64,000 nt of DNA from Sphaerolaimus hirsutus. Lineage: Eukaryota > Nematoda > Chromadorea > Monhysterida > Sphaerolaimidae. Positions within the stretch are counted from its first letter, which is position 1; each line of letters begins with the position of its first letter. Position numbers and translations under genes: made by a program. Shown in pieces: positions 1-64,000 of this stretch. The notes under the pieces were generated by a model. The model had not been told where the DNA came from. It worked only from the letters and a program-made list of their open reading frames with translations, and made no database searches. The stretch covers positions 13,767,504 through 13,831,503 of the forward strand of contig OZ038460.1 of NCBI GenBank assembly GCA_964036195.1. The letters run 5' to 3'.

Positions 1-3000
1 CTCCGGGGTGTGCAGCGTCGTTCGGACAGCGTGGTGGGCAGCGGGTCGCGCTCGCGCAACGAGAGCAGTGTGGCGGGGACGGGCGCGCCGGTGGCTAACG
101 CCCAGGTGCCAGTCCTGGACCCTGTAAAATGCCCTGGAAGATGGGAAATGTCCTGCAAAGCGTCAAAAGTCATGTAAAATGCCCGATAAATTGACAAACG
201 TACGTTTGCCATTTTACCGGGCATTTTACATGATTTTTTGACGCTTTGCAGGACATTTTCCATCTTCCAAGGTATTTTACAGGGTCCGGGACTGCCCCCA
301 GGGCGCCTCGAAGCGGTCGGTGTTGCTCACTGCGTCGACCGAGGTCGCCGCTGAAGTGCAGCCGGATGGAGAATCGTTGACCGTTATGAATTTGAAGAAT
401 AAAAAGAATGAAAAGTCGAATAAGAGTAGGAACCAGGTTTGATTATTGGGGCGAGGAGTTTTGCCCTGTAAATTGTGTAGTTTTCAAGAGGGAAATTATT
501 TTTAGTGTAAAAATATAAGTTGGAAAAATTCGTCGCATATTCGTGGGCATTTGCGCAACATAACTTTTATTATTTATTATAACTTATTAATAAATTATTG
601 TAACTTTTATCCATCTAATTGAAGTCTCATGAGGTGGGTTATGAGGTGAGGGATAAACAATGCATGATTTTCAACGCAGGTTGTCAAGATGTTGGCAATA
701 ATCGCGTTCATTTTTGCTGTTTGTTGGCTTCCATATCGCGCCGTGGTGCTTTACAACTCGTTTGCTACAAATCCATTTTACTCGCCCAAGTTCGTTCGCG
801 GTAAATCTCTAACATTCGTACACTCAATTAGTGCCCTGGATGGTGCCGAGAAATGGTAAAACAATGCAAAGAAATACTTTTTGTAATTGTAAAAAAATTT
901 AGTAATTGGGAATAATTTTTGATTTCGTTGGACTCCAATATATGTATAGGCTTTTTGGAGGTTTATACGGCTATCTCGCTAACCGCCGAAGGGTCAAAAG
1001 CTGAAATTCCCCTGCCATGCCTCTTTCTTTTTCAGTTTCATAATGTTCGCCAAGCTGATGATATTCATCAATTGTTCAATCAACCCGGTGCTGTACAATT
1101 TGCTGTCGTCCAAGTTCCGCCTGGCGTTCAAGAGCATGTTCTGCGGTCGCAGCAGTTTGAGCTTCGACTCGAGATTTCACTCGCGCGCTTACAGTCGATA
1201 CGGTACGAATAACACATTTGTTTTGTAGTTACTGGAAAAAAACAAGGATACTTTTTATATACAAAAAATACTTTTTTAACGACCCCGTTTAAAACAAACT
1301 TTTTAAATAAAACAATTTCAAAAGATCTCAAAAATAATGAGAGTCAACAAATACATGTACTGTATATTTATTTGTTCCATGTTAAAAACGAATTTTTATG
1401 ATGAAAAACTATTATTTTTGGTTAATTATTCAGGTGGGTTACGGTAGGTTTGCATACTAAGTGTGGTGTCCGCCGAGTACATATATGTGAAATTGCACAT
1501 TGTTCTCTGCAGGCTCCGCCCTGTCCCACCACATGGGCGAGTCGCGCACGGGCGGCGGCTCGGGCAAGCGCGGCTGCTCCAGCACGGCGGTGAACGTAAA
1601 GAAAGTGTCCACCAACGCAGCCCTGGTTAGAACGACGCAGCAGAACAAGCGAGAGCCGGACTTGCCCGTGTTCGACGCCAGGCGACACGGGCCCGCGCAC
1701 AACAACGCGCACAAACGGTCGGTGTTATACGATTGCGTTGCGTGTGCAAAAAGAAACAAAAAAACGGGGCTCCGTCAGTGTGTGGGGCTCTCGCACCCTG
1801 TAAAGTGTAGTGTCGAGCGTCAACTGTCATTTAAAATAAGATTTTTTTACTGAACTTTGACAATTGAGAAATTGCATTATTTTTACATGACATCAAGCAC
1901 TTTACTTACAGGGTGCGGGACTGGCACCTGATGGGTTCATTTTTTCTGGGTTGTGTTTTAGAAAGAGTTAACCATAGGGTCGTTTCTGCTTTGGCAAACC
2001 CAAACCCATAATATAATTATGAAAATAAAAAAGCTTTTTCTGTAAAAACGTTGTGTTTTCCTTGCGCATGGCAGCTTTAATTTGTGTGTGCGCGTGTTTT
2101 TACATGCACATGTGATACCACTAATCCACTCCACTTAAGGCGGGCCGTTTAGCTGGTCTTTGGCAATGTGCCAAACATAACCCCAAAGGTTCCGCCCCAA
2201 CGCGGCCGGCGACTGGGCGGAGGAGCGCTCCCTGACGCCCATGCTGCAGCTGCGCGCCTCCCAGCACCGATCGTCGGTGGGCGCGCTTACGGTCGACTCG
2301 AATCGGTCGGCCGGCGGCGGCGAACTGCACGCCACCTCGCAGTACGAACTGCGCAGACTCGCTTTGGCTGGCGAGCGCGCTCATAATCAGAGCATGGGTG
2401 AGTGGTCGAGTTTGTGGATTTGTGCCTACCCTACACACGCTAGTTTTCACCTGACTTGGGTGGAAACTGATAATTTTTACAGATGTAAATTAATCATCAC
2501 GGTGGAATGATTAAAATTTTTTTTAATTTTAATTTTAATTATGAAAGTTTAAATTCGAAAATTTGAAAACTGAAACAAGTATAGCATACAATAAGAGTAT
2601 GCTGAATGTCGCCATTCACCCATTTTCACCCAAGTCACAGTGAAAACTAGTGTGTGTAGGGCCTTTATTTTGCATGGAGTGATAATCGGTTAGGTGATAT
2701 TTAGGCCTTGGCTGCCTAATTTTTTCAGTCAAACGCTTACAGATGATATCGAATCTTCAATGGTCAATTTGTGAGTTTTTTGTGTGCGCAGAACCCCGCC
2801 TTTCGGTACTTGTCACCCTTGTTAGCTTGTCGCATATCAGGGACGTACACAGGATTTTTGAGCGGGGGGGGGGCGGATTGTATACACAGTCCAGCGAACG
2901 GGGGGGGGGCGGCGCCCCCCCCTAAAATTTGTTCCTGTAGTAACGGAATGGGGCCATGGCGCCAGCGCCATGACCCTATTGGCGTTGGCGCCAACGCCAA

Positions 3001-4338
3001 CGTGTACTATATAGTACTTATTTGTGCCTAAATTTATGATACCGGGCACTGCGTTGAGGGAATTTGCAGTGGTGATTTCACTCTGGAAGGTAAAAAATCA
3101 ATTATATATAGCGTGCGGTGGGGAAATGCGCGCTCGCGCGCAAACTTTTTGCTAAGTGGGTACACAATCGCTTCACAAAGTGCCATTCCTGGCACATTTT
3201 TTGTCCGGCCCTGGAACGGGGATGGCGGCCGCCCCCCCCCCCGCCCCCCCCCCCCCTGCGTACGTCCCTGTCGCATATAGAAATTATTACACGATGCCTA
3301 TGTGTGCCACCACGATTTAACATGTGTACCGTATTTGCTCGGATAGGTATTTTTGGTGTACCTGAGGAACTATTGTTTTCTCAGACATTGAGAGGGGGGA
3401 CTTCAAATGGTAATTATTCCTAAAATTTCCGATAACGGTTTTCAACTCGTTTCACGAAAAATGTTTTAACAAAATAACACGCCATTTTTGTCAAAATTTG
3501 ACGCGCAAAGTTTATCATATGCGAAAACAGGGGAGTTAATTGAAGGGGTATTTTATTACACTCACTCGTCTAAAAGGGGAATTATTCAATCAAATACGGT
3601 ATATTTCATCATCCAAGGTTTTCCGGGAAGAATCGCACTCGTGCATTTGCAAAATCATTTCCTGATGACGAACCCTATGGACAAAAAAAGATAATTTTTC
3701 CCCAACGAATTTTCTGTGAAAGTGCAAGTAGGTGAGAAGTGATTTTGCAGATAACATTGCTTTGCACTTGCATTATACGCGGTCGCCTATCGCAGCAAAT
3801 CACGTATGTCTCCATGCAACTTTAAACTGCATCAACCAAACCAACCCAGTTCAATGAGGGCCTGTGCCGGTGCACATCTTTACCCGGTGCTCATCATGCG
3901 CTACCCAGTGCACTAAAATAGCTGAAAATAGGCAGTTGGGCACATGAAATATTGATTTTGGAGGTAAAAATCTATAAGCGATTTCTAGGGTTCAGGGGTC
4001 CCCTGCGCGGTGCTCCTCGTGGCCCCTCCCACGATGAGCAAAAGCGATTGCCCGTAAGTGAGCAGTAGATGAGCACCGGGTAAAGATGAGCACAGGTCCT
4101 TAGTCGTCCAAAGCAACCCCCCCCCCAAAAAAAAAAAAACGGCCGCCGCGCATTCTCAGATGAGTCGTCGGTGATCACGATGAGTGGCTGTTCGGCGCGG
4201 CGGCAGCGGGCGACTCGCAGCGTGGCGCTCATGCTGCACGACGACCGCAGCCTCAAGCCCTACGTGGTCCGCTTGGGCAAGCGCAGCACTTCTAGTTGTA
4301 GGGCGGAGGTGGCTCCTATTGAGGCGGTTGATAGGTGA
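1..4338 (+). CDS. TRH/EFLGamide-receptor-like GPCR, C-terminal part (5' end outside window)
   Basis: Rhodopsin-family peptide receptor of the plasma membrane. Exons: 1-105, 302-436, 680-855, 1036-1202, 1513-1717, 2189-2397, 4160-4338 (TGA), 391 codons in all, with phases matching at each join. The first two exons give a Ser/Arg/Lys-rich third intracellular loop. Exon 3 holds TM6 with FAVCWLPYR and then LYNSF. Exon 4 holds TM7 with NCSINPVLYN (the NPxxY motif) and LSSKFRLAF at helix 8. This pattern (CW-L/M-PYR, NSF, SINPVxYNLxSxKFRxAF) is that of thyrotropin-releasing-hormone receptors and their invertebrate EFLGamide receptor homologues. The rest is a long, low-complexity cytoplasmic tail. 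TM1-TM5 must lie to the left of the window. Intron 1 (106-301) is exactly a family A introner-like element. The 2188/2189 acceptor (CCCCAAAG) is weak, and exon 3 may end before 855. Family assignment is firm; ligand identity is inferred. Confidence 0.85.
106..301 (+). mobile_element. Introner-like family A element forming a whole GPCR intron
   Basis: The ends are inverted repeats: GTGCCAGTCCTGGACCCTG on the left, CAGGGTCCGGGACTGCCCC on the right. The interior folds back on itself (TGTAAAATGCC and its complement). The exon reads ...GCCCAG before it and GGCGCCTCG after it, in phase 0, so removal restores an open frame. The donor is GTGCCAG and the acceptor is CCCCAG. The element is the intron, with no other intronic sequence. 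Confidence 0.85.
1395..1490 (+). repeat. Family D repeat, right end only
   Basis: This GPCR-intron segment ends in GTCCGCCGAGTACAT and carries the inner motif GGTAGGTTTGCATACTAAG. The same arrangement is seen in the full-length family D copies at 30706-30900 and 52596-52789. The left end is missing. Confidence 0.6.
1784..1930 (-). mobile_element. Family A element inside a GPCR intron
   Basis: Left end GGGGCTCTCGCACCCTG, right end CAGGGTGCGGGACTGGCACC; the interior is AT-rich. It lies in reverse orientation within intron 1718-2188 and does not touch the splice junctions. Confidence 0.7.
2424..2665. repeat. Family K TIR element (CTAGTTTTCAC ends)
   Basis: It runs from CCTACACACGCTAGTTTTCA to GTGAAAACTAGTGTGTGTAG, with CACTTGGGT-type inner ends also inverted. 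It lies in the last GPCR intron. Further copies are at 38567-38806 and 60884-61072. Confidence 0.7.
2838..3270. mobile_element. hAT-like MITE, family H, copy 1
   Basis: The ends are CAGGGACGTAC and GTACGTCCCTG. It is flanked on both sides by the identical 8-bp duplication TCGCATAT (2830-2837 and 3271-3278), as expected for hAT transposition. The interior carries long G/C runs and GGCGCCA-type palindromes. There is no transposase ORF, so it is non-autonomous. It lies in the last GPCR intron. Confidence 0.85.
3327..3601. repeat. Family C element (TACCGTATTT ends)
   Basis: It starts TACCGTATTTGCTCGGATAG and ends CAATCAAATACGGTA, an imperfect inverted repeat of the family C terminus. The inside contains GGGGAATTATTC-type motifs shared with 12705-13165. 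Confidence 0.6.
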
Positions 4339-5129
4339 ATTGTCTATGGTTGTATTTTCACTGGCGTTTACGGTTTTGGCGTTGTATAGATTGCGTTTTC
4401 ACCTTGACTGTTTGTAATTATTTGCCGTATTTCCTCGATGCCGGACATGCTTAGTGAGCTTGATGGAATTTGTGGTCGCTTTGTGATCGCTCAAGGAAAT
4501 GCGGTGAAGAAAGTGCGAACAACCCCTGGACATTTGCGCTCTCTGGACATCTGCCCTCGGTGCATATTTGCTCGCACGCAGTGGATAGCTTCGCATGGTG
4601 GACATCTGCAGCGCATGCACTGATGCCACGGCGCTGACACTACTGACGCCTCACCCTGTGGAGCGTCGGGAGATAACTGTCATGGAAATTTCATGACTCA
4701 GTGAAATTTGGGCATGCACACTACGTGGTGCCATCGGCTGAGGCTCTCTGTGCATGTTTACCCGCTGTGCATGTAGACCCTAATTTTCACACAAAATCGC
4801 TCATTTTCATACCATTTTATCAAAACCACCTTCAAAATCACTAGTTCATGTGTTTTATTGTCTGTTTTAAGCTATTTCTTGTAGTATATGTGCTTATATA
4901 CCCATTTTTAGTAATTTTTCACCTACTTTTAGTGATTTTTCTACCTTTTTTCCTCATTATGAATAAGCCTATACAATGAACCCCCACTAACCCCCGAACC
5001 CCCACTAACCCCCAAACCACCAAACCCCCAAACAAATTTTTTTTCTGGCTATCTATCCCCCCAGAGGAGCGATTAGCCATCTATCCGACCCCCTGGAGGG
5101 TCAAAGTCTTGAATACTCCTGACATGCAC
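4339..5129. other. Intergenic segment, no gene recognised
   Basis: This begins at the GPCR stop codon. It contains moderately complex sequence with no exon I can support, then AT-rich DNA, then C-rich tandem runs of the AACCCCC type near 4979-5030. No convincing AATAAA signal was found for the GPCR transcript before the retrotransposon. Confidence 0.4.
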
Positions 5130-5169
5130 AGCGGGTAAACATGAAAATGGAAAACTAATCAGAGACTGG

Positions 5170-7530
5170 ATGTGTGAATACTCACCGACTCTACTCAATG
5201 AACGCCTTGACGGTCTCTGGACTTTTCAACGTAAAAACTCCGAGTCAATAATAGACTTATGCTTTTCTTCAACAGAGATAGATATTAGAGGACAAATCGA
5301 TGATTGTGGTGAAAAATGCCCGCTAATATCAGATCATCACGCTATAGTTATGAAAGTCAACATGTGCCCAGAGCAGTCATCAATCAAACAACACATCTTA
5401 AAGCCTCGTGCCAATGAATGGACAGAATTCAAGAGTATGACAGAAGTCACAGATGCAAGGTCGTATCATGAAATAGTAGACACACTGCAAAAAGCGGCAG
5501 CAAGTGCTACCATAGGACGCCCACTAGCAGGAGGGAAACGTAATATACGACCTAATCGTGAAATACAAAAACTGCATCGACGCATAGGGAAGGAACGACG
5601 GAAGTTTAAAAAAACAGGGGATGTAATACACCAAAATAATCTGACTAAGTTAAGGGCCACACTTCGTCAAGTGAAAAACAGAATGGAGCGGGCCCAGAAC
5701 GAGAAATTCTTAGACAGAATCAACAGTGCACATAACAAGAACATTAACCATATATACAAACATGTAAACAGAAATAAAGATGGGGGGGCTAAGAATATCA
5801 TTCATACAATGGAGACTGAAAACGGGATGGCCATTAAATCACACTCGGAAATGAACCTAGAAATGAAAAAAACATGGGCTAATGTTATGAAATTGAATCC
5901 GGGGAATACAGACTGCCCCACAGTAGAACGAATACTAGACACTGCGGATTTAGAGGATACCGGCGCAACAGATAAATTCACACTGATTGAACTGGATAAT
6001 GCAATTAAACAACTAAAGAATAATAAATCGCCTGGCACGACACAAATACATCATGAATATTTCAAAAACGTCAGTAGCTGTTTTAAAGAAAACCTTCTTT
6101 CTATGTATAACTCATGGTTGAACGGTGAGGAAATCCCTAGGGAAGCAAAAATTTGCAAAATGGTACTCCTTCATAAAAAAGGTGCGAAGTCTGACATGAG
6201 AAACTACAGAACACTTGGCATTTCATGTAATATCAAAAAACTTTACATGATATTACTGAACAGACGGCTGATATCAATTTGTGAGGAAAATAATGTTTTC
6301 ACAGAACTACAAGGAGGCTTCCGTCCTAACCGACGGACATGTGACAATGTACAAATCCTGAAAACATGTAACAACTATGCCAAGGCTAACGGTAACAAAT
6401 TCTATACGGTTTTTGTAGACGCAGAGAAGGCATTTGATCGTGTCATTAGAGAAAAACTATGGAAAAAAATGCATGACATGGGTATTCCCGATAGACTAGT
6501 ATCAGCGATATCTAACGCTTACGATAACATTAAAGTAACAATGACATATGCCGATTACACAAGTGAAGAACTTGACTACCCATACGGAGTAGCGCAGGGG
6601 TGTGCTCTTAGCCCCACATTATATGCAATATACATGTACGATTTGGCACATATACTAACTTCCTCTCAGCTAGGTGCCAAAATAGATAGAGGGTTAAGTA
6701 GAATTCCAGGGTTATTCTTTGCTGACGATGTCTGTCTAATGGCAAACACAGAACTAGGCTTACTAAAAATACTCGACCTATTCAGTGATTGGGCATGGGA
6801 TTGGAATGTTAGAATAAATACATTAAAATCAATGGTAATCCGCTGGGGTGAACCAGCTACGCCCATGAAGTGGCCCTTAGGTTGGAACGACAAATATAAC
6901 AAAGGAGAAATAAAGGAAAGTAATGAGGTGAAATATCTCGGTGTCAAAATCACTTCTGATAAAAATCCATTCCATCAGCATGCGTTAGATAGCTATGCAA
7001 AAATGCTAAAATATAGTTCATTGGCACTTCTATCTTCGAAAAAAACTGTAACTCCCTTACACTATGCAAAAATCTGCTACAAGAGCTACGTGGAACCACA
7101 AAGCATGTACGGCCTAGAAGTCACAGGTGCTGACCCAAAAATACTAGCTAAAATGGATAAATTATACTTAAAAACGATGAAACGATGTGTTTATTTGCCT
7201 AACACGTGCAGCTCTGCAAGTGTTGCGCTAGATTTGGGCGGAAATCTTCCATCAGATAAATATCACCAAATGGTTATCACGTATCATAAATACATGCACA
7301 CGATCGATAACTCGAGATTACTCAAGGTATCGATAGAATCAGATAAGAAATTGTGTGGCAATTCACGCCTCAAACACACAAGTATTACTTCTGAACAGCA
7401 ATTCAGGGAAGCTTGCTTACACGTTTCTCTGTCTAAAAATGTTGCTCTAACACTAACGAAACTCAATCTTAAATCTTTGAGACAAACCACCAATCGAAAT
7501 GTCTTGAATCCATTAAGAGTCAAAAAATAA
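5170..7530 (+). pseudogene. LINE endonuclease C-terminus and reverse transcriptase
   Basis: An open frame of 786 codons. Residues 54-57 are SDHH, the conserved end of the endonuclease domain. Reverse transcriptase blocks follow in order: the LLHKKGAKSDMRNYR region, GGFRPNRRTCDN near residue 384, the catalytic VDAEKAFD at 416-423, YGVAQGCALSP, and the catalytic box FFADD at 516-520. A thumb/connection region follows with KSYVEPQSMYG. FADD rather than YVDD fits non-LTR elements. The upstream frame stays open from about 5130 (ENGKLIRDW), so the first Met is not the original start. It terminates early at 7530, and the remaining C-terminus lies in another frame downstream. The RT core looks intact. 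Confidence 0.85.
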
Positions 7531-7583
7531 CACAATTTCGTAAACACTCGACATTCAACGTAAAAACATTAAAATATACACAA

Positions 7584-7865
7584 TTGCATTGGTTTGCCGC
7601 CAGACATAACGGCTTACGTGATTTCACAAGTAAAGGGAGAAAAATATGTGTTGCATGTAGCACATCAAATTGCAAAATACCTAGCAATATCGATCATATA
7701 TTACATATATGCCCAAAATTAGACACAATCCGAGTTTCTTTTGCCACTCTTAAATGTGTATCCAACTGTGTGACTAAATGTGATATTCTGGATGGTGATA
7801 TGTGTAGCAGGCACAGAGAGATGATAAATAGGTTGGTGCAAGCAGGGTTATATCTACGTGACTAG
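7584..7865 (+). pseudogene. LINE C-terminal Cys/His segment (shifted frame)
   Basis: This reads HWFAARHNGLRD... and then a zinc-binding-like motif, CVACSTSNC ... HILHICPKL, a common C-terminal feature of LINE polyproteins. It is one frame away from the reverse transcriptase ORF, 54 bp downstream of its stop, which implies a frameshift deletion or insertion in this copy. Confidence 0.65.
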
Positions 7866-8268
7866 AGCCAGGGGCTGGCTGCTCTGTGGATGTCACATGC
7901 ATGTTGTTGGGGTATTGGTCATCTAAGTCTGAATAATACTCAGTCAAGGTGGCTATGGAAATACTCCAAAAACATGTAAGTGAAAACCACAGCTATGAGT
8001 CTGGTTCCTTGTGTACTGGTCACTGACCTAACTTCGAGTAGCTCCACCCACTGTCATAATGAGCAAAATTCAAATTAAATTTTACTTTCACAATTCCACA
8101 TTTATGGATGAGGTACAAATTCACGTTAAAACTTCGATCAAAAAATAAGTAGAAAAAATTGATCGAATGATTAATTTTTTACGCAGAAAATTATGGGTAA
8201 AAAATCACTCTAAATAGAGTTTGCCAATACAGAGGTAGTAAATACTATCATGTAAAAGCCAGGTTATT
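7866..8268. other. Segment between LINE and minus-strand gene
   Basis: No gene, RNA or clear repeat terminus was recognised. It may contain the LINE 3' UTR and the 3' UTR of the minus-strand gene. Confidence 0.3.
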
Positions 8269-9140
8269 TAGATCACCATAACAATTTCAGCTCTGTATTC
8301 CCTCAAAACAGTAATGTCATAGTGCACTATCTGATTGACATACTCTTGAAATGACACTGGAAAGTGTACCATGGGTCCAGTAGGCACCATATTTTCGGCT
8401 GTCAGGTCCTGTGGGAATATTTACTATTGTTAATGAGTATAGTATCCAGATGTTAGGTGAGTCAAAGCACATTTGCGCTGAAAATTACTTTTAGCATCAC
8501 GGAAAATCTTTAACGGAAAAATTTCTGACGAGGGAAAAAAATTATTTTTGCAATTTCGAAATTTCACTGACCGGAAAACCCTCTGCAGGCTCCACGCCTA
8601 CACTGAACTGGTGGTTGTTTCCATGGCTCAATGGGCACTGGTAAACTGGTACTGACTGTGCACTGGCAACCAAAACGATCTGGCCGTTGATGGCTTGAAG
8701 CAGGATGTCGGCGTCACTGAGGAAGGTATGATTATGGTTAAGGGGTTGATATGGCTATTTGAGGATCTTTTTTAGGTAACTTGGTCGACACGGCCAGGAA
8801 TGTATAGGGTCAATATGGCCAGAAAACTTTCGTAATCAAATAGATTATTAAAAACCGCGTATTTACAAATATACGCCATTTGTTTATAAAAAAATATTTA
8901 GAAACAAAAACTGAATGATATCAGTAAAATAAAACTCTGGTCAAACTTTTGAGGTGGTTCAAATAGATTTCTCTGGACAATATCCAATCCACGGTAGTGA
9001 TTTTGAGCTGAACCCAGTGTAAAATGAACGGCATTTTCCATGCGCTCGTGTTGGTGACCTTGGTAAACAAATTCTTGTGCAACAGAATTCAGTTGCATAA
9101 AAACGCAATGAGTAAATGGCTGTTCCTGCTGCTGTGCCAT
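8269..9140 (-). CDS. Hypothetical protein, three exons, about 158 aa
   Basis: Not recognised. On the minus strand, exon 1 (9140-8947) starts ATCATGGCA and encodes MAQQQEQPFTHCVFMQLN..., ending in phase 2 at a GTTTGA donor. Exon 2 (8716-8572) follows a CCTTCCTCAG acceptor, begins DADILLQAINGQ and ends EGFP at the good donor GTCAGT. Exon 3 (8408 to about 8269) follows TTCCCACAG and reads DLTAENMVPTGPMVHF...VLREYRAEIV before a stop; the last few residues are uncertain. Phases agree across both introns, and codon use looks coding, unlike the surrounding DNA. No signal peptide, membrane helix or known motif was seen. It might be a small host gene or the remnant of an unrecognised mobile element. 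Confidence 0.5.
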
Positions 9141-9803
9141 GATTTATTTTTTTCCTCTCTCCTTAAACTGAATATTCCCAAAAAATCATCGCAAGAAACA
9201 TTAAAATTCTTCATGCTTAAATTCTTAATAGGTGGAACGTAATCACCATTTTTATGTTAAACGCAAAAATTTCAACAAGAAAACCCTACTTTCGCAGACC
9301 GCCGAAATGCGTGCCTTTTCACGCATCATAAAGTCCATCCAAATTGTTGATCTTCCAAATTGTTGATCCTTGGATTGATGATTCCTGTCAAAATGATGTA
9401 CCGTGTGTTTAGTTTTAACGGTGACTAATTTATTACTGTGTAAGAATACTACTTAATTGTGATTATTATTTATATTGTGTGCGGAAGGACCGATACCGTT
9501 ATTGGCTGTCCCTGAAGTGTGAGCGAAATAAATGCTTTTCCTTGCGCGAAAAATCCGCTCTATCATAAAATTAAATTAAATTAACATGCACAGAGGCACA
9601 GGCCCGGTGCCACCAAGGCGGTGCAACCGCACTGCTGCCGCACAGCATGCCCAGCTTCCGCCACTGCTGTATGGCTGCATCTGCACAAACATCACAGCCA
9701 TCCCATTTGCTTTCTCTCTTTTGCTGTTGATCATGCTTTGTTCGCTTTGATGATGCAACTTACTAAGTATCAATAGGTGCTTAAGCCTGCACGATGCTGT
9801 GAG
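9141..9803. other. Region upstream of the minus-strand gene
   Basis: AT-rich DNA with a plus-strand AATAAA at 9527-9532 that I cannot assign to a gene. It presumably includes the promoter of the minus-strand gene, but no motif stands out. Confidence 0.3.
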
Positions 9804-10144
9804 TACCGTATTTCTTCTAATAGAAGGGCAGGTCTCTAATAGAAGGGCGTCTCCAAAGGAAGGTACACTTTTTTTGACAATTTGGGCCACGAAATAAATA
9901 GAAGGGCGGTCTCCAATAGAAGGTACACAAAGTGCTGGAATTGTGCGAAATGCATAAAAATGTCAGCGGATGCTGTGATTTAGTGGCTTTGGTCCATTGA
10001 TTTTGTGCTATTTCCACATCAAATGTTGAATAAACTATATTTATGTATCGTCGTTCTATGAACTGTCTGTGACGTAACACTTTGAAAAGCTCTGGTAGAA
10101 CTTGAAAAAATGTGCTGAAAGTTTACAAATAAATAGAAGGGCGG

Positions 10145-10571
10145 TGTTGTGGACACGGGAAACGGGGCTGACTGCGTACCGAGTCCGTGGCGCACAGATG
10201 AGAAACGTGCAGTGAGTTTCAGCTGGATTGGCATGTGGACCTTGGGCAAGAGGCGAAGCCAAGTCCACGAAGCCAACAACGGGAGGATATTTGTGTTTGA
10301 GATGTTGTGTTGTTGCGTTTTGGTGGAACGTCGCTCGGCGACACGGATCTCAAAGTTTTAGCATCTCATATTCATAGATGGTCACCCCCCGATGGGGACA
10401 TGAATGATGAGGGAAAAGTGAGTTAATGAACATCAACTGACCTAAACACCCAAGTGGTCACTACTCAAGATTGGTTGAAACATAAAAGTTAACGGTTCAG
10501 ACCAATCACTCAAAACCTATCCAACTGTAGGAATGCAAGTGAATAGAATGTAGTGGACAATAACTACAACA
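10145..10571 (-). repeat. Long terminal repeat (3' LTR of minus-strand element)
   Basis: 427 bp, TG...CA bounded, matching 11493-11919 base for base as far as I can read. Confidence 0.85.
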
Positions 10572-10584
10572 GTCCCCCCCAAGT
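10572..10584 (-). promoter_or_regulatory. Polypurine tract of LTR element
   Basis: On the minus strand CTTGGGGGGGAC lies directly before the downstream LTR (TGTTG...), the usual position of the plus-strand primer for reverse transcription. Confidence 0.65.
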
Positions 10585-10829
10585 TCACCCTACAGGGGGA
10601 ACTGACAGAAAAACAATAATCAAATTCATACAAAAATCACAACAAACACCAATTACAATAGAATAACAACATTCACCCAATAAACAGAAATGTCACCATT
10701 GTGCATGATCACTTAGCCTTGGAGTGTTCCTTGCCTTTCCTGTAGTTCCTCTATCCCTTGAATGCCATCACTGGTGCACTGACTGCTGGTTGCTGCTTGG
10801 CTGGTATGTTGAATGGGTGGTGTGGGTGA

Positions 10830-11456
10830 TCAGAATTGCATGGTACTTGGTGATTTGGTGTACTGGTTGGAGGTGGCAGGCTGGATGGTGGTGTCTTGTG
10901 CAGGAAAACTGTCTGCTGCCTTATTTTGGACTTCATGTAGGTGGACCGTTTCAGAGGTGTGTATTGGATAATTGCATTGACATAGATTGGTGGGTGTTTG
11001 GGTGGGTAGTTCTGCTGGTGTCACTGATTGACAGTCAGGGTATGTTTGGGTCCTGGCATTGCTGATTAATGGCCAAAGTGGTGTTTTTAATTTACCAGTG
11101 TCACTGATTGACATCTGGTATGCTGGTGAGGGTTCCCAGTGTCGCTGCTTGACAGCTGGGATGGTTAGGCTGTCGGTGTCATTGCTTGACGGCCGACCTG
11201 TTTGCCTCAGTTCCTGGTGTCGCTGCTTAATGGCTGGGGTTAGGCTGTCAATGTCTCTGTTGGACTGCTGACCTATTTGCCTCTGTACCCAGTTGCTGCT
11301 TTGACGGCCAGGGTTTTTGTATTTGACATCTTTTGTGTCATGCATGCGCTCTTGTGGCGCGCGGCGGGGGGCTGCTCTTGCTGGCAGGTGCTGCCGCAGG
11401 TTTGATTGGGGTGCCACCGATGTCATTGTTGGACAGTCGGGGGCCGGCGGGTTCAC
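10830..11456 (-). CDS. ORF in the non-autonomous LTR element, 208 aa
   Basis: This is the only sizeable ORF between the LTRs, in the sense orientation of the element. It is rich in Gln, Ser, Thr and Pro and contains degenerate repeats of the type DSLTxAxKQRHxE (DNA unit near 11050-11300). No zinc knuckle, protease or integrase motif is visible. It may be a degenerate Gag-like protein or simply an open frame created by the internal tandem repeat. Confidence 0.35.
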   Translation of the reverse strand: MNPPAPDCPTMTSVAPQSNLRQHLPARAAPRRAPQERMHDTKDVKYKNPGRQSSNWVQRQIGQQSNRDIDSLTPAIKQRHQELRQTGRPSSNDTDSLTIPAVKQRHWEPSPAYQMSISDTGKLKTPLWPLISNARTQTYPDCQSVTPAELPTQTPTNLCQCNYPIHTSETVHLHEVQNKAADSFPAQDTTIQPATSNQYTKSPSTMQF

Positions 11457-11477
11457 ATCGGCTTGAGAAGTTTCAAG

Positions 11478-11492
11478 CCAGTACGATCACCA
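11478..11492 (-). promoter_or_regulatory. Primer-binding site of LTR element
   Basis: On the minus strand TGGTGATCGTACTGG abuts the upstream LTR. A TGG at this position pairs with the CCA end of a tRNA primer. The specific tRNA is not identified. Confidence 0.65.
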
Positions 11493-11919
11493 TGTTGTGG
11501 ACACGGGAAACGGGGCTGACTGCGTACCGAGTCCGTGGCGCACAGATGAGAAACGTGCAGTGAGTTTCAGCTGGATTGGCATGTGGACCTTGGGCAAGAG
11601 GCGAAGCCAAGTCCACGAAGCCAACAACGGGAGGATATTTGTGTTTGAGATGTTGTGTTGTTGCGTTTTGGTGGAACGTCGCTCGGCGACACGGATCTCA
11701 AAGTTTTAGCATCTCATATTCATAGATGGTCACCCCCCGATGGGGACATGAATGATGAGGGAAAAGTGAGTTAATGAACATCAACTGACCTAAACACCCA
11801 AGTGGTCACTACTCAAGATTGGTTGAAACATAAAAGTTAACGGTTCAGACCAATCACTCAAAACCTATCCAACTGTAGGAATGCAAGTGAATAGAATGTA
11901 GTGGACAATAACTACAACA
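11493..11919 (-). repeat. Long terminal repeat (5' LTR of minus-strand element)
   Basis: 427 bp, TG...CA bounded, followed directly by GCGG, the target duplication. On the minus strand this is the upstream LTR, so it would carry the promoter. Confidence 0.85.
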
Positions 11920-11999
11920 GCGGTCTCCAATAGAAGGGCAGGTAAAAAAGTTGATGAAAACAATAGAAGGGCGTTCTGCTTTTGGAAGAAATAGGGTAA

Positions 12000-13255
12000 A
12001 CAAAAAACAATTGTGACTCAAATCAGTTAAATTTACTTGGCTCAGACTGTGCGAAGTCAACTTGTGATGTGCCAAACAGTTGGCATCAGTTTGGCGAGTG
12101 CTGTGCCATGATGGCGAAGTGCAGATAGTGGCAAACATTTCCACCAGTTTGGCTATGCTATGTGGTGACATGTGCATGTGCACGGATGTCCACTGCGCAT
12201 GAAAATGACCCCTGAGCACAGATGTCCATTGAGCACATGTGAACAGCTACTGAGTCATTAAAATTTAAATACCTGTGCCATTTTGACCATTTTTCTGCCA
12301 TTTATGGTACGCTAATAATAGAATGAATGGTTGAAGTTTATTTATCGGATCATTATAGAGTGTCAGTTAGCGTTTTGTTGATCGTCAGGGTTACTCATTC
12401 AAATTCCAAATACCGTAGAAAGCATATCTGTGTTTGTAATTGGTCGATTTTATTTTGAATTGAATTGTTCTGGATAGATATATATATATATAAAGGTAAA
12501 TATGTAGGTAGGTAGATATAGCTAGATACATAGGTAGATATTTAGTCTTCCTTTTTTGACGTGTTAAGCAGGGGTATCCAAGATTTTGACCCTCGCGGGG
12601 GCTGGATAGATATCAAATCGCTTCTCCGGAGCGATAGATTTTTGGGGCTGAAAATTTTTCTGGGGGGAGGGCTCTCGTCGCGGGGCAAATTAAAAATTGG
12701 AAATTTATACCGTATTCGCTCGAATAATTCCCCTGGGAAATTTTCCCGTTAGACGTTTTGAGGGGGAACTATTCAAGAGGAGGAATTATTCAAGGGGGAA
12801 TTATTATTTCATCAAAATTTGCAAGCATCTTTCTATAAGCCCATTTCATTCAATATGATGAGTTAATTACAACATAACATGCCATTTTTGATCAAATAAT
12901 ACACATTTTATTGTAGGTATGCCTAAAGGGGGAATTATTCAAGGCGGAATAATTATTTCATCAAAATTTGCAAGCATCTTTCTATCAGCCCATTTCATTC
13001 AATATGATGAGTTCATTACAACATAAAATGCTATTTTTGATCAAATAATACACATTTTAGAGTAGGTATGCCTAAAGGGGGAATTATTCGAAGGGGGAAA
13101 ATCATTTTGTCCTCACTCATCTAACAGGGGGAATTTTTCAAGCAGGGAATTTTCCAAGGGTGGAGTATTTAAGCTTTTTTGAGGAAAATTTTACCTCGTA
13201 GATACCTGAGCGGCCCCCGGGATAGATAGATAGCACCCCCCCCCCCCCACAGCTC
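12000..13255. other. Repeat-rich segment: TA microsatellite and family C-like repeats
   Basis: No gene recognised. A short TA run lies at 12479-12492. From about 12705 to 13165 there is a family C-like block starting TACCGTATTCGCTCGAATAA. It contains two tandem copies, near 12781-12905 and 12926-13055, of a unit with GGGGGAATTATT and TTTGCAAGCATCTTTCTAT. Confidence 0.5.
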
Positions 13256-14070
13256 CAACCAGAGTTGTTCAAATACTGGTATTTTTGGAAAACGTAAATG
13301 TAAACGTAAATATGTTTTCAAATTTTGGAGTATAAATACTAAAACGTAAGGTATTTTTAAAATACCTGGGAATACATAAAATAAAACGTAAACGTAAAAA
13401 AATTTATCATGTGCTACCACTATCAGTTAATATAAAAACAACGTTTCTACAACATTATCTATTTACGTTCCCATTATCTTCATTGACATTGATATTACCT
13501 ATATTTTAAACAGAATGATGGGATCAGGATATTGAGTTGAATCGGAACCGGTTGACATTTGGCGTCGTTGTCAACTAGTGGGTGTAGTTAAGTGTGAACT
13601 AGTGTGTCAATTCCTTAAGTGGGGAACTAAAAAAAACGAACAATTTATAAGTGAGAGGTAATGGCAAGTTGAATGGCGACTGATAAGTAAAAAATCGAAA
13701 ATTTATAAGTGGCAAGTGGCAAGGTCACAAGAAAACACACTAAAAACGTTTTTGTCTTTTTACCTGCATTTCACTTCTCACTAATGAATTGACGTCTCAC
13801 TGATAAATCGTTCTAGTTCTCCACTTGCGGAATTGGCAACCTCTCATCATTTAAGCATGTTGAACTGACCATATAACACTACATTTGTCAAATAATAAGG
13901 TTCCGTTCACATATTTTTTACGTTTTCGCTGGTACCCGGGTAATTGTCCCAGGAAAACGTAACAAAACGTAACGGTATTTTTGGAAAGCGTAAACGTAAA
14001 CGTAAGTATAAATACTCGAATAACTGGGTATTTTGGGTAAACGTAAATACGTTTTCGCAACTCTGACTCC
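13256..14070. repeat. Family E long inverted repeat (AACGTAAA-rich)
   Basis: It starts CAGAGTTGTTCAAATAC and ends ACGTTTTCGCAACTCTG; the flanks are rich in GTAAACGTAAACGTAA. Related copies are at 18850-19329, 46678-47160 and 52876-53382, each bounded by AGTTGTT...AACAACT. Confidence 0.6.
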
Positions 14071-14089
14071 AACCCCCCTTGGAGACCCC

Positions 14090-14726
14090 TGGGGCCAGAT
14101 TTAATACTCCCTACAGATTTGTAGGGTAGGGCGTACGCCCGACAGATTCTTTAAAGTTTAGCCGCATCGACGCACATGCACCGAGAGCAAGGCGGTTCGT
14201 AAAATACACGAAACCATCCTTTAAGGTTGCCGATATTGCAATATGACGTATATCACTTCGATTTTGGCCCGGAAATCACGATCTCGTCATTTCTTCGCCG
14301 TCTGCCAATTCGTTTTTTATTTTATTTTGTCGGGCGGGTTACTCGCATAATTCGCGCTTTTGTGTAGTCAGGTGGTCACTTTTTTAGTGTTCACTGCCTA
14401 CAACCGAAACCATGAGGGCAGCAACAAGAAAGAAATGCATGCACGAGCGTACAAAAGCGCGACTTATGCGAGTAACCCGCCCGACAAAATAAAATAAAAA
14501 ACGAATTGGCAGACGGCCAAGAAATGACGAAATCGTGATTTCCGGGCTAAAAATCGAAGCGATATACGTCATATTGCAATATCGGCGACCTTAAGGGATA
14601 GTTTCGTGTATTTTACGAACCGCTTTGCTCTCGGTGCATGTGCGTCGATGCGGTTGAACTTTAAAAAATCTATCGGGCGTACGCCCTACCCTACAAATCT
14701 GTAGGGAGTATTAAATCTGGCCCCTG
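14090..14726. repeat. Foldback element with about 277-bp arms
   Basis: The left arm begins GGGGCCAGATTTAATACTCC and the right arm ends GGAGTATTAAATCTGGCCCC. The arms run to about 14366 and from about 14450, around an 83-bp unique core. The match continues through GGGCGTACGCCC and CGATGCGGCT/AACCGCATCG. There is no coding capacity. Confidence 0.8.
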
Positions 14727-16740
14727 GTGTTAAGCCTGTCACCAACTGGATCGTCCGTCTCTGATCAATGTGTTTTTAGTATAAAACTTTGAGAGTACAA
14801 CCGTCTACTCTATTGTTTTCAGTGTGTTCAATCGATTTTGTCTACGCGTCACATTTTGTTCCATTTCGTTCATCACCATTTCGACACATTTTGTTCATCA
14901 CCGTATTTTTGTGTTTTCGACGAAAAATGCGAGAGAGAAAATAAAGTGCGGCAGTAGCTGCTACGACGGTTTTTGCTCTGCTCAACGTTTATATTCGTGG
15001 CTAATTTCATCGTTGTGGTGACTTTTTTATCTAAATAACAACTTCTCTCGTGTGTTTTTTGTAAATACCGAAAACCCGATCGAGTTCGCGGGTTAATTTC
15101 GCAAGCGGAAGGTGTGGCAATTACCCGCCGGGCTTTCAGTGCCCGGGAGAAATCGCATTGTGTCGAACTGAATCGCAATGGGCGTACCTGCGCGATCGAT
15201 CGACCACCGTTGGAACGTTTCTGCCGCTTCTGTTTGCCACTCGTTCGCCGCGGCAGGGGATTGGGCCCGGTGTGTGGTCTGAGGTAAACTGGTTTTTAGT
15301 TTGGGCTTGACGTTCTCGCTTCCGCCTTTTCTGCCGTTGTCGATTTTCCGCCGCCGCGCAGAAGCAAGTTCGACGCCCGTCAACATAACTGTGCGCCGGC
15401 CTTGAGTTCGCCACTGCGCACGCGCGTACTCGCCCCCCTGTAAAACGCATTACACGAGTGCGGCGTGTATGCGTTTATAACGTACGTAAATACACGCGTC
15501 ATACCGGCGGGGGGTGCCCTGCGATCGTTAGTGCCGCCCCGTCTTGTGTTTTGCCGCACCTTCGCAACCCGACAGTGTATTATTGCGATTGGTCGCGCCG
15601 CCGGCCCGGCTGGAATATACGACCGGAGTTTCTGCGCCGCGCTGATTGGCTCTCGCTGCGCGAAAAGTTGGAGGTCATTGTGAAGTCTGACTCTGAACTC
15701 GGGTTTGATTAAGAGCCGCCGCTTTTCCAACTCGCGGCGCGGCGGCGGCCAGCGCGTGTACAAGTCTGTCCGCTTTACAGGGCGCGAGTACGCCCGGTGC
15801 GCACAGGCGCGCAGCCCCTTCTCTGCTGCCGTGTGCCGCGCGTCTGCGCCCCCGCTTCTCCGCGCGTTTGAGTGCTATAGCGCGGCGCGGCGGCAACAGC
15901 AGCGCAGCCCCGCACTTTAGCTTTCCTTCCCAAACATTTATTGGTTGGTTGGTGGCCGCAGCAGTGTGCCGCCTCTCTATTCTGTTGATGTGTTTTGGTC
16001 GGCGTTGTTTTTCTGGGGCCTCCCCGGCGCCGTGTAAATCGCAGACACTAGTTCGGTATTCCAAGGGTCATTTGTAAATTTGCAAGTTTTCAAGGTTATC
16101 AAAAATTCCATTAGGCCCGCCGCGCATGCGTAATATTTGACTGTCGCATGCGTAGAAATGCGGTAGGTGAGTAGAGTTTACCTGAGTCCGTTGCCCGGCC
16201 GCGCCGGCACGAAGTTTTCAATTTCGATCTTCTTTTTGATGGATATTTTCGACTGTTAACTGTAGGTAGGATATACTCCGCGGCCCTTTCTCATTTGCCC
16301 CCGTGAATGGTACCATCAATCACGGAACATCCGCGAGCGAAATAAACGCGCAACTTCGCAAACTTCGGACGCGGAATGCCGTTAAATTTTGGACGCGCGG
16401 TCATTTTGACTTCGTCGCATCGCATTGCCATATTCCATAAATATTAGGTTTTGTCTCATTTTGCAACCCTGTCATTTTGGCTTTGTCTTTCATCGAGATC
16501 GCCCATTTTATCTGTTGTCGAAATCTTGAGTGGTATCAAAGCTGCAACGCAAACTTTTGGCTACGTGCTGCTAATCCATGTGCCGTTCAAAATGTGTCAG
16601 TTATCATGAGCTCAGGGTATTGTGGTCAGGGCCAGGGGTGAAGTATTAACTTTTTGGCTCTCTCACTGCTAGATAGAACTATTTGTTTCCTTCTATGGAA
16701 AAGATAGCTGAAAAAAATTTCGGAGTGTCCATGCGACAAT
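14727..16740. other. CpG-rich tract, no gene recognised
   Basis: 15060-16080 is strikingly rich in CG dinucleotides compared with its neighbours and gives long open frames on both strands, a composition effect rather than evidence of coding. It could be an unmethylated promoter or first-exon region for a gene I cannot see, possibly distal to Quaking/How, or a GC-rich repeat. A second similar tract lies at 19400-20280. Confidence 0.35.
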
Positions 16741-16747
16741 TTTAATG

Positions 16748-17147
16748 TATACTCTGCGGACTTTATGCATGCACTTAACAAAAAAAGTAAAATATTAAAA
16801 AAAGAAAAGACAAGCCCTGGACCATACCAAGCAATACCAGAGCCTTTTAATCTAAATATGGGATATGTATCCTATTCTATAGTATCCAAAACTTACATTT
16901 TTATATACAAATCTTACGTTAACATAAGGTTTGGATACAAAAACAAGATATAGATACACTATAGAGAAGGATTCACAGCCTATAAGTTTTTAGGCTCTGG
17001 TATTCTGCTCTTTTCTACTTGCAGAACTGGCGCCAAGAATGTTTTTTCCTGAAATATTATTTTTTAAACAATTTTGATTTATTTAATGATGACGTCATGA
17101 TTGAGTATTTCCTTCAGAAAATCCATAGCATGCAGTCCGCGGAGTAT
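16748..17147. repeat. Family D element, copy with diverged ends
   Basis: Left TATACTCTGCGGACT, right AGTCCGCGGAGTATA. The interior is unlike the 30.7-kb copy, so this is a separate subfamily sharing only the terminal motif. Confidence 0.6.
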
Positions 17148-17290
17148 ATGTGTGTTTGTGAGGCTTACCAGACAAAAAGGTTCAGAAGAATTTGTCTGTT
17201 GTTTTCATATAGTCTAGTATATTTTCTAGTTGTTTAGTCTATAATAGGTACCTCACTCTCAAAGTCTCAACGCCCATTGGATATCCCTGC

Positions 17291-17548
17291 GTATACTCGG
17301 CGGACCACGAAGTATGCGCCCAAAATTATTTATGTCTTGGTCGATAACGCGCGAGCTTGATTCTTATGTATTCACTTTCACAAAAAGAAAAATATTTTCA
17401 AAAAGAAAAAGGCGGAGTCGCGTACAAACAGGGGATGTTTTTCCCGTCATGTTTTTTCTTTTTTTTCTGGAATTATTTTATTAATGATGACGTCAAGATG
17501 GAGTGTTTTCTTCAAAAAAATGCCTAGCATGCGGTCCGCCGAGTATAC
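17291..17548. repeat. Family D element
   Basis: Perfect ends GTATACTCGGCGGACC and GGTCCGCCGAGTATAC. It contains GATGACGTCA and TTCCTGAA-like motifs, also seen at 17040-17110, which link it to the preceding copy. Confidence 0.75.
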
Positions 17549-18287
17549 CTTCCTGTCACGATTGGGGGCTTTTTCGAGCAGTTATTGTTGGTAATAGGGG
17601 TTGGGCGCCATGCCGCACCGCAAGAACGTAAATATATTTTTATATAAGAATGTGTTATTTCATCAATAGGGTGCTCAGTGTTTACAGTTCAAAATACCTT
17701 CTGTTCGTTGCACTCAATGATTACCAATGCCAAAGTTGCATACTAAAATCAGCTGAACTTACTGCCACAATCATTGATGCCTTATTCTTACCAATCAACA
17801 TTCACTAAATGGAAACGGTCCTGTTCGCACCCGAAATCTGATAAAATTCCTCATTTGCGCCGATTACGGCCATCGTAATCATGATTCTTGACAATCATGC
17901 AAAAAACACTTTCATCATCAAAAAAACAGTACGTATTTATGAACAACTATTATTATGTCGTCTGTCTGCGGAGAACGTTTTTCCTTGCAGTCACCAATCT
18001 GTTGTGTTGACTGAAAGAAGGAAGGGTTCACTTGTTGTCAATTTGTTTTTGCACATGCACATCATGACAATAATGTTGTTCATATTACGATATTCTAAAC
18101 AAATATTCTTTGATTTTCCATGTTTTTTTTATAAATAGAAGTTTTAGTTTGTGCTGAAAGTGTTGGGCGAAAAGGCCATTGCAACATTGATTCTGTGTGA
18201 AGTTCATCATTGCCGGAAAAGCGCAAAACGGGGCGGCATGATTATGAGTTACCAGCAGGGTTCAAATTCGGCCTCTGTCGATACTTC
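17549..18287. other. Intergenic, no feature recognised
   Basis: AT-rich single-copy-looking sequence with no supported exon. Confidence 0.3.
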
Positions 18288-18462
18288 CTGGTGGCATTCC
18301 CGCCCCCTGTAAAGTGTCAATGTCATGCAAAGCATTTATGAATATGTAAAGAAAATTTATCACCAAAATTTTGGCATTTTGCATCACATTTGACAAATTT
18401 GTATGTAATTTTGCATCCATGCACCTTGCATGACACTTTACAGGGTGCGGGACCGCCCACAG
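18288..18462 (+). mobile_element. Family A element, intergenic
   Basis: Left GGTGGCATTCCCGCCCCCTG, right CAGGGTGCGGGACCGCCCAC, with GTAAAGTGTCA and its inverse inside. It is diverged relative to the intron-forming copies. Confidence 0.65.
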
Positions 18463-18849
18463 ATGTCTGTCTCGGTGTCAACCTCTACTCTGCTCAAATT
18501 TTGTGCTGTGTGCAACTTTCCGCCCGCGCATTTCATCCATGTGCCAACTCGCCGCTGCGGGCAGTCGGGCCGCGTGCACACTGTGCAAAACTTTCACTTT
18601 TCCCACTTCTGTACACGTTTCACCTGTGTGTGTTGCGCACAGGGTCTCCCAGCGTTCTGCACACTGTTGTGTGTGTGTACACGCGTGAAATCATGAGCAG
18701 TAGTAATAAAAAGCGTACGCTTTGTTGAATCGGTCTTGTATTCAAATAATATCTGGAGAATTTGGGTTTGGCTATTCAGCGCCGCTTTTCGCCTATCAGT
18801 AGGCATACACGTTTACAGGTGCAATTGCATTTGGCCGCCGCCGCCAACG

Positions 18850-19329
18850 CACCAGAGTTGTTAAAAGTACTGAACTTTTCGAAAGTAAACGTAAACGTAA
18901 AGTATTTTTTTTACTCACAGGTGACTACAGAAAACTTAAAGTATTTATTATTACTTTTACTCGTGAGTAAACGTGAGTAAATTACTTTTGTCCACGGAAA
19001 ACGTAAAGGTGGTATTTTTTAGAAATTTTGCTCCAATTTTCACTTTTATTTTCACTAATTTTCGAACCTTTTCACCATCAAATTCACCAGAGTAATATGT
19101 TTTTGCTTATTTTTATCCTATTTAGGATATCTTGTCTCTATTTCTAGCTTTTCTCACCTTTATGCCTTTAAAAAGCCTATTTGAAATACGTTTTCTGTAC
19201 TCGCGTACTTTCAAAAAGTACGGGAGTAAGTGAGTACCGGTATATTTTCGGGAGGAAACGTAAACGTATTTACGCAGTACTCGAGTATCCGTATTTATCG
19301 AGTAAACGTAAATACGTTTTAACAACTAT
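18850..19329. repeat. Family E long inverted repeat
   Basis: CAGAGTTGTTAAAAGTACTG at the left, GTAAATACGTTTTAACAACT at the right, and many TAAACGTAAACG units between. Confidence 0.65.
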
Positions 19330-20473
19330 ACAACGCACTTCGCTTTGCTTAGCGACATTGAGTGTACGCCGTTCAGTCTGTGCACTTTTGTAGGCGTGTA
19401 AATACCGAAGGCCAGTTTCTTATACGCCCAGGTAGGCCATTGTGTTTTATCTCGCCCTGTGCGCGGGTTATTTTTATGCCCACTGCCGAGGCACAAGTGC
19501 TCGCCTTTGTGCCGCCGTGCCGCTGCTACGCGGGTTTCAGCGAGTTTTTTGCGCTTCGATTTTATTACCACATTGTGAGCCGCGGCGACGCGTGGCGGCG
19601 AATTGCCGGGTGGACTTTTCGCGTTCCATTGTGATCTATTTCGTTGCTCAGCGGCGCAGCTTCGCTCAAATTATGGAAGCGCGGCAGCAACTTCTGCCGC
19701 GGCGGCGGCCAAGGCGCCCGCAGTAATATTTACTCCTTGGTCGACCTTGCCCCCGTCGTGTAGCTGCGGTCGGCGTTTTCGGTGGCTGCAAAAACGCAAT
19801 TTACCGGTTCGCGCCGCGCTGATAATGGCGGCCGAAAAAGTTTCCGCGATCGTTTAATCGCGGCCGCATTACCTGCATTACGTCTTCGCGTCAATTCGCC
19901 CATGTGTAACCGTATAAAGTGCACATTTTTGTCGTTAACAGATACGTATTCTATGCTGATGCGCACTGATCGTCTTGTTTCTCCCACTGATTTTTGCCGC
20001 ATTTGTTCGGTTTTTGGCGCGCGCCACAGTCGCTCGCGCTGTCCGCAATGTCATTTTGGGCGAAATTGGCGGCGCTGCGAAGTGCAAATGATCGATTCAC
20101 ATGCTACTTTTATGTGTCAAAGTTTGCCCAGAACTTTTGCTGTCGATCGATATTGCATTGGCGGTCAAACCGCGTTATCACATTGCGCGGTGTAAAAGTT
20201 TCTAAAGTGCGTCAGGCGCATACCAAAACAGTTCGCTTTTTAGCGAACACGCGCGCGTGCCCTATCGTGTTTCTATACATGCCAAAAACTTTGTGTAATG
20301 TATCCGTTTATTTCCCGTATTTTTTCTCAGTATCACATATTACAACTTAAGCCGTAAAATTGGCGCCGCGTCGCAACTTTTTTATTACCTCAATCATCAA
20401 CGCGACGCACCCACGGGCCATGATCTCGCTATATTTTTTTCATTTGATCTTACTAAAAGTTGACCGTGATCTT
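19330..20473. other. Second CpG-rich tract upstream of Quaking/How
   Basis: 19400-20280 is CG-rich with open frames on both strands and no recognisable domain. Its position 0.4-1.3 kb before the Quaking/How start makes a promoter or 5' leader plausible, but no core promoter motif is evident. Confidence 0.35.
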
Positions 20474-20655
20474 GGGGCAGTCCCAGAACCTGTAAAATGC
20501 CCTGTAAAATGTCAAATGTCATGCAAAGTGTCAAAAGTCACGTAAAATTCCCTGTAAAATGGCAACCGAGTTGCCATTTTGCAGGGCATTTTCCATGACT
20601 TTTGACGATTTGCATGACATTTTACAGGGTCTGGGATCGGCTCCTATTGGCACCC
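20474..20655 (-). mobile_element. Family A element just upstream of the Quaking/How start
   Basis: GGGGCAGTCCCAGAACCTGT at the left and ACAGGGTCTGGGATCGGCTCC at the right; the core is the hairpin TGCCATTTTGCAGGG-type repeat. It ends about 57 bp before the Quaking/How ATG, so it lies in the promoter or 5' leader. Confidence 0.75.
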
Positions 20656-20711
20656 CTCACAGCCCCCCCAATTCGCACACTCACCCCCCCCCAATTCCCA
20701 GTCCCCTCACA

Positions 20712-23700
20712 ATGGCGACAGACGGGCGTACGTCGGCCGACGTGAAGCCCTACATGCAGCAGCACCAGTCGCTCGAGAACGGCGGCGCGCCGCCGCAGCA
20801 CGTGGCCGCCCAGCCGCAGTACACCGCCGAGTACTTGTCGTCGCTGCTCAAGGACAAGAAGCAGTTGCAGGCGTTTCCCGGCGTTTTCAACACTTTGGAG
20901 AGGATATTGGATGATGGTTGGTGGGTGCGGCTTTTTTTTGGGGGGGGGGGTTAACTTGGAATTTTTTTGGTCGGTGTGGTGTTGAGTTGTTATTGGATGC
21001 GAGCCAAGACTACGTTTTGCACTATGAGTGTGTTTATCTAGTTTCATTGCTCATATAAAACCAGCGTGCCAATATTTGCGGAGGCCATTGTGGAACTCAT
21101 TATTGTGGGGATTTATGAGTGCTTTGAATTTTCACACCTTCTAGTAAATATTTATGTGTATTTACTAGAGTATTTACAAAAGGTTACATGTGCGTTTACC
21201 CTGGATTTCCACACGTATTTATGTTGTGATGGCTCAAGTGGCGTTTCATTCACACAACATGTCATTGTATTTATAAATATGACTACCGTAAAAGCTCGAT
21301 TAGTTCCCCCTAGAAATATTCCCCCTGCTTGCCTCCCCCTACTATACAACATTGGATTGGGCAGCAGCGACCCGCTTCAGTGTGGGTTGCCAAACATTGG
21401 AAAATTTGACACAGTTTTTTTTGCATCGTTGCAAAGTTAATTCACATCACTTTTTTATTAGACACTTAAAAACTTGATCTACGGTACCCTCTAAGGGAGT
21501 GTTAAAGCTGTAAGAGTGCATAAAGAACATTTCCTCAAAAATGGCCCCTGATCAATTTTGATTATACAATGATGTCATAATGATTCCCTTCAAAATTCCC
21601 TGTCGATTATTTCACCCTTGAATAATTCCCCCTAAAATTAACCCCGTTCAATGATTCCGCCTCGACTGATCCCTCGATGAATAGCCCCTCCCCCCTCAGA
21701 AAAAGTCTGACGAAAAAATAATTCCCCATGGAACTAATTGTAAAGTATGGATATAAATACATACGGTGTGTAAAAATATATATATGTATTTCATACGTAG
21801 CTAATTTTATAAATAGCTGTACAAACCTTCATGGATTTATTGCATCCATTTTCTCCCGTGTCTCTGACATTGAATGAATTATTCAACAGAGAACGCACCT
21901 GGCGAATCTTGCAAGCGTGATTCATAACTATTTACCTATACATATTTAGCTCACCCAGGTGCGCGGCAATGAACAGCCACCATTTTGTTGTTGTCATGTT
22001 TGACGTGGTTGTGTCATAGTTATGCCAAGACGAAATTCCAAGAATAAAGCAAACCAATTTTCACTCGATTATATCGATACCCACACAATTTATGAATCAC
22101 ATTGTGTCGTATACAGATGTGTTTTTGCCGCAACGAAAACTGCACACGTCCAATTGAAGTATTGCCGTGTTGCCCTAAATTGTGCATGCAATTGTATCCA
22201 TGCATTCATATTTACAAGGCGTGATTTTTTTGTTATGAAAATTGCTACAGACCCACGCACAAGAATAAACATGTTCGGATGCGGCGCACACAAATTGGGA
22301 CAAATTCAGTCGTTCAATTTCATCTAGTATGCATGGTTACAGCTTTTTGATGGATATGCATGGATTGCAATTTCTACTATAGCTGCCGCTACTCACATTA
22401 TTTATCAACTTTCTTAATCAGAAATTCATGTGAATTTGATAAATGTGCGCCGCCCCGGGATTGTCTGAAACGACATGATATTTTAGTCCTTATTGCTTAT
22501 GCTTATTTTGGCATTCGCATGTGCATAAACTCAAGTGGACCACTTTTGTAACATTGTCATGCTCGACTGCATCCGCGGCAACATGCTGTGCGATTCCCAC
22601 CATTGGGACGTGGCCATGGGTTTGGTCGCGGCCGCTTCAGGTGTGCTCCCACTAGGGATGGAAAAAAACGTTTTTTTCAACGAATCCGTTTTTTAAATAA
22701 AAACTTTTTTTCAAAAGCTTCCGGATATGGTAATGGGTCAACATATACAGGTATATTAGACAGTTGGCAGTATTTTGTGTCTATATATATAGCCATAGAA
22801 TGGCTGTGGCTTCATGGGATATCATTATAAGTGGTAATGTCTGTCAAAATGTCCATTTTATGTCGTCTTTTTACGAATGTCATCTTTTGTCGAATGTCCG
22901 TGACTACAAGTGAAGTTGGGGATGGAATAGTATTTGAATTAGGTTACAATAGAAGGCTAATTGGCAGTGATGTTTCGCACTGAAAATATCACACACAATT
23001 CTCTCACATTCACCTTACCTTTGACACTTCCTGAACTACCTCAGCTCAACCAACAACCGCCCCCCCCCACTGCAGAAATCTCGCGGACGCGCGTGGCCCT
23101 GTTCCAATGCGAGTTCCGCGCCGGCCCCTTGGAGCTGCCCGAGGCGGTGGGCGAGGCGTCCGTGGCCACCGAGAAGGTGTACGTGCCCGTCAAGGAGCAC
23201 CCCGATTACAACTTTGTCGGACGCATACTGGGCCCCAGGGGCATGACTGCCAAGCAGGTGGGTGGTGTGTGTAGGGTTGGCGAGAGTTTTTCAAAACTTT
23301 TAAGGTGTTTTTGGGTTTTAAGGGTGTTTTTGAAAGTCAGGGAAAGAGGGATGGGGGAAATGAAAAAAGCGGATGAAGGATTGCTAAAAATATGTTAAAA
23401 TAGCCGGACCCACCAACCCTCAAACCCCCAACGCACCCCTACAATTTAGACCCCTGCTGTGGCTGAAATTTTTTGCACTCATTGTGAAGTTATTTTGGAA
23501 AATCTGTCTGTAAATCAAACAGAAAATGGTGGTAACATGGTTTCTTCCCAGTTACCGGTAACTTCACCAGTAACTTATCCCACCTCGATAACCCCTCCAA
23601 GATTCTAAATACGCTACTATATATCACGCAGCTGGAAGCGGAGACGGGCTGCAAAATCATGGTGCGCGGCCGCGGCTCCATGCGCGACAAGAAGAAGGAG

Positions 23701-26194
23701 GAGGCGAACCGCGGCAAGCCGAACTGGGAGCACTTGAACGACGAGCTGCACGTGTTGATCCAGTGCGAGGACACGCCCAACCGGGCCGTGGTCAAGTTGA
23801 AGCGCGCCGCCGACGAGGTTCACAAGCTGCTCGTGCCCGCCGTGAGTTCTAGCCTTGCGCGCGGCCGGCCGTTTTTCTGGCGATGGAATAATATTCGATT
23901 TGAAATGTTCGATATTTTTATCAATAATGTCAATCAAGTCAATGGCGTCCCACACACCAGTTGTCAACCGGTTTGTGTCGACTCAAATTTCGGCTTCACG
24001 TGTCGCAGAGCAATCTTCCAATGCACTTGCCGTAATGTTTATTTTTCAACATTGCCGCACTGTGCATTTGGATATCGCTTTGCGTCACGTGCAGTCACGT
24101 GAGCTGAAATCTGGAGTTGACACAGATCAGTTGACACACGTGTGTCAACTAGTGTGCGGCCCGCCAATATGGAAAATCTGGTTGATACTCGCTATTCGTT
24201 GTTATGAACATAGTATCCGAACCTTATTGCTACGGTCAAAAATTTATGCGAACCCTGAGCACTACCACTCAGCCCGAAGGAGAGGACGAGTTGAAACGCA
24301 AGCAGCTTATGGAGTTGGCCATCATCAACGGCACGTTCAGACCGCCGTCGCAGGCGGCTGCCGCGGCGCAAAAAGCCGCCGCTGCGCAGATCCTTTCTGC
24401 CGCCGGCCTGACTGGCAGATCACAAATTGGCGCCCCTCTTATACTGAGCCCCCAGAGACAGACGCAAATGGTTGGTCACCTTGCTTGTTTCTGTTTTCCT
24501 TTGCATGGTCCATTGGTGCTTCACGCACTAGTTTACTAACGGCAAACTATGAATTTTGTCAACTCATTTGTCAGCTTCTGAGCGCATCTGAGTTTACCGG
24601 AACGAGCTGTTCGTCAATTACAGTTGACGGACATTGAAAATAACACCTTCCGGTAAACTCATGCACCCGAAAGCTGCAAAATGAGTTTACCAAATCCTTA
24701 ATTTACCGTTAGTAAACTAATTATATATATAAAAAAACACTCATGCTTTTGCATCCCGCAGGGTGTGAGCGCAGCCAGCGGTCTGCAGGGCATGGGCAAC
24801 ATGAACGGGTTGACAGCGGCCCAGCTCCAGGCGTTCGCCTCCAATCCGATGAACAGTTCGTTCCGCTCAAACATTTTTCGTCGTAAATATCCACCTCACG
24901 GATAGAGTTCAAACGGGATTGACTTTTCAGAATGGGGATCGTAATTGTTTGTTTTTTAGATTTCGAGATCGGGGTCGGGATTGACCTTTCGGTATCGGGA
25001 TCGGGATTAGTTTTTTTGAGATTTCGGGATCGGGATTGAGGTTTCGGATTCCCGATCGGGACAACAAAATCCCGAAAAAAAATTTCGGGAATCGGGATCC
25101 AGTTTAAATTCTACTCACGGACCAGTTCAAAAACCTCAACCCTCCTCAACAGTGTTCAACGGGGCGGGCCTGTCGCCGAGCGTGCTGCAGGCGCTGGGCA
25201 TGTCGCAGTCGGCCGCCACGCCGGCCACGTCGATGGCCCAAGCCCAGGCCCAAGCTCAGGCGCAGGCTCAAGCGCAGGCGCAGGCGCAAGCTTCCTATGC
25301 GGCGAGCATGGCCAACCCGCTGGCGGGCATTGATTTTGGCGCCCTGCAGAATAGCGCCTTGTTGTTTAAGTCTGTTTTATTTGGTCACTTTTTTGTTGTT
25401 TTTGTGTCGATTTCGCAGGTTGAGAAGTAAAATGAGGACCAAACAGGATAAAATACAAGAATTTTTTTTGCTTTAACTTTAACTTCTCATTTCTAAATTT
25501 ACTTTTCCTTTTTAATTTTTACTTAAATTTTAACTTGGCTTTTCAATCTTTACTTCTCACTTCTAAATTGCTTATTTTACTGCTCAACATGCGGAATTGA
25601 CCCCATGGCAAAGTGGTGTCATAATTTTAAATACCAGCTCCATTGTGTTAACCTGAAATCTCTCGCTCAGCTCTGGTCTGGGACTGGACCCGAACGCGTT
25701 CATGGCAACCAACAGTTTGGTCGGCCTGCCTGCTGGCTTCCAGCCGGGCGATTACACGGGCACCATGGAACTAAGCCAGGCTGGTGCGTGACCAACACCC
25801 GCGATTGGCGCCACTCCTAGACACTGTAAAATGTAAAATGTCAGGCAAATTGTCAAAAGTCATGTAAAACGCCCTGTAAAATGCCAAATTGTCATCTTCC
25901 AGCGCATATAACATGAGTTTTGACACTTGACTCTGATCTTTGGGATTTTACAGGCTCTAGGAGTGCCCCCTGGTGCAGTCCGACTAGTGATGTAAAAGCG
26001 CCGTGGCGCTGGCGCCTGGCGCTAACGCCAAAGCAAAAAGCAATCTTCTGGCGCTTTTCACATCACTTAGTCCGACTCTAAATGTCACGCTTGCGTGCTA
26101 AATATCCGATTGCCTTGTCGCAGGTGCGATGGGGCAGCAGCGACGGGTGCAAACGCGCGACCACCCATACGCGCGCCCCTCGGCCGCCTCCTGA
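20712..26194 (+). CDS. how: Quaking/How STAR-family RNA-binding protein (complete, 427 aa)
   Basis: Binds ACUAAY-type RNA to control splicing, stability and translation; a homologue of Drosophila How and vertebrate QKI. Exons: 20712-20916, 23076-23257, 23632-23841, 24273-24470, 24762-24855, 25153-25363, 25671-25783, 26124-26194; the sum is 428 codons including TGA. Residues about 38-80 form the QUA1 dimerisation segment ([17 protein letters not shown]). The KH domain follows, with [20 protein letters not shown] and the GPRG loop at 121-124; exon 3 continues it ([19 protein letters not shown]). QUA2 is exon 4 ([20 protein letters not shown]). Exon 6 encodes an Ala-Gln dipeptide run. The C-terminus, [12 protein letters not shown], resembles the QKI tail R-HPY. 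The exon 5 donor (GTTCGT) and the exact end of exon 6 (25360 or 25363) are less certain. Alternative last exons are usual in this family. Confidence 0.93.
21290..21735. repeat. Family C-like block in Quaking/How intron 1
   Basis: It begins TACCGTAAAAGCTCGATTAG and contains many ATTCCCCCT-type units up to about 21735. The right terminus is not clear. Confidence 0.45.
22653..22985 (+). mobile_element. hAT-like family F element, 3'-truncated
   Basis: It starts TAGGGATGGAAAAAAACG and shares with the 45783-46465 copy the internal ATACAGGTATA...CATAGAATGGCTGTG and, near its end, GGCTAAT...CAGTGATGTTTC. It stops there and lacks the CCATCCCTA end. Confidence 0.65.
23949..24165. repeat. Family J TIR element (GTTGACAC)
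   Basis: It holds CACACCAGTTGTCAACCGG..., GTTGACACAGATCAGTTGAC and CACGTGTGTCAACTAGTGTG. It matches copies at 49311-49518 and 61605-61802. It sits in Quaking/How intron 3. Confidence 0.55.
24530..24722. repeat. Family I TIR element (TAGTTTACTAACGG)
   Basis: Inverted ends around TAGTTTACTAACGG and CCGTTAGTAAACTA. The core includes GAGTTTACCGGAACGAG and its inverse. It is related to 28919-29105 and 38817-39005. Confidence 0.6.
24930..25095. repeat. CGGGATCGGGATT degenerate repeat
   Basis: An array of CGGGATCGGGATT-like units in Quaking/How intron 5. It ends with inverted CCCGATCGGGA and AATCCCGAAA motifs. A similar CGGGTATCGGG array lies in PIG-O intron 6. Confidence 0.55.
25410..25609 (+). 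mobile_element. Family B element in Quaking/How intron 6
   Basis: The left end is CGCAGGTTGAGAAGTAAAAT and the right end is CATGCGGAATTGACCCCATG; AACTTCTCATTTCT-like inverted segments lie between. It is diverged. Confidence 0.5.
25808..25973 (+). mobile_element. Family A element in the last Quaking/How intron
   Basis: Left GGCGCCACTCCTAGACACTG, right GGCTCTAGGAGTGCCCCC, with TGTCAAAAGTCATG and its inverse inside. It makes up about half of intron 25784-26123. Confidence 0.7.
25985..26068. mobile_element. hAT-like family G mini-element
   Basis: An 84-bp hairpin from TAGTGATGTAAAAGCGCC to GCGCTTTTCACATCACTT. It is flanked by the perfect 8-bp duplication AGTCCGAC (25977-25984, 26069-26076). It lies in the last Quaking/How intron, 55 bp before the final exon. 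Confidence 0.8.
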
Positions 26195-28364
26195 TTCAGT
26201 TTGCTCCACGGTGCGTTACTGGCTGCGTGTTTCCGTCATTTCGTCATTCGTCATTTACCTATTCGTCGTGCCATGTTTTAAATTGAATGCATTCGTGTAC
26301 AGTCGATTTTTCGCGCACTTTCAGAGATATTGTCACTCAAGAATTCTATCTTTACGATATAGATGTATGTATTTATTGTGACACTTTTCTTTCTGATATG
26401 ATATATTCATGATATTATATTTTAATAGCCGGGTGCTTTGCTTGGATCCGGATACAGTCAGCTGTCGTTATTGATGTTATGTGACATAATGTTATTGTGA
26501 AAAACGTAACATAAGTAGCATAACGTGACATAAGTGACGTAACTTGAAGCTCCAAGCATCGCGCCCTGGCATAACTTGTGATCCGGTTTACTTTACCTAG
26601 TCCGGGGAGATCTTACAACTCTTTGGGCAGTTGTTATGGCTAAGAGGCAGCTACAGTAAGTCATAGTATTTTACAGTATGTAATTAACAAAGTGAGGTTG
26701 TGAGTGTTGCGTGTAAATATATTCCCAATTCGAGTTGCCATAGCCGTTGGAAAATTAATTCTCTTGTTACACAAATAATTCACTTTGCAGCGGCACTTTA
26801 ATGGAGTTGTTAATTCAAATGGTGTTACAACGGAGAAGTTTTGAAATTAGATGATTAGCAACAACCATTACCAAAACCACTTGCAACTCGTAACCTCTTT
26901 TCGTCTGAGAAAATTACCATCGTTGTTTTGTGCTCCATCTAGAATGGAAACACGGAAATGCTTTTCGCACTAAAAACACTAAAATAGTCTGTTCAGTAAC
27001 GTTTCACCACTTGTGGTCCACCTAAATACCATTTATTTACCTACACCCCTAAGCACTGACGCAACACGCACAGGGCATTAAACATTTAATCATGACACTC
27101 TTTTGCTCAACGTTTCAAATGACCAAACTGACTCTTGTCTTCTACCTTTTTCTAACTAAATTTTAGGGTTGTTTTTAACTTGTGAACCTCTTGTGCGTAA
27201 TTTACTTGGCCCGACATGTTTTTCGGGCAGCTCAATTCATTGTGTGTGCAAAATTTAATGCAAAATTAGCACTCCAAAAATATCTGGAGAGTTATATTTT
27301 TAAATAGAAGGAAAGAAAAAAATCTCTTATAATTTTTATATATTTTCTCTAGGTTTCTCCAGGCAGATTTAACTATACTTTCTTAAAATCACCCACTTTT
27401 TGGACGATATAGACAATTAATTGAACTGGCCGAAAAAGAATGCGGCTGATTAAAACTGACGTTTAAAAACGAGGTCAGAAATCGCTGACCTCAAAATTTG
27501 CTTGCTCACCGATTGTACAGCCTGTGGCAATTCAAGCCAATACATCAAATAGCTTGTCATGTTGGAGATTCATTGTGATAGTGTGGCCGGCAGAAAAGTG
27601 GCTAAAGGCATGGAGGGTTGCTGAGATGGTACAGAGTTAACATGGTATCAAACAGACTTGGAGTGGACTGATGCTATTGACAAACTGTAATCTGTCCTGT
27701 CAGCTTGAATTGCCTCAGCATGTACATTGCTGTAGATATTGAACTGCTCCATTCTGCCACTATGTTGGTGGAAAGTACTTGAAACATCTTTTTTAATACT
27801 CTTGGGAAAGGTTGGCAAAATCTCAGAAAAAATAAAAATACAATGGAAAAGTGAACAATAAAATAAAATGAAAGATGAATAAAATTAAAAGTAAATACAA
27901 TCTTAATACAATTTTACTACAATTTAAGTAAAAAGAATTTTACTAAAACAAACACTACTCTTGGGGCAGAATGGAGCAACATCAAACACCATTGATCGCG
28001 TCAGCAAACCGCTACATAATCCTGTGTTGCTGGGCTACTGTATTTATACTATTTAAAAATAACATCAAATGACACCTAACAACCAATTTACACATACTCA
28101 CTCTCAGACCCGGCAAATCTGTGGTGATGAGGCTAATCAAAAATACATATAACAGAGGCGATTTCGATGTTCACCGGCCGCCGACGCAACCCCTGTCGTC
28201 GACTTTAAATGTGTATTATAATAATCCATTGCTAAAGTCAATAGCGCGTTTTAATAATTTGTTAAATTCCTTCTGGCTTCTACCTATAATATACTTTTTC
28301 TCTAAACTTGAAGTCCTTGCGTTGCACTGTTTACAAGGGTTCGCTTCTAAGCAGCCAAGAGAGC
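26195..28364. other. Downstream of Quaking/How, no gene recognised
   Basis: The first part is presumably Quaking/How 3' UTR. The rest is AT-rich, with no supported exon, no clear TIR element and no RNA gene. Confidence 0.3.
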
Positions 28365-28444
28365 TACCGTATTCCCTCGAAATAACCCCAGGGGGTTATT
28401 TTTAGAGTACAAATTTTGAGGGGGTATTTCGAGGAAATACGGTA
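28365..28444. mobile_element. Minimal family C hairpin
   Basis: Only 80 bp: TACCGTATTCCCTCGAAATA at the left and TATTTCGAGGAAATACGGTA at the right, nearly perfect inverse copies with a short core. This defines the family C ends. Confidence 0.8.
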
Positions 28445-28918
28445 TTCTAAATATTAGGTGCATAACCTGCTCAAGTATTTTAATTCTGACCTTGCTTCTT
28501 CACAAATACACCCCTCTATCAGTGACTAATGTATTAAAAGTTGATGGATGTTGAATGTTAAATATAATTAATCCTTGGTGCATTCAGAAGTACCCGTGCA
28601 GTACCGACATAATCGACAAATTTTCCAGCCAATTTCAGAAAAATTGATGAAAGAACACTATTCGAATCCAGTGTGTATTTGGGTAAGATCAATTCAGTTT
28701 TTCATCAAGATAACACCAGTAGCTAATAACAATTTGGCGCTCAAAGCTTGAGCTTCACCAATTATTTGTTTTTCGTTCGGACACTGAATGCTCCAAACAA
28801 ACCAAGTGCCTGATATTATGCACCGTGTACATATTTAGACAATTTCGAGTCATTAAATGCTTGGGAATGTTGCAGGATTTTGCACAATTTGCAAAAAAAT
28901 ATTACCACTGCAATGCGA
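28445..28918. other. Intergenic, nothing recognised
   Basis: AT-rich sequence without supported features. Confidence 0.3.
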
Positions 28919-29105
28919 CGCACACTAGTACACCATCGAAAGTTGGTAAACTCATATATCTGTTTTGAACGCATTTGAGTTTACCAGAATGAATCATTTT
29001 TGATCGCCATCAACACCAGTTGACAGATACCTCATTCTGGTAAACTCAAATGTGTGCAAAACGGATTTATGAGTTTCCCAAATTTCGGTGGTGTACTAGT
29101 GGGCG
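28919..29105. repeat. Family I TIR element
   Basis: It starts GCACACTAGTACACCATCGA and ends GGTGTACTAGTGGGCGC; inside, GAGTTTACCAGAATGA and its inverse TCATTCTGGTAAACTC. It closely matches 38817-39005. Confidence 0.7.
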
Positions 29106-30705
29106 CAGCTTCAACGCAGACTAACTCATTCACACCGTTGCAGAAATGCGTTGCACGTGTTTATCTGATAAAACGTATACTCGGCGGACAGGATACTCTG
29201 CCCTCGCACTCATTTATGTCTCACGTTGGAAGCGTGCCAATTATCATGAAGCATGCGATTTTTGTGTAAAAGATGAAGAAAATCATTGTTGTGAATGAGT
29301 TAACGTATAGCGGTATAACAGCGATGACTTTTTTCAACTTTTTTACGAAAATCGAATGCGCAAAAAATCGTTGGCACGCTTCCAGCGGGAACCACGCGTG
29401 CAAGGTGTAAAGTAACTGGAGTATACTTGCTTATATTTCTGCAACATTTGCACGCATCAGAGTTCTAATGTTTCTACCGTGTAAACTGGTTTTGAAATTG
29501 ATGTTTTTGATTGACATCATTTCATTATTTATGCACTATACGTTGACTATCTGCATGCTTAGCAAATTGACTAATTTTTCTATATTTAGCTTATGTGGCC
29601 TTCACCCGCGTAGGTATGTCCAAAATACGTTTTCTGTGTTTCCAACCTAAGCCTTTAGCTGAACATATATATTTTTTATTTTTAATGTATGTATGTTGAT
29701 ATGTAGTATTGTAGTTATGTTTACCTCAACATACCTAATTTTTGTATTTAGTAACATTTATAAATGTATTTATGATTATAATGCTAAGTACTTTTTGGAA
29801 ACAGCACTGTTGCGTTCGCTTAAGAGATAAATAACACTTCATTCATTATGGACTTTTATTGGATGTCAATCGCCTGACAGGGTTAATATGTTTGCGCTTT
29901 TTACAGAGCAGTTGAGTGTCATGGCAATTGGTTTGCACCGCAAAATAATTCTTCAAACCAATTGTCAATGAGGCCATTGATTCAATGAGTAGCAGGCCAA
30001 ACATTCTCTTTTTTTTGTTTCAATTTAACTTTTTACACACTAAATATATTTACATATTGCAGAATGTCTATTTTCCCATGTGCCGAAGTGCGTTGAATTT
30101 GTGTGCACATTGCTTATCTGATTTTAACCATCCAATTACTTAATTTAATTACTTAAAATCACACAATGTGGGTGCGTTGTAGGTTTCTAGGTTGATAACA
30201 TGTTTCCCCGAGATTTACAGATTTTACCTACCAATTGATTACCTACTGAACATAGACAATAGAAAGGTTTCTAATAGAAATATTGTTGGTTACTAATGTG
30301 TTCTGAAACAGCATATAAATATTCGGTGTCGGCTGTAACCATTACTTTTTTTGATTTTTTTACTAAACCTATAAATATATGCAATGGGTATTTATTCTAT
30401 GCAGAATGGCAGCCAGCGCATAATTATCGATGATTTGAAGGTTATCTTCTGTGGTGCTACATAGAGATATTTCATATTGTAATATTGCAAAGTTATTGTT
30501 TTCTGAATAAAAACACTAAAATGTATCGCGTACAAAATAACCGAAATAACAGAATCGACACAATGTCCGTTTGGATACTAAAATTGGCTAATTTCCACCC
30601 ATCAACATACATTCTAAAAATCACCTCTGTACACAGGCATCGTAAATAGGCTTTCGGTGTAAATAGTTTTTCTAAATTTGGTGTCTAATCAGAACGAGAA
30701 TGACA
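29106..30705. other. Intergenic AT-rich region
   Basis: No gene recognised. A TATACTCGGCGGAC motif at 29176 is a lone family D end; the rest looks like decayed, AT-rich sequence. Confidence 0.3.
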
Positions 30706-30900
30706 TATACTCGGCGGACATCACACTTAGTATGAAAACCTACCATAACCCATCTGAATAATGAACCAAAAATTATACAGTTTTTCATCATAATATTTCA
30801 CTTATACTATGGAATAATTAATTACAAATATTTATCACAAGATTTTATTCATTAAATTATGGTAGGTTTTCATACTAGGTGTGCTGTCCGCCGAGCATAC
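30706..30900. mobile_element. Family D element, full length
   Basis: 195 bp with ends TATACTCGGCGGACA and TGTCCGCCGAGCATA. The subterminal TAGTATGAAAACCTACCATA is also inverted (TATGGTAGGTTTTCATACTA). The whole copy is a hairpin. Confidence 0.8.
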
Positions 30901-31053
30901 CTAATTTAAAGTAATCGAATAACAGAACGGGGCGAGAGTTTTTGTAATAATTACAGCGGAGCATTTTTTGGCATGCTCGACCACCCTAAACTGCACGCTT
31001 TGGCGCCGCTTCTCACAGCGCTGATTGCACCTTGTAAAATAACTGAGCACCCT

Positions 31054-31227
31054 CGGGGCAGCCCGCACCCTGTAAAGTGTCAAATGTCATAAAATTTGTC
31101 AAACGTGATGCAAAATGTCATAAAATTTGTCAAATGTCAATAGTTTAAGCAATAAACCGTAATTTTTCTAAATGTTGATGGAGAGTGCAATACATCTGAC
31201 ACTTGACTTAACAGTGCGGAACTGCCA
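31054..31227 (-). mobile_element. Family A element, intergenic
   Basis: GGGGCAGCCCGCACCCTGTA at the left; the right end is decayed (AACAGTGCGGAACTGCC). The core has TGTCAAATGTCAT-like repeats. Confidence 0.6.
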
Positions 31228-31293
31228 AATTCAATTGGAATGTTAGGCGCCCGGCACTCGAGTGAGCGCATGAAATTACGGGCTATTACGTGG

Positions 31294-31702
31294 GGGGTGC
31301 ATCGTTTCAAATGCTAGTCACTTCAAATGCTGCCAAAAAGATCACTTCAAATGTTGTAGTGCATCAATTCAAATGCTGTAGTGCATCATTTCAAATGCTG
31401 TAGTGCATCATTTCAAATGCTACTGTGCTAGAAGTGAATTGGGGAGTAAAATAAGAAATAACAAATGACAAGTGACAAGAAAATGCTTTAAAAATTTAAA
31501 AATTCTATTCACTTCTCATTTCACTTCTCTATTCAATTATAATGCTCATGAAATCCATTTTAGTGCCGCATTACATGAGCAAGCATGAGATGATTAAATG
31601 GTGGTATAAACACTAAGTGTAGGTAGTTGTCATGTGAAGTGATGCCTTACAGCATTTGAAGTGAGCTTTTTGGCGGCATTTGAAGTGATTAGCATTTGAA
31701 GT
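31294..31702. repeat. Foldback built of TTCAAATGCT units
   Basis: The left arm has TTCAAATGCTAGTCACTTCA and at least five further TTCAAATGCTGTAGTGCAT-like units. The right arm carries the inverse (AGCATTTGAAGTG, GGCGGCATTTGAAGTGATT). The spacer is AT-rich. Confidence 0.7.
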
Positions 31703-33890
31703 GGTCTGGTCTCATTACCTGTTGGGCGACTGACGTTCGAATTGAATTCGGGCGAGCAGATCTCATCTCAACATTCAATTTGCTGTTAACATTTGGATTG
31801 CCGAAAGCAAGATTCGTTTTAAGATACTCTGTATCTGTAGAAGTTTTTGCGTGATCTGTACGTCATTGTAAATACATAGGTAGCTAAATATTTTTTTTTA
31901 TGTCAAATATAAATACGGGTTAATTGGATGCTGACTATCTCGGGTTTTTAAATTACGTAAACATTTTTTTCGTTCCATTTTGCAAGGAGTTGGTCTACGG
32001 GTTACATACCTAAATACCTGAATAAACTTATCATATAGGTAGGTACGCCTCTTTATGTAATCAGAAGGTGTTTTTGCCGACACGTCAGAATACCAGCATT
32101 CTAATGAAAGTACAATTTTTGTTGTTTTGGTGCTGCGTATACAGTTGCGATACAATATTTTTCCAAGAGTAAGAAAGTGCCAGTGCCAGGTGTCTGAAGG
32201 TCCAAGGTGCCTGAAGGTGCAAGGTGCACTTGGGTTCCAGCCAGGTTCCTTTTTATTGATTTATTGATTCCTTTTTACAGTCTAAGGCGCCACTTTTATT
32301 TATTGGCACTGGTGCCAGTGCAGTGCAGTGCCATATTTTCCAGCGTCTGTAACAGCTCTAGACAATTCCTCAAGTAGAGTACCTAGTGACAATAAAAGTG
32401 GTATGTCATATACCTATGTTGTTAAATGGGTAAGCCAACTGACAAGTAAATACCAATTCAAATACTAGTGATGGTACCAGACACCTTGGGACATGAGTGA
32501 AAGAGGGCACTGCACTGCACTATCACCAGTGCCATTCTGCAAAGATGGCACTGGCCCAGCGCCGTGGGACACTGGCACCAATGGGTTGCCTGAGCTAGCA
32601 CTGAAAGGCACCACAGCAGGCTGAATGTTTTAAATAATTAGCAAGTAGTTTCCTAACTGATGGGCCGTTGCAACTGCATTTTTCAGTGAATTTTGAAACA
32701 GTTTTGGTTGAGTTGAGCAGCTATGGTTGGGGTCTTAGAATGATCAGAATGTTGTAGTGATCCCATTGCTACATCAATAATAAAGATCAAATGATGTCAC
32801 AACTATTTAATGTAGTGTTCTGTAATACTATGCAGTATATATACTGTTTACAGATCAGAGTTGTTTTTTACTATTTTACAGGGAATGTTACAACGGTTTT
32901 CATAAAGAAGTGGTAAAAACAGAATTCGCTAGTAATGAGAACAATGGAATTTTTGTGATGAAAAGAAATAGGTACTCGTTTTGTGGTTTACTCGCCATTT
33001 AAAATAAATGAACCTACGTTGGGTTGTACCTAAACTATTTACCTGTACTAGTTTACTTACCTAGATCGCTTAGCATTTCTCTTTTTGTTTTCGTGCGGAA
33101 TTGGGCCTTGGGTTGTCACAGAATCCCATTTCGAGTCAGAGATGCGAAAACGGATGTATCGAATCGAGGCGGCAATACGTGGCAGACAAGACAAGATGGT
33201 AAAAATTTGTCATAAGAAAAAAAATTATAGTCATGATAGAATGTTGGGTATAAATATTATAGATTTGGGTGTGAAGGATTGGAATTTTTTTTTTATTCGT
33301 ATGAGATGAAAAAAATCAAGAACTTTCGTACTGGTGTTATGTGTGATGTGTATACTTTGGGCATTTGTTGTTGTTGCTTTTGTCTCTCTTTTCATCGTTT
33401 GCATAATTACGTTATCGTGAAGTGACCAACTGAAATATTTGCGCATTATTGCATTGAGCTTATCGCACTGTTGGCAGCGCGCCAGCCATTTACAAATACT
33501 GAAATTCTGGCAGGAAGGGGGACTGAGGCTTTTGGTCTGAGTGCGGCTTTCTGCGCTGGTTGAATGCGGATCGTTTGACGCGGCCGATCAGCCTGGTATC
33601 TCTGGACAGTTTTCTGTTTGTTCGTTATGTTTTGCCTCATCCCGGCGCCGTGTGCTTGCCCCTTTGTCTTTTGGCACTATGCCAAGTTGAGAAGGTTCCG
33701 ACTTTGGTCCACATGCGTCACGCTGCGGGGCACCTGTTTATTAAGGCGGTTACCCCTCTGAACGCTGCAGTTACCTATCTATCCCATGTGCCTTTCAGCT
33801 ATGTAGCTATCCCGAGATTGTCCAAAAAAACGTTTTTTTCCATCGCAACCCGCAGTGGCCCAAATCTTCAGGACCCCCACAGCAGCACCC
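31703..33890. other. Upstream of PIG-O; short repeats, no gene
   Basis: 32165-32610 is full of GTGCCAGTGC, GGTGCAAGGTGC and AGTGCAGTGCC motifs in both orientations, a degenerate repeat block. Nothing else is recognisable. The PIG-O promoter should lie in the last few hundred bases, but no motif stands out. Confidence 0.35.
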
Positions 33891-36800
33891 ATGGCCAGCG
33901 GCGCGGCCCTTCTTGCGTTCGTGTCGCTCAGCTGGTTTGCGGCGCTGTACTTCTATTGCCGCGGCTTCCTGCTGACGCGGACTGCGCTGTCCAGCCGCAG
34001 CCGGTGCTCCGATGTCCACCAGCAGTTGGGGGGCAACGCCACTGGTGCTGAATGTTGGTTGACGCCCAGGTACAATAGGACTATTTTGCTGCTCATCGAT
34101 GCTCTCAGGTGTGTGGATGTGTTTGCGTTCGGTCTGGCCGTTTCGTCGTGAAATCTGAGGCCAGTTCCGCAAATTGAGAAGTGACGTAAAATGGCAAAAG
34201 CTAAGTGAAATGAGAAGGAAATTGGCAAAATCGAAGGGAAATTACCTTTTATTTATTTTTACTTCGCTTTTGCCAATTTACTTGCCATTTCACTTCGCTT
34301 TTGCCAATTTACTTGTCATTCACCTCGCTTTTGCCAATTTTCTTCTCAATTCACTTCGAACTTGCCATTTTATTTCTCAATTTGCTTAACTGGCACCAGG
34401 TCTCTTATGGTCAACCAATTCAGTACCGTTTTTCAACAATGTCCGTATCAACGCGTAGCACCACCAGCTTTTACGCATCGCAGACACGACTTTGTCGAAT
34501 GGCAAGATCACGTGTCTCCAAACACCACTCTGCCACCCTACCTTAACCGAATGCGATGCGTGCGCGATTTGATGCAGTCCGAGCCGCGCAACTGCTTTCT
34601 GAGCGTGTTCACGGCCGACCCGCCCACCACGACGCTGCAGCGCCTCAAAGGCCTCACCACCGGCTCGTTGCCCACCTTCATCGACGCTGGATCAAATTTT
34701 GCAGGCGCCGAAGTGACTGAGGATAATTGGCTCGACCAGTTGACGAGTCGAGGCCGCAAGATTGTCTTCATGGGTTTGTGGCTTTCTCTGTAACATCGTT
34801 CAGGATCTTATCCTGTTTATTTCGAGGTGCTCTGTTTTCAAAGTTCACAAAATTTGATAAACTCTTGTGCTGCTGTTTAAAATGATGACAATAAAAATGG
34901 CTTCGGTAACATTTGATGCTATATCTAAAAAGTTGGAAGGTTTGTCACTTGTTTGTTCACGTGGTTTGACAGAAGTAAATAGGGATGGAATAGGTAAGAC
35001 TTCATTTTCAACGACGCTGTCTTTTTAAGAAATACGTTTTGGATACTTTTATCTTTTTTTAAACAGTGAAAAAAGACTCCTGCCGTGCCGTACCTAGACA
35101 GAATCACCATGGGGGCTGGCCCATTTAGGCCCCACATTGTGTGGCTTCTGCTTGCGGTTTAACATTTCGGAATATTTTCAGGCGACGACACGTGGACGTC
35201 GCTCTACCCCGGCCGCTTCGCCCGATCCTACCCGTTCCCCTCGTTCGACGTGCGCGACCTGCACACCGTGGACGAGGGCGTCCTGCGGCACGTATACGAC
35301 GAGCTGCGCGAGCGTGATTGGACCGTTTTGGTGGCGCACTTTCTTGGTGTTGATCACGCTGGACATAAGTATGGACCGGGGCACGTGGAGATGGGTAAGA
35401 AGTTGGATCAGATGAATAGTGTGATTCTGTGAGTGGAGCGTTGTTTATTGGGTTTTGTGTTTTTGTCCACCAGGCTTTAGCTTTCTGGCCTTGTTCAACT
35501 CAATGCACAATTTATCAAAGCGTTGTTTCTCAATGTATATCATGCGTTGGGATCGAACGGGGGTCAATTTATTATCCAAAATATACGTTTTTGTGTCAAT
35601 ATCGAAAACATTCTAAAAAGATCGAGTATTTAGGTCGAAAAGGGGTGTGTTGCAAGTTTGCAACCCTAATCATGCGTACGTTATTTTAAACCCAATATTT
35701 TTGTAAATTTTTGCCACCTGTCAGAAATATTACGCAACAAATGGACGAGTCGACGGTGCTGTTCGTGCTCGGCGACCACGGCATGACATCGACCGGCGAC
35801 CACGGCGGCGACAGCGACAACGAGCTGCGCGCGGCGCTGTTTGCCTATGCCAAGCCAGGCCGCCCGCTGCACGACAATTTTGGGGTGCGAGTTTTTTTTG
35901 TTCGCTTGGCTGACTTTTTTACAATGTTTTGTGAAGGGCTCATCGTTGTTATTGGATTTTTTGAGATCTGTCAAGGGCACCTCCAAGTATTCATGTTGAA
36001 TGCATAAAGGCAAGAGCTCGTTTTGGAGTACTTAGTCGTCTAATGGACACCTATATCCGCAGCCCGTGCTGCCGCCAGTGGCGCAGATAGATCTGGTTCC
36101 AACATTATCGCTTCTGCTCGACTCTCCTATACCGTTCAGCAGTCTGGGTTCATTGATTCCAAGCATGTTTCCGGGGGAGACCCTTAAAGCGGCCGCTGCC
36201 AGGGCCAATGTAGCACAGGTGAGCTTTTGTATTTAGTATTGTCTCTTGATGGTATGTTTGGCAGCGTGAGTTACGTAAAATGTCATTTTTGTGCTTTCTG
36301 GCTGTGTTAAAACAACTTTACAAATTTTTTCCTCTGTTGCTTGTGTAATTTGTGCAATTCTGGCATATTCATGAGTATATTCGTTTCAGGTGCTGCGCTA
36401 CGCCGAGGAATATACAGTGACCTTATCAAAAGCTGCCGCAGCAGGAGACTCTGGTGAGGTTCTCTCTTGCCCAAAGTAAATAATGTCACCTCCGGTAAGG
36501 TTGGAAATTAAAAAATATTGTTTTCGGGTATCGGTTCCAAAAAGTTCTAGTCGGGTATAGGTTCCAAAATATTTCGGGTATCGGGTTCAGGTTCAGGCAT
36601 TGACATCGGGTATCGGGTCGGGTTATGAGGTGAAATTGTCGGGTATCGTGTAATAAAGTTGTCGGGTATCGGGTAATAAAGTTGTCGGCTATTGGGTAAT
36701 AGAATTGTCTGGTATTGTTCAATAAAATTGTTCAGATATTGGTGTTGGGCTCCGATACCCGAGTCGGGTTCGGGTATCGGGTTTCGGTTCCAAAAATGTG

Positions 36801-39800
36801 CGGGTATCGGGTCGGGTCGCGTTCCCTACCCTAATCTCCAGTCACAATTTTGTATCTATTTCCGCCGCCGCAGGTGGCTTAACGTCGCGCCTGTCGCCGG
36901 CGCTGCGCATGTTGCAAAATGCAGACCCGGCAGACAATGGCGCCCAGCAGACGGCTAGGGCAATTACTAAAGTTCAGGATATTTTCAGGGAAACTTGGGC
37001 CAAGTTTCATACTGGCTGGATGGCGCTGGGCTTGTGCGCCATGTTCGAGACGCTGCTGTGGACGGGTTTGTTTTGATTTCACCGACTGAAATTCGACGTT
37101 ATTTGTAAAATGTAGGTGTAAAATGAGGTTTCCGTGAAAAGTGGCAGGGACGTAGCCAGCGGGGGGGGGGGTGGCGGACCCTGGCGAACGTAAATTAACG
37201 GCGACCCCCCCTAAAATTTTCCACCTGTCGTAAAGGAAAGGCGCCGTGGCGCCAGCGCCATTCGTAGGCGTCACACCATGCTGGCGCCTCGTCTACCTGC
37301 TTTCGTGCTATGCTGACATCTCTATACTTTGCAGCACGTCTGGCCGCCGTGGGCGACGCGATGCGCGGCCGCCGCCTGGTGCTCAAGCTGCTCAGCGTCG
37401 GCATGCAGGTGCTGGCCGCCGGCGCGCAGATCGAGGCCGTGCCGCCCGCGCTGGGGCTGCTGCTGCTGGCGCAGGTGTTCGTCGACACGATCGCCCTGGC
37501 GCTTCACGCGGTCGATTTCGATACCCGGTGGACTGGTCTGAATGTCTTTAGCTTGGCGCTGGTTCTCTTGCACGCGGCGTCGTTCTTCTCCAACAGCTTT
37601 GTGATCAACGAGCATGCTGTGCTCAGGTTCGTGTGTTTGGGGTGCATGTCGATCTTGCCATCCGTGGGGAGCCATGGCTTTTTTTTTACCACATTGATTT
37701 AAATATTGATTGCTTTAAATTGATTTAAATTGCAAACTCAATTTTTGCAGTATATAAATTGAAAAACACATTTTATAGCTGCTTGGACAGTGTGCTCTGT
37801 CGATTGAACATCAGTGGCATTCTGATGCGCAGGTTCCTATGCTGTACGTTCGTGGCGGTGCTGTTCTACCAGATTTGCGCTGAAAATGTGCCGAGCGTAT
37901 GGCCACAACTTCGCCGCACGCAAGCCAAGACGTCGCGCAGTTTACGGCTCATGTATGCCTCTATGTTTGGCTGGCGGCCAACACTTTATTCGTTATTGAT
38001 GCTGATCTGCTTGGGGTGCGCGCAGCTGTTCATGAGGTGCAGGGAGGAGCTTTTCAAGTGTGAACAGGTTACTTATTGATTGATGTGATCTTTGAGGTGT
38101 TCGGTTAGCACGACGCCTGTCGCTTCTTGAAAACCATTTGGGTCGGTCGATTGAGAGTATGTGATTTTTTAACATGGGTATTCTCGCACATTCAAAACCC
38201 CGGCACGCATTGACAATGTTCATACTTCCGCAGAGCTCGTCCACGCTGACATTTGGTGCGTTGAGCGACGACAGCTGGCTGAAGACGCTCCGCCTTATAG
38301 CAGCAATATGCGCTCTGTGGGGTCAAGTCTTTCTCACCGGTCGTTTCCTGCAGAAGAATGGCCATTTGAACGGCCACGGTGTCGTGCAGATGTTGCTGCA
38401 AATCGTGCCGCGTCTATGCGCCGCTGCGATATCGTTTTACTGGCTCGCCCAGTGGCTGCCCGAGAATGTCGTTCATAGGTGATTTTGGACGCGGAATTGA
38501 AGCCCGATCTGCGTGCGTGCGTCAGCACCGGAAAAACTTAGATACACACACTTCCACTCCAATGGCCTTACACACACTAGTTTTCACCGTGACCGATGTG
38601 AAAACTAAAATGGCGACACGGCGACATTCAGCCTACCATTTTTGTATGTGATAAGTGTTTTAGTTTTGAAATTTTCAAATTATAACTTTCATTAATTGAG
38701 ATTCTAATTTATATCAAATCAAATCATTCAACCATTTTCATTAATTTGCATTTGAAAAAAATTCAGTTTTCCCACGAAGTCACTGTGAAAACTAGTGTGT
38801 GTAGGCACAATACGGCCACGCACACTAGTACCCCATAGAAAGTTGGGAAACTCATAAATCTGTTTTGAGCACATTTGAGTTTACCACAATGAATGGTTTC
38901 CGATCACCTTCAACAGTAGTTGACAGACTTCTCATTCTGGTAAACTCAAATGTTCCCAAGACAGATTTCTGAGTTCCCAAATTTCAGCGGTGTAAAAGTG
39001 TGCGCAGCGCCATTGTGTCTGATTTTTTCAGGCATTCCTGGCTGCTGGAATATGTCCCGCCGGCGGCAGTGTACCTGTCTGCGTCCACATTCACTGTTGT
39101 GTTTTTTGCGCGGCCGCTTGTGGCCAGTATAGAGTCTGGCACACCTGCTGATGCTTTGAGTGGGGATGTGGATCCGTCCGATAAAAGAGCGCTGTTCAAC
39201 CATTTTAAACATAACTTGGTTGGTTTCTGATGCAATTGCGCTGGTACCGTTTTGTCTGAGCGACCATAACGTCTGAATTAAGTGGCACATGTACCAGTTG
39301 TTTTTATTGTAAATGGCTCAGTGTTGCAATCCTGCTTATTTTGCTAAGTGCACTGGTAATTCGGTTCGCTCGGTCCTATCTGATTGATCTGACCCATCTG
39401 TTGAAATCCAAAAATGTGTGATTAATTCTGGCTTTCTCTTTTGTTATCTTACAAAGTGATCCCAGTCAAGTTGTCTTGGCTGATAAATTACTTGTCTGCC
39501 TGGTTCTTTGCTGGCGCTGATATGGCAGCTTATGTCAAATGGTCATGGGTTGCTGTGATCTCGACATCGACATTTTCGCTTTTCACCTACCTTTTGGAAA
39601 TTTCACTGACTTCACTTTGTATGTTCACCACAATCTCCGCTCGCAGTCAACCTACCTGAGCACACCGCGCTCTCGTATCTACGGCTTGGCGACATGCTAC
39701 AGCGGCAGTTTGGTTGCCTTGGCGTCCGTGTGGCTGCCCGTGCTGGCCATGCTCCTGGGCGACGGATTGGCGCCCGCGCTCTTGTTGTTCACGTGCGCCG

Positions 39801-42800
39801 TGTTCGGCGCGATGGAATTGCTCGCGCTCGCTGGACGAGGCGAGGCGGGAGAGGCTAGGTTCATTCTTTGGCCGGTCAGTGCGAGTTTGGTGCGATTTTT
39901 TGCGAGGGTGACGTGCTCTTGGCAGACACGCTGTTCATTTTTTTGAGAGAGAAAAAACTATTATTTTTGAAATTTCGGTCGAAAACTAGTGTGTGTAGGG
40001 CCAAAGAACCTCTGCAGGTGGCACTGCTCACTTTCAACAATCCTCAAGTTCATGCGTTACAAATCCACCGTAGAATAAGTGGTCACACCGTGACTTATAT
40101 ACGGTGACAGATACCGCGACTATAAAAACCGTCACACGTCACCACATACCGTGACAATGGACAATGACAGAAGACCACACAGTGCGCGTGCCTGTGGTCG
40201 CTGCTGTCGGCGCACGGCTTCTACGCGACCGGGCACGCGGCCGCCTTCGTGGCCATCCCGTGGCACGCGGCCTTCGTCGGCCTGCCGGGCAACTTCGACG
40301 TCCAAGCGGCGCCGGCCGCCCTGGTGCCAGTTCCGCAAATTGAGAAGTGAGAACTAAAATAGTAAATGCGAAGTAAATTGGCAGAAGCGAAGTGAAAAAA
40401 TAAAAGGTAATTTCTCTTCGCTTTTGCCATTTTACTTCTCAATGCACTTCGCGTTTGCCATTTTACTTCTCACTGTTCAATTTGCGGAACTGGCCCCTGG
40501 TCGCGTTGAATGTCTTCGCGGCGCACGTTGTGTGCGCGCTGGCGGTGCCGCTGCTCGTGGTGTGGCCCGTGTACCCGGACAAGGTGGGCAGACTGGCGTT
40601 GATGCCCGAGCAGGGCAGGGGGAACCGGCCAGTGCCTACTGAGTGGAACTTGTTGGCCGACAGAGAAAGCACTCTGCGTGCTGTATCCGTTGTGTCGCTT
40701 GCCTACTTGTCTGCGGCTGGCCTCAAGGTAGGCCATTTTTTATAGTGATGGGTTCTATATTCATTTACGGTATTTCCTCGAATTGACTCCCCTCGAAATA
40801 CCCCTGGGTCTGATCGACCTGAGGAAAAAATGCCCCCCTCGAATTACCCCCGTCTCTAATTATGTAAATACATCATGTATGCAATGTACATTATGTATTA
40901 ATGGCTTCCTAATTGCATATCATTCTCAGCTACACATTTAAAATATTTTGTGTAGATATCCTCTAGATATAGATCCCTCTATATTAGGGTTGGCCGATGT
41001 TTTTTTTAAAACATGACGTCCGAAATGTACATTCGACTATAAGGCGATATACCTACGAACATGTCGACAAAAAATGGATATTTTTGGCACAAATCACCAC
41101 TTATAATGCTATCCCATGGCTCCACAGCCATTCTGTGTCTATATATAGCATCACAAAGTAGTCACCATCATCATTATATGGTCATATATAACATCACAGA
41201 GTATTGCCACTGTCTTATATACCTATATATGTTGACACAAGGTCATATCTGGGAGCTTTTAAAAAAAAACAACGTTTTTATTTTTTTAAATGTTTTTTTT
41301 TATTTAAAAAACATCGGATTAAAAACAACGTTTTTTTTCCAACCCTACTCTATATGTCCAAATATATTGTGTGAAGTCTCATTTATTACTGGTTATGGGT
41401 AGGGATGGCCGGTGTTTTTTAACTGTTTTTTTATATTAAAAAAAACGTTTTTTTAATTGAAAAAACAGAGGCATCGAAACCGTTTTTTTTTAAACATCAG
41501 CAAAAAATTTTTTGTACTATGTACTAGGTATTCTGCATTTTTTTTGCGCGCAAGCGCGCAATTTCACATTCACTTTACCATTTGTGATTGTTTTCATTGG
41601 TTTTGTAGCATTTTTAGTGTGAAAGTTTCCATTTGTTCATGCTATTGTGTCATAATAAGCCGTGATATGTTAGTGTAGCATATAATATCCAGCCAATGTG
41701 CTCCCACATACTTCTACAGTGTGATCCATCATTGTCAATGGATTAGCCTTATATTATAACCTTGTATAAGTGCTATTCCATGCAAAACTTGACTTGAAGT
41801 CATGAACATTCGACAAAAGGTGATATACGTAACAACTAGATCAAAAATGGATATATTTGACAGAAATTACCACTTATAATGCTATCCCGTGGCTCCACAG
41901 CCATTCTGTGGCTATATATAACATCACAAAGTACTGGAAATGATTTGATATACCTGTATATGTTGACCCATAACCAAGGACGTAGCCAGGGGGGGGCGGG
42001 GGGGGCGGCCGCCCCCCCCCCTTCCCGGGTCGGACAAGAAAATATACCCGAAATGGTGCTTCCGGTAAAGCGATTTTGTCGCCAGTCCCGAAAAATTTTG
42101 CGCGCAAGCGCGCATTTCGGCGCCGCACAGTATATTTTATTTATACATGTGGTTTAGGACCAAAAAAGCACTGACAATTCGCCCCCGTCGCTGTATATGT
42201 ATGTAAAATACATACAAGTACAGCACTATTTGGCGCCAATGCCAACGCCAATGGCGCCATGGCGTCGCGCTTACGAATGGCGCTGGCGCCAAGGCGCCAT
42301 TCCTTTACCACAGGGGTCAAATTTAGGGGGGGGGGCGCCGCCCCCCCCGTTCGTCGAGCTCCGTATACAATCCGCCCCCCCCCGCTCAAAAATCCTGGCT
42401 ACGTCCCTGCCCATAACCATATCTGGGAGCTTTAAAAAACCCGTTTCAAATTTTTAAAAAAACAACTTTTTTAAATAAAAAACAGGGTCTTTAAAAAAAC
42501 GTTTTTTGGCCATCCCTAGTTATGGCTATGTTTTGCCCTATTCTACGATCCTTCACGAAATTTTCTGACGAAATAATAACCCCCCTTTGAATAAGCCCCT
42601 TCTATCTAATTACCCCCTCCCTCAAAATTTGCCTGCGAATTAATGACCCCCTGGGTGTAATTCCAGGAAATACGGTAACTGTTGCTTTTCCACCTATCAC
42701 AATCTATTCCCGCTCGATTACCGCAGCTCATGGCGACGACGGGCGCGTGCGCTCTGCACCGGCGGCACCTGATGCTGTGGAAAATATTCGCGCCCAAGTT

Positions 42801-42909
42801 CATCTTCGAGGGTCTCTCATTTATCGCCACTTGCGTGTTTCTGGTGCTAATCAATTGGATTATCAGCAGAATAAAGCCGCCCTATCAAGTGGTTGTGAAT
42901 GCAGATTAG
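33891..42909 (+). CDS. PIGO: GPI ethanolamine phosphate transferase 3 (PIG-O), complete, 1049 aa
   Basis: An ER multi-pass enzyme that adds ethanolamine phosphate to the third mannose of the GPI anchor, the bridge to protein. Exons: 33891-34108, 34400-34773, 35182-35428, 35725-35884, 36063-36218, 36390-36453, 36874-37065, 37335-37626, 37833-38067, 38234-38478, 39032-39218, 39647-39874, 40183-40323, 40500-40727, 42727-42909. The sum is 3150 nt and every phase agrees; human PIG-O has 1089 aa. An N-terminal signal-anchor is followed by the luminal phosphodiesterase domain: [71 protein letters not shown] (metal ligands and catalytic Thr region). About a dozen membrane helices follow, ending [21 protein letters not shown] 33891 has a good context (CACCCATGGCC). 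The start of exon 2 is the least certain point. Intron 13 is a family B element with no AG at its end. Confidence 0.95.
34156..34399 (+). mobile_element. Family B element supplying the 3' splice site of PIG-O intron 1
   Basis: Left GGCCAGTTCCGCAAATTGAG, right CTCAATTTGCTTAACTGGCAC; AAGCGAAGT-type units lie inside in both orientations. The intron begins 47 bp upstream, but its acceptor CACCAG is the right end of the element. Confidence 0.75.
36485..36835. repeat. CGGGTATCGGG degenerate tandem repeat
   Basis: Many units of the type CGGGTATCGGGT and GGTTCCAAAA fill most of PIG-O intron 6. Confidence 0.6.
37145..37285 (+). mobile_element. hAT-like family H fragment
   Basis: It begins CAGGGACGTAGCCAGC and contains CCCCCCCTAAAATTTT and GGCGCCAGCGCCATTCGT, as in the full copy at 41975-42409. 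The right half is missing. Confidence 0.6.
38567..38806. repeat. Family K element in PIG-O intron 10
   Basis: CACACACTAGTTTTCACCGT at the left, CTGTGAAAACTAGTGTGTG at the right, AT-rich middle. Confidence 0.7.
38817..39005. repeat. Family I element in PIG-O intron 10
   Basis: It begins CGCACACTAGTACCCCATAG and ends GCGGTGTAAAAGTGTGCGC; GAGTTTACCACAATGA is inverted as TCATTCTGGTAAACTC. It ends about 27 bp before exon 11. Confidence 0.7.
40321..40502 (+). mobile_element. Introner-like family B element forming a whole PIG-O intron
   Basis: Left GTGCCAGTTCCGCAAATTGA and right CAATTTGCGGAACTGGCCC, both flanked by CCCTGGT. Protein continuity (...PAAL then VALNVFAAH) needs removal of 40324-40499, which begins GT but ends CCCCTG, with no AG. 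The interior is a hairpin of AAGCGAAGTG/CACTTCGCTT units. Confidence 0.8.
40985..41347. mobile_element. hAT-like family F MITE
   Basis: Ends TAGGGTTGGCC and CCAACCCTA, with a perfect 8-bp duplication CTCTATAT on both sides. Internal AAAAAACG/CGTTTTTT stems. Confidence 0.85.
41400..42518. mobile_element. hAT-like family F MITE with a nested family H copy
   Basis: Ends TAGGGATGGCC and GGCCATCCCTA, with the flanking duplication GTTATGGG/GTTATGGC (7 of 8). Family H copy 41975-42409 has inserted into it. Confidence 0.85.
41975..42409. mobile_element. hAT-like family H MITE, copy 2
   Basis: CAAGGACGTAGCCAGG to CCTGGCTACGTCCCTG, with a perfect 8-bp duplication CCCATAAC at 41967-41974 and 42410-42417. 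The long G and C runs next to the ends match copy 1. Confidence 0.85.
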
Positions 42910-43017
42910 GCGTGCTGTGTTTGTGTCTGTCCGGTGAAATGTGCTTTTCGTTTCACACATTTGCTCATGATTCATGCGAACAGATGGTGATTCGATTGCT
43001 CCTGTTGTGTCGCTATA

Positions 43018-43023
43018 AATAAA
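43018..43023 (+). terminator. Polyadenylation signal of PIG-O
   Basis: AATAAA lies 109 bp after the PIG-O stop codon, the first such hexamer downstream. Confidence 0.6.
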
Positions 43024-43359
43024 AAGCTGCCATGCGAATCGCCAAATCTGCGTAAAATGCATTGCATGTTCTCCTTTACCACGCTTTGCACCTACAGTGT
43101 AAATAGCCGACTGAGGCCAACTACACATCTAAACCCGTTACACATTTTGACCCGCCACCCATTGAATTCTTCCCACTACACATTTAAACCCCACTTAGAT
43201 GGGTAATATAATGTAAATATTACACATTAAATAAATTTAATTTAAATAAATTTATTATTACTTTCGGTATATTATTATTAAATATTATATTATAATGCTA
43301 TATTTACTCAGATAATTCCGCCTCTTGATTAATTCCCCGCTGTTAGATGAGTGAGGAAA

Positions 43360-44834
43360 ATAAACAGGGTGCACGCCAGGTCCGCCACCCAAATTCTGAG
43401 TCTGTGCCGGACGCCATATCTCCAGTTGTTGTGGGGGAATTTATTCGAAATTTTGAGGGCATCTACTCGAAACCCACCCACTACTATTTACGGGCTGGGG
43501 AAGGTCGGCGACCCACCTGAGTGTGGGTCGCTGTACAAATGAATAGTTTTTTTTGAAAAAATCGCTGTACACGCGAGGTCCGCCACCCGTTGTTTTTTTG
43601 ATATAACGGGCTGCCAAACTAAAACTGTTGGGGGGAATTGATCGAAATTTTGAGGGGGCGTACACGACACCCCCCACTACTTTTCACGGTAGGTTGAGCC
43701 CCCTGGCGACCCCCCTGAGAGTGGATCGCTGGAAAATAATATGATAATTTTGAGAATTCGCTGTCCAGGTTTGGCACTGGACAGCAAAAATAAAAATTAC
43801 ATTAGAATGTCCCTTGGAGGACAATGTATACCACTGTAAAAAGTGTGTATTCAAAAAGCAAATTTTAAATAAAGATTTGATCTGGTTCAAAAGTGTATTT
43901 GACACCCATACACAAGTTCCAGATTAAATTTCGATTTAAGTCAAATCTTTAATACACACTTTTGAAGCTGGTTTACAATGCCTTATAGGAGATGATTTAA
44001 GGTAACAATTCGCGTAAACAACATTACCCCAAAAATCAACCATAGAGGAGATTTGATGGGGGTCAACACAAAAGCTGTCCCACAAGGCAAATTTTGTTCC
44101 TGGAATGATGTCATCGATGACATCATTACAGTGACCCCATCAAATCTCCTCCATGGTTGATTTTTGGGGCAATGTTGTTTACGCGAATTTTTACCTTAAA
44201 TCATCTCCTAGAAGGCATCGTAAACCAGCTTTAAAAGTGTGTATTAAGGATTTGACTTAAATCGAAATTTAATCTGGAACTTGTGTATGGGTGTCAAATA
44301 CACTTTCATACCAGATCAAATTTTCATTTTAAAATTTGCTTTTTGAATACACACTTTTCACAGTGGTATACATTGTCCTCCAAGGGACATTCTAATGTAA
44401 TTTTTATTTTTGCTGTCCAGTGCTAAACCTGGACAGCGAATTCTCAAAAATATCATTTTATTTTCCAGTGGTCCACTCTCAGGGGGGCGCCAGGGGGCTC
44501 AACCTTCCGTGAAAAGAAGTGGTGGGTGTCGTGTACACCCCCTCAAAATTTCGATCTATTCCCGCCAACAGTTTTAGTTTGGCAGCTTGTTATATCAAAA
44601 AAACAACGGGTGTGGTCCTCGCGTGGACAGCTATTTTTTCTAAAAAACTATTCATTTATATGGCGACCCACACTCAGGTGGTTCGCCGACCTTCCCCAGC
44701 CCGTATATAGTAGTGGATGGGTTTCGAGTATATGCCCTCAAAATTTCGAATAAATCCCCCCACTACAACTGGAGATATGGCGTCCGGCACCGACTCAGAA
44801 TTTGAGTGGCGGACCTGGCGTGCACCCTGTTTAT
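43360..44834. repeat. 1.47-kb near-perfect palindrome (foldback)
   Basis: The left arm begins ATAAACAGGGTGCACGCCAG; the right arm ends CTGGCGTGCACCCTGTTTAT. The arms (about 730 bp each) remain alignable throughout, for example CGGACGCCATATCTCCAGTT with its inverse, and meet at the exact palindrome GATGTCATCGATGACATC (44107-44124) with essentially no spacer. Small indels and substitutions distinguish the arms. No ORF of note. Confidence 0.9.
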
Positions 44835-45142
44835 AATGTATCTAAAAAAATGTATAAAAAATAGGTAATGGGTAGAATTCGATGGGTGCCGTGTCTAGAT
44901 GTGTAATGGGTTTATATGTGGTAGCGGCACATAAGCGGTAATGGCACAGGGTAGCTCATCTCAGTAATGCGAATCGACCGAGCCTTTTTTGTAACGGCCT
45001 TTAGCCCGCGCGAGCTGCCAGAGCTGGAAATCGTAATTGCTATGCTCACATTGATAATAACAGTTGGTTGCGTATTTGGCACAAAAGTGGGGAATGCTGC
45101 AGTCGCAAAGCTGGAATTATCATTCACCAACTTGCGGTAGAG
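44835..45142. other. Short intergenic segment before the protease gene
   Basis: The protease promoter and 5' UTR presumably lie here; no motif is clear. Confidence 0.3.
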
Positions 45143-48100
45143 ATGGGCTCGGAATATGTTTTGTGTGCTTTGTTGATTCTTTTGAATCCAGATTTTGTGT
45201 GGTCTGTCAAAAAAGTGACGATCTCTGAGAAAGATGACCTACATCTACCATGTGGAAAAGAACAGGCTGTATCCAATGTGAAGCGGTCGATTTTCTCGCA
45301 GCGTGTGACACCGCACAGCTATCCATGGATGGTTTGTTTTCGTCTGGCACCAGTTCCTCATCCTGTCGATTGTCGTCACACAGGTTTCAATTCCTGTTGT
45401 ATTGCCAGATAGGTAACCTGTTTGCCGAATAAATCCCCCTCAAATAACTCTAACTTGCAGTTAAAGGTATCTTCATTAGGTTCCAGTCACGCACCCTGTA
45501 AGATGTGAAATTCGTAGTAATACTTTCGTTTAATTTTACTGGAAATTTGACATTTTACAAGGTGCGGGGCTAGCCTCAGCGTGTTGGGTTTGCTCTGCCA
45601 AGTTCAGTTAAATTGATAGGTGGGCGGTGGGGCCGCACATAAACATTTAATCGTCTTTCATCATTTTAATCATCGTTTAATAATGTCATTTTCACGGTCT
45701 GGTTTTCAGTATAATATATAGCAGCTTCACCACATCAATTTTGACGCGTAAACTCGCTCGGCTCGCTGGGGGCAGTCCCAAGTAGGGATGGAAAAAAGCG
45801 CTTTTTTAACGGCCCCGTTTTTTTTTTAAAAAGCGCTTTTGATAAAAAAACGCGCTTTTTTCGCTTTTTTTCAAAAAATGTCAAGACGTTACCTAAAAAG
45901 CTCCCAAATATGGTCCTGAGTCAATATATACAGGTATATCAGACAAGTGGCAGTACTTGTGATGATATATAGCCATAGAATGGCTGTGTAATCATCTGAT
46001 AGCATTATAAGTGCTGATTTCTGCCAAAAAAATCCAAAATTATGTTGACTCATGATGTATATCGCCGTTTTTGAATGTTCCTTGACTGCAAGTGATGTAA
46101 GGCATGGAATAGTGCTTAAATTTGGCTATAAAAGCAGGCTAATACATGACAGTGATGTTTCACACTGTAGAAAAGTCTAAGCACATTGGCTGGATATTAT
46201 TTACTACACTGACATATCTCCTCAACTTATTATTACTAGAAGCAATGCCACTAAAATGCTACAAAACCAATGAAAACAACCACCAATGGCAATTTGCATG
46301 TGCTTGCTGGCGCGCAAAAAAATTGCAAAATACCTAGTGCATGAGTACAAAAATTTTTGCCAGCGCTTTTTGTTAAAAAAAAGTGCTGGGAGCCTTGCGC
46401 TTTTTTTTAGAAAAAAGCGGCGTTTTTTTTAAAAAAAGCGCTTAAAAAAGCGCTTGCCATCCCTAGTCCCAAGCCCTGTAAAGTGTAAAGCAATGTGTCA
46501 AATGTGATGTAAAATGTCAAATAGGACAAAAAAGCATGACAATATATTTTTGAACTTTGCATGACAATCGACAATTTATTTTACATTTGTCATGACAATT
46601 GACACTCCATGACATTTTACGGGGATGTACCGGCCGTAAAGTAGAGGGTGCTACTTCAGGCCGGGCATAATTACGGCAGAGTTGTTAAAAGTACTGAACT
46701 TTTTTAAAAGTAAACGTAAACGTAAAGTATTTTATTTTTAGTCACACCTGAGTACAGAAAACGTAAATTAAAAATTTTCTACTTTTACGCTGTGTAAAAG
46801 GTGAGTAAACTTTAATATCTGTAAATACTCAGTACGGAATTTTTCGATTGTCTACCTAATCAAATGTAAAAATGAGTATAGGTGAAAGCGAGTGTCGTCG
46901 CTATCCCTATCCATCGCTAATTCTATCATTTCCGCTGTTATTTTACGCTATTTTTTCAGCCGTTTATATTCGTGTGAGTGATTTTTGCTTTTTATGCACT
47001 CAAAAAATGTTCTCAATCACGTTTTCTGTACTCGCGTACCTTCAAAAAGTACGCGAGTAAGTGAGTACCGGTATTTTTTCGGGAGGAAACGTAAACGTAT
47101 TTACGCAGCACTCGAGTATACGTATTTATCGAGTAAACGTAAATACTTTTGCACAACTATGCATTGCGGCCGGGTTTACTTTACGGCCGAGTTCTCGCCA
47201 CATTTTACATGACATTTGACACTCGTCTTCACACTTAACGGGATCTGGGATTGGGCCCTGATTCGCGACCGACTGGTAGTGCGAATTTATGCTAACCCCT
47301 TGTCCGTGCGACACACCCAGGCGAAGCTGCACGCGGCGGGCGAGCACTGGTGCGGCGGGGCAGTCATCTCGCCCAACTGGGTGCTCACCGCGGCGCACTG
47401 CATCCCTGAGGGCAAGTCGGCGCTCCGTTCGCTCACCGTCTACCTGGTGCCAGTCCCAGACTCTGTAAAAGACTGTGTTAAGTGTAAAAGACCCTGTGAA
47501 ATGTTATGTGTGATGTGAAAGACCCTGTAAAGTGTCACATGTCATGTAAATGACTCTGTAAAGTGTCATGTAAATATATCCAAATCTTATCCAAATCATG
47601 TTTTTGTATCCAAATCTTGAGTCCGAGAGTACAAAAACAAGGATTCCGATACGATACAATAAGATTTGGATACACATGACACTTTACAGGGTTTCTTTAT
47701 ATGACACCTGACATTTTACAGGGTTTTTACATGACACATGACATGTTACAGAGTTTTATACACTTTACAAGGTCGTTTTCCGGGTCTGGGACTGCCCCCG
47801 GGGCAACGACCGCGGCAAGTACGAGTTCAAGTCGGATGTCGCTCGCGCCATCCCCCACCCCGAGTACTGCGAACACTGCGAGCCGTACAGCGGCTATGAT
47901 ATCGCCCTGGTGCGCCTGTCCCGGCCGGTCGAGTTCAGCCAGTGTGTTAGATTAGTGATGGAAAAAGTGCGAGAACTTTGGCGCCAAGCGCCAGAACAAA
48001 ATGGCGCCAAGCGCCAGAAGCGCCATGGCGTTTTTTGCTTTGGCGCTAGCACTAATCGCCAGCGCCAGGCATTTTGTTCCTGGCGCCACAGCAAAATAGC

Positions 48101-50034
48101 GCCAATAGTGCCATGGCGGTTTTTGCTTTGGCGCTATCGCTAGGCGCCAGCGCCAGGGCGCTTTTCCATCACTATGTTATATGATTGTTAATGTTCGATT
48201 TTAATGCACCGATTATTGGAAATTAAAATGCAGGAAGATCTGGCCGATCTGCCTGCCGACTGCGAAAGATGACTTCCGAAAAGGGGGAATGAAAGTCGTA
48301 GTTGCCGGTATGGTGAAACTTCGTGGCAGTGCTTCTATGTATAACCATATTTTCTTAAATAATTTTCATCTCCCTCAGTAAGTCCTTCACTCGAACAATC
48401 CCCCCCCCTGTTAGACAAGTGAGCAAAAATAATTTCCCCAGTTGAATAATCCCACCCCCAATGATGGAAGAAAGATGATCGACATACCGTATTTCCTCGA
48501 ATTAACCCCCGGGGGGTATATTTTTTCAGAGTGAAAATTTTGAGAGAGAAACGTGAAAAATGCAACAATAACCACCATTTATAAGTTTTTACAGCCTTAT
48601 ATAAGGATGTAGATGGTATAAACGATGTTCTAACGTAACACAGTAAGTGTTTTGAACGTCTGTTATGCATTTCCCGGACCACAAATTCATAGTGTCCATT
48701 TTGAGGGGGGTATTTCGAGGAAATACGGTATCTAAAAACAACCAATGAAGACAGACAAAGCAGAAGGACTGTTCCTGGTTTGATTCATCAAATGCAAATG
48801 CAGCAGATCTGTGTGCAAAAGTGCAATGGAATGTGCACACCAACGGAAGCGGGGCATAATGTGTAAATATATAGTGTGATACATTGAAATATTTGATGAA
48901 ATAATAATCCCCCCATATGAATAATTCCACCCTGAATATTCCCCCCTCAAAAAGGTCTGATGAAAAGATACGTACCTAATTCCCGGGGGGAATTTTTTCG
49001 AGTAAATACGATATTCACACACATTCACACAGGCTGGGGCCAGCACAAGCCTCTGAACACTGAAGGGTATTATGGCGATTACTATGATGACGAGTCGGCG
49101 GAGATGCCGGACACGATGCACTTTAAGCTGTTGACCACGACGGAGTGTCCAGCTGACGAGGTTGACATCAACAACAAGACGGACATGTGCGCTGGCGCGA
49201 TGCTCGGAGATGCCTGCCAGGTTTGGATGTAATGTGATTGGAGTGCCTAGTGGCTTTTGGGGCGCTGTCCGAGGGCGGGGGCGGCTAGCATTTCGACCGC
49301 ATTTATTGGTGGCTCACACACTAGTTGACACATGTGTGTCAATCGGTCTGTGTCAACTCAGATTTCGACTTAACATGTCGCAGCGCGATCTTCCAATCCA
49401 CTTGCAGTAATGATTATTTTTCAACATTGCCGATTAGAGATTCCCCTGCAACATGTGAAGCCGAAGTCTGAGTTGACATGGACCAGTTGACACACATGTG
49501 TCAACTATTGTGCGGGCCGCCATTGAAAGCGATTCTATCGGCAAGACTTTTGTCTAGTGCGCGGTGATGTAGCTATAGTGGCACTCGCAGTCGCACTTCA
49601 CGAAACCCTGCCCTAGCTTGTTGCCGTTCCACTGCATTCTCGCCCATCATTCTACGCAGGGCGACAGCGGTGGTCCGCTGTTCTTCCAGCGCGATGCCGA
49701 CGGCAAGTTCGTGCAGGCAGGTGCCAATCCCAGACCCTGTAAAAAGCCCTGTAAAATGTCAAATGTCATGCAAAGTGTCAAAAGTCATGGAAAATGCCCT
49801 GCAAAATGGCAACTCGGTTGCCATTTTGCAGGGCATTTTCCATGACTTTAGACACTTTGCATGACATTTGACATTTTACAGGGCTTTTTACAGGGTCTGG
49901 GAGTGCCCCCAGGTCTGGTAGCTTTCGGTGCCGATTGCGTTTGGGGACGCTACCACAGCGTGGGCACGTACACGCACGTGCCCACGTTCATTCATTGGAT
50001 CGGTGCGACCATGCAGCAGAACGGTGGACCTTGA
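45143..50034 (+). CDS. Secreted trypsin-like serine protease (S1 family), complete, 299 aa
   Basis: A chymotrypsin-fold endopeptidase, probably extracellular. Exons: 45143-45331, 47321-47446, 47802-47941, 48234-48307, 49033-49220, 49660-49720, 49913-50034 (900 nt). The N-terminus is a signal peptide (YVLCALLILLNPDFVWS), then a short Cys-containing propeptide (LPCGKE) and SYPWM at the start of the fold. The catalytic triad is His89 in LTAAHC, Asp138 in GYDIALVRL and Ser242 in GDSGGPL. Asp236, six residues before the serine, predicts cleavage after Arg/Lys. Other core motifs are present: CGGAVISPNWV, WPICLP, VAGWG, MCAG. The usual IVGG activation site is not seen; the matching region is RSIFSQRVTPHSYPWM. 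Introns 2 and 6 are family A elements; at intron 2 an alternative acceptor at 47771 would add ten residues. The family is certain, the physiological substrate unknown. Confidence 0.93.
45478..45576 (+). mobile_element. Family A element, short copy
   Basis: GGTTCCAGTCACGCACCCTG to ACAAGGTGCGGGGCTAG in protease intron 1; only about 100 bp. Confidence 0.6.
45768..46636 (-). mobile_element. Family A element split by a family F insertion
   Basis: GGGGGCAGTCCCAAG at 45768 continues, after the family F element, as CCCTGTAAAGTGTAAAG at 46474. The other end is near ATTTTACGGGGATGTACC. Removing 45783-46465 and one copy of the duplication restores a normal family A end. Confidence 0.7.
45783..46465. 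mobile_element. hAT-like family F MITE
   Basis: TAGGGATGGAAAAAAGCG to GCCATCCCTA with the perfect 8-bp duplication GTCCCAAG (45775-45782, 46466-46473). It has AAAAAGCGCTTTTT stems and inserted into a family A element. Confidence 0.88.
46678..47160. repeat. Family E long inverted repeat in protease intron 1
   Basis: It starts CAGAGTTGTTAAAAGTACTG, ends TAAATACTTTTGCACAACTA, and is GTAAACGTAAACG-rich. Confidence 0.65.
47203..47262 (-). mobile_element. Family A fragment
   Basis: ACATGACATTTGACACTCG followed by the end-like GGGATCTGGGATTGGGCC. Only one end is present, 58 bp before protease exon 2. Confidence 0.45.
47447..47801 (+). mobile_element. Introner-like family A element forming a whole protease intron
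   Basis: It starts GTGCCAGTCCCAGACTCTG directly after TACCTG and ends GGTCTGGGACTGCCCCCGG directly before GGCAACGAC. The inside holds several tandem GACCCTGTAAAGTG units, longer than in other copies, and a short GTATCCAAATCTT pair. Splicing at the protein-predicted boundary would need GT...GG. Confidence 0.8.
47953..48174. mobile_element. hAT-like family G element beside a protease donor site
   Basis: TAGTGATGGAAAAAG to CTTTTCCATCACTA with near-identical 8-bp flanks TGTTAGAT and TGTTATAT. It is filled with TGGCGCC palindromes. It starts 11 bp after exon 3, and its left duplication overlaps the donor region GTGTGTTAG. Confidence 0.8.
48344..49013. repeat. Family C block, including a full copy at 48485-48730
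   Basis: The inner copy runs TACCGTATTTCCTCGAATTA to TATTTCGAGGAAATACGGTA. The flanks (AATCCCCCCC, GAATATTCCCCCC, AGTAAATACGATA) look like a second, outer copy into which it inserted. This lies in protease intron 4. Confidence 0.65.
49311..49518. repeat. Family J TIR element
   Basis: CACACTAGTTGACACATGTG to CACATGTGTCAACTATTGTG in protease intron 5, near-perfect ends. Confidence 0.7.
49721..49912 (+). mobile_element. Introner-like family A element forming a whole protease intron
   Basis: GTGCCAATCCCAGACCCTG to CAGGGTCTGGGAGTGCCCCCAG. Exon 6 ends GTGCAGGCAG and exon 7 starts GTCTGGTAG; removal gives an in-frame Gly and the expected sequence VQAGLVAFGADC. Nearly the whole 192 bp is a hairpin (AAATGGCAACTCGG / CGGTTGCCATTT at the loop). 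Confidence 0.9.
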
Positions 50035-50416
50035 TCCATTTTGACTAGTGTCTTTGAAGCTGCTTGCTGATTCAAATTGATTTAATGTAAAGAAGGAAAA
50101 AGGTGTTTTTTTGCTCTGTGATGTCTATTATACATGGATTCCTGGTCTGGGGCCAATTCCGCAAAAAGTGACGTGAAAAAAGAAGTGGAAAATAGGAAGA
50201 GAAGAGCGAAGTAAAAAAGAAGTGAAAAAAGAAGTGGAAAAAGAAGTGAAAAAAGAAGTGAAAAAAGAAGTGGTAAAACAAGTGGAAAAACAAGTGGAAA
50301 AACAATTGGAAAATAAATATAAATAAATAATAAATAAAAACGCAAAGGATGAATTCGGACTTAAAAAGCATTGTTTCTGACGGTGGTAGTGATGATTTAG
50401 TTGGAAACAAGCCGAT

Positions 50417-50846
50417 TACCGAATATCCTCGAATAAGACCCCCCCTCGAATAACTCCTCCCCCTTGAATAACTCCCCCCTCAAAAACTCTGACGAAAAAA
50501 TAACTCCCTCCCTTGAATGACCCCCCCCCCCTTTGAAAAACTCCTCCTCTGGGCGGAAAATACGCTACATATTTTACAAAAATTATCGATGAAAATACAA
50601 AATAATGTTGACGTATGGCAGCGACAGCAGATACATAGCATGTACACAGTGCATACACAGCTTTTTGTTGTTGTTAGCTGGATTACATGAGTTGACATAA
50701 TGCATTCATACAATGAATTTAGTCCATATTTTCTGAGGAAAAAATAACTCCCTCCCTTGAATAACTCCTCCCCCTTGAATAACTCCCCCTCAAAAACTCT
50801 GACGAAAAAATTACTCCCCTGGGGTCTTATTCGAGGATATACGGTA
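50417..50846. repeat. Family C element
   Basis: TACCGAATATCCTCGAATAA to TTATTCGAGGATATACGGTA, with AATAACTCCCCCCT units. It is nested in the 50147-51436 family B element and closely related to 63345-63778. Confidence 0.75.
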
Positions 50847-50982
50847 TTTGCTTGCGTCGGAACTTTCAAATTGAAAATCTTACCCAATTCAAAAGAAGCT
50901 TCCGCCTAAATCCAACTTCGTTTCCCACTTCTTTTTTCACTTCTTTTTCACTCCTTTTTGCACTTCTTCTTTCGGGGCAGGC

Positions 50983-51339
50983 CTGATACGCACATCTGCC
51001 CGTTACGCACATTTGCCCGTTTTTTTCACTTGACACTTTTTAAGTGATTTTCAGATATGAGTGAAGTGAAAAACGCTGCGCAATGACATTAGTGAACTTT
51101 TTTCACTTCACTCATACTTGATAATGTGTCAAGTGAAAAAGAGTGAAAAATAGCCATTTTTCATTGTTTTTTTCACTTGACACATTTTCAAGTGATTTTC
51201 AGATATGGGTGAAGTGAAAAAAGTTCACTAATGTCATTGCGCAGCGTTTTTCACTTCCATCATATCTGAAAATCACTTGAAAAAGTGTCAAGTGAAAAAA
51301 AACGGGCAAATGTGCGTAACGGGCAGATGTGCGTATCAG
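50983..51339. repeat. Palindrome M (CTGATACGCACATC ends)
   Basis: CTGATACGCACATCTGCCCG at the left and its inverse at the right; an internal TTTTCACTTGACAC is repeated several times in both orientations. It is nested in a family B element. Confidence 0.75.
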
Positions 51340-51827
51340 TGCACCCCCTTCTTTTTCCACGTCGTTTTTCACTTCTCTTTCCACTTCGTTTTCCACTTCT
51401 TTTTTCACTTCACTTTTTGCGGAATTGGCCCCTGGTTTAATCTGCGTGATATTTATAAAATAAAAACTTTTTCGGTTGTTATTACAAACCACAGTTCACC
51501 CATTCAAGTGATCACCCTTTCACACATTCAGAAAACATAACTCGATTGGTCTCAGATAACTCATCTGTATTTAGCAAGTTTGGAATTTATTGATGCTCTG
51601 CTACGCAAAAAACAACAACAATGAACACTAGAAACATTTGAAATCTTTTTCGTCATATTCCTCGTTATTTGCGAACAAATATCCAGATGTTTAGTAATGG
51701 AAACGGTCATGCTCCTCACGTTTGGCAGAAATTTTTGGCGTCTAAAAAGCCACGCACCAGCACTGTCAATGTCTATGTAGGTAGATGAACCTATTCAGCT
51801 GCACTATGGTGCCCCCCCCCCCCGATC

Positions 51828-51962
51828 AGCCAGGGACCGCTCCCAGACACTCTAAAATGCCCGTAAAATGACATCCAAAGTGTAAAAGTGAATTTTACAC
51901 GCATTTTACACGACATTTGACATTTTGCAGGCTCTTTTACAGTCTTTGGCAGTGGCACCTGG
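51828..51962 (-). mobile_element. Family A element, intergenic
   Basis: GGACCGCTCCCAGACACTCT to GTCTTTGGCAGTGGCACC. It is directly followed by GGGGCCATTTCCG, a lone family B-like end at about 51961. Confidence 0.6.
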
Positions 51963-52536
51963 GGCCATTTCCGAAAGTGGCAAAGTAGAGAGTAAAGTAA
52001 AAAAGTGGAGTAAAGAGTTAACTATAAAGTACAGTGAAGAGTAAAGTAAGGATAAAAAGTAAAGTTAATTATAAACGGAAGTAAAGAGTAAAGTAAAAAG
52101 TATTTCAGTGTTTGAAATTAGGTACTTTTTAAGCAATAGTTTGTTGCATAAGTGATGGCACTTCCTCAACCGCTAGTTGCACACTCGGCGTTTCATGCCA
52201 GATAATGCAAACATACGCTCGATGTCGCCAAAATCTTTTGTAAAATGTTTTCTATTTCCTGTTCAAATATCGACGCTGTTTAATAGTAAAACGATCAAAC
52301 GTGTTTACGTTTAGGACTAGGTGGTGATAAACAATGTGTTTTTTCTGTATGCCCCCACTAAAATACATACTAACAATATATACCTAGGTAGGTAAGCGAA
52401 TAGACATAGAACGGTCGACATTATATCCCTTTCCAGCTACCTATCTTCAAGTTACTGTTACACTTTCAAACAGATATGAACTTCGTGCTAAACTGAAACC
52501 ATGTTGTATTGTTTTTATGATTTACTTCAAACGTAT
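51963..52536. other. Intergenic AT-rich segment
   Basis: It starts with AAAGTAGAGAGTAAAG repeats (a decayed family B arm), then nothing recognisable. Confidence 0.35.
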
Positions 52537-52595
52537 TACCGTATTAGTTCTAATAGAACGTGCTGTTCTATTTTTACATCAACTTTTTACCTAGA

Positions 52596-52789
52596 TATAC
52601 TCGGCGGACATCAGACTTAGTATGGAAACTAACCATAACCCATCTGAATAATGAACCAAAAATTATAAAGGTTTTTCATCATAATATTTCGTTTTTACTA
52701 TGGGATAACTTATATGAAATTTAAAACATGATTTCATTCATAAAATTACGGTAGGATTCTGCGCATACTTTGCGGTCCGCCGGGTATAC
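52596..52789. mobile_element. Family D element
   Basis: TATACTCGGCGGACATCAGA to TTTGCGGTCCGCCGGGTATA. The interior is close to 30706-30900 (CCATAACCCATCTGAATAAT). Confidence 0.75.
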
Positions 52790-52875
52790 CTTCCTTCTGG
52801 AGGTGCCGTTCTTTTGGAGCTATTTTGAATATTTTCCCCATTTTCAGCTTTTTCAGGGGGGTTTTCGTCTATGAC

Positions 52876-53382
52876 TCAGAGTTGTTAAAAGTACAGAACT
52901 TTTTTGAAAGAAAACATAAACGTAAAGTATTTTTATTTTACTCACACCTGAGTACAGAAAACGTAAAGTATTTTATTTTTACTTTTACGCTGCGTAAAAG
53001 GTGAATAAAATACTTTTTTCCAAAGAAAACGTAAAAATGAGTATTTTTCCATCGAAAACGTAAATGTACGTATTTTTCTCATGAAGGGAGCATTTTTCGC
53101 ACAAAAATAACGTAAAAATTGGTGTTTTTTATTATTTTTACACTGAAATACATAAAAGATGTGTTTTTCTCTTCTGATAAGTATTTCTTAGGAAAATATC
53201 CTATGTCTGTCTGGCAAAATGACACTTTCAGTCCCCTTGAAATACGTTTTCTGTACTCGCGTACTTTCAAAAAGAACGCGAGTATGTGAGTTCTAGTGTT
53301 TTTTTCGGGAGGAAACGTAAACGTATTTACGCAGTATACGTATTTATCGAATAAACGTAAATCCGTTTTAACAACTATGCTA
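52876..53382. repeat. Family E long inverted repeat
   Basis: CAGAGTTGTTAAAAGTACAG to AATCCGTTTTAACAACTATG, AACGTAAA-rich. Confidence 0.6.
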
Positions 53383-53761
53383 TGACTTAAAACACCCTGA
53401 AATCATAAATACGTTTTCTGTACTCACGTACTTTCAAAAACTACGCGAGTAAGTGAATACCGGTATTTTTTCGGAAGGAGACGTAAACGTATTTACTCAG
53501 TACTCGAGTATACGTATTTATCGAGTAAACGTAAATACGTTTTAACAACTAAATATGCCCCTGAATAATAGTTTTCAACACATTTCATGTTCTCACAACC
53601 CTGCATGAACAAGTTCTACCCGCCGTTCTATTGGAGGTGCTGTTCTATTGGAGGCTGCCATTCTATTTTTTTTTCGTGGGTGAAAAAGTAACAACACCTG
53701 CCATTCTTTTGGTGCCCTTCTATTGGAGGTATGCCGTTCTACATATTAGAAAAATACGGTA

Positions 53762-54662
53762 TATTGAGACCCATGACTAATTTTTTAACTTGTTGGATTC
53801 AAACTTGCTCAACTTTTCAATTTTTCAAATTGGTGAAATAACATTCACAAAAAAACGTGAAATATTGGTCTTATTGTTAAAAACTACAGGCGGTGGATAT
53901 AAAAAAGATTGATTAGCGGTTTGAATTGCACCTTAAGAGCACATAAACGTCAATGGCGCCGATACTTTTCATTTTGCTCTCCACATTTATGTGTAACGTT
54001 TATTATGGATGATAAATACTGGTAAAATATCTGTTGAAACTGTAAAGGGTCGTCTCAGTAAAGCGGGAATTAGAGCTCAGCGTCGATTCGACGTGAGCTC
54101 TAATTCAGGCCTAAAGATTAGCTGATCGCGAAAAACCACTGAGATTTTCTCACAGGAAGTAGTTCCTGGCACTTATTCGAGAACCTATATTCACCTGTGT
54201 AAATTTTTTGGTGCTGAATTTTTTGTCCCTGAAACGCTCACCCTCGGTATTGGTTTCCATTCGTTTTGGCTGAGAAAAGCTAAAAATTGTCCCCGGATAT
54301 CCATTCAGAATTCCGTGAGAAAGGAAATGCTTTTTCAACAGATATTTAGGAAAGTGCTTTTTGGTCCAAAAATATAATGGTGTGTGAATTGTATATAATA
54401 TTTACCTATTTACGTACGAATGCAATCGTCCGCGAAGGAGTAAAGGTTTTGCAAACACCGAGTGACAAAACGTGCTATGAATGATACGTATGTGAAGTAC
54501 CAGGTGAGATATATTTATGTAATTACATAAATAAGTATTTGCGCATTTTGCATACCTAAATATGTAGGTATGTATTTAAAATGTATCCATTCTCCGTCGG
54601 CCAGGCGGCACTGCGCCGCAGCCAAATAAATGTTTTAGAAAAAGCAACCCGGAGTGCGTCAG
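53762..54662. other. Intergenic, nothing firm
   Basis: AT-rich. A short hairpin GAGCTCAGCGTCGATTCGAC with inverse GTCGAATCGACGCTGAGCTC-like arms lies around 54070-54105. No supported exon. Confidence 0.35.
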
Positions 54663-54916
54663 TTGTTTTTTGATAACATCAAAATACCTGAAACAAAATA
54701 CCTCCAATACAAGAGTTTTTCCGCGTGCAGCTCAAAAGCGCGTGTCAGCTTTTTGCCCTCTGAATGTTTGTTCACTTCAATCGTTATCACACCAACGCGC
54801 AGAGTACGCCCGGGTTGGGGTGAATATCTATTCACTTCACTTAAATACAATGACGATGAAATTGAGAGTGCGTCAATTCCATTTAATTGGTCCAAATGGC
54901 CCGTCGACTAGGATGT
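54663..54916 (+). CDS. Possible fibronectin-type-III-like exon of the receptor phosphatase
   Basis: An 85-codon open stretch after a TGCGTCAG acceptor. It ends ...LHLNTMTMKLRVRQFHLIGP then NGPSTRM at a GTACTT donor in phase 1, the phase required by the transmembrane exon at 55149. The end resembles the last two strands of a fibronectin III domain (L-x-x-N-T ... V-R-x ... G-P-x-G-P-S), which would suit a receptor phosphatase ectodomain. The canonical Trp and Tyr of the fold are not evident. This is an inference from phase and a weak pattern only. Confidence 0.25.
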
Positions 54917-55148
54917 GTACTTGCTGAAAAGGTGTGAGTAGGACCTAATTATTACAACGGCATGGCTGTTTGAAGTCTCTGTTGAAAGCCAAAAACTCTA
55001 AACTCTACAAATTATCCGTCATACAGTAGAAGAATCCTGAAATGGCTCAATGGGGTTAGTTTCTTCCAATTTTTTCTAAAATTACATCCCGCTCCGCTAC
55101 AACGAATATCTAAGACGGCATTATAGCACGCCCCATCCCATACCGCAG

Positions 55149-62730
<7,582 letters not shown>

Positions 62731-62798
62731 GGTGCTTGGTGTTTGATTGGCTCATGTTTGATTTTTTTGAAGGTAAGATTCGCGAATATAAACGTACA

Positions 62799-62817
62799 AA
62801 TAAACGTGTGAAATAAA
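62799..62817 (+). terminator. Polyadenylation signals of the phosphatase gene
   Basis: Two AATAAA hexamers (62799 and 62812) lie 69-87 bp after the stop codon. Confidence 0.55.
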
Positions 62818-62886
62818 TAAGAAACTGTACAGGCACAAATACGTACACAAATGTATCGAACAAAATTTGACTGAAATTACGTAAGC

Positions 62887-63177
62887 AGGTGCAAATTCCG
62901 CAAGTGGAGAAGCAAAGCGTAATGGAAAGTGAAGCGAAATGGCAAGTAAAAAGTGAAGATGGCAAGAAAAAGTTAAAAGCGTTTTGACTTCGCACTTTGT
63001 ATTTGCTTTTCTTTTAATTTACTATGAATCTTATCTTACTATGAATTTAATTTTCATCTAACTTTTTGATTGCACTTTAACTTCCCACTTATCAATTGAT
63101 ATTTCTTTCAGCTTTTACTTAACATGTGAAAATTCTTTTTTTCTCTCATGTTTCCACCTGCGGAATTGATCCCTGGT
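62887..63177 (+). mobile_element. Family B element, intergenic
   Basis: CAGGTGCAAATTCCGCAAGT to ACCTGCGGAATTGATCCCTG; AAGTGAAGCGAAATGG arms are inverted as CTTTTTACTT-like segments. Confidence 0.7.
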
Positions 63178-63344
63178 TTTACATGAAAAGTATAGTACGC
63201 GCGTCGTTGCTCAAGGAAATACACATCCAAGAACTTTGTTCATCTGCGGAACCTACATAGAATGCGAATATTTGTGATAGATAAAAACTGATGTAGGCAC
63301 GCCAAATGCCAGGTATATGTAAATCTGACAAACAATAAATAGTA

Positions 63345-63778
63345 TACCGTGTATCCTCTAATAAGTCCCCAGGGGGGTTATTTTTTGTCAGAGTTTTTGA
63401 GGGGGGAGTTTTTCAGAGGGTGTGTTTTTTTCCCACAGAAAGCTTGAAATTAATTCATTCTATGAATGAATTCTGTCAACTCGTGAAATCCATGTATTTA
63501 ACAGTTCAACAACAACAGCAAAAAGGTGTGTATACACTGCGTACATGTTATGTATCTGCTTCCGCTGCCATACATAGATATTCTTTTGTATTTTCATCGA
63601 TCGTTTTTGTAAATTTTGTAGCATATTTTTCACCCAGAGGGGGGAGTTATTCGAGGGGGGAGAGTTATTCGAGGCGGGAGAGTTATTCGAGGGGAGTTAG
63701 ATTTTCGTCCGAGCTTGTGAGGGGCGTTATATAAGGGGGGATTTATTCGAGGGGGTCTTATTCCGAGGATATACGGTA
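63345..63778. repeat. Family C element
   Basis: TACCGTGTATCCTCTAATAA to TTATTCCGAGGATATACGGTA. The interior AGAGTTATTCGAGG units and CAACAACAACAGCAAAAAGG match the 50417-50846 copy in reverse orientation. Confidence 0.75.
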
Positions 63779-63865
63779 CTTCCCCCCACGACACGTCTGG
63801 ACCTTAGGCAGATATCAACGGTATTTTCACCTCATGTTCTCCCAACCCCCCTGCTCCTATCGCAG

Positions 63866-64000
63866 AAATACCGCAATAATGATCTCCCGACGTGCTTTAC
63901 ACAAAAATCATCAAACTCATCAAGGTGCACAAGAATTAGCACAATATTTTTTGATGACTATGGATTAGTGTAGTAGTGGGACATAACGTTAAGGTCAAAA
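63866..64000 (+). other. Possible exon at window end
   Basis: A good acceptor (CTCCTATCGCAG) is followed by an open frame KYRNNDLPTCF... to TAG at about 63967. There is no recognisable domain and no linked donor. Kept only as a candidate. Confidence 0.15.

Follow-up and report, generated by a model that had tools for sequence, protein, structure and literature searches.

A foldback element coincides with a predicted intron of a serine protease gene that may take its 3′ splice site from a CWG duplication

Results

A hairpin element in the last predicted intron of a protease gene

The window analysed here, meaning the whole 64-kb stretch of DNA, contains a gene for a trypsin-like serine protease. 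Its seven joined exons form a single open frame of 300 residues from 45191, and the start likely lies 16 codons above, at 45143. The model matches the Trypsin family in Pfam (PF00089, E 3.4e-41). The gene and the element in its last intron, called copy h, are laid out as follows.

45143..50034, + strand: trypsin-like serine protease gene, seven coding exons modelled by hand
45143-45341 (putative start codon), 47280-47446, 47802-47941 and 48234-48307, + strand: exons 1-4
49033-49220, 49660-49720 and 49913-50034, + strand: exons 5-7
49721..49912, + strand: predicted GT...CAG intron, 192 nt, phase 1, the last in the gene
49721..49909, + strand: copy h, hairpin element, 189 bp
49718..49720, + strand: left target-site duplication CAG of copy h, the end of the upstream exon
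49910..49912, + strand: right target-site duplication CAG of copy h, the predicted 3′ splice site
5′ terminal repeat of copy h, with the donor GT: GTGCCAATCCCAG
3′ terminal repeat of copy h, as reverse complement: GGGGCACTCCCAG

Copy h carries an inverted repeat (49720-49813 and 49817-49910), whose 94-nt arms are about 95-96% complementary and enclose a 3-nt loop. Folded as RNA, positions 49711-49922 reach -168.8 kcal/mol, compared with an average of -60.3 for shuffled sequences (z -23). A first-pass annotation of this DNA had described a 192-bp element running from GTGCCA to CAG; its hairpin and its exact placement as an intron both hold, but the element proper is 189 bp long (49721-49909) and the final CAG is part of the duplication. 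The intron falls between the first and second bases of a glycine codon; this residue had been numbered Gly260, and it is in fact codon 261 of the partial model, or 277 when counted from the likely ATG at 45143.

Within the protease gene, copy h is not accompanied by any further intron sequence. Reading through 49721-49912 meets an in-frame TGA at 49843, and the joined frame, ...GDSGGPLFFQRDADGKFVQA-G-LVAFGADCVWGRY..., is open across the junction. The three PDB alignments listed, all to activated protein C chains, are gap-free at this junction (FVQAG/LVAFG) and also at that of a second copy in the same gene, copy g (LTVYL/GNDRG). GT-AG pairs that keep the frame are not rare (26 of the 80 tried for copy h), and what favours the exact pair over the other frame-keeping ones is homology and symmetry. 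Splicing at the exact ends of copy h is strongly predicted, and the element with its duplication looks very much like the set of signals that would be needed to splice out a new intron.

The remaining four protease introns, as modelled, start with GT and end with AG. A different hairpin (49298-49531, with 94-nt arms that are 81% complementary) lies within the intron 49221-49659; flanked on either side by normal intron sequence, it represents a plain insertion into an intron that was already present. By eye, the intron 47942-48233 holds another hairpin-like array, rich in GGCGCC and with ends like TAGTGATGGAAAAAG, which begins a few bases past the donor and has similar motifs elsewhere in the window. 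Repeated C/G-run motifs like CCTCGAATAACTCCCCC were likewise seen by eye at 48500-48730, 50427-50830 and 63339-63780.

Related copies are dispersed through the window

BLAST detects 11 loci of the CTGTAAA family in the 64-kb window, with the nested pieces of copy f counted once, and a scan for ends adds degenerate copies at 45480 and 1927. The resulting 13 CTGTAAA-family loci bear out the earlier count of at least 13. Four two-ended elements (c, d, i and m) share the common termini and have other interiors. The 64 kb hold 14 two-ended copies plus further ends; besides copy h, these are the following, with left and right flanking triplets.

106..301, + strand: copy a, element 106-298 and right CAG 299-301; predicted GT...CAG intron
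18291..18459, + strand: copy b, degenerate; CTG/CAG
25808..25969, + strand: copy o, just past the presumed stop codon of a STAR/KH RNA-binding gene; TTG/CTG
34158..34396, - strand: copy c, antisense in the first modelled intron of a PIGO-like gene; CTG/CAG
40324..40499, + strand: copy d, in the PIGO-like gene, element 40324-40496; CTG on both sides
45480..45576, + strand: copy e, degenerate, in protease intron 1; TAG/CAG
45769..47257, no strand assigned: copy f, 1489 bp, with later nested insertions, in protease intron 1; CTG/CTG
47447..47801, + strand: copy g, in the same protease gene as copy h, element 47447-47798; left CTG, right CGG
50150..51431, no strand assigned: copy i, 1282 bp, identical GGGCCAATTCCGC ends on both sides; CTG/CTG
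51834..51958, - strand: copy j, degenerate; CAG/CTG
58134..58288, - strand: copy k, with its GT end on the minus strand, at a site without a recognised gene
61083..61210, - strand: copy l, degenerate, directly upstream of a phosphatase exon; AAG/CTG
62176..62446, + strand: copy m, within a larger predicted intron (62063-62498) of a tyrosine phosphatase gene; CAG on both sides
20474..20653, - strand: a further copy upstream of the STAR/KH gene start, outside the 14-copy counts; flanks CTT and CCC, not CWG

Copies outside coding sequence, which the first pass had also reported, are found within older introns whose normal sequence surrounds them (c, e, f and m), beside genes, and where no gene is recognised (b, i, j and k). 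Copies c and l are antisense to their genes. Copy m was considered as a third CAG intron and rejected, as the phosphatase frame joins MVQTL to EQYAML via the larger predicted intron that contains it. An acceptor, CTGGGGCAG, within the inverted end of copy l (61195-61215) may serve the phosphatase exon that starts near 61207.

The combination of differing interiors (CTGTAAA and GCAA types) with similar ends would fit several short elements served by one transposase. Pfam found no transposase in copy i, and neither a DDE transposase nor a Myb/SANT protein appeared in 40 Pfam queries (33 window stretches; the window has 143 open frames of at least 90 codons). Searches for related copies returned none for 22-base and 25-base patterns in a genome contig collection and none for a 19-base end pattern in a viral contig collection. 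A 15-base pattern hit 42 viral contig stretches, which we treated as chance, the best 20 BLAST matches spanning only 17-28 bases; the strongest stretch, L029, lacks a comparable hairpin and has its match within an open reading frame.

Among other features of the window, an 805-codon open frame at 5113-7530 with an RVT_1 match (E 6.6e-30) and a sub-threshold endonuclease match is a LINE-type retrotransposon. The longest inverted repeats among the matches listed (25 of 56 pairs) lie at 43853-44343 and 14085-14730; their arms, of 209 nt and 181 nt respectively, are 92-94% complementary, and the copy h element matched neither in BLAST. A tRNA scan of the window gave no hits.

Most element ends are flanked by CWG

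CAG or CTG (CWG) flanks the 14 two-ended copies at 23 of 28 ends (left 11/14, right 12/14), compared with a background of 2.9%; the associated binomial p of 5e-31 is nominal, the copies having been picked by eye. The five other flanks read TAG, AAG, TTG, CGG and CTA. Half of the six ends left out of this count also have CWG (1927 CTG, 51962 CTG, 62889 CAG), the other three reading CTT (20474), CCC (20653) and CTC (31055), which brings the figure for all ends together to 26 of 34. CWG was found at other offsets in 0 of 28 cases, a weak control because CWG at one offset rules out CWG at neighbouring offsets.

Left and right flanks are identical in six of the 14 copies (a, d, f, h, i and m). Nine copies have CWG at both flanks, and the middle base agrees in six of them, where 4.5 would be expected by chance if A and T were equal. 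Since that level of agreement is unsurprising alone, the case for a duplication is carried mainly by the six matching pairs, together with the coding sequence that excision restores. Three copies (18291-18459, 34158-34396 and 51834-51958) carry CTG at one flank and CAG at the opposite one, perhaps through decay or some other process. A 2-bp duplication (AG or WG) was considered and dropped: a 3-bp CWG equalises the lengths of both terminal repeats.

The longest copies, f and i, have GG at both ends. Ten of the other 12 have GT at one end, with GG opposite in seven of these. The donor thus belongs to the family as a whole and is not confined to the copies in exons. The GG terminus was probably ancestral to GT.

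Three further copies lie in exons

Copy a has the same layout as copy h and provides a second canonical GT-AG case. Its excision joins ...GAPVANAQ to GASKRSV... near the 3′ end of a gene; the protein around it has no match in a Pfam search. Placed by its open frame only, copy a is predicted with moderate confidence to be spliced at its exact ends.

Exact excision of copy g yields LTVYL-GNDRG, but as GT...GG, and that of copy d yields PAAL-VALNVF, but as GT...TG. Having no AG at the restoring position, these two copies would therefore need TG or GG splicing or a cryptic AG. The required frame is kept by 37 of 196 GT-AG pairs tried for copy g and by 3 of 59 for copy d. All three pairs for copy d share one AG within the element, which in combination with the element donor would add 31 residues; for copy g, the nearest cryptic AG choices from the element donor would add 10 residues or remove 6. 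That the AG is supplied by the CWG duplication and not by the element, and that two exonic copies sit on CTG without an AG, goes beyond the first-pass account.

The gene holding copy d, at 33.9-40.7 kb, is taken to be PIGO-like from a Phosphodiest match in its front part (E 5.2e-10) and by comparison with human PIGO; the rear part, in which copy d lies, has no match in Pfam, PDB or NCBIfam.

When the element and one triplet are deleted, the numbers of open codons before and after the site are 35/46 for copy a, 52/81 for d, 78/113 for g and 47/40 for h (flanks of at most 450 bases, with copy a cut by the window start), and reading through meets an in-frame stop in all four. An open frame alone is weak evidence, because the same deletion also leaves open codons on the + strand at the non-exonic copies b (30/77), c (31/131), k (54/60) and o (93/36). 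Support beyond the frame comes from homology for h and g and from the presumed PIGO orthologue for d; copy a has neither. At each of the four exonic sites, the GT end faces the upstream side of the gene; this number is too small for a test, and at copy a the strand of the gene is judged from the open frame.

Copies d and g could instead be gene-breaking or allele-specific insertions, leaving the CAG copies as the only introners. We regard this as unlikely, although with a real chance of being correct, as neither has an AG where exact removal restores the protein. Both, however, interrupt otherwise open frames of recognisable genes, and in-frame cryptic AGs are present in each. Their arms are 75% and 72% alike, compared with about 95% in copy h, which may mean long residence, if the arms were not already different at the start. 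Also, in 36 human genes TG has been verified by experiment as an alternative 3′ splice site, according to the accessible text of PMC2374985.

Discussion

Origin of the intron

The intron at 49721-49912 was, very probably, made by a non-autonomous DNA transposon (a foldback MITE) that inserted into a protease exon at CAG. The hairpin, its termini, the CWG flanks, the exact placement, the restored frame and the homology are direct observations. The transposase, probably akin to those of the NuwaI type (PHIS), would cut and duplicate CWG (CAG or CTG). With a CAG target, the left copy would remain as the exon end and the right copy would become the last three bases of the intron, while a change from a presumed ancestral GGGCC to GTGCC in the left terminal repeat would make the exon end CAG|GT and so carry the donor. 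With the donor in the left repeat and the acceptor in the right CAG, the spliceosome could therefore excise the element together with that CAG, and the original coding sequence would be restored exactly. From sequence alone, we infer that the intron is spliced and that it was gained recently.

The first-pass reading of an introner is supported by the terminal inverted repeats, by the target-site duplication, by the copies that lie outside genes and by the one copy that equals an exact predicted intron; introners are a known kind, to which the hairpin element very probably belongs.

An alternative history has the element entering a protease intron that already existed, the match to the splice sites being coincidental or the old intron sequence having been lost later. 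Copies c, e, f and m of the same families do occupy older introns, and other repeats lie in protease introns (the hairpin in 49221-49659 and the array in 47942-48233), but such insertions keep ordinary intron sequence on both sides, of which copies h and a have none. Copies h and a also share the CAG duplication at their borders and have the donor at the first base of the element, and minus the element and one CAG the site reads as open coding sequence, all of which makes a pre-existing intron improbable.

We give even less credence to the hairpin being a structured non-coding RNA or a regulatory dsRNA locus in the protease gene; the RNA hairpin would be very stable, but it follows from near whole-length inverted repeats that are common to the dispersed copies, and no Rfam family matches anywhere in the window at gathering scores. 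Copying of introns via RNA by reverse splicing, proposed for intron families of this kind in fungi (PMC9860276, in its accessible part), is hardly credible for elements with terminal inverted repeats, CWG flanks and reverse-orientation copies, with long versions (f and i) that have GG, not GT, at both ends, and with copies that are not coextensive with introns but lie in older introns, beside genes or where no gene is recognised.

Implications

How new introns originate is an old question. If insertion of a CWG-targeting DNA transposon is the right explanation, the target preference of an animal transposon lineage itself supplies one splice site, and intron gain therefore follows from transposase cutting. 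The genes with STAR_dimer/KH, trypsin and Y_phosphatase domains suggest an animal host. Among the matches listed in our search of the literature (a body without preprints and with few subscription papers), none linked CWG-targeting transposons or NuwaI to introners.

A bolder proposal, which we consider doubtful, is that CWG transposons are natural intron makers whose CTG half is also spliced, as GT-TG or GT-GG, possibly with help from the hairpin. If this were true, half of the CWG targets (CAG) would be ready 3′ splice sites and one base change in the terminal repeat would provide the donor, the hairpin might assist CTG splicing by bringing both ends together, and conserved genes would carry non-AG introns made in a single transposon step. 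The CAG and CTG copies, lying side by side, offer a natural test of how well splicing copes when the AG is missing.

Comparison with known systems

A 2019 study of introns in Fritillaria, cited in PMC13326754, and later work on introners and horizontal transfer reportedly belong to the same field.

In the accessible part of PMC9860276, introners are described in which one splice site is carried by the element and the other is taken from the duplication, and where a family makes duplications, these provide one splice site or both. Like the family in our window, they are DNA elements of the non-autonomous type, and many of them have terminal repeats and duplications; the mRNA usually stays unchanged, as is predicted here. 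The examples given there come from protists, algae and a fungus and have 4-bp, 8-bp or no duplications, whereas here a 3-bp CWG duplication would give the 3′ site, in an animal-like genome. The Chrysochromulina introner, which carries the 5′ site, has 4-bp duplications without inverted repeats (PMC9860276, same part). Among animals and land plants, that part of the source places introners in only two groups.

The closest transposon comparison is with NuwaI, a member of the PHIS superfamily, related to PIF/Harbinger, which the portion of PMC4482050 available to us describes with 5′-CWG-3′ duplications and repeats usually starting GGG, and there in animals only. Our family shares the CWG duplications, and its presumed unmodified ends may correspond to the GGG start. 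NuwaI elements that are autonomous have a mean length of about 4.5 kb, and most code for a DDE transposase together with a Myb/SANT protein (same portion of PMC4482050); here, in contrast, only short elements were seen, one end is usually GT, and inverted repeats extend up to nearly the whole element. Terminal repeats of 12-61 bp are given for 23 NuwaI families in that text, compared with the 94-nt arms of copy h, in which the foldback blurs where the repeat ends. With no transposase found in the stretches queried and the copy h arms beyond the reported NuwaI range, we would call the family NuwaI-like only. The flanks are CWG, not the TWA duplication that defines PIF/Harbinger in the strict sense in the same source.

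Introner elements of the dinoflagellate Amoebophrya, as far as the accessible text of PMC7789003 goes, are similarly hairpin-forming introns with direct repeats at exon boundaries and commonly non-canonical ends. Their direct repeats differ from those here in being 3-5 nt long and of variable composition, and most of the non-canonical introns are AG-A(N).

Recent intron gains in an animal are also known from the copepod Eurytemora affinis, where the AG that closes the exon ahead of the donor is obligate; our CAG copies likewise have an AG there (PMC5714493). Its idiosyncratic introns have GA or GG donors and no transposon is named for them (PMC5714493), whereas the donor here is GT. Our model makes a prediction for Eurytemora, namely that an unmodified GGG repeat after CAG would yield the reported GG donors.
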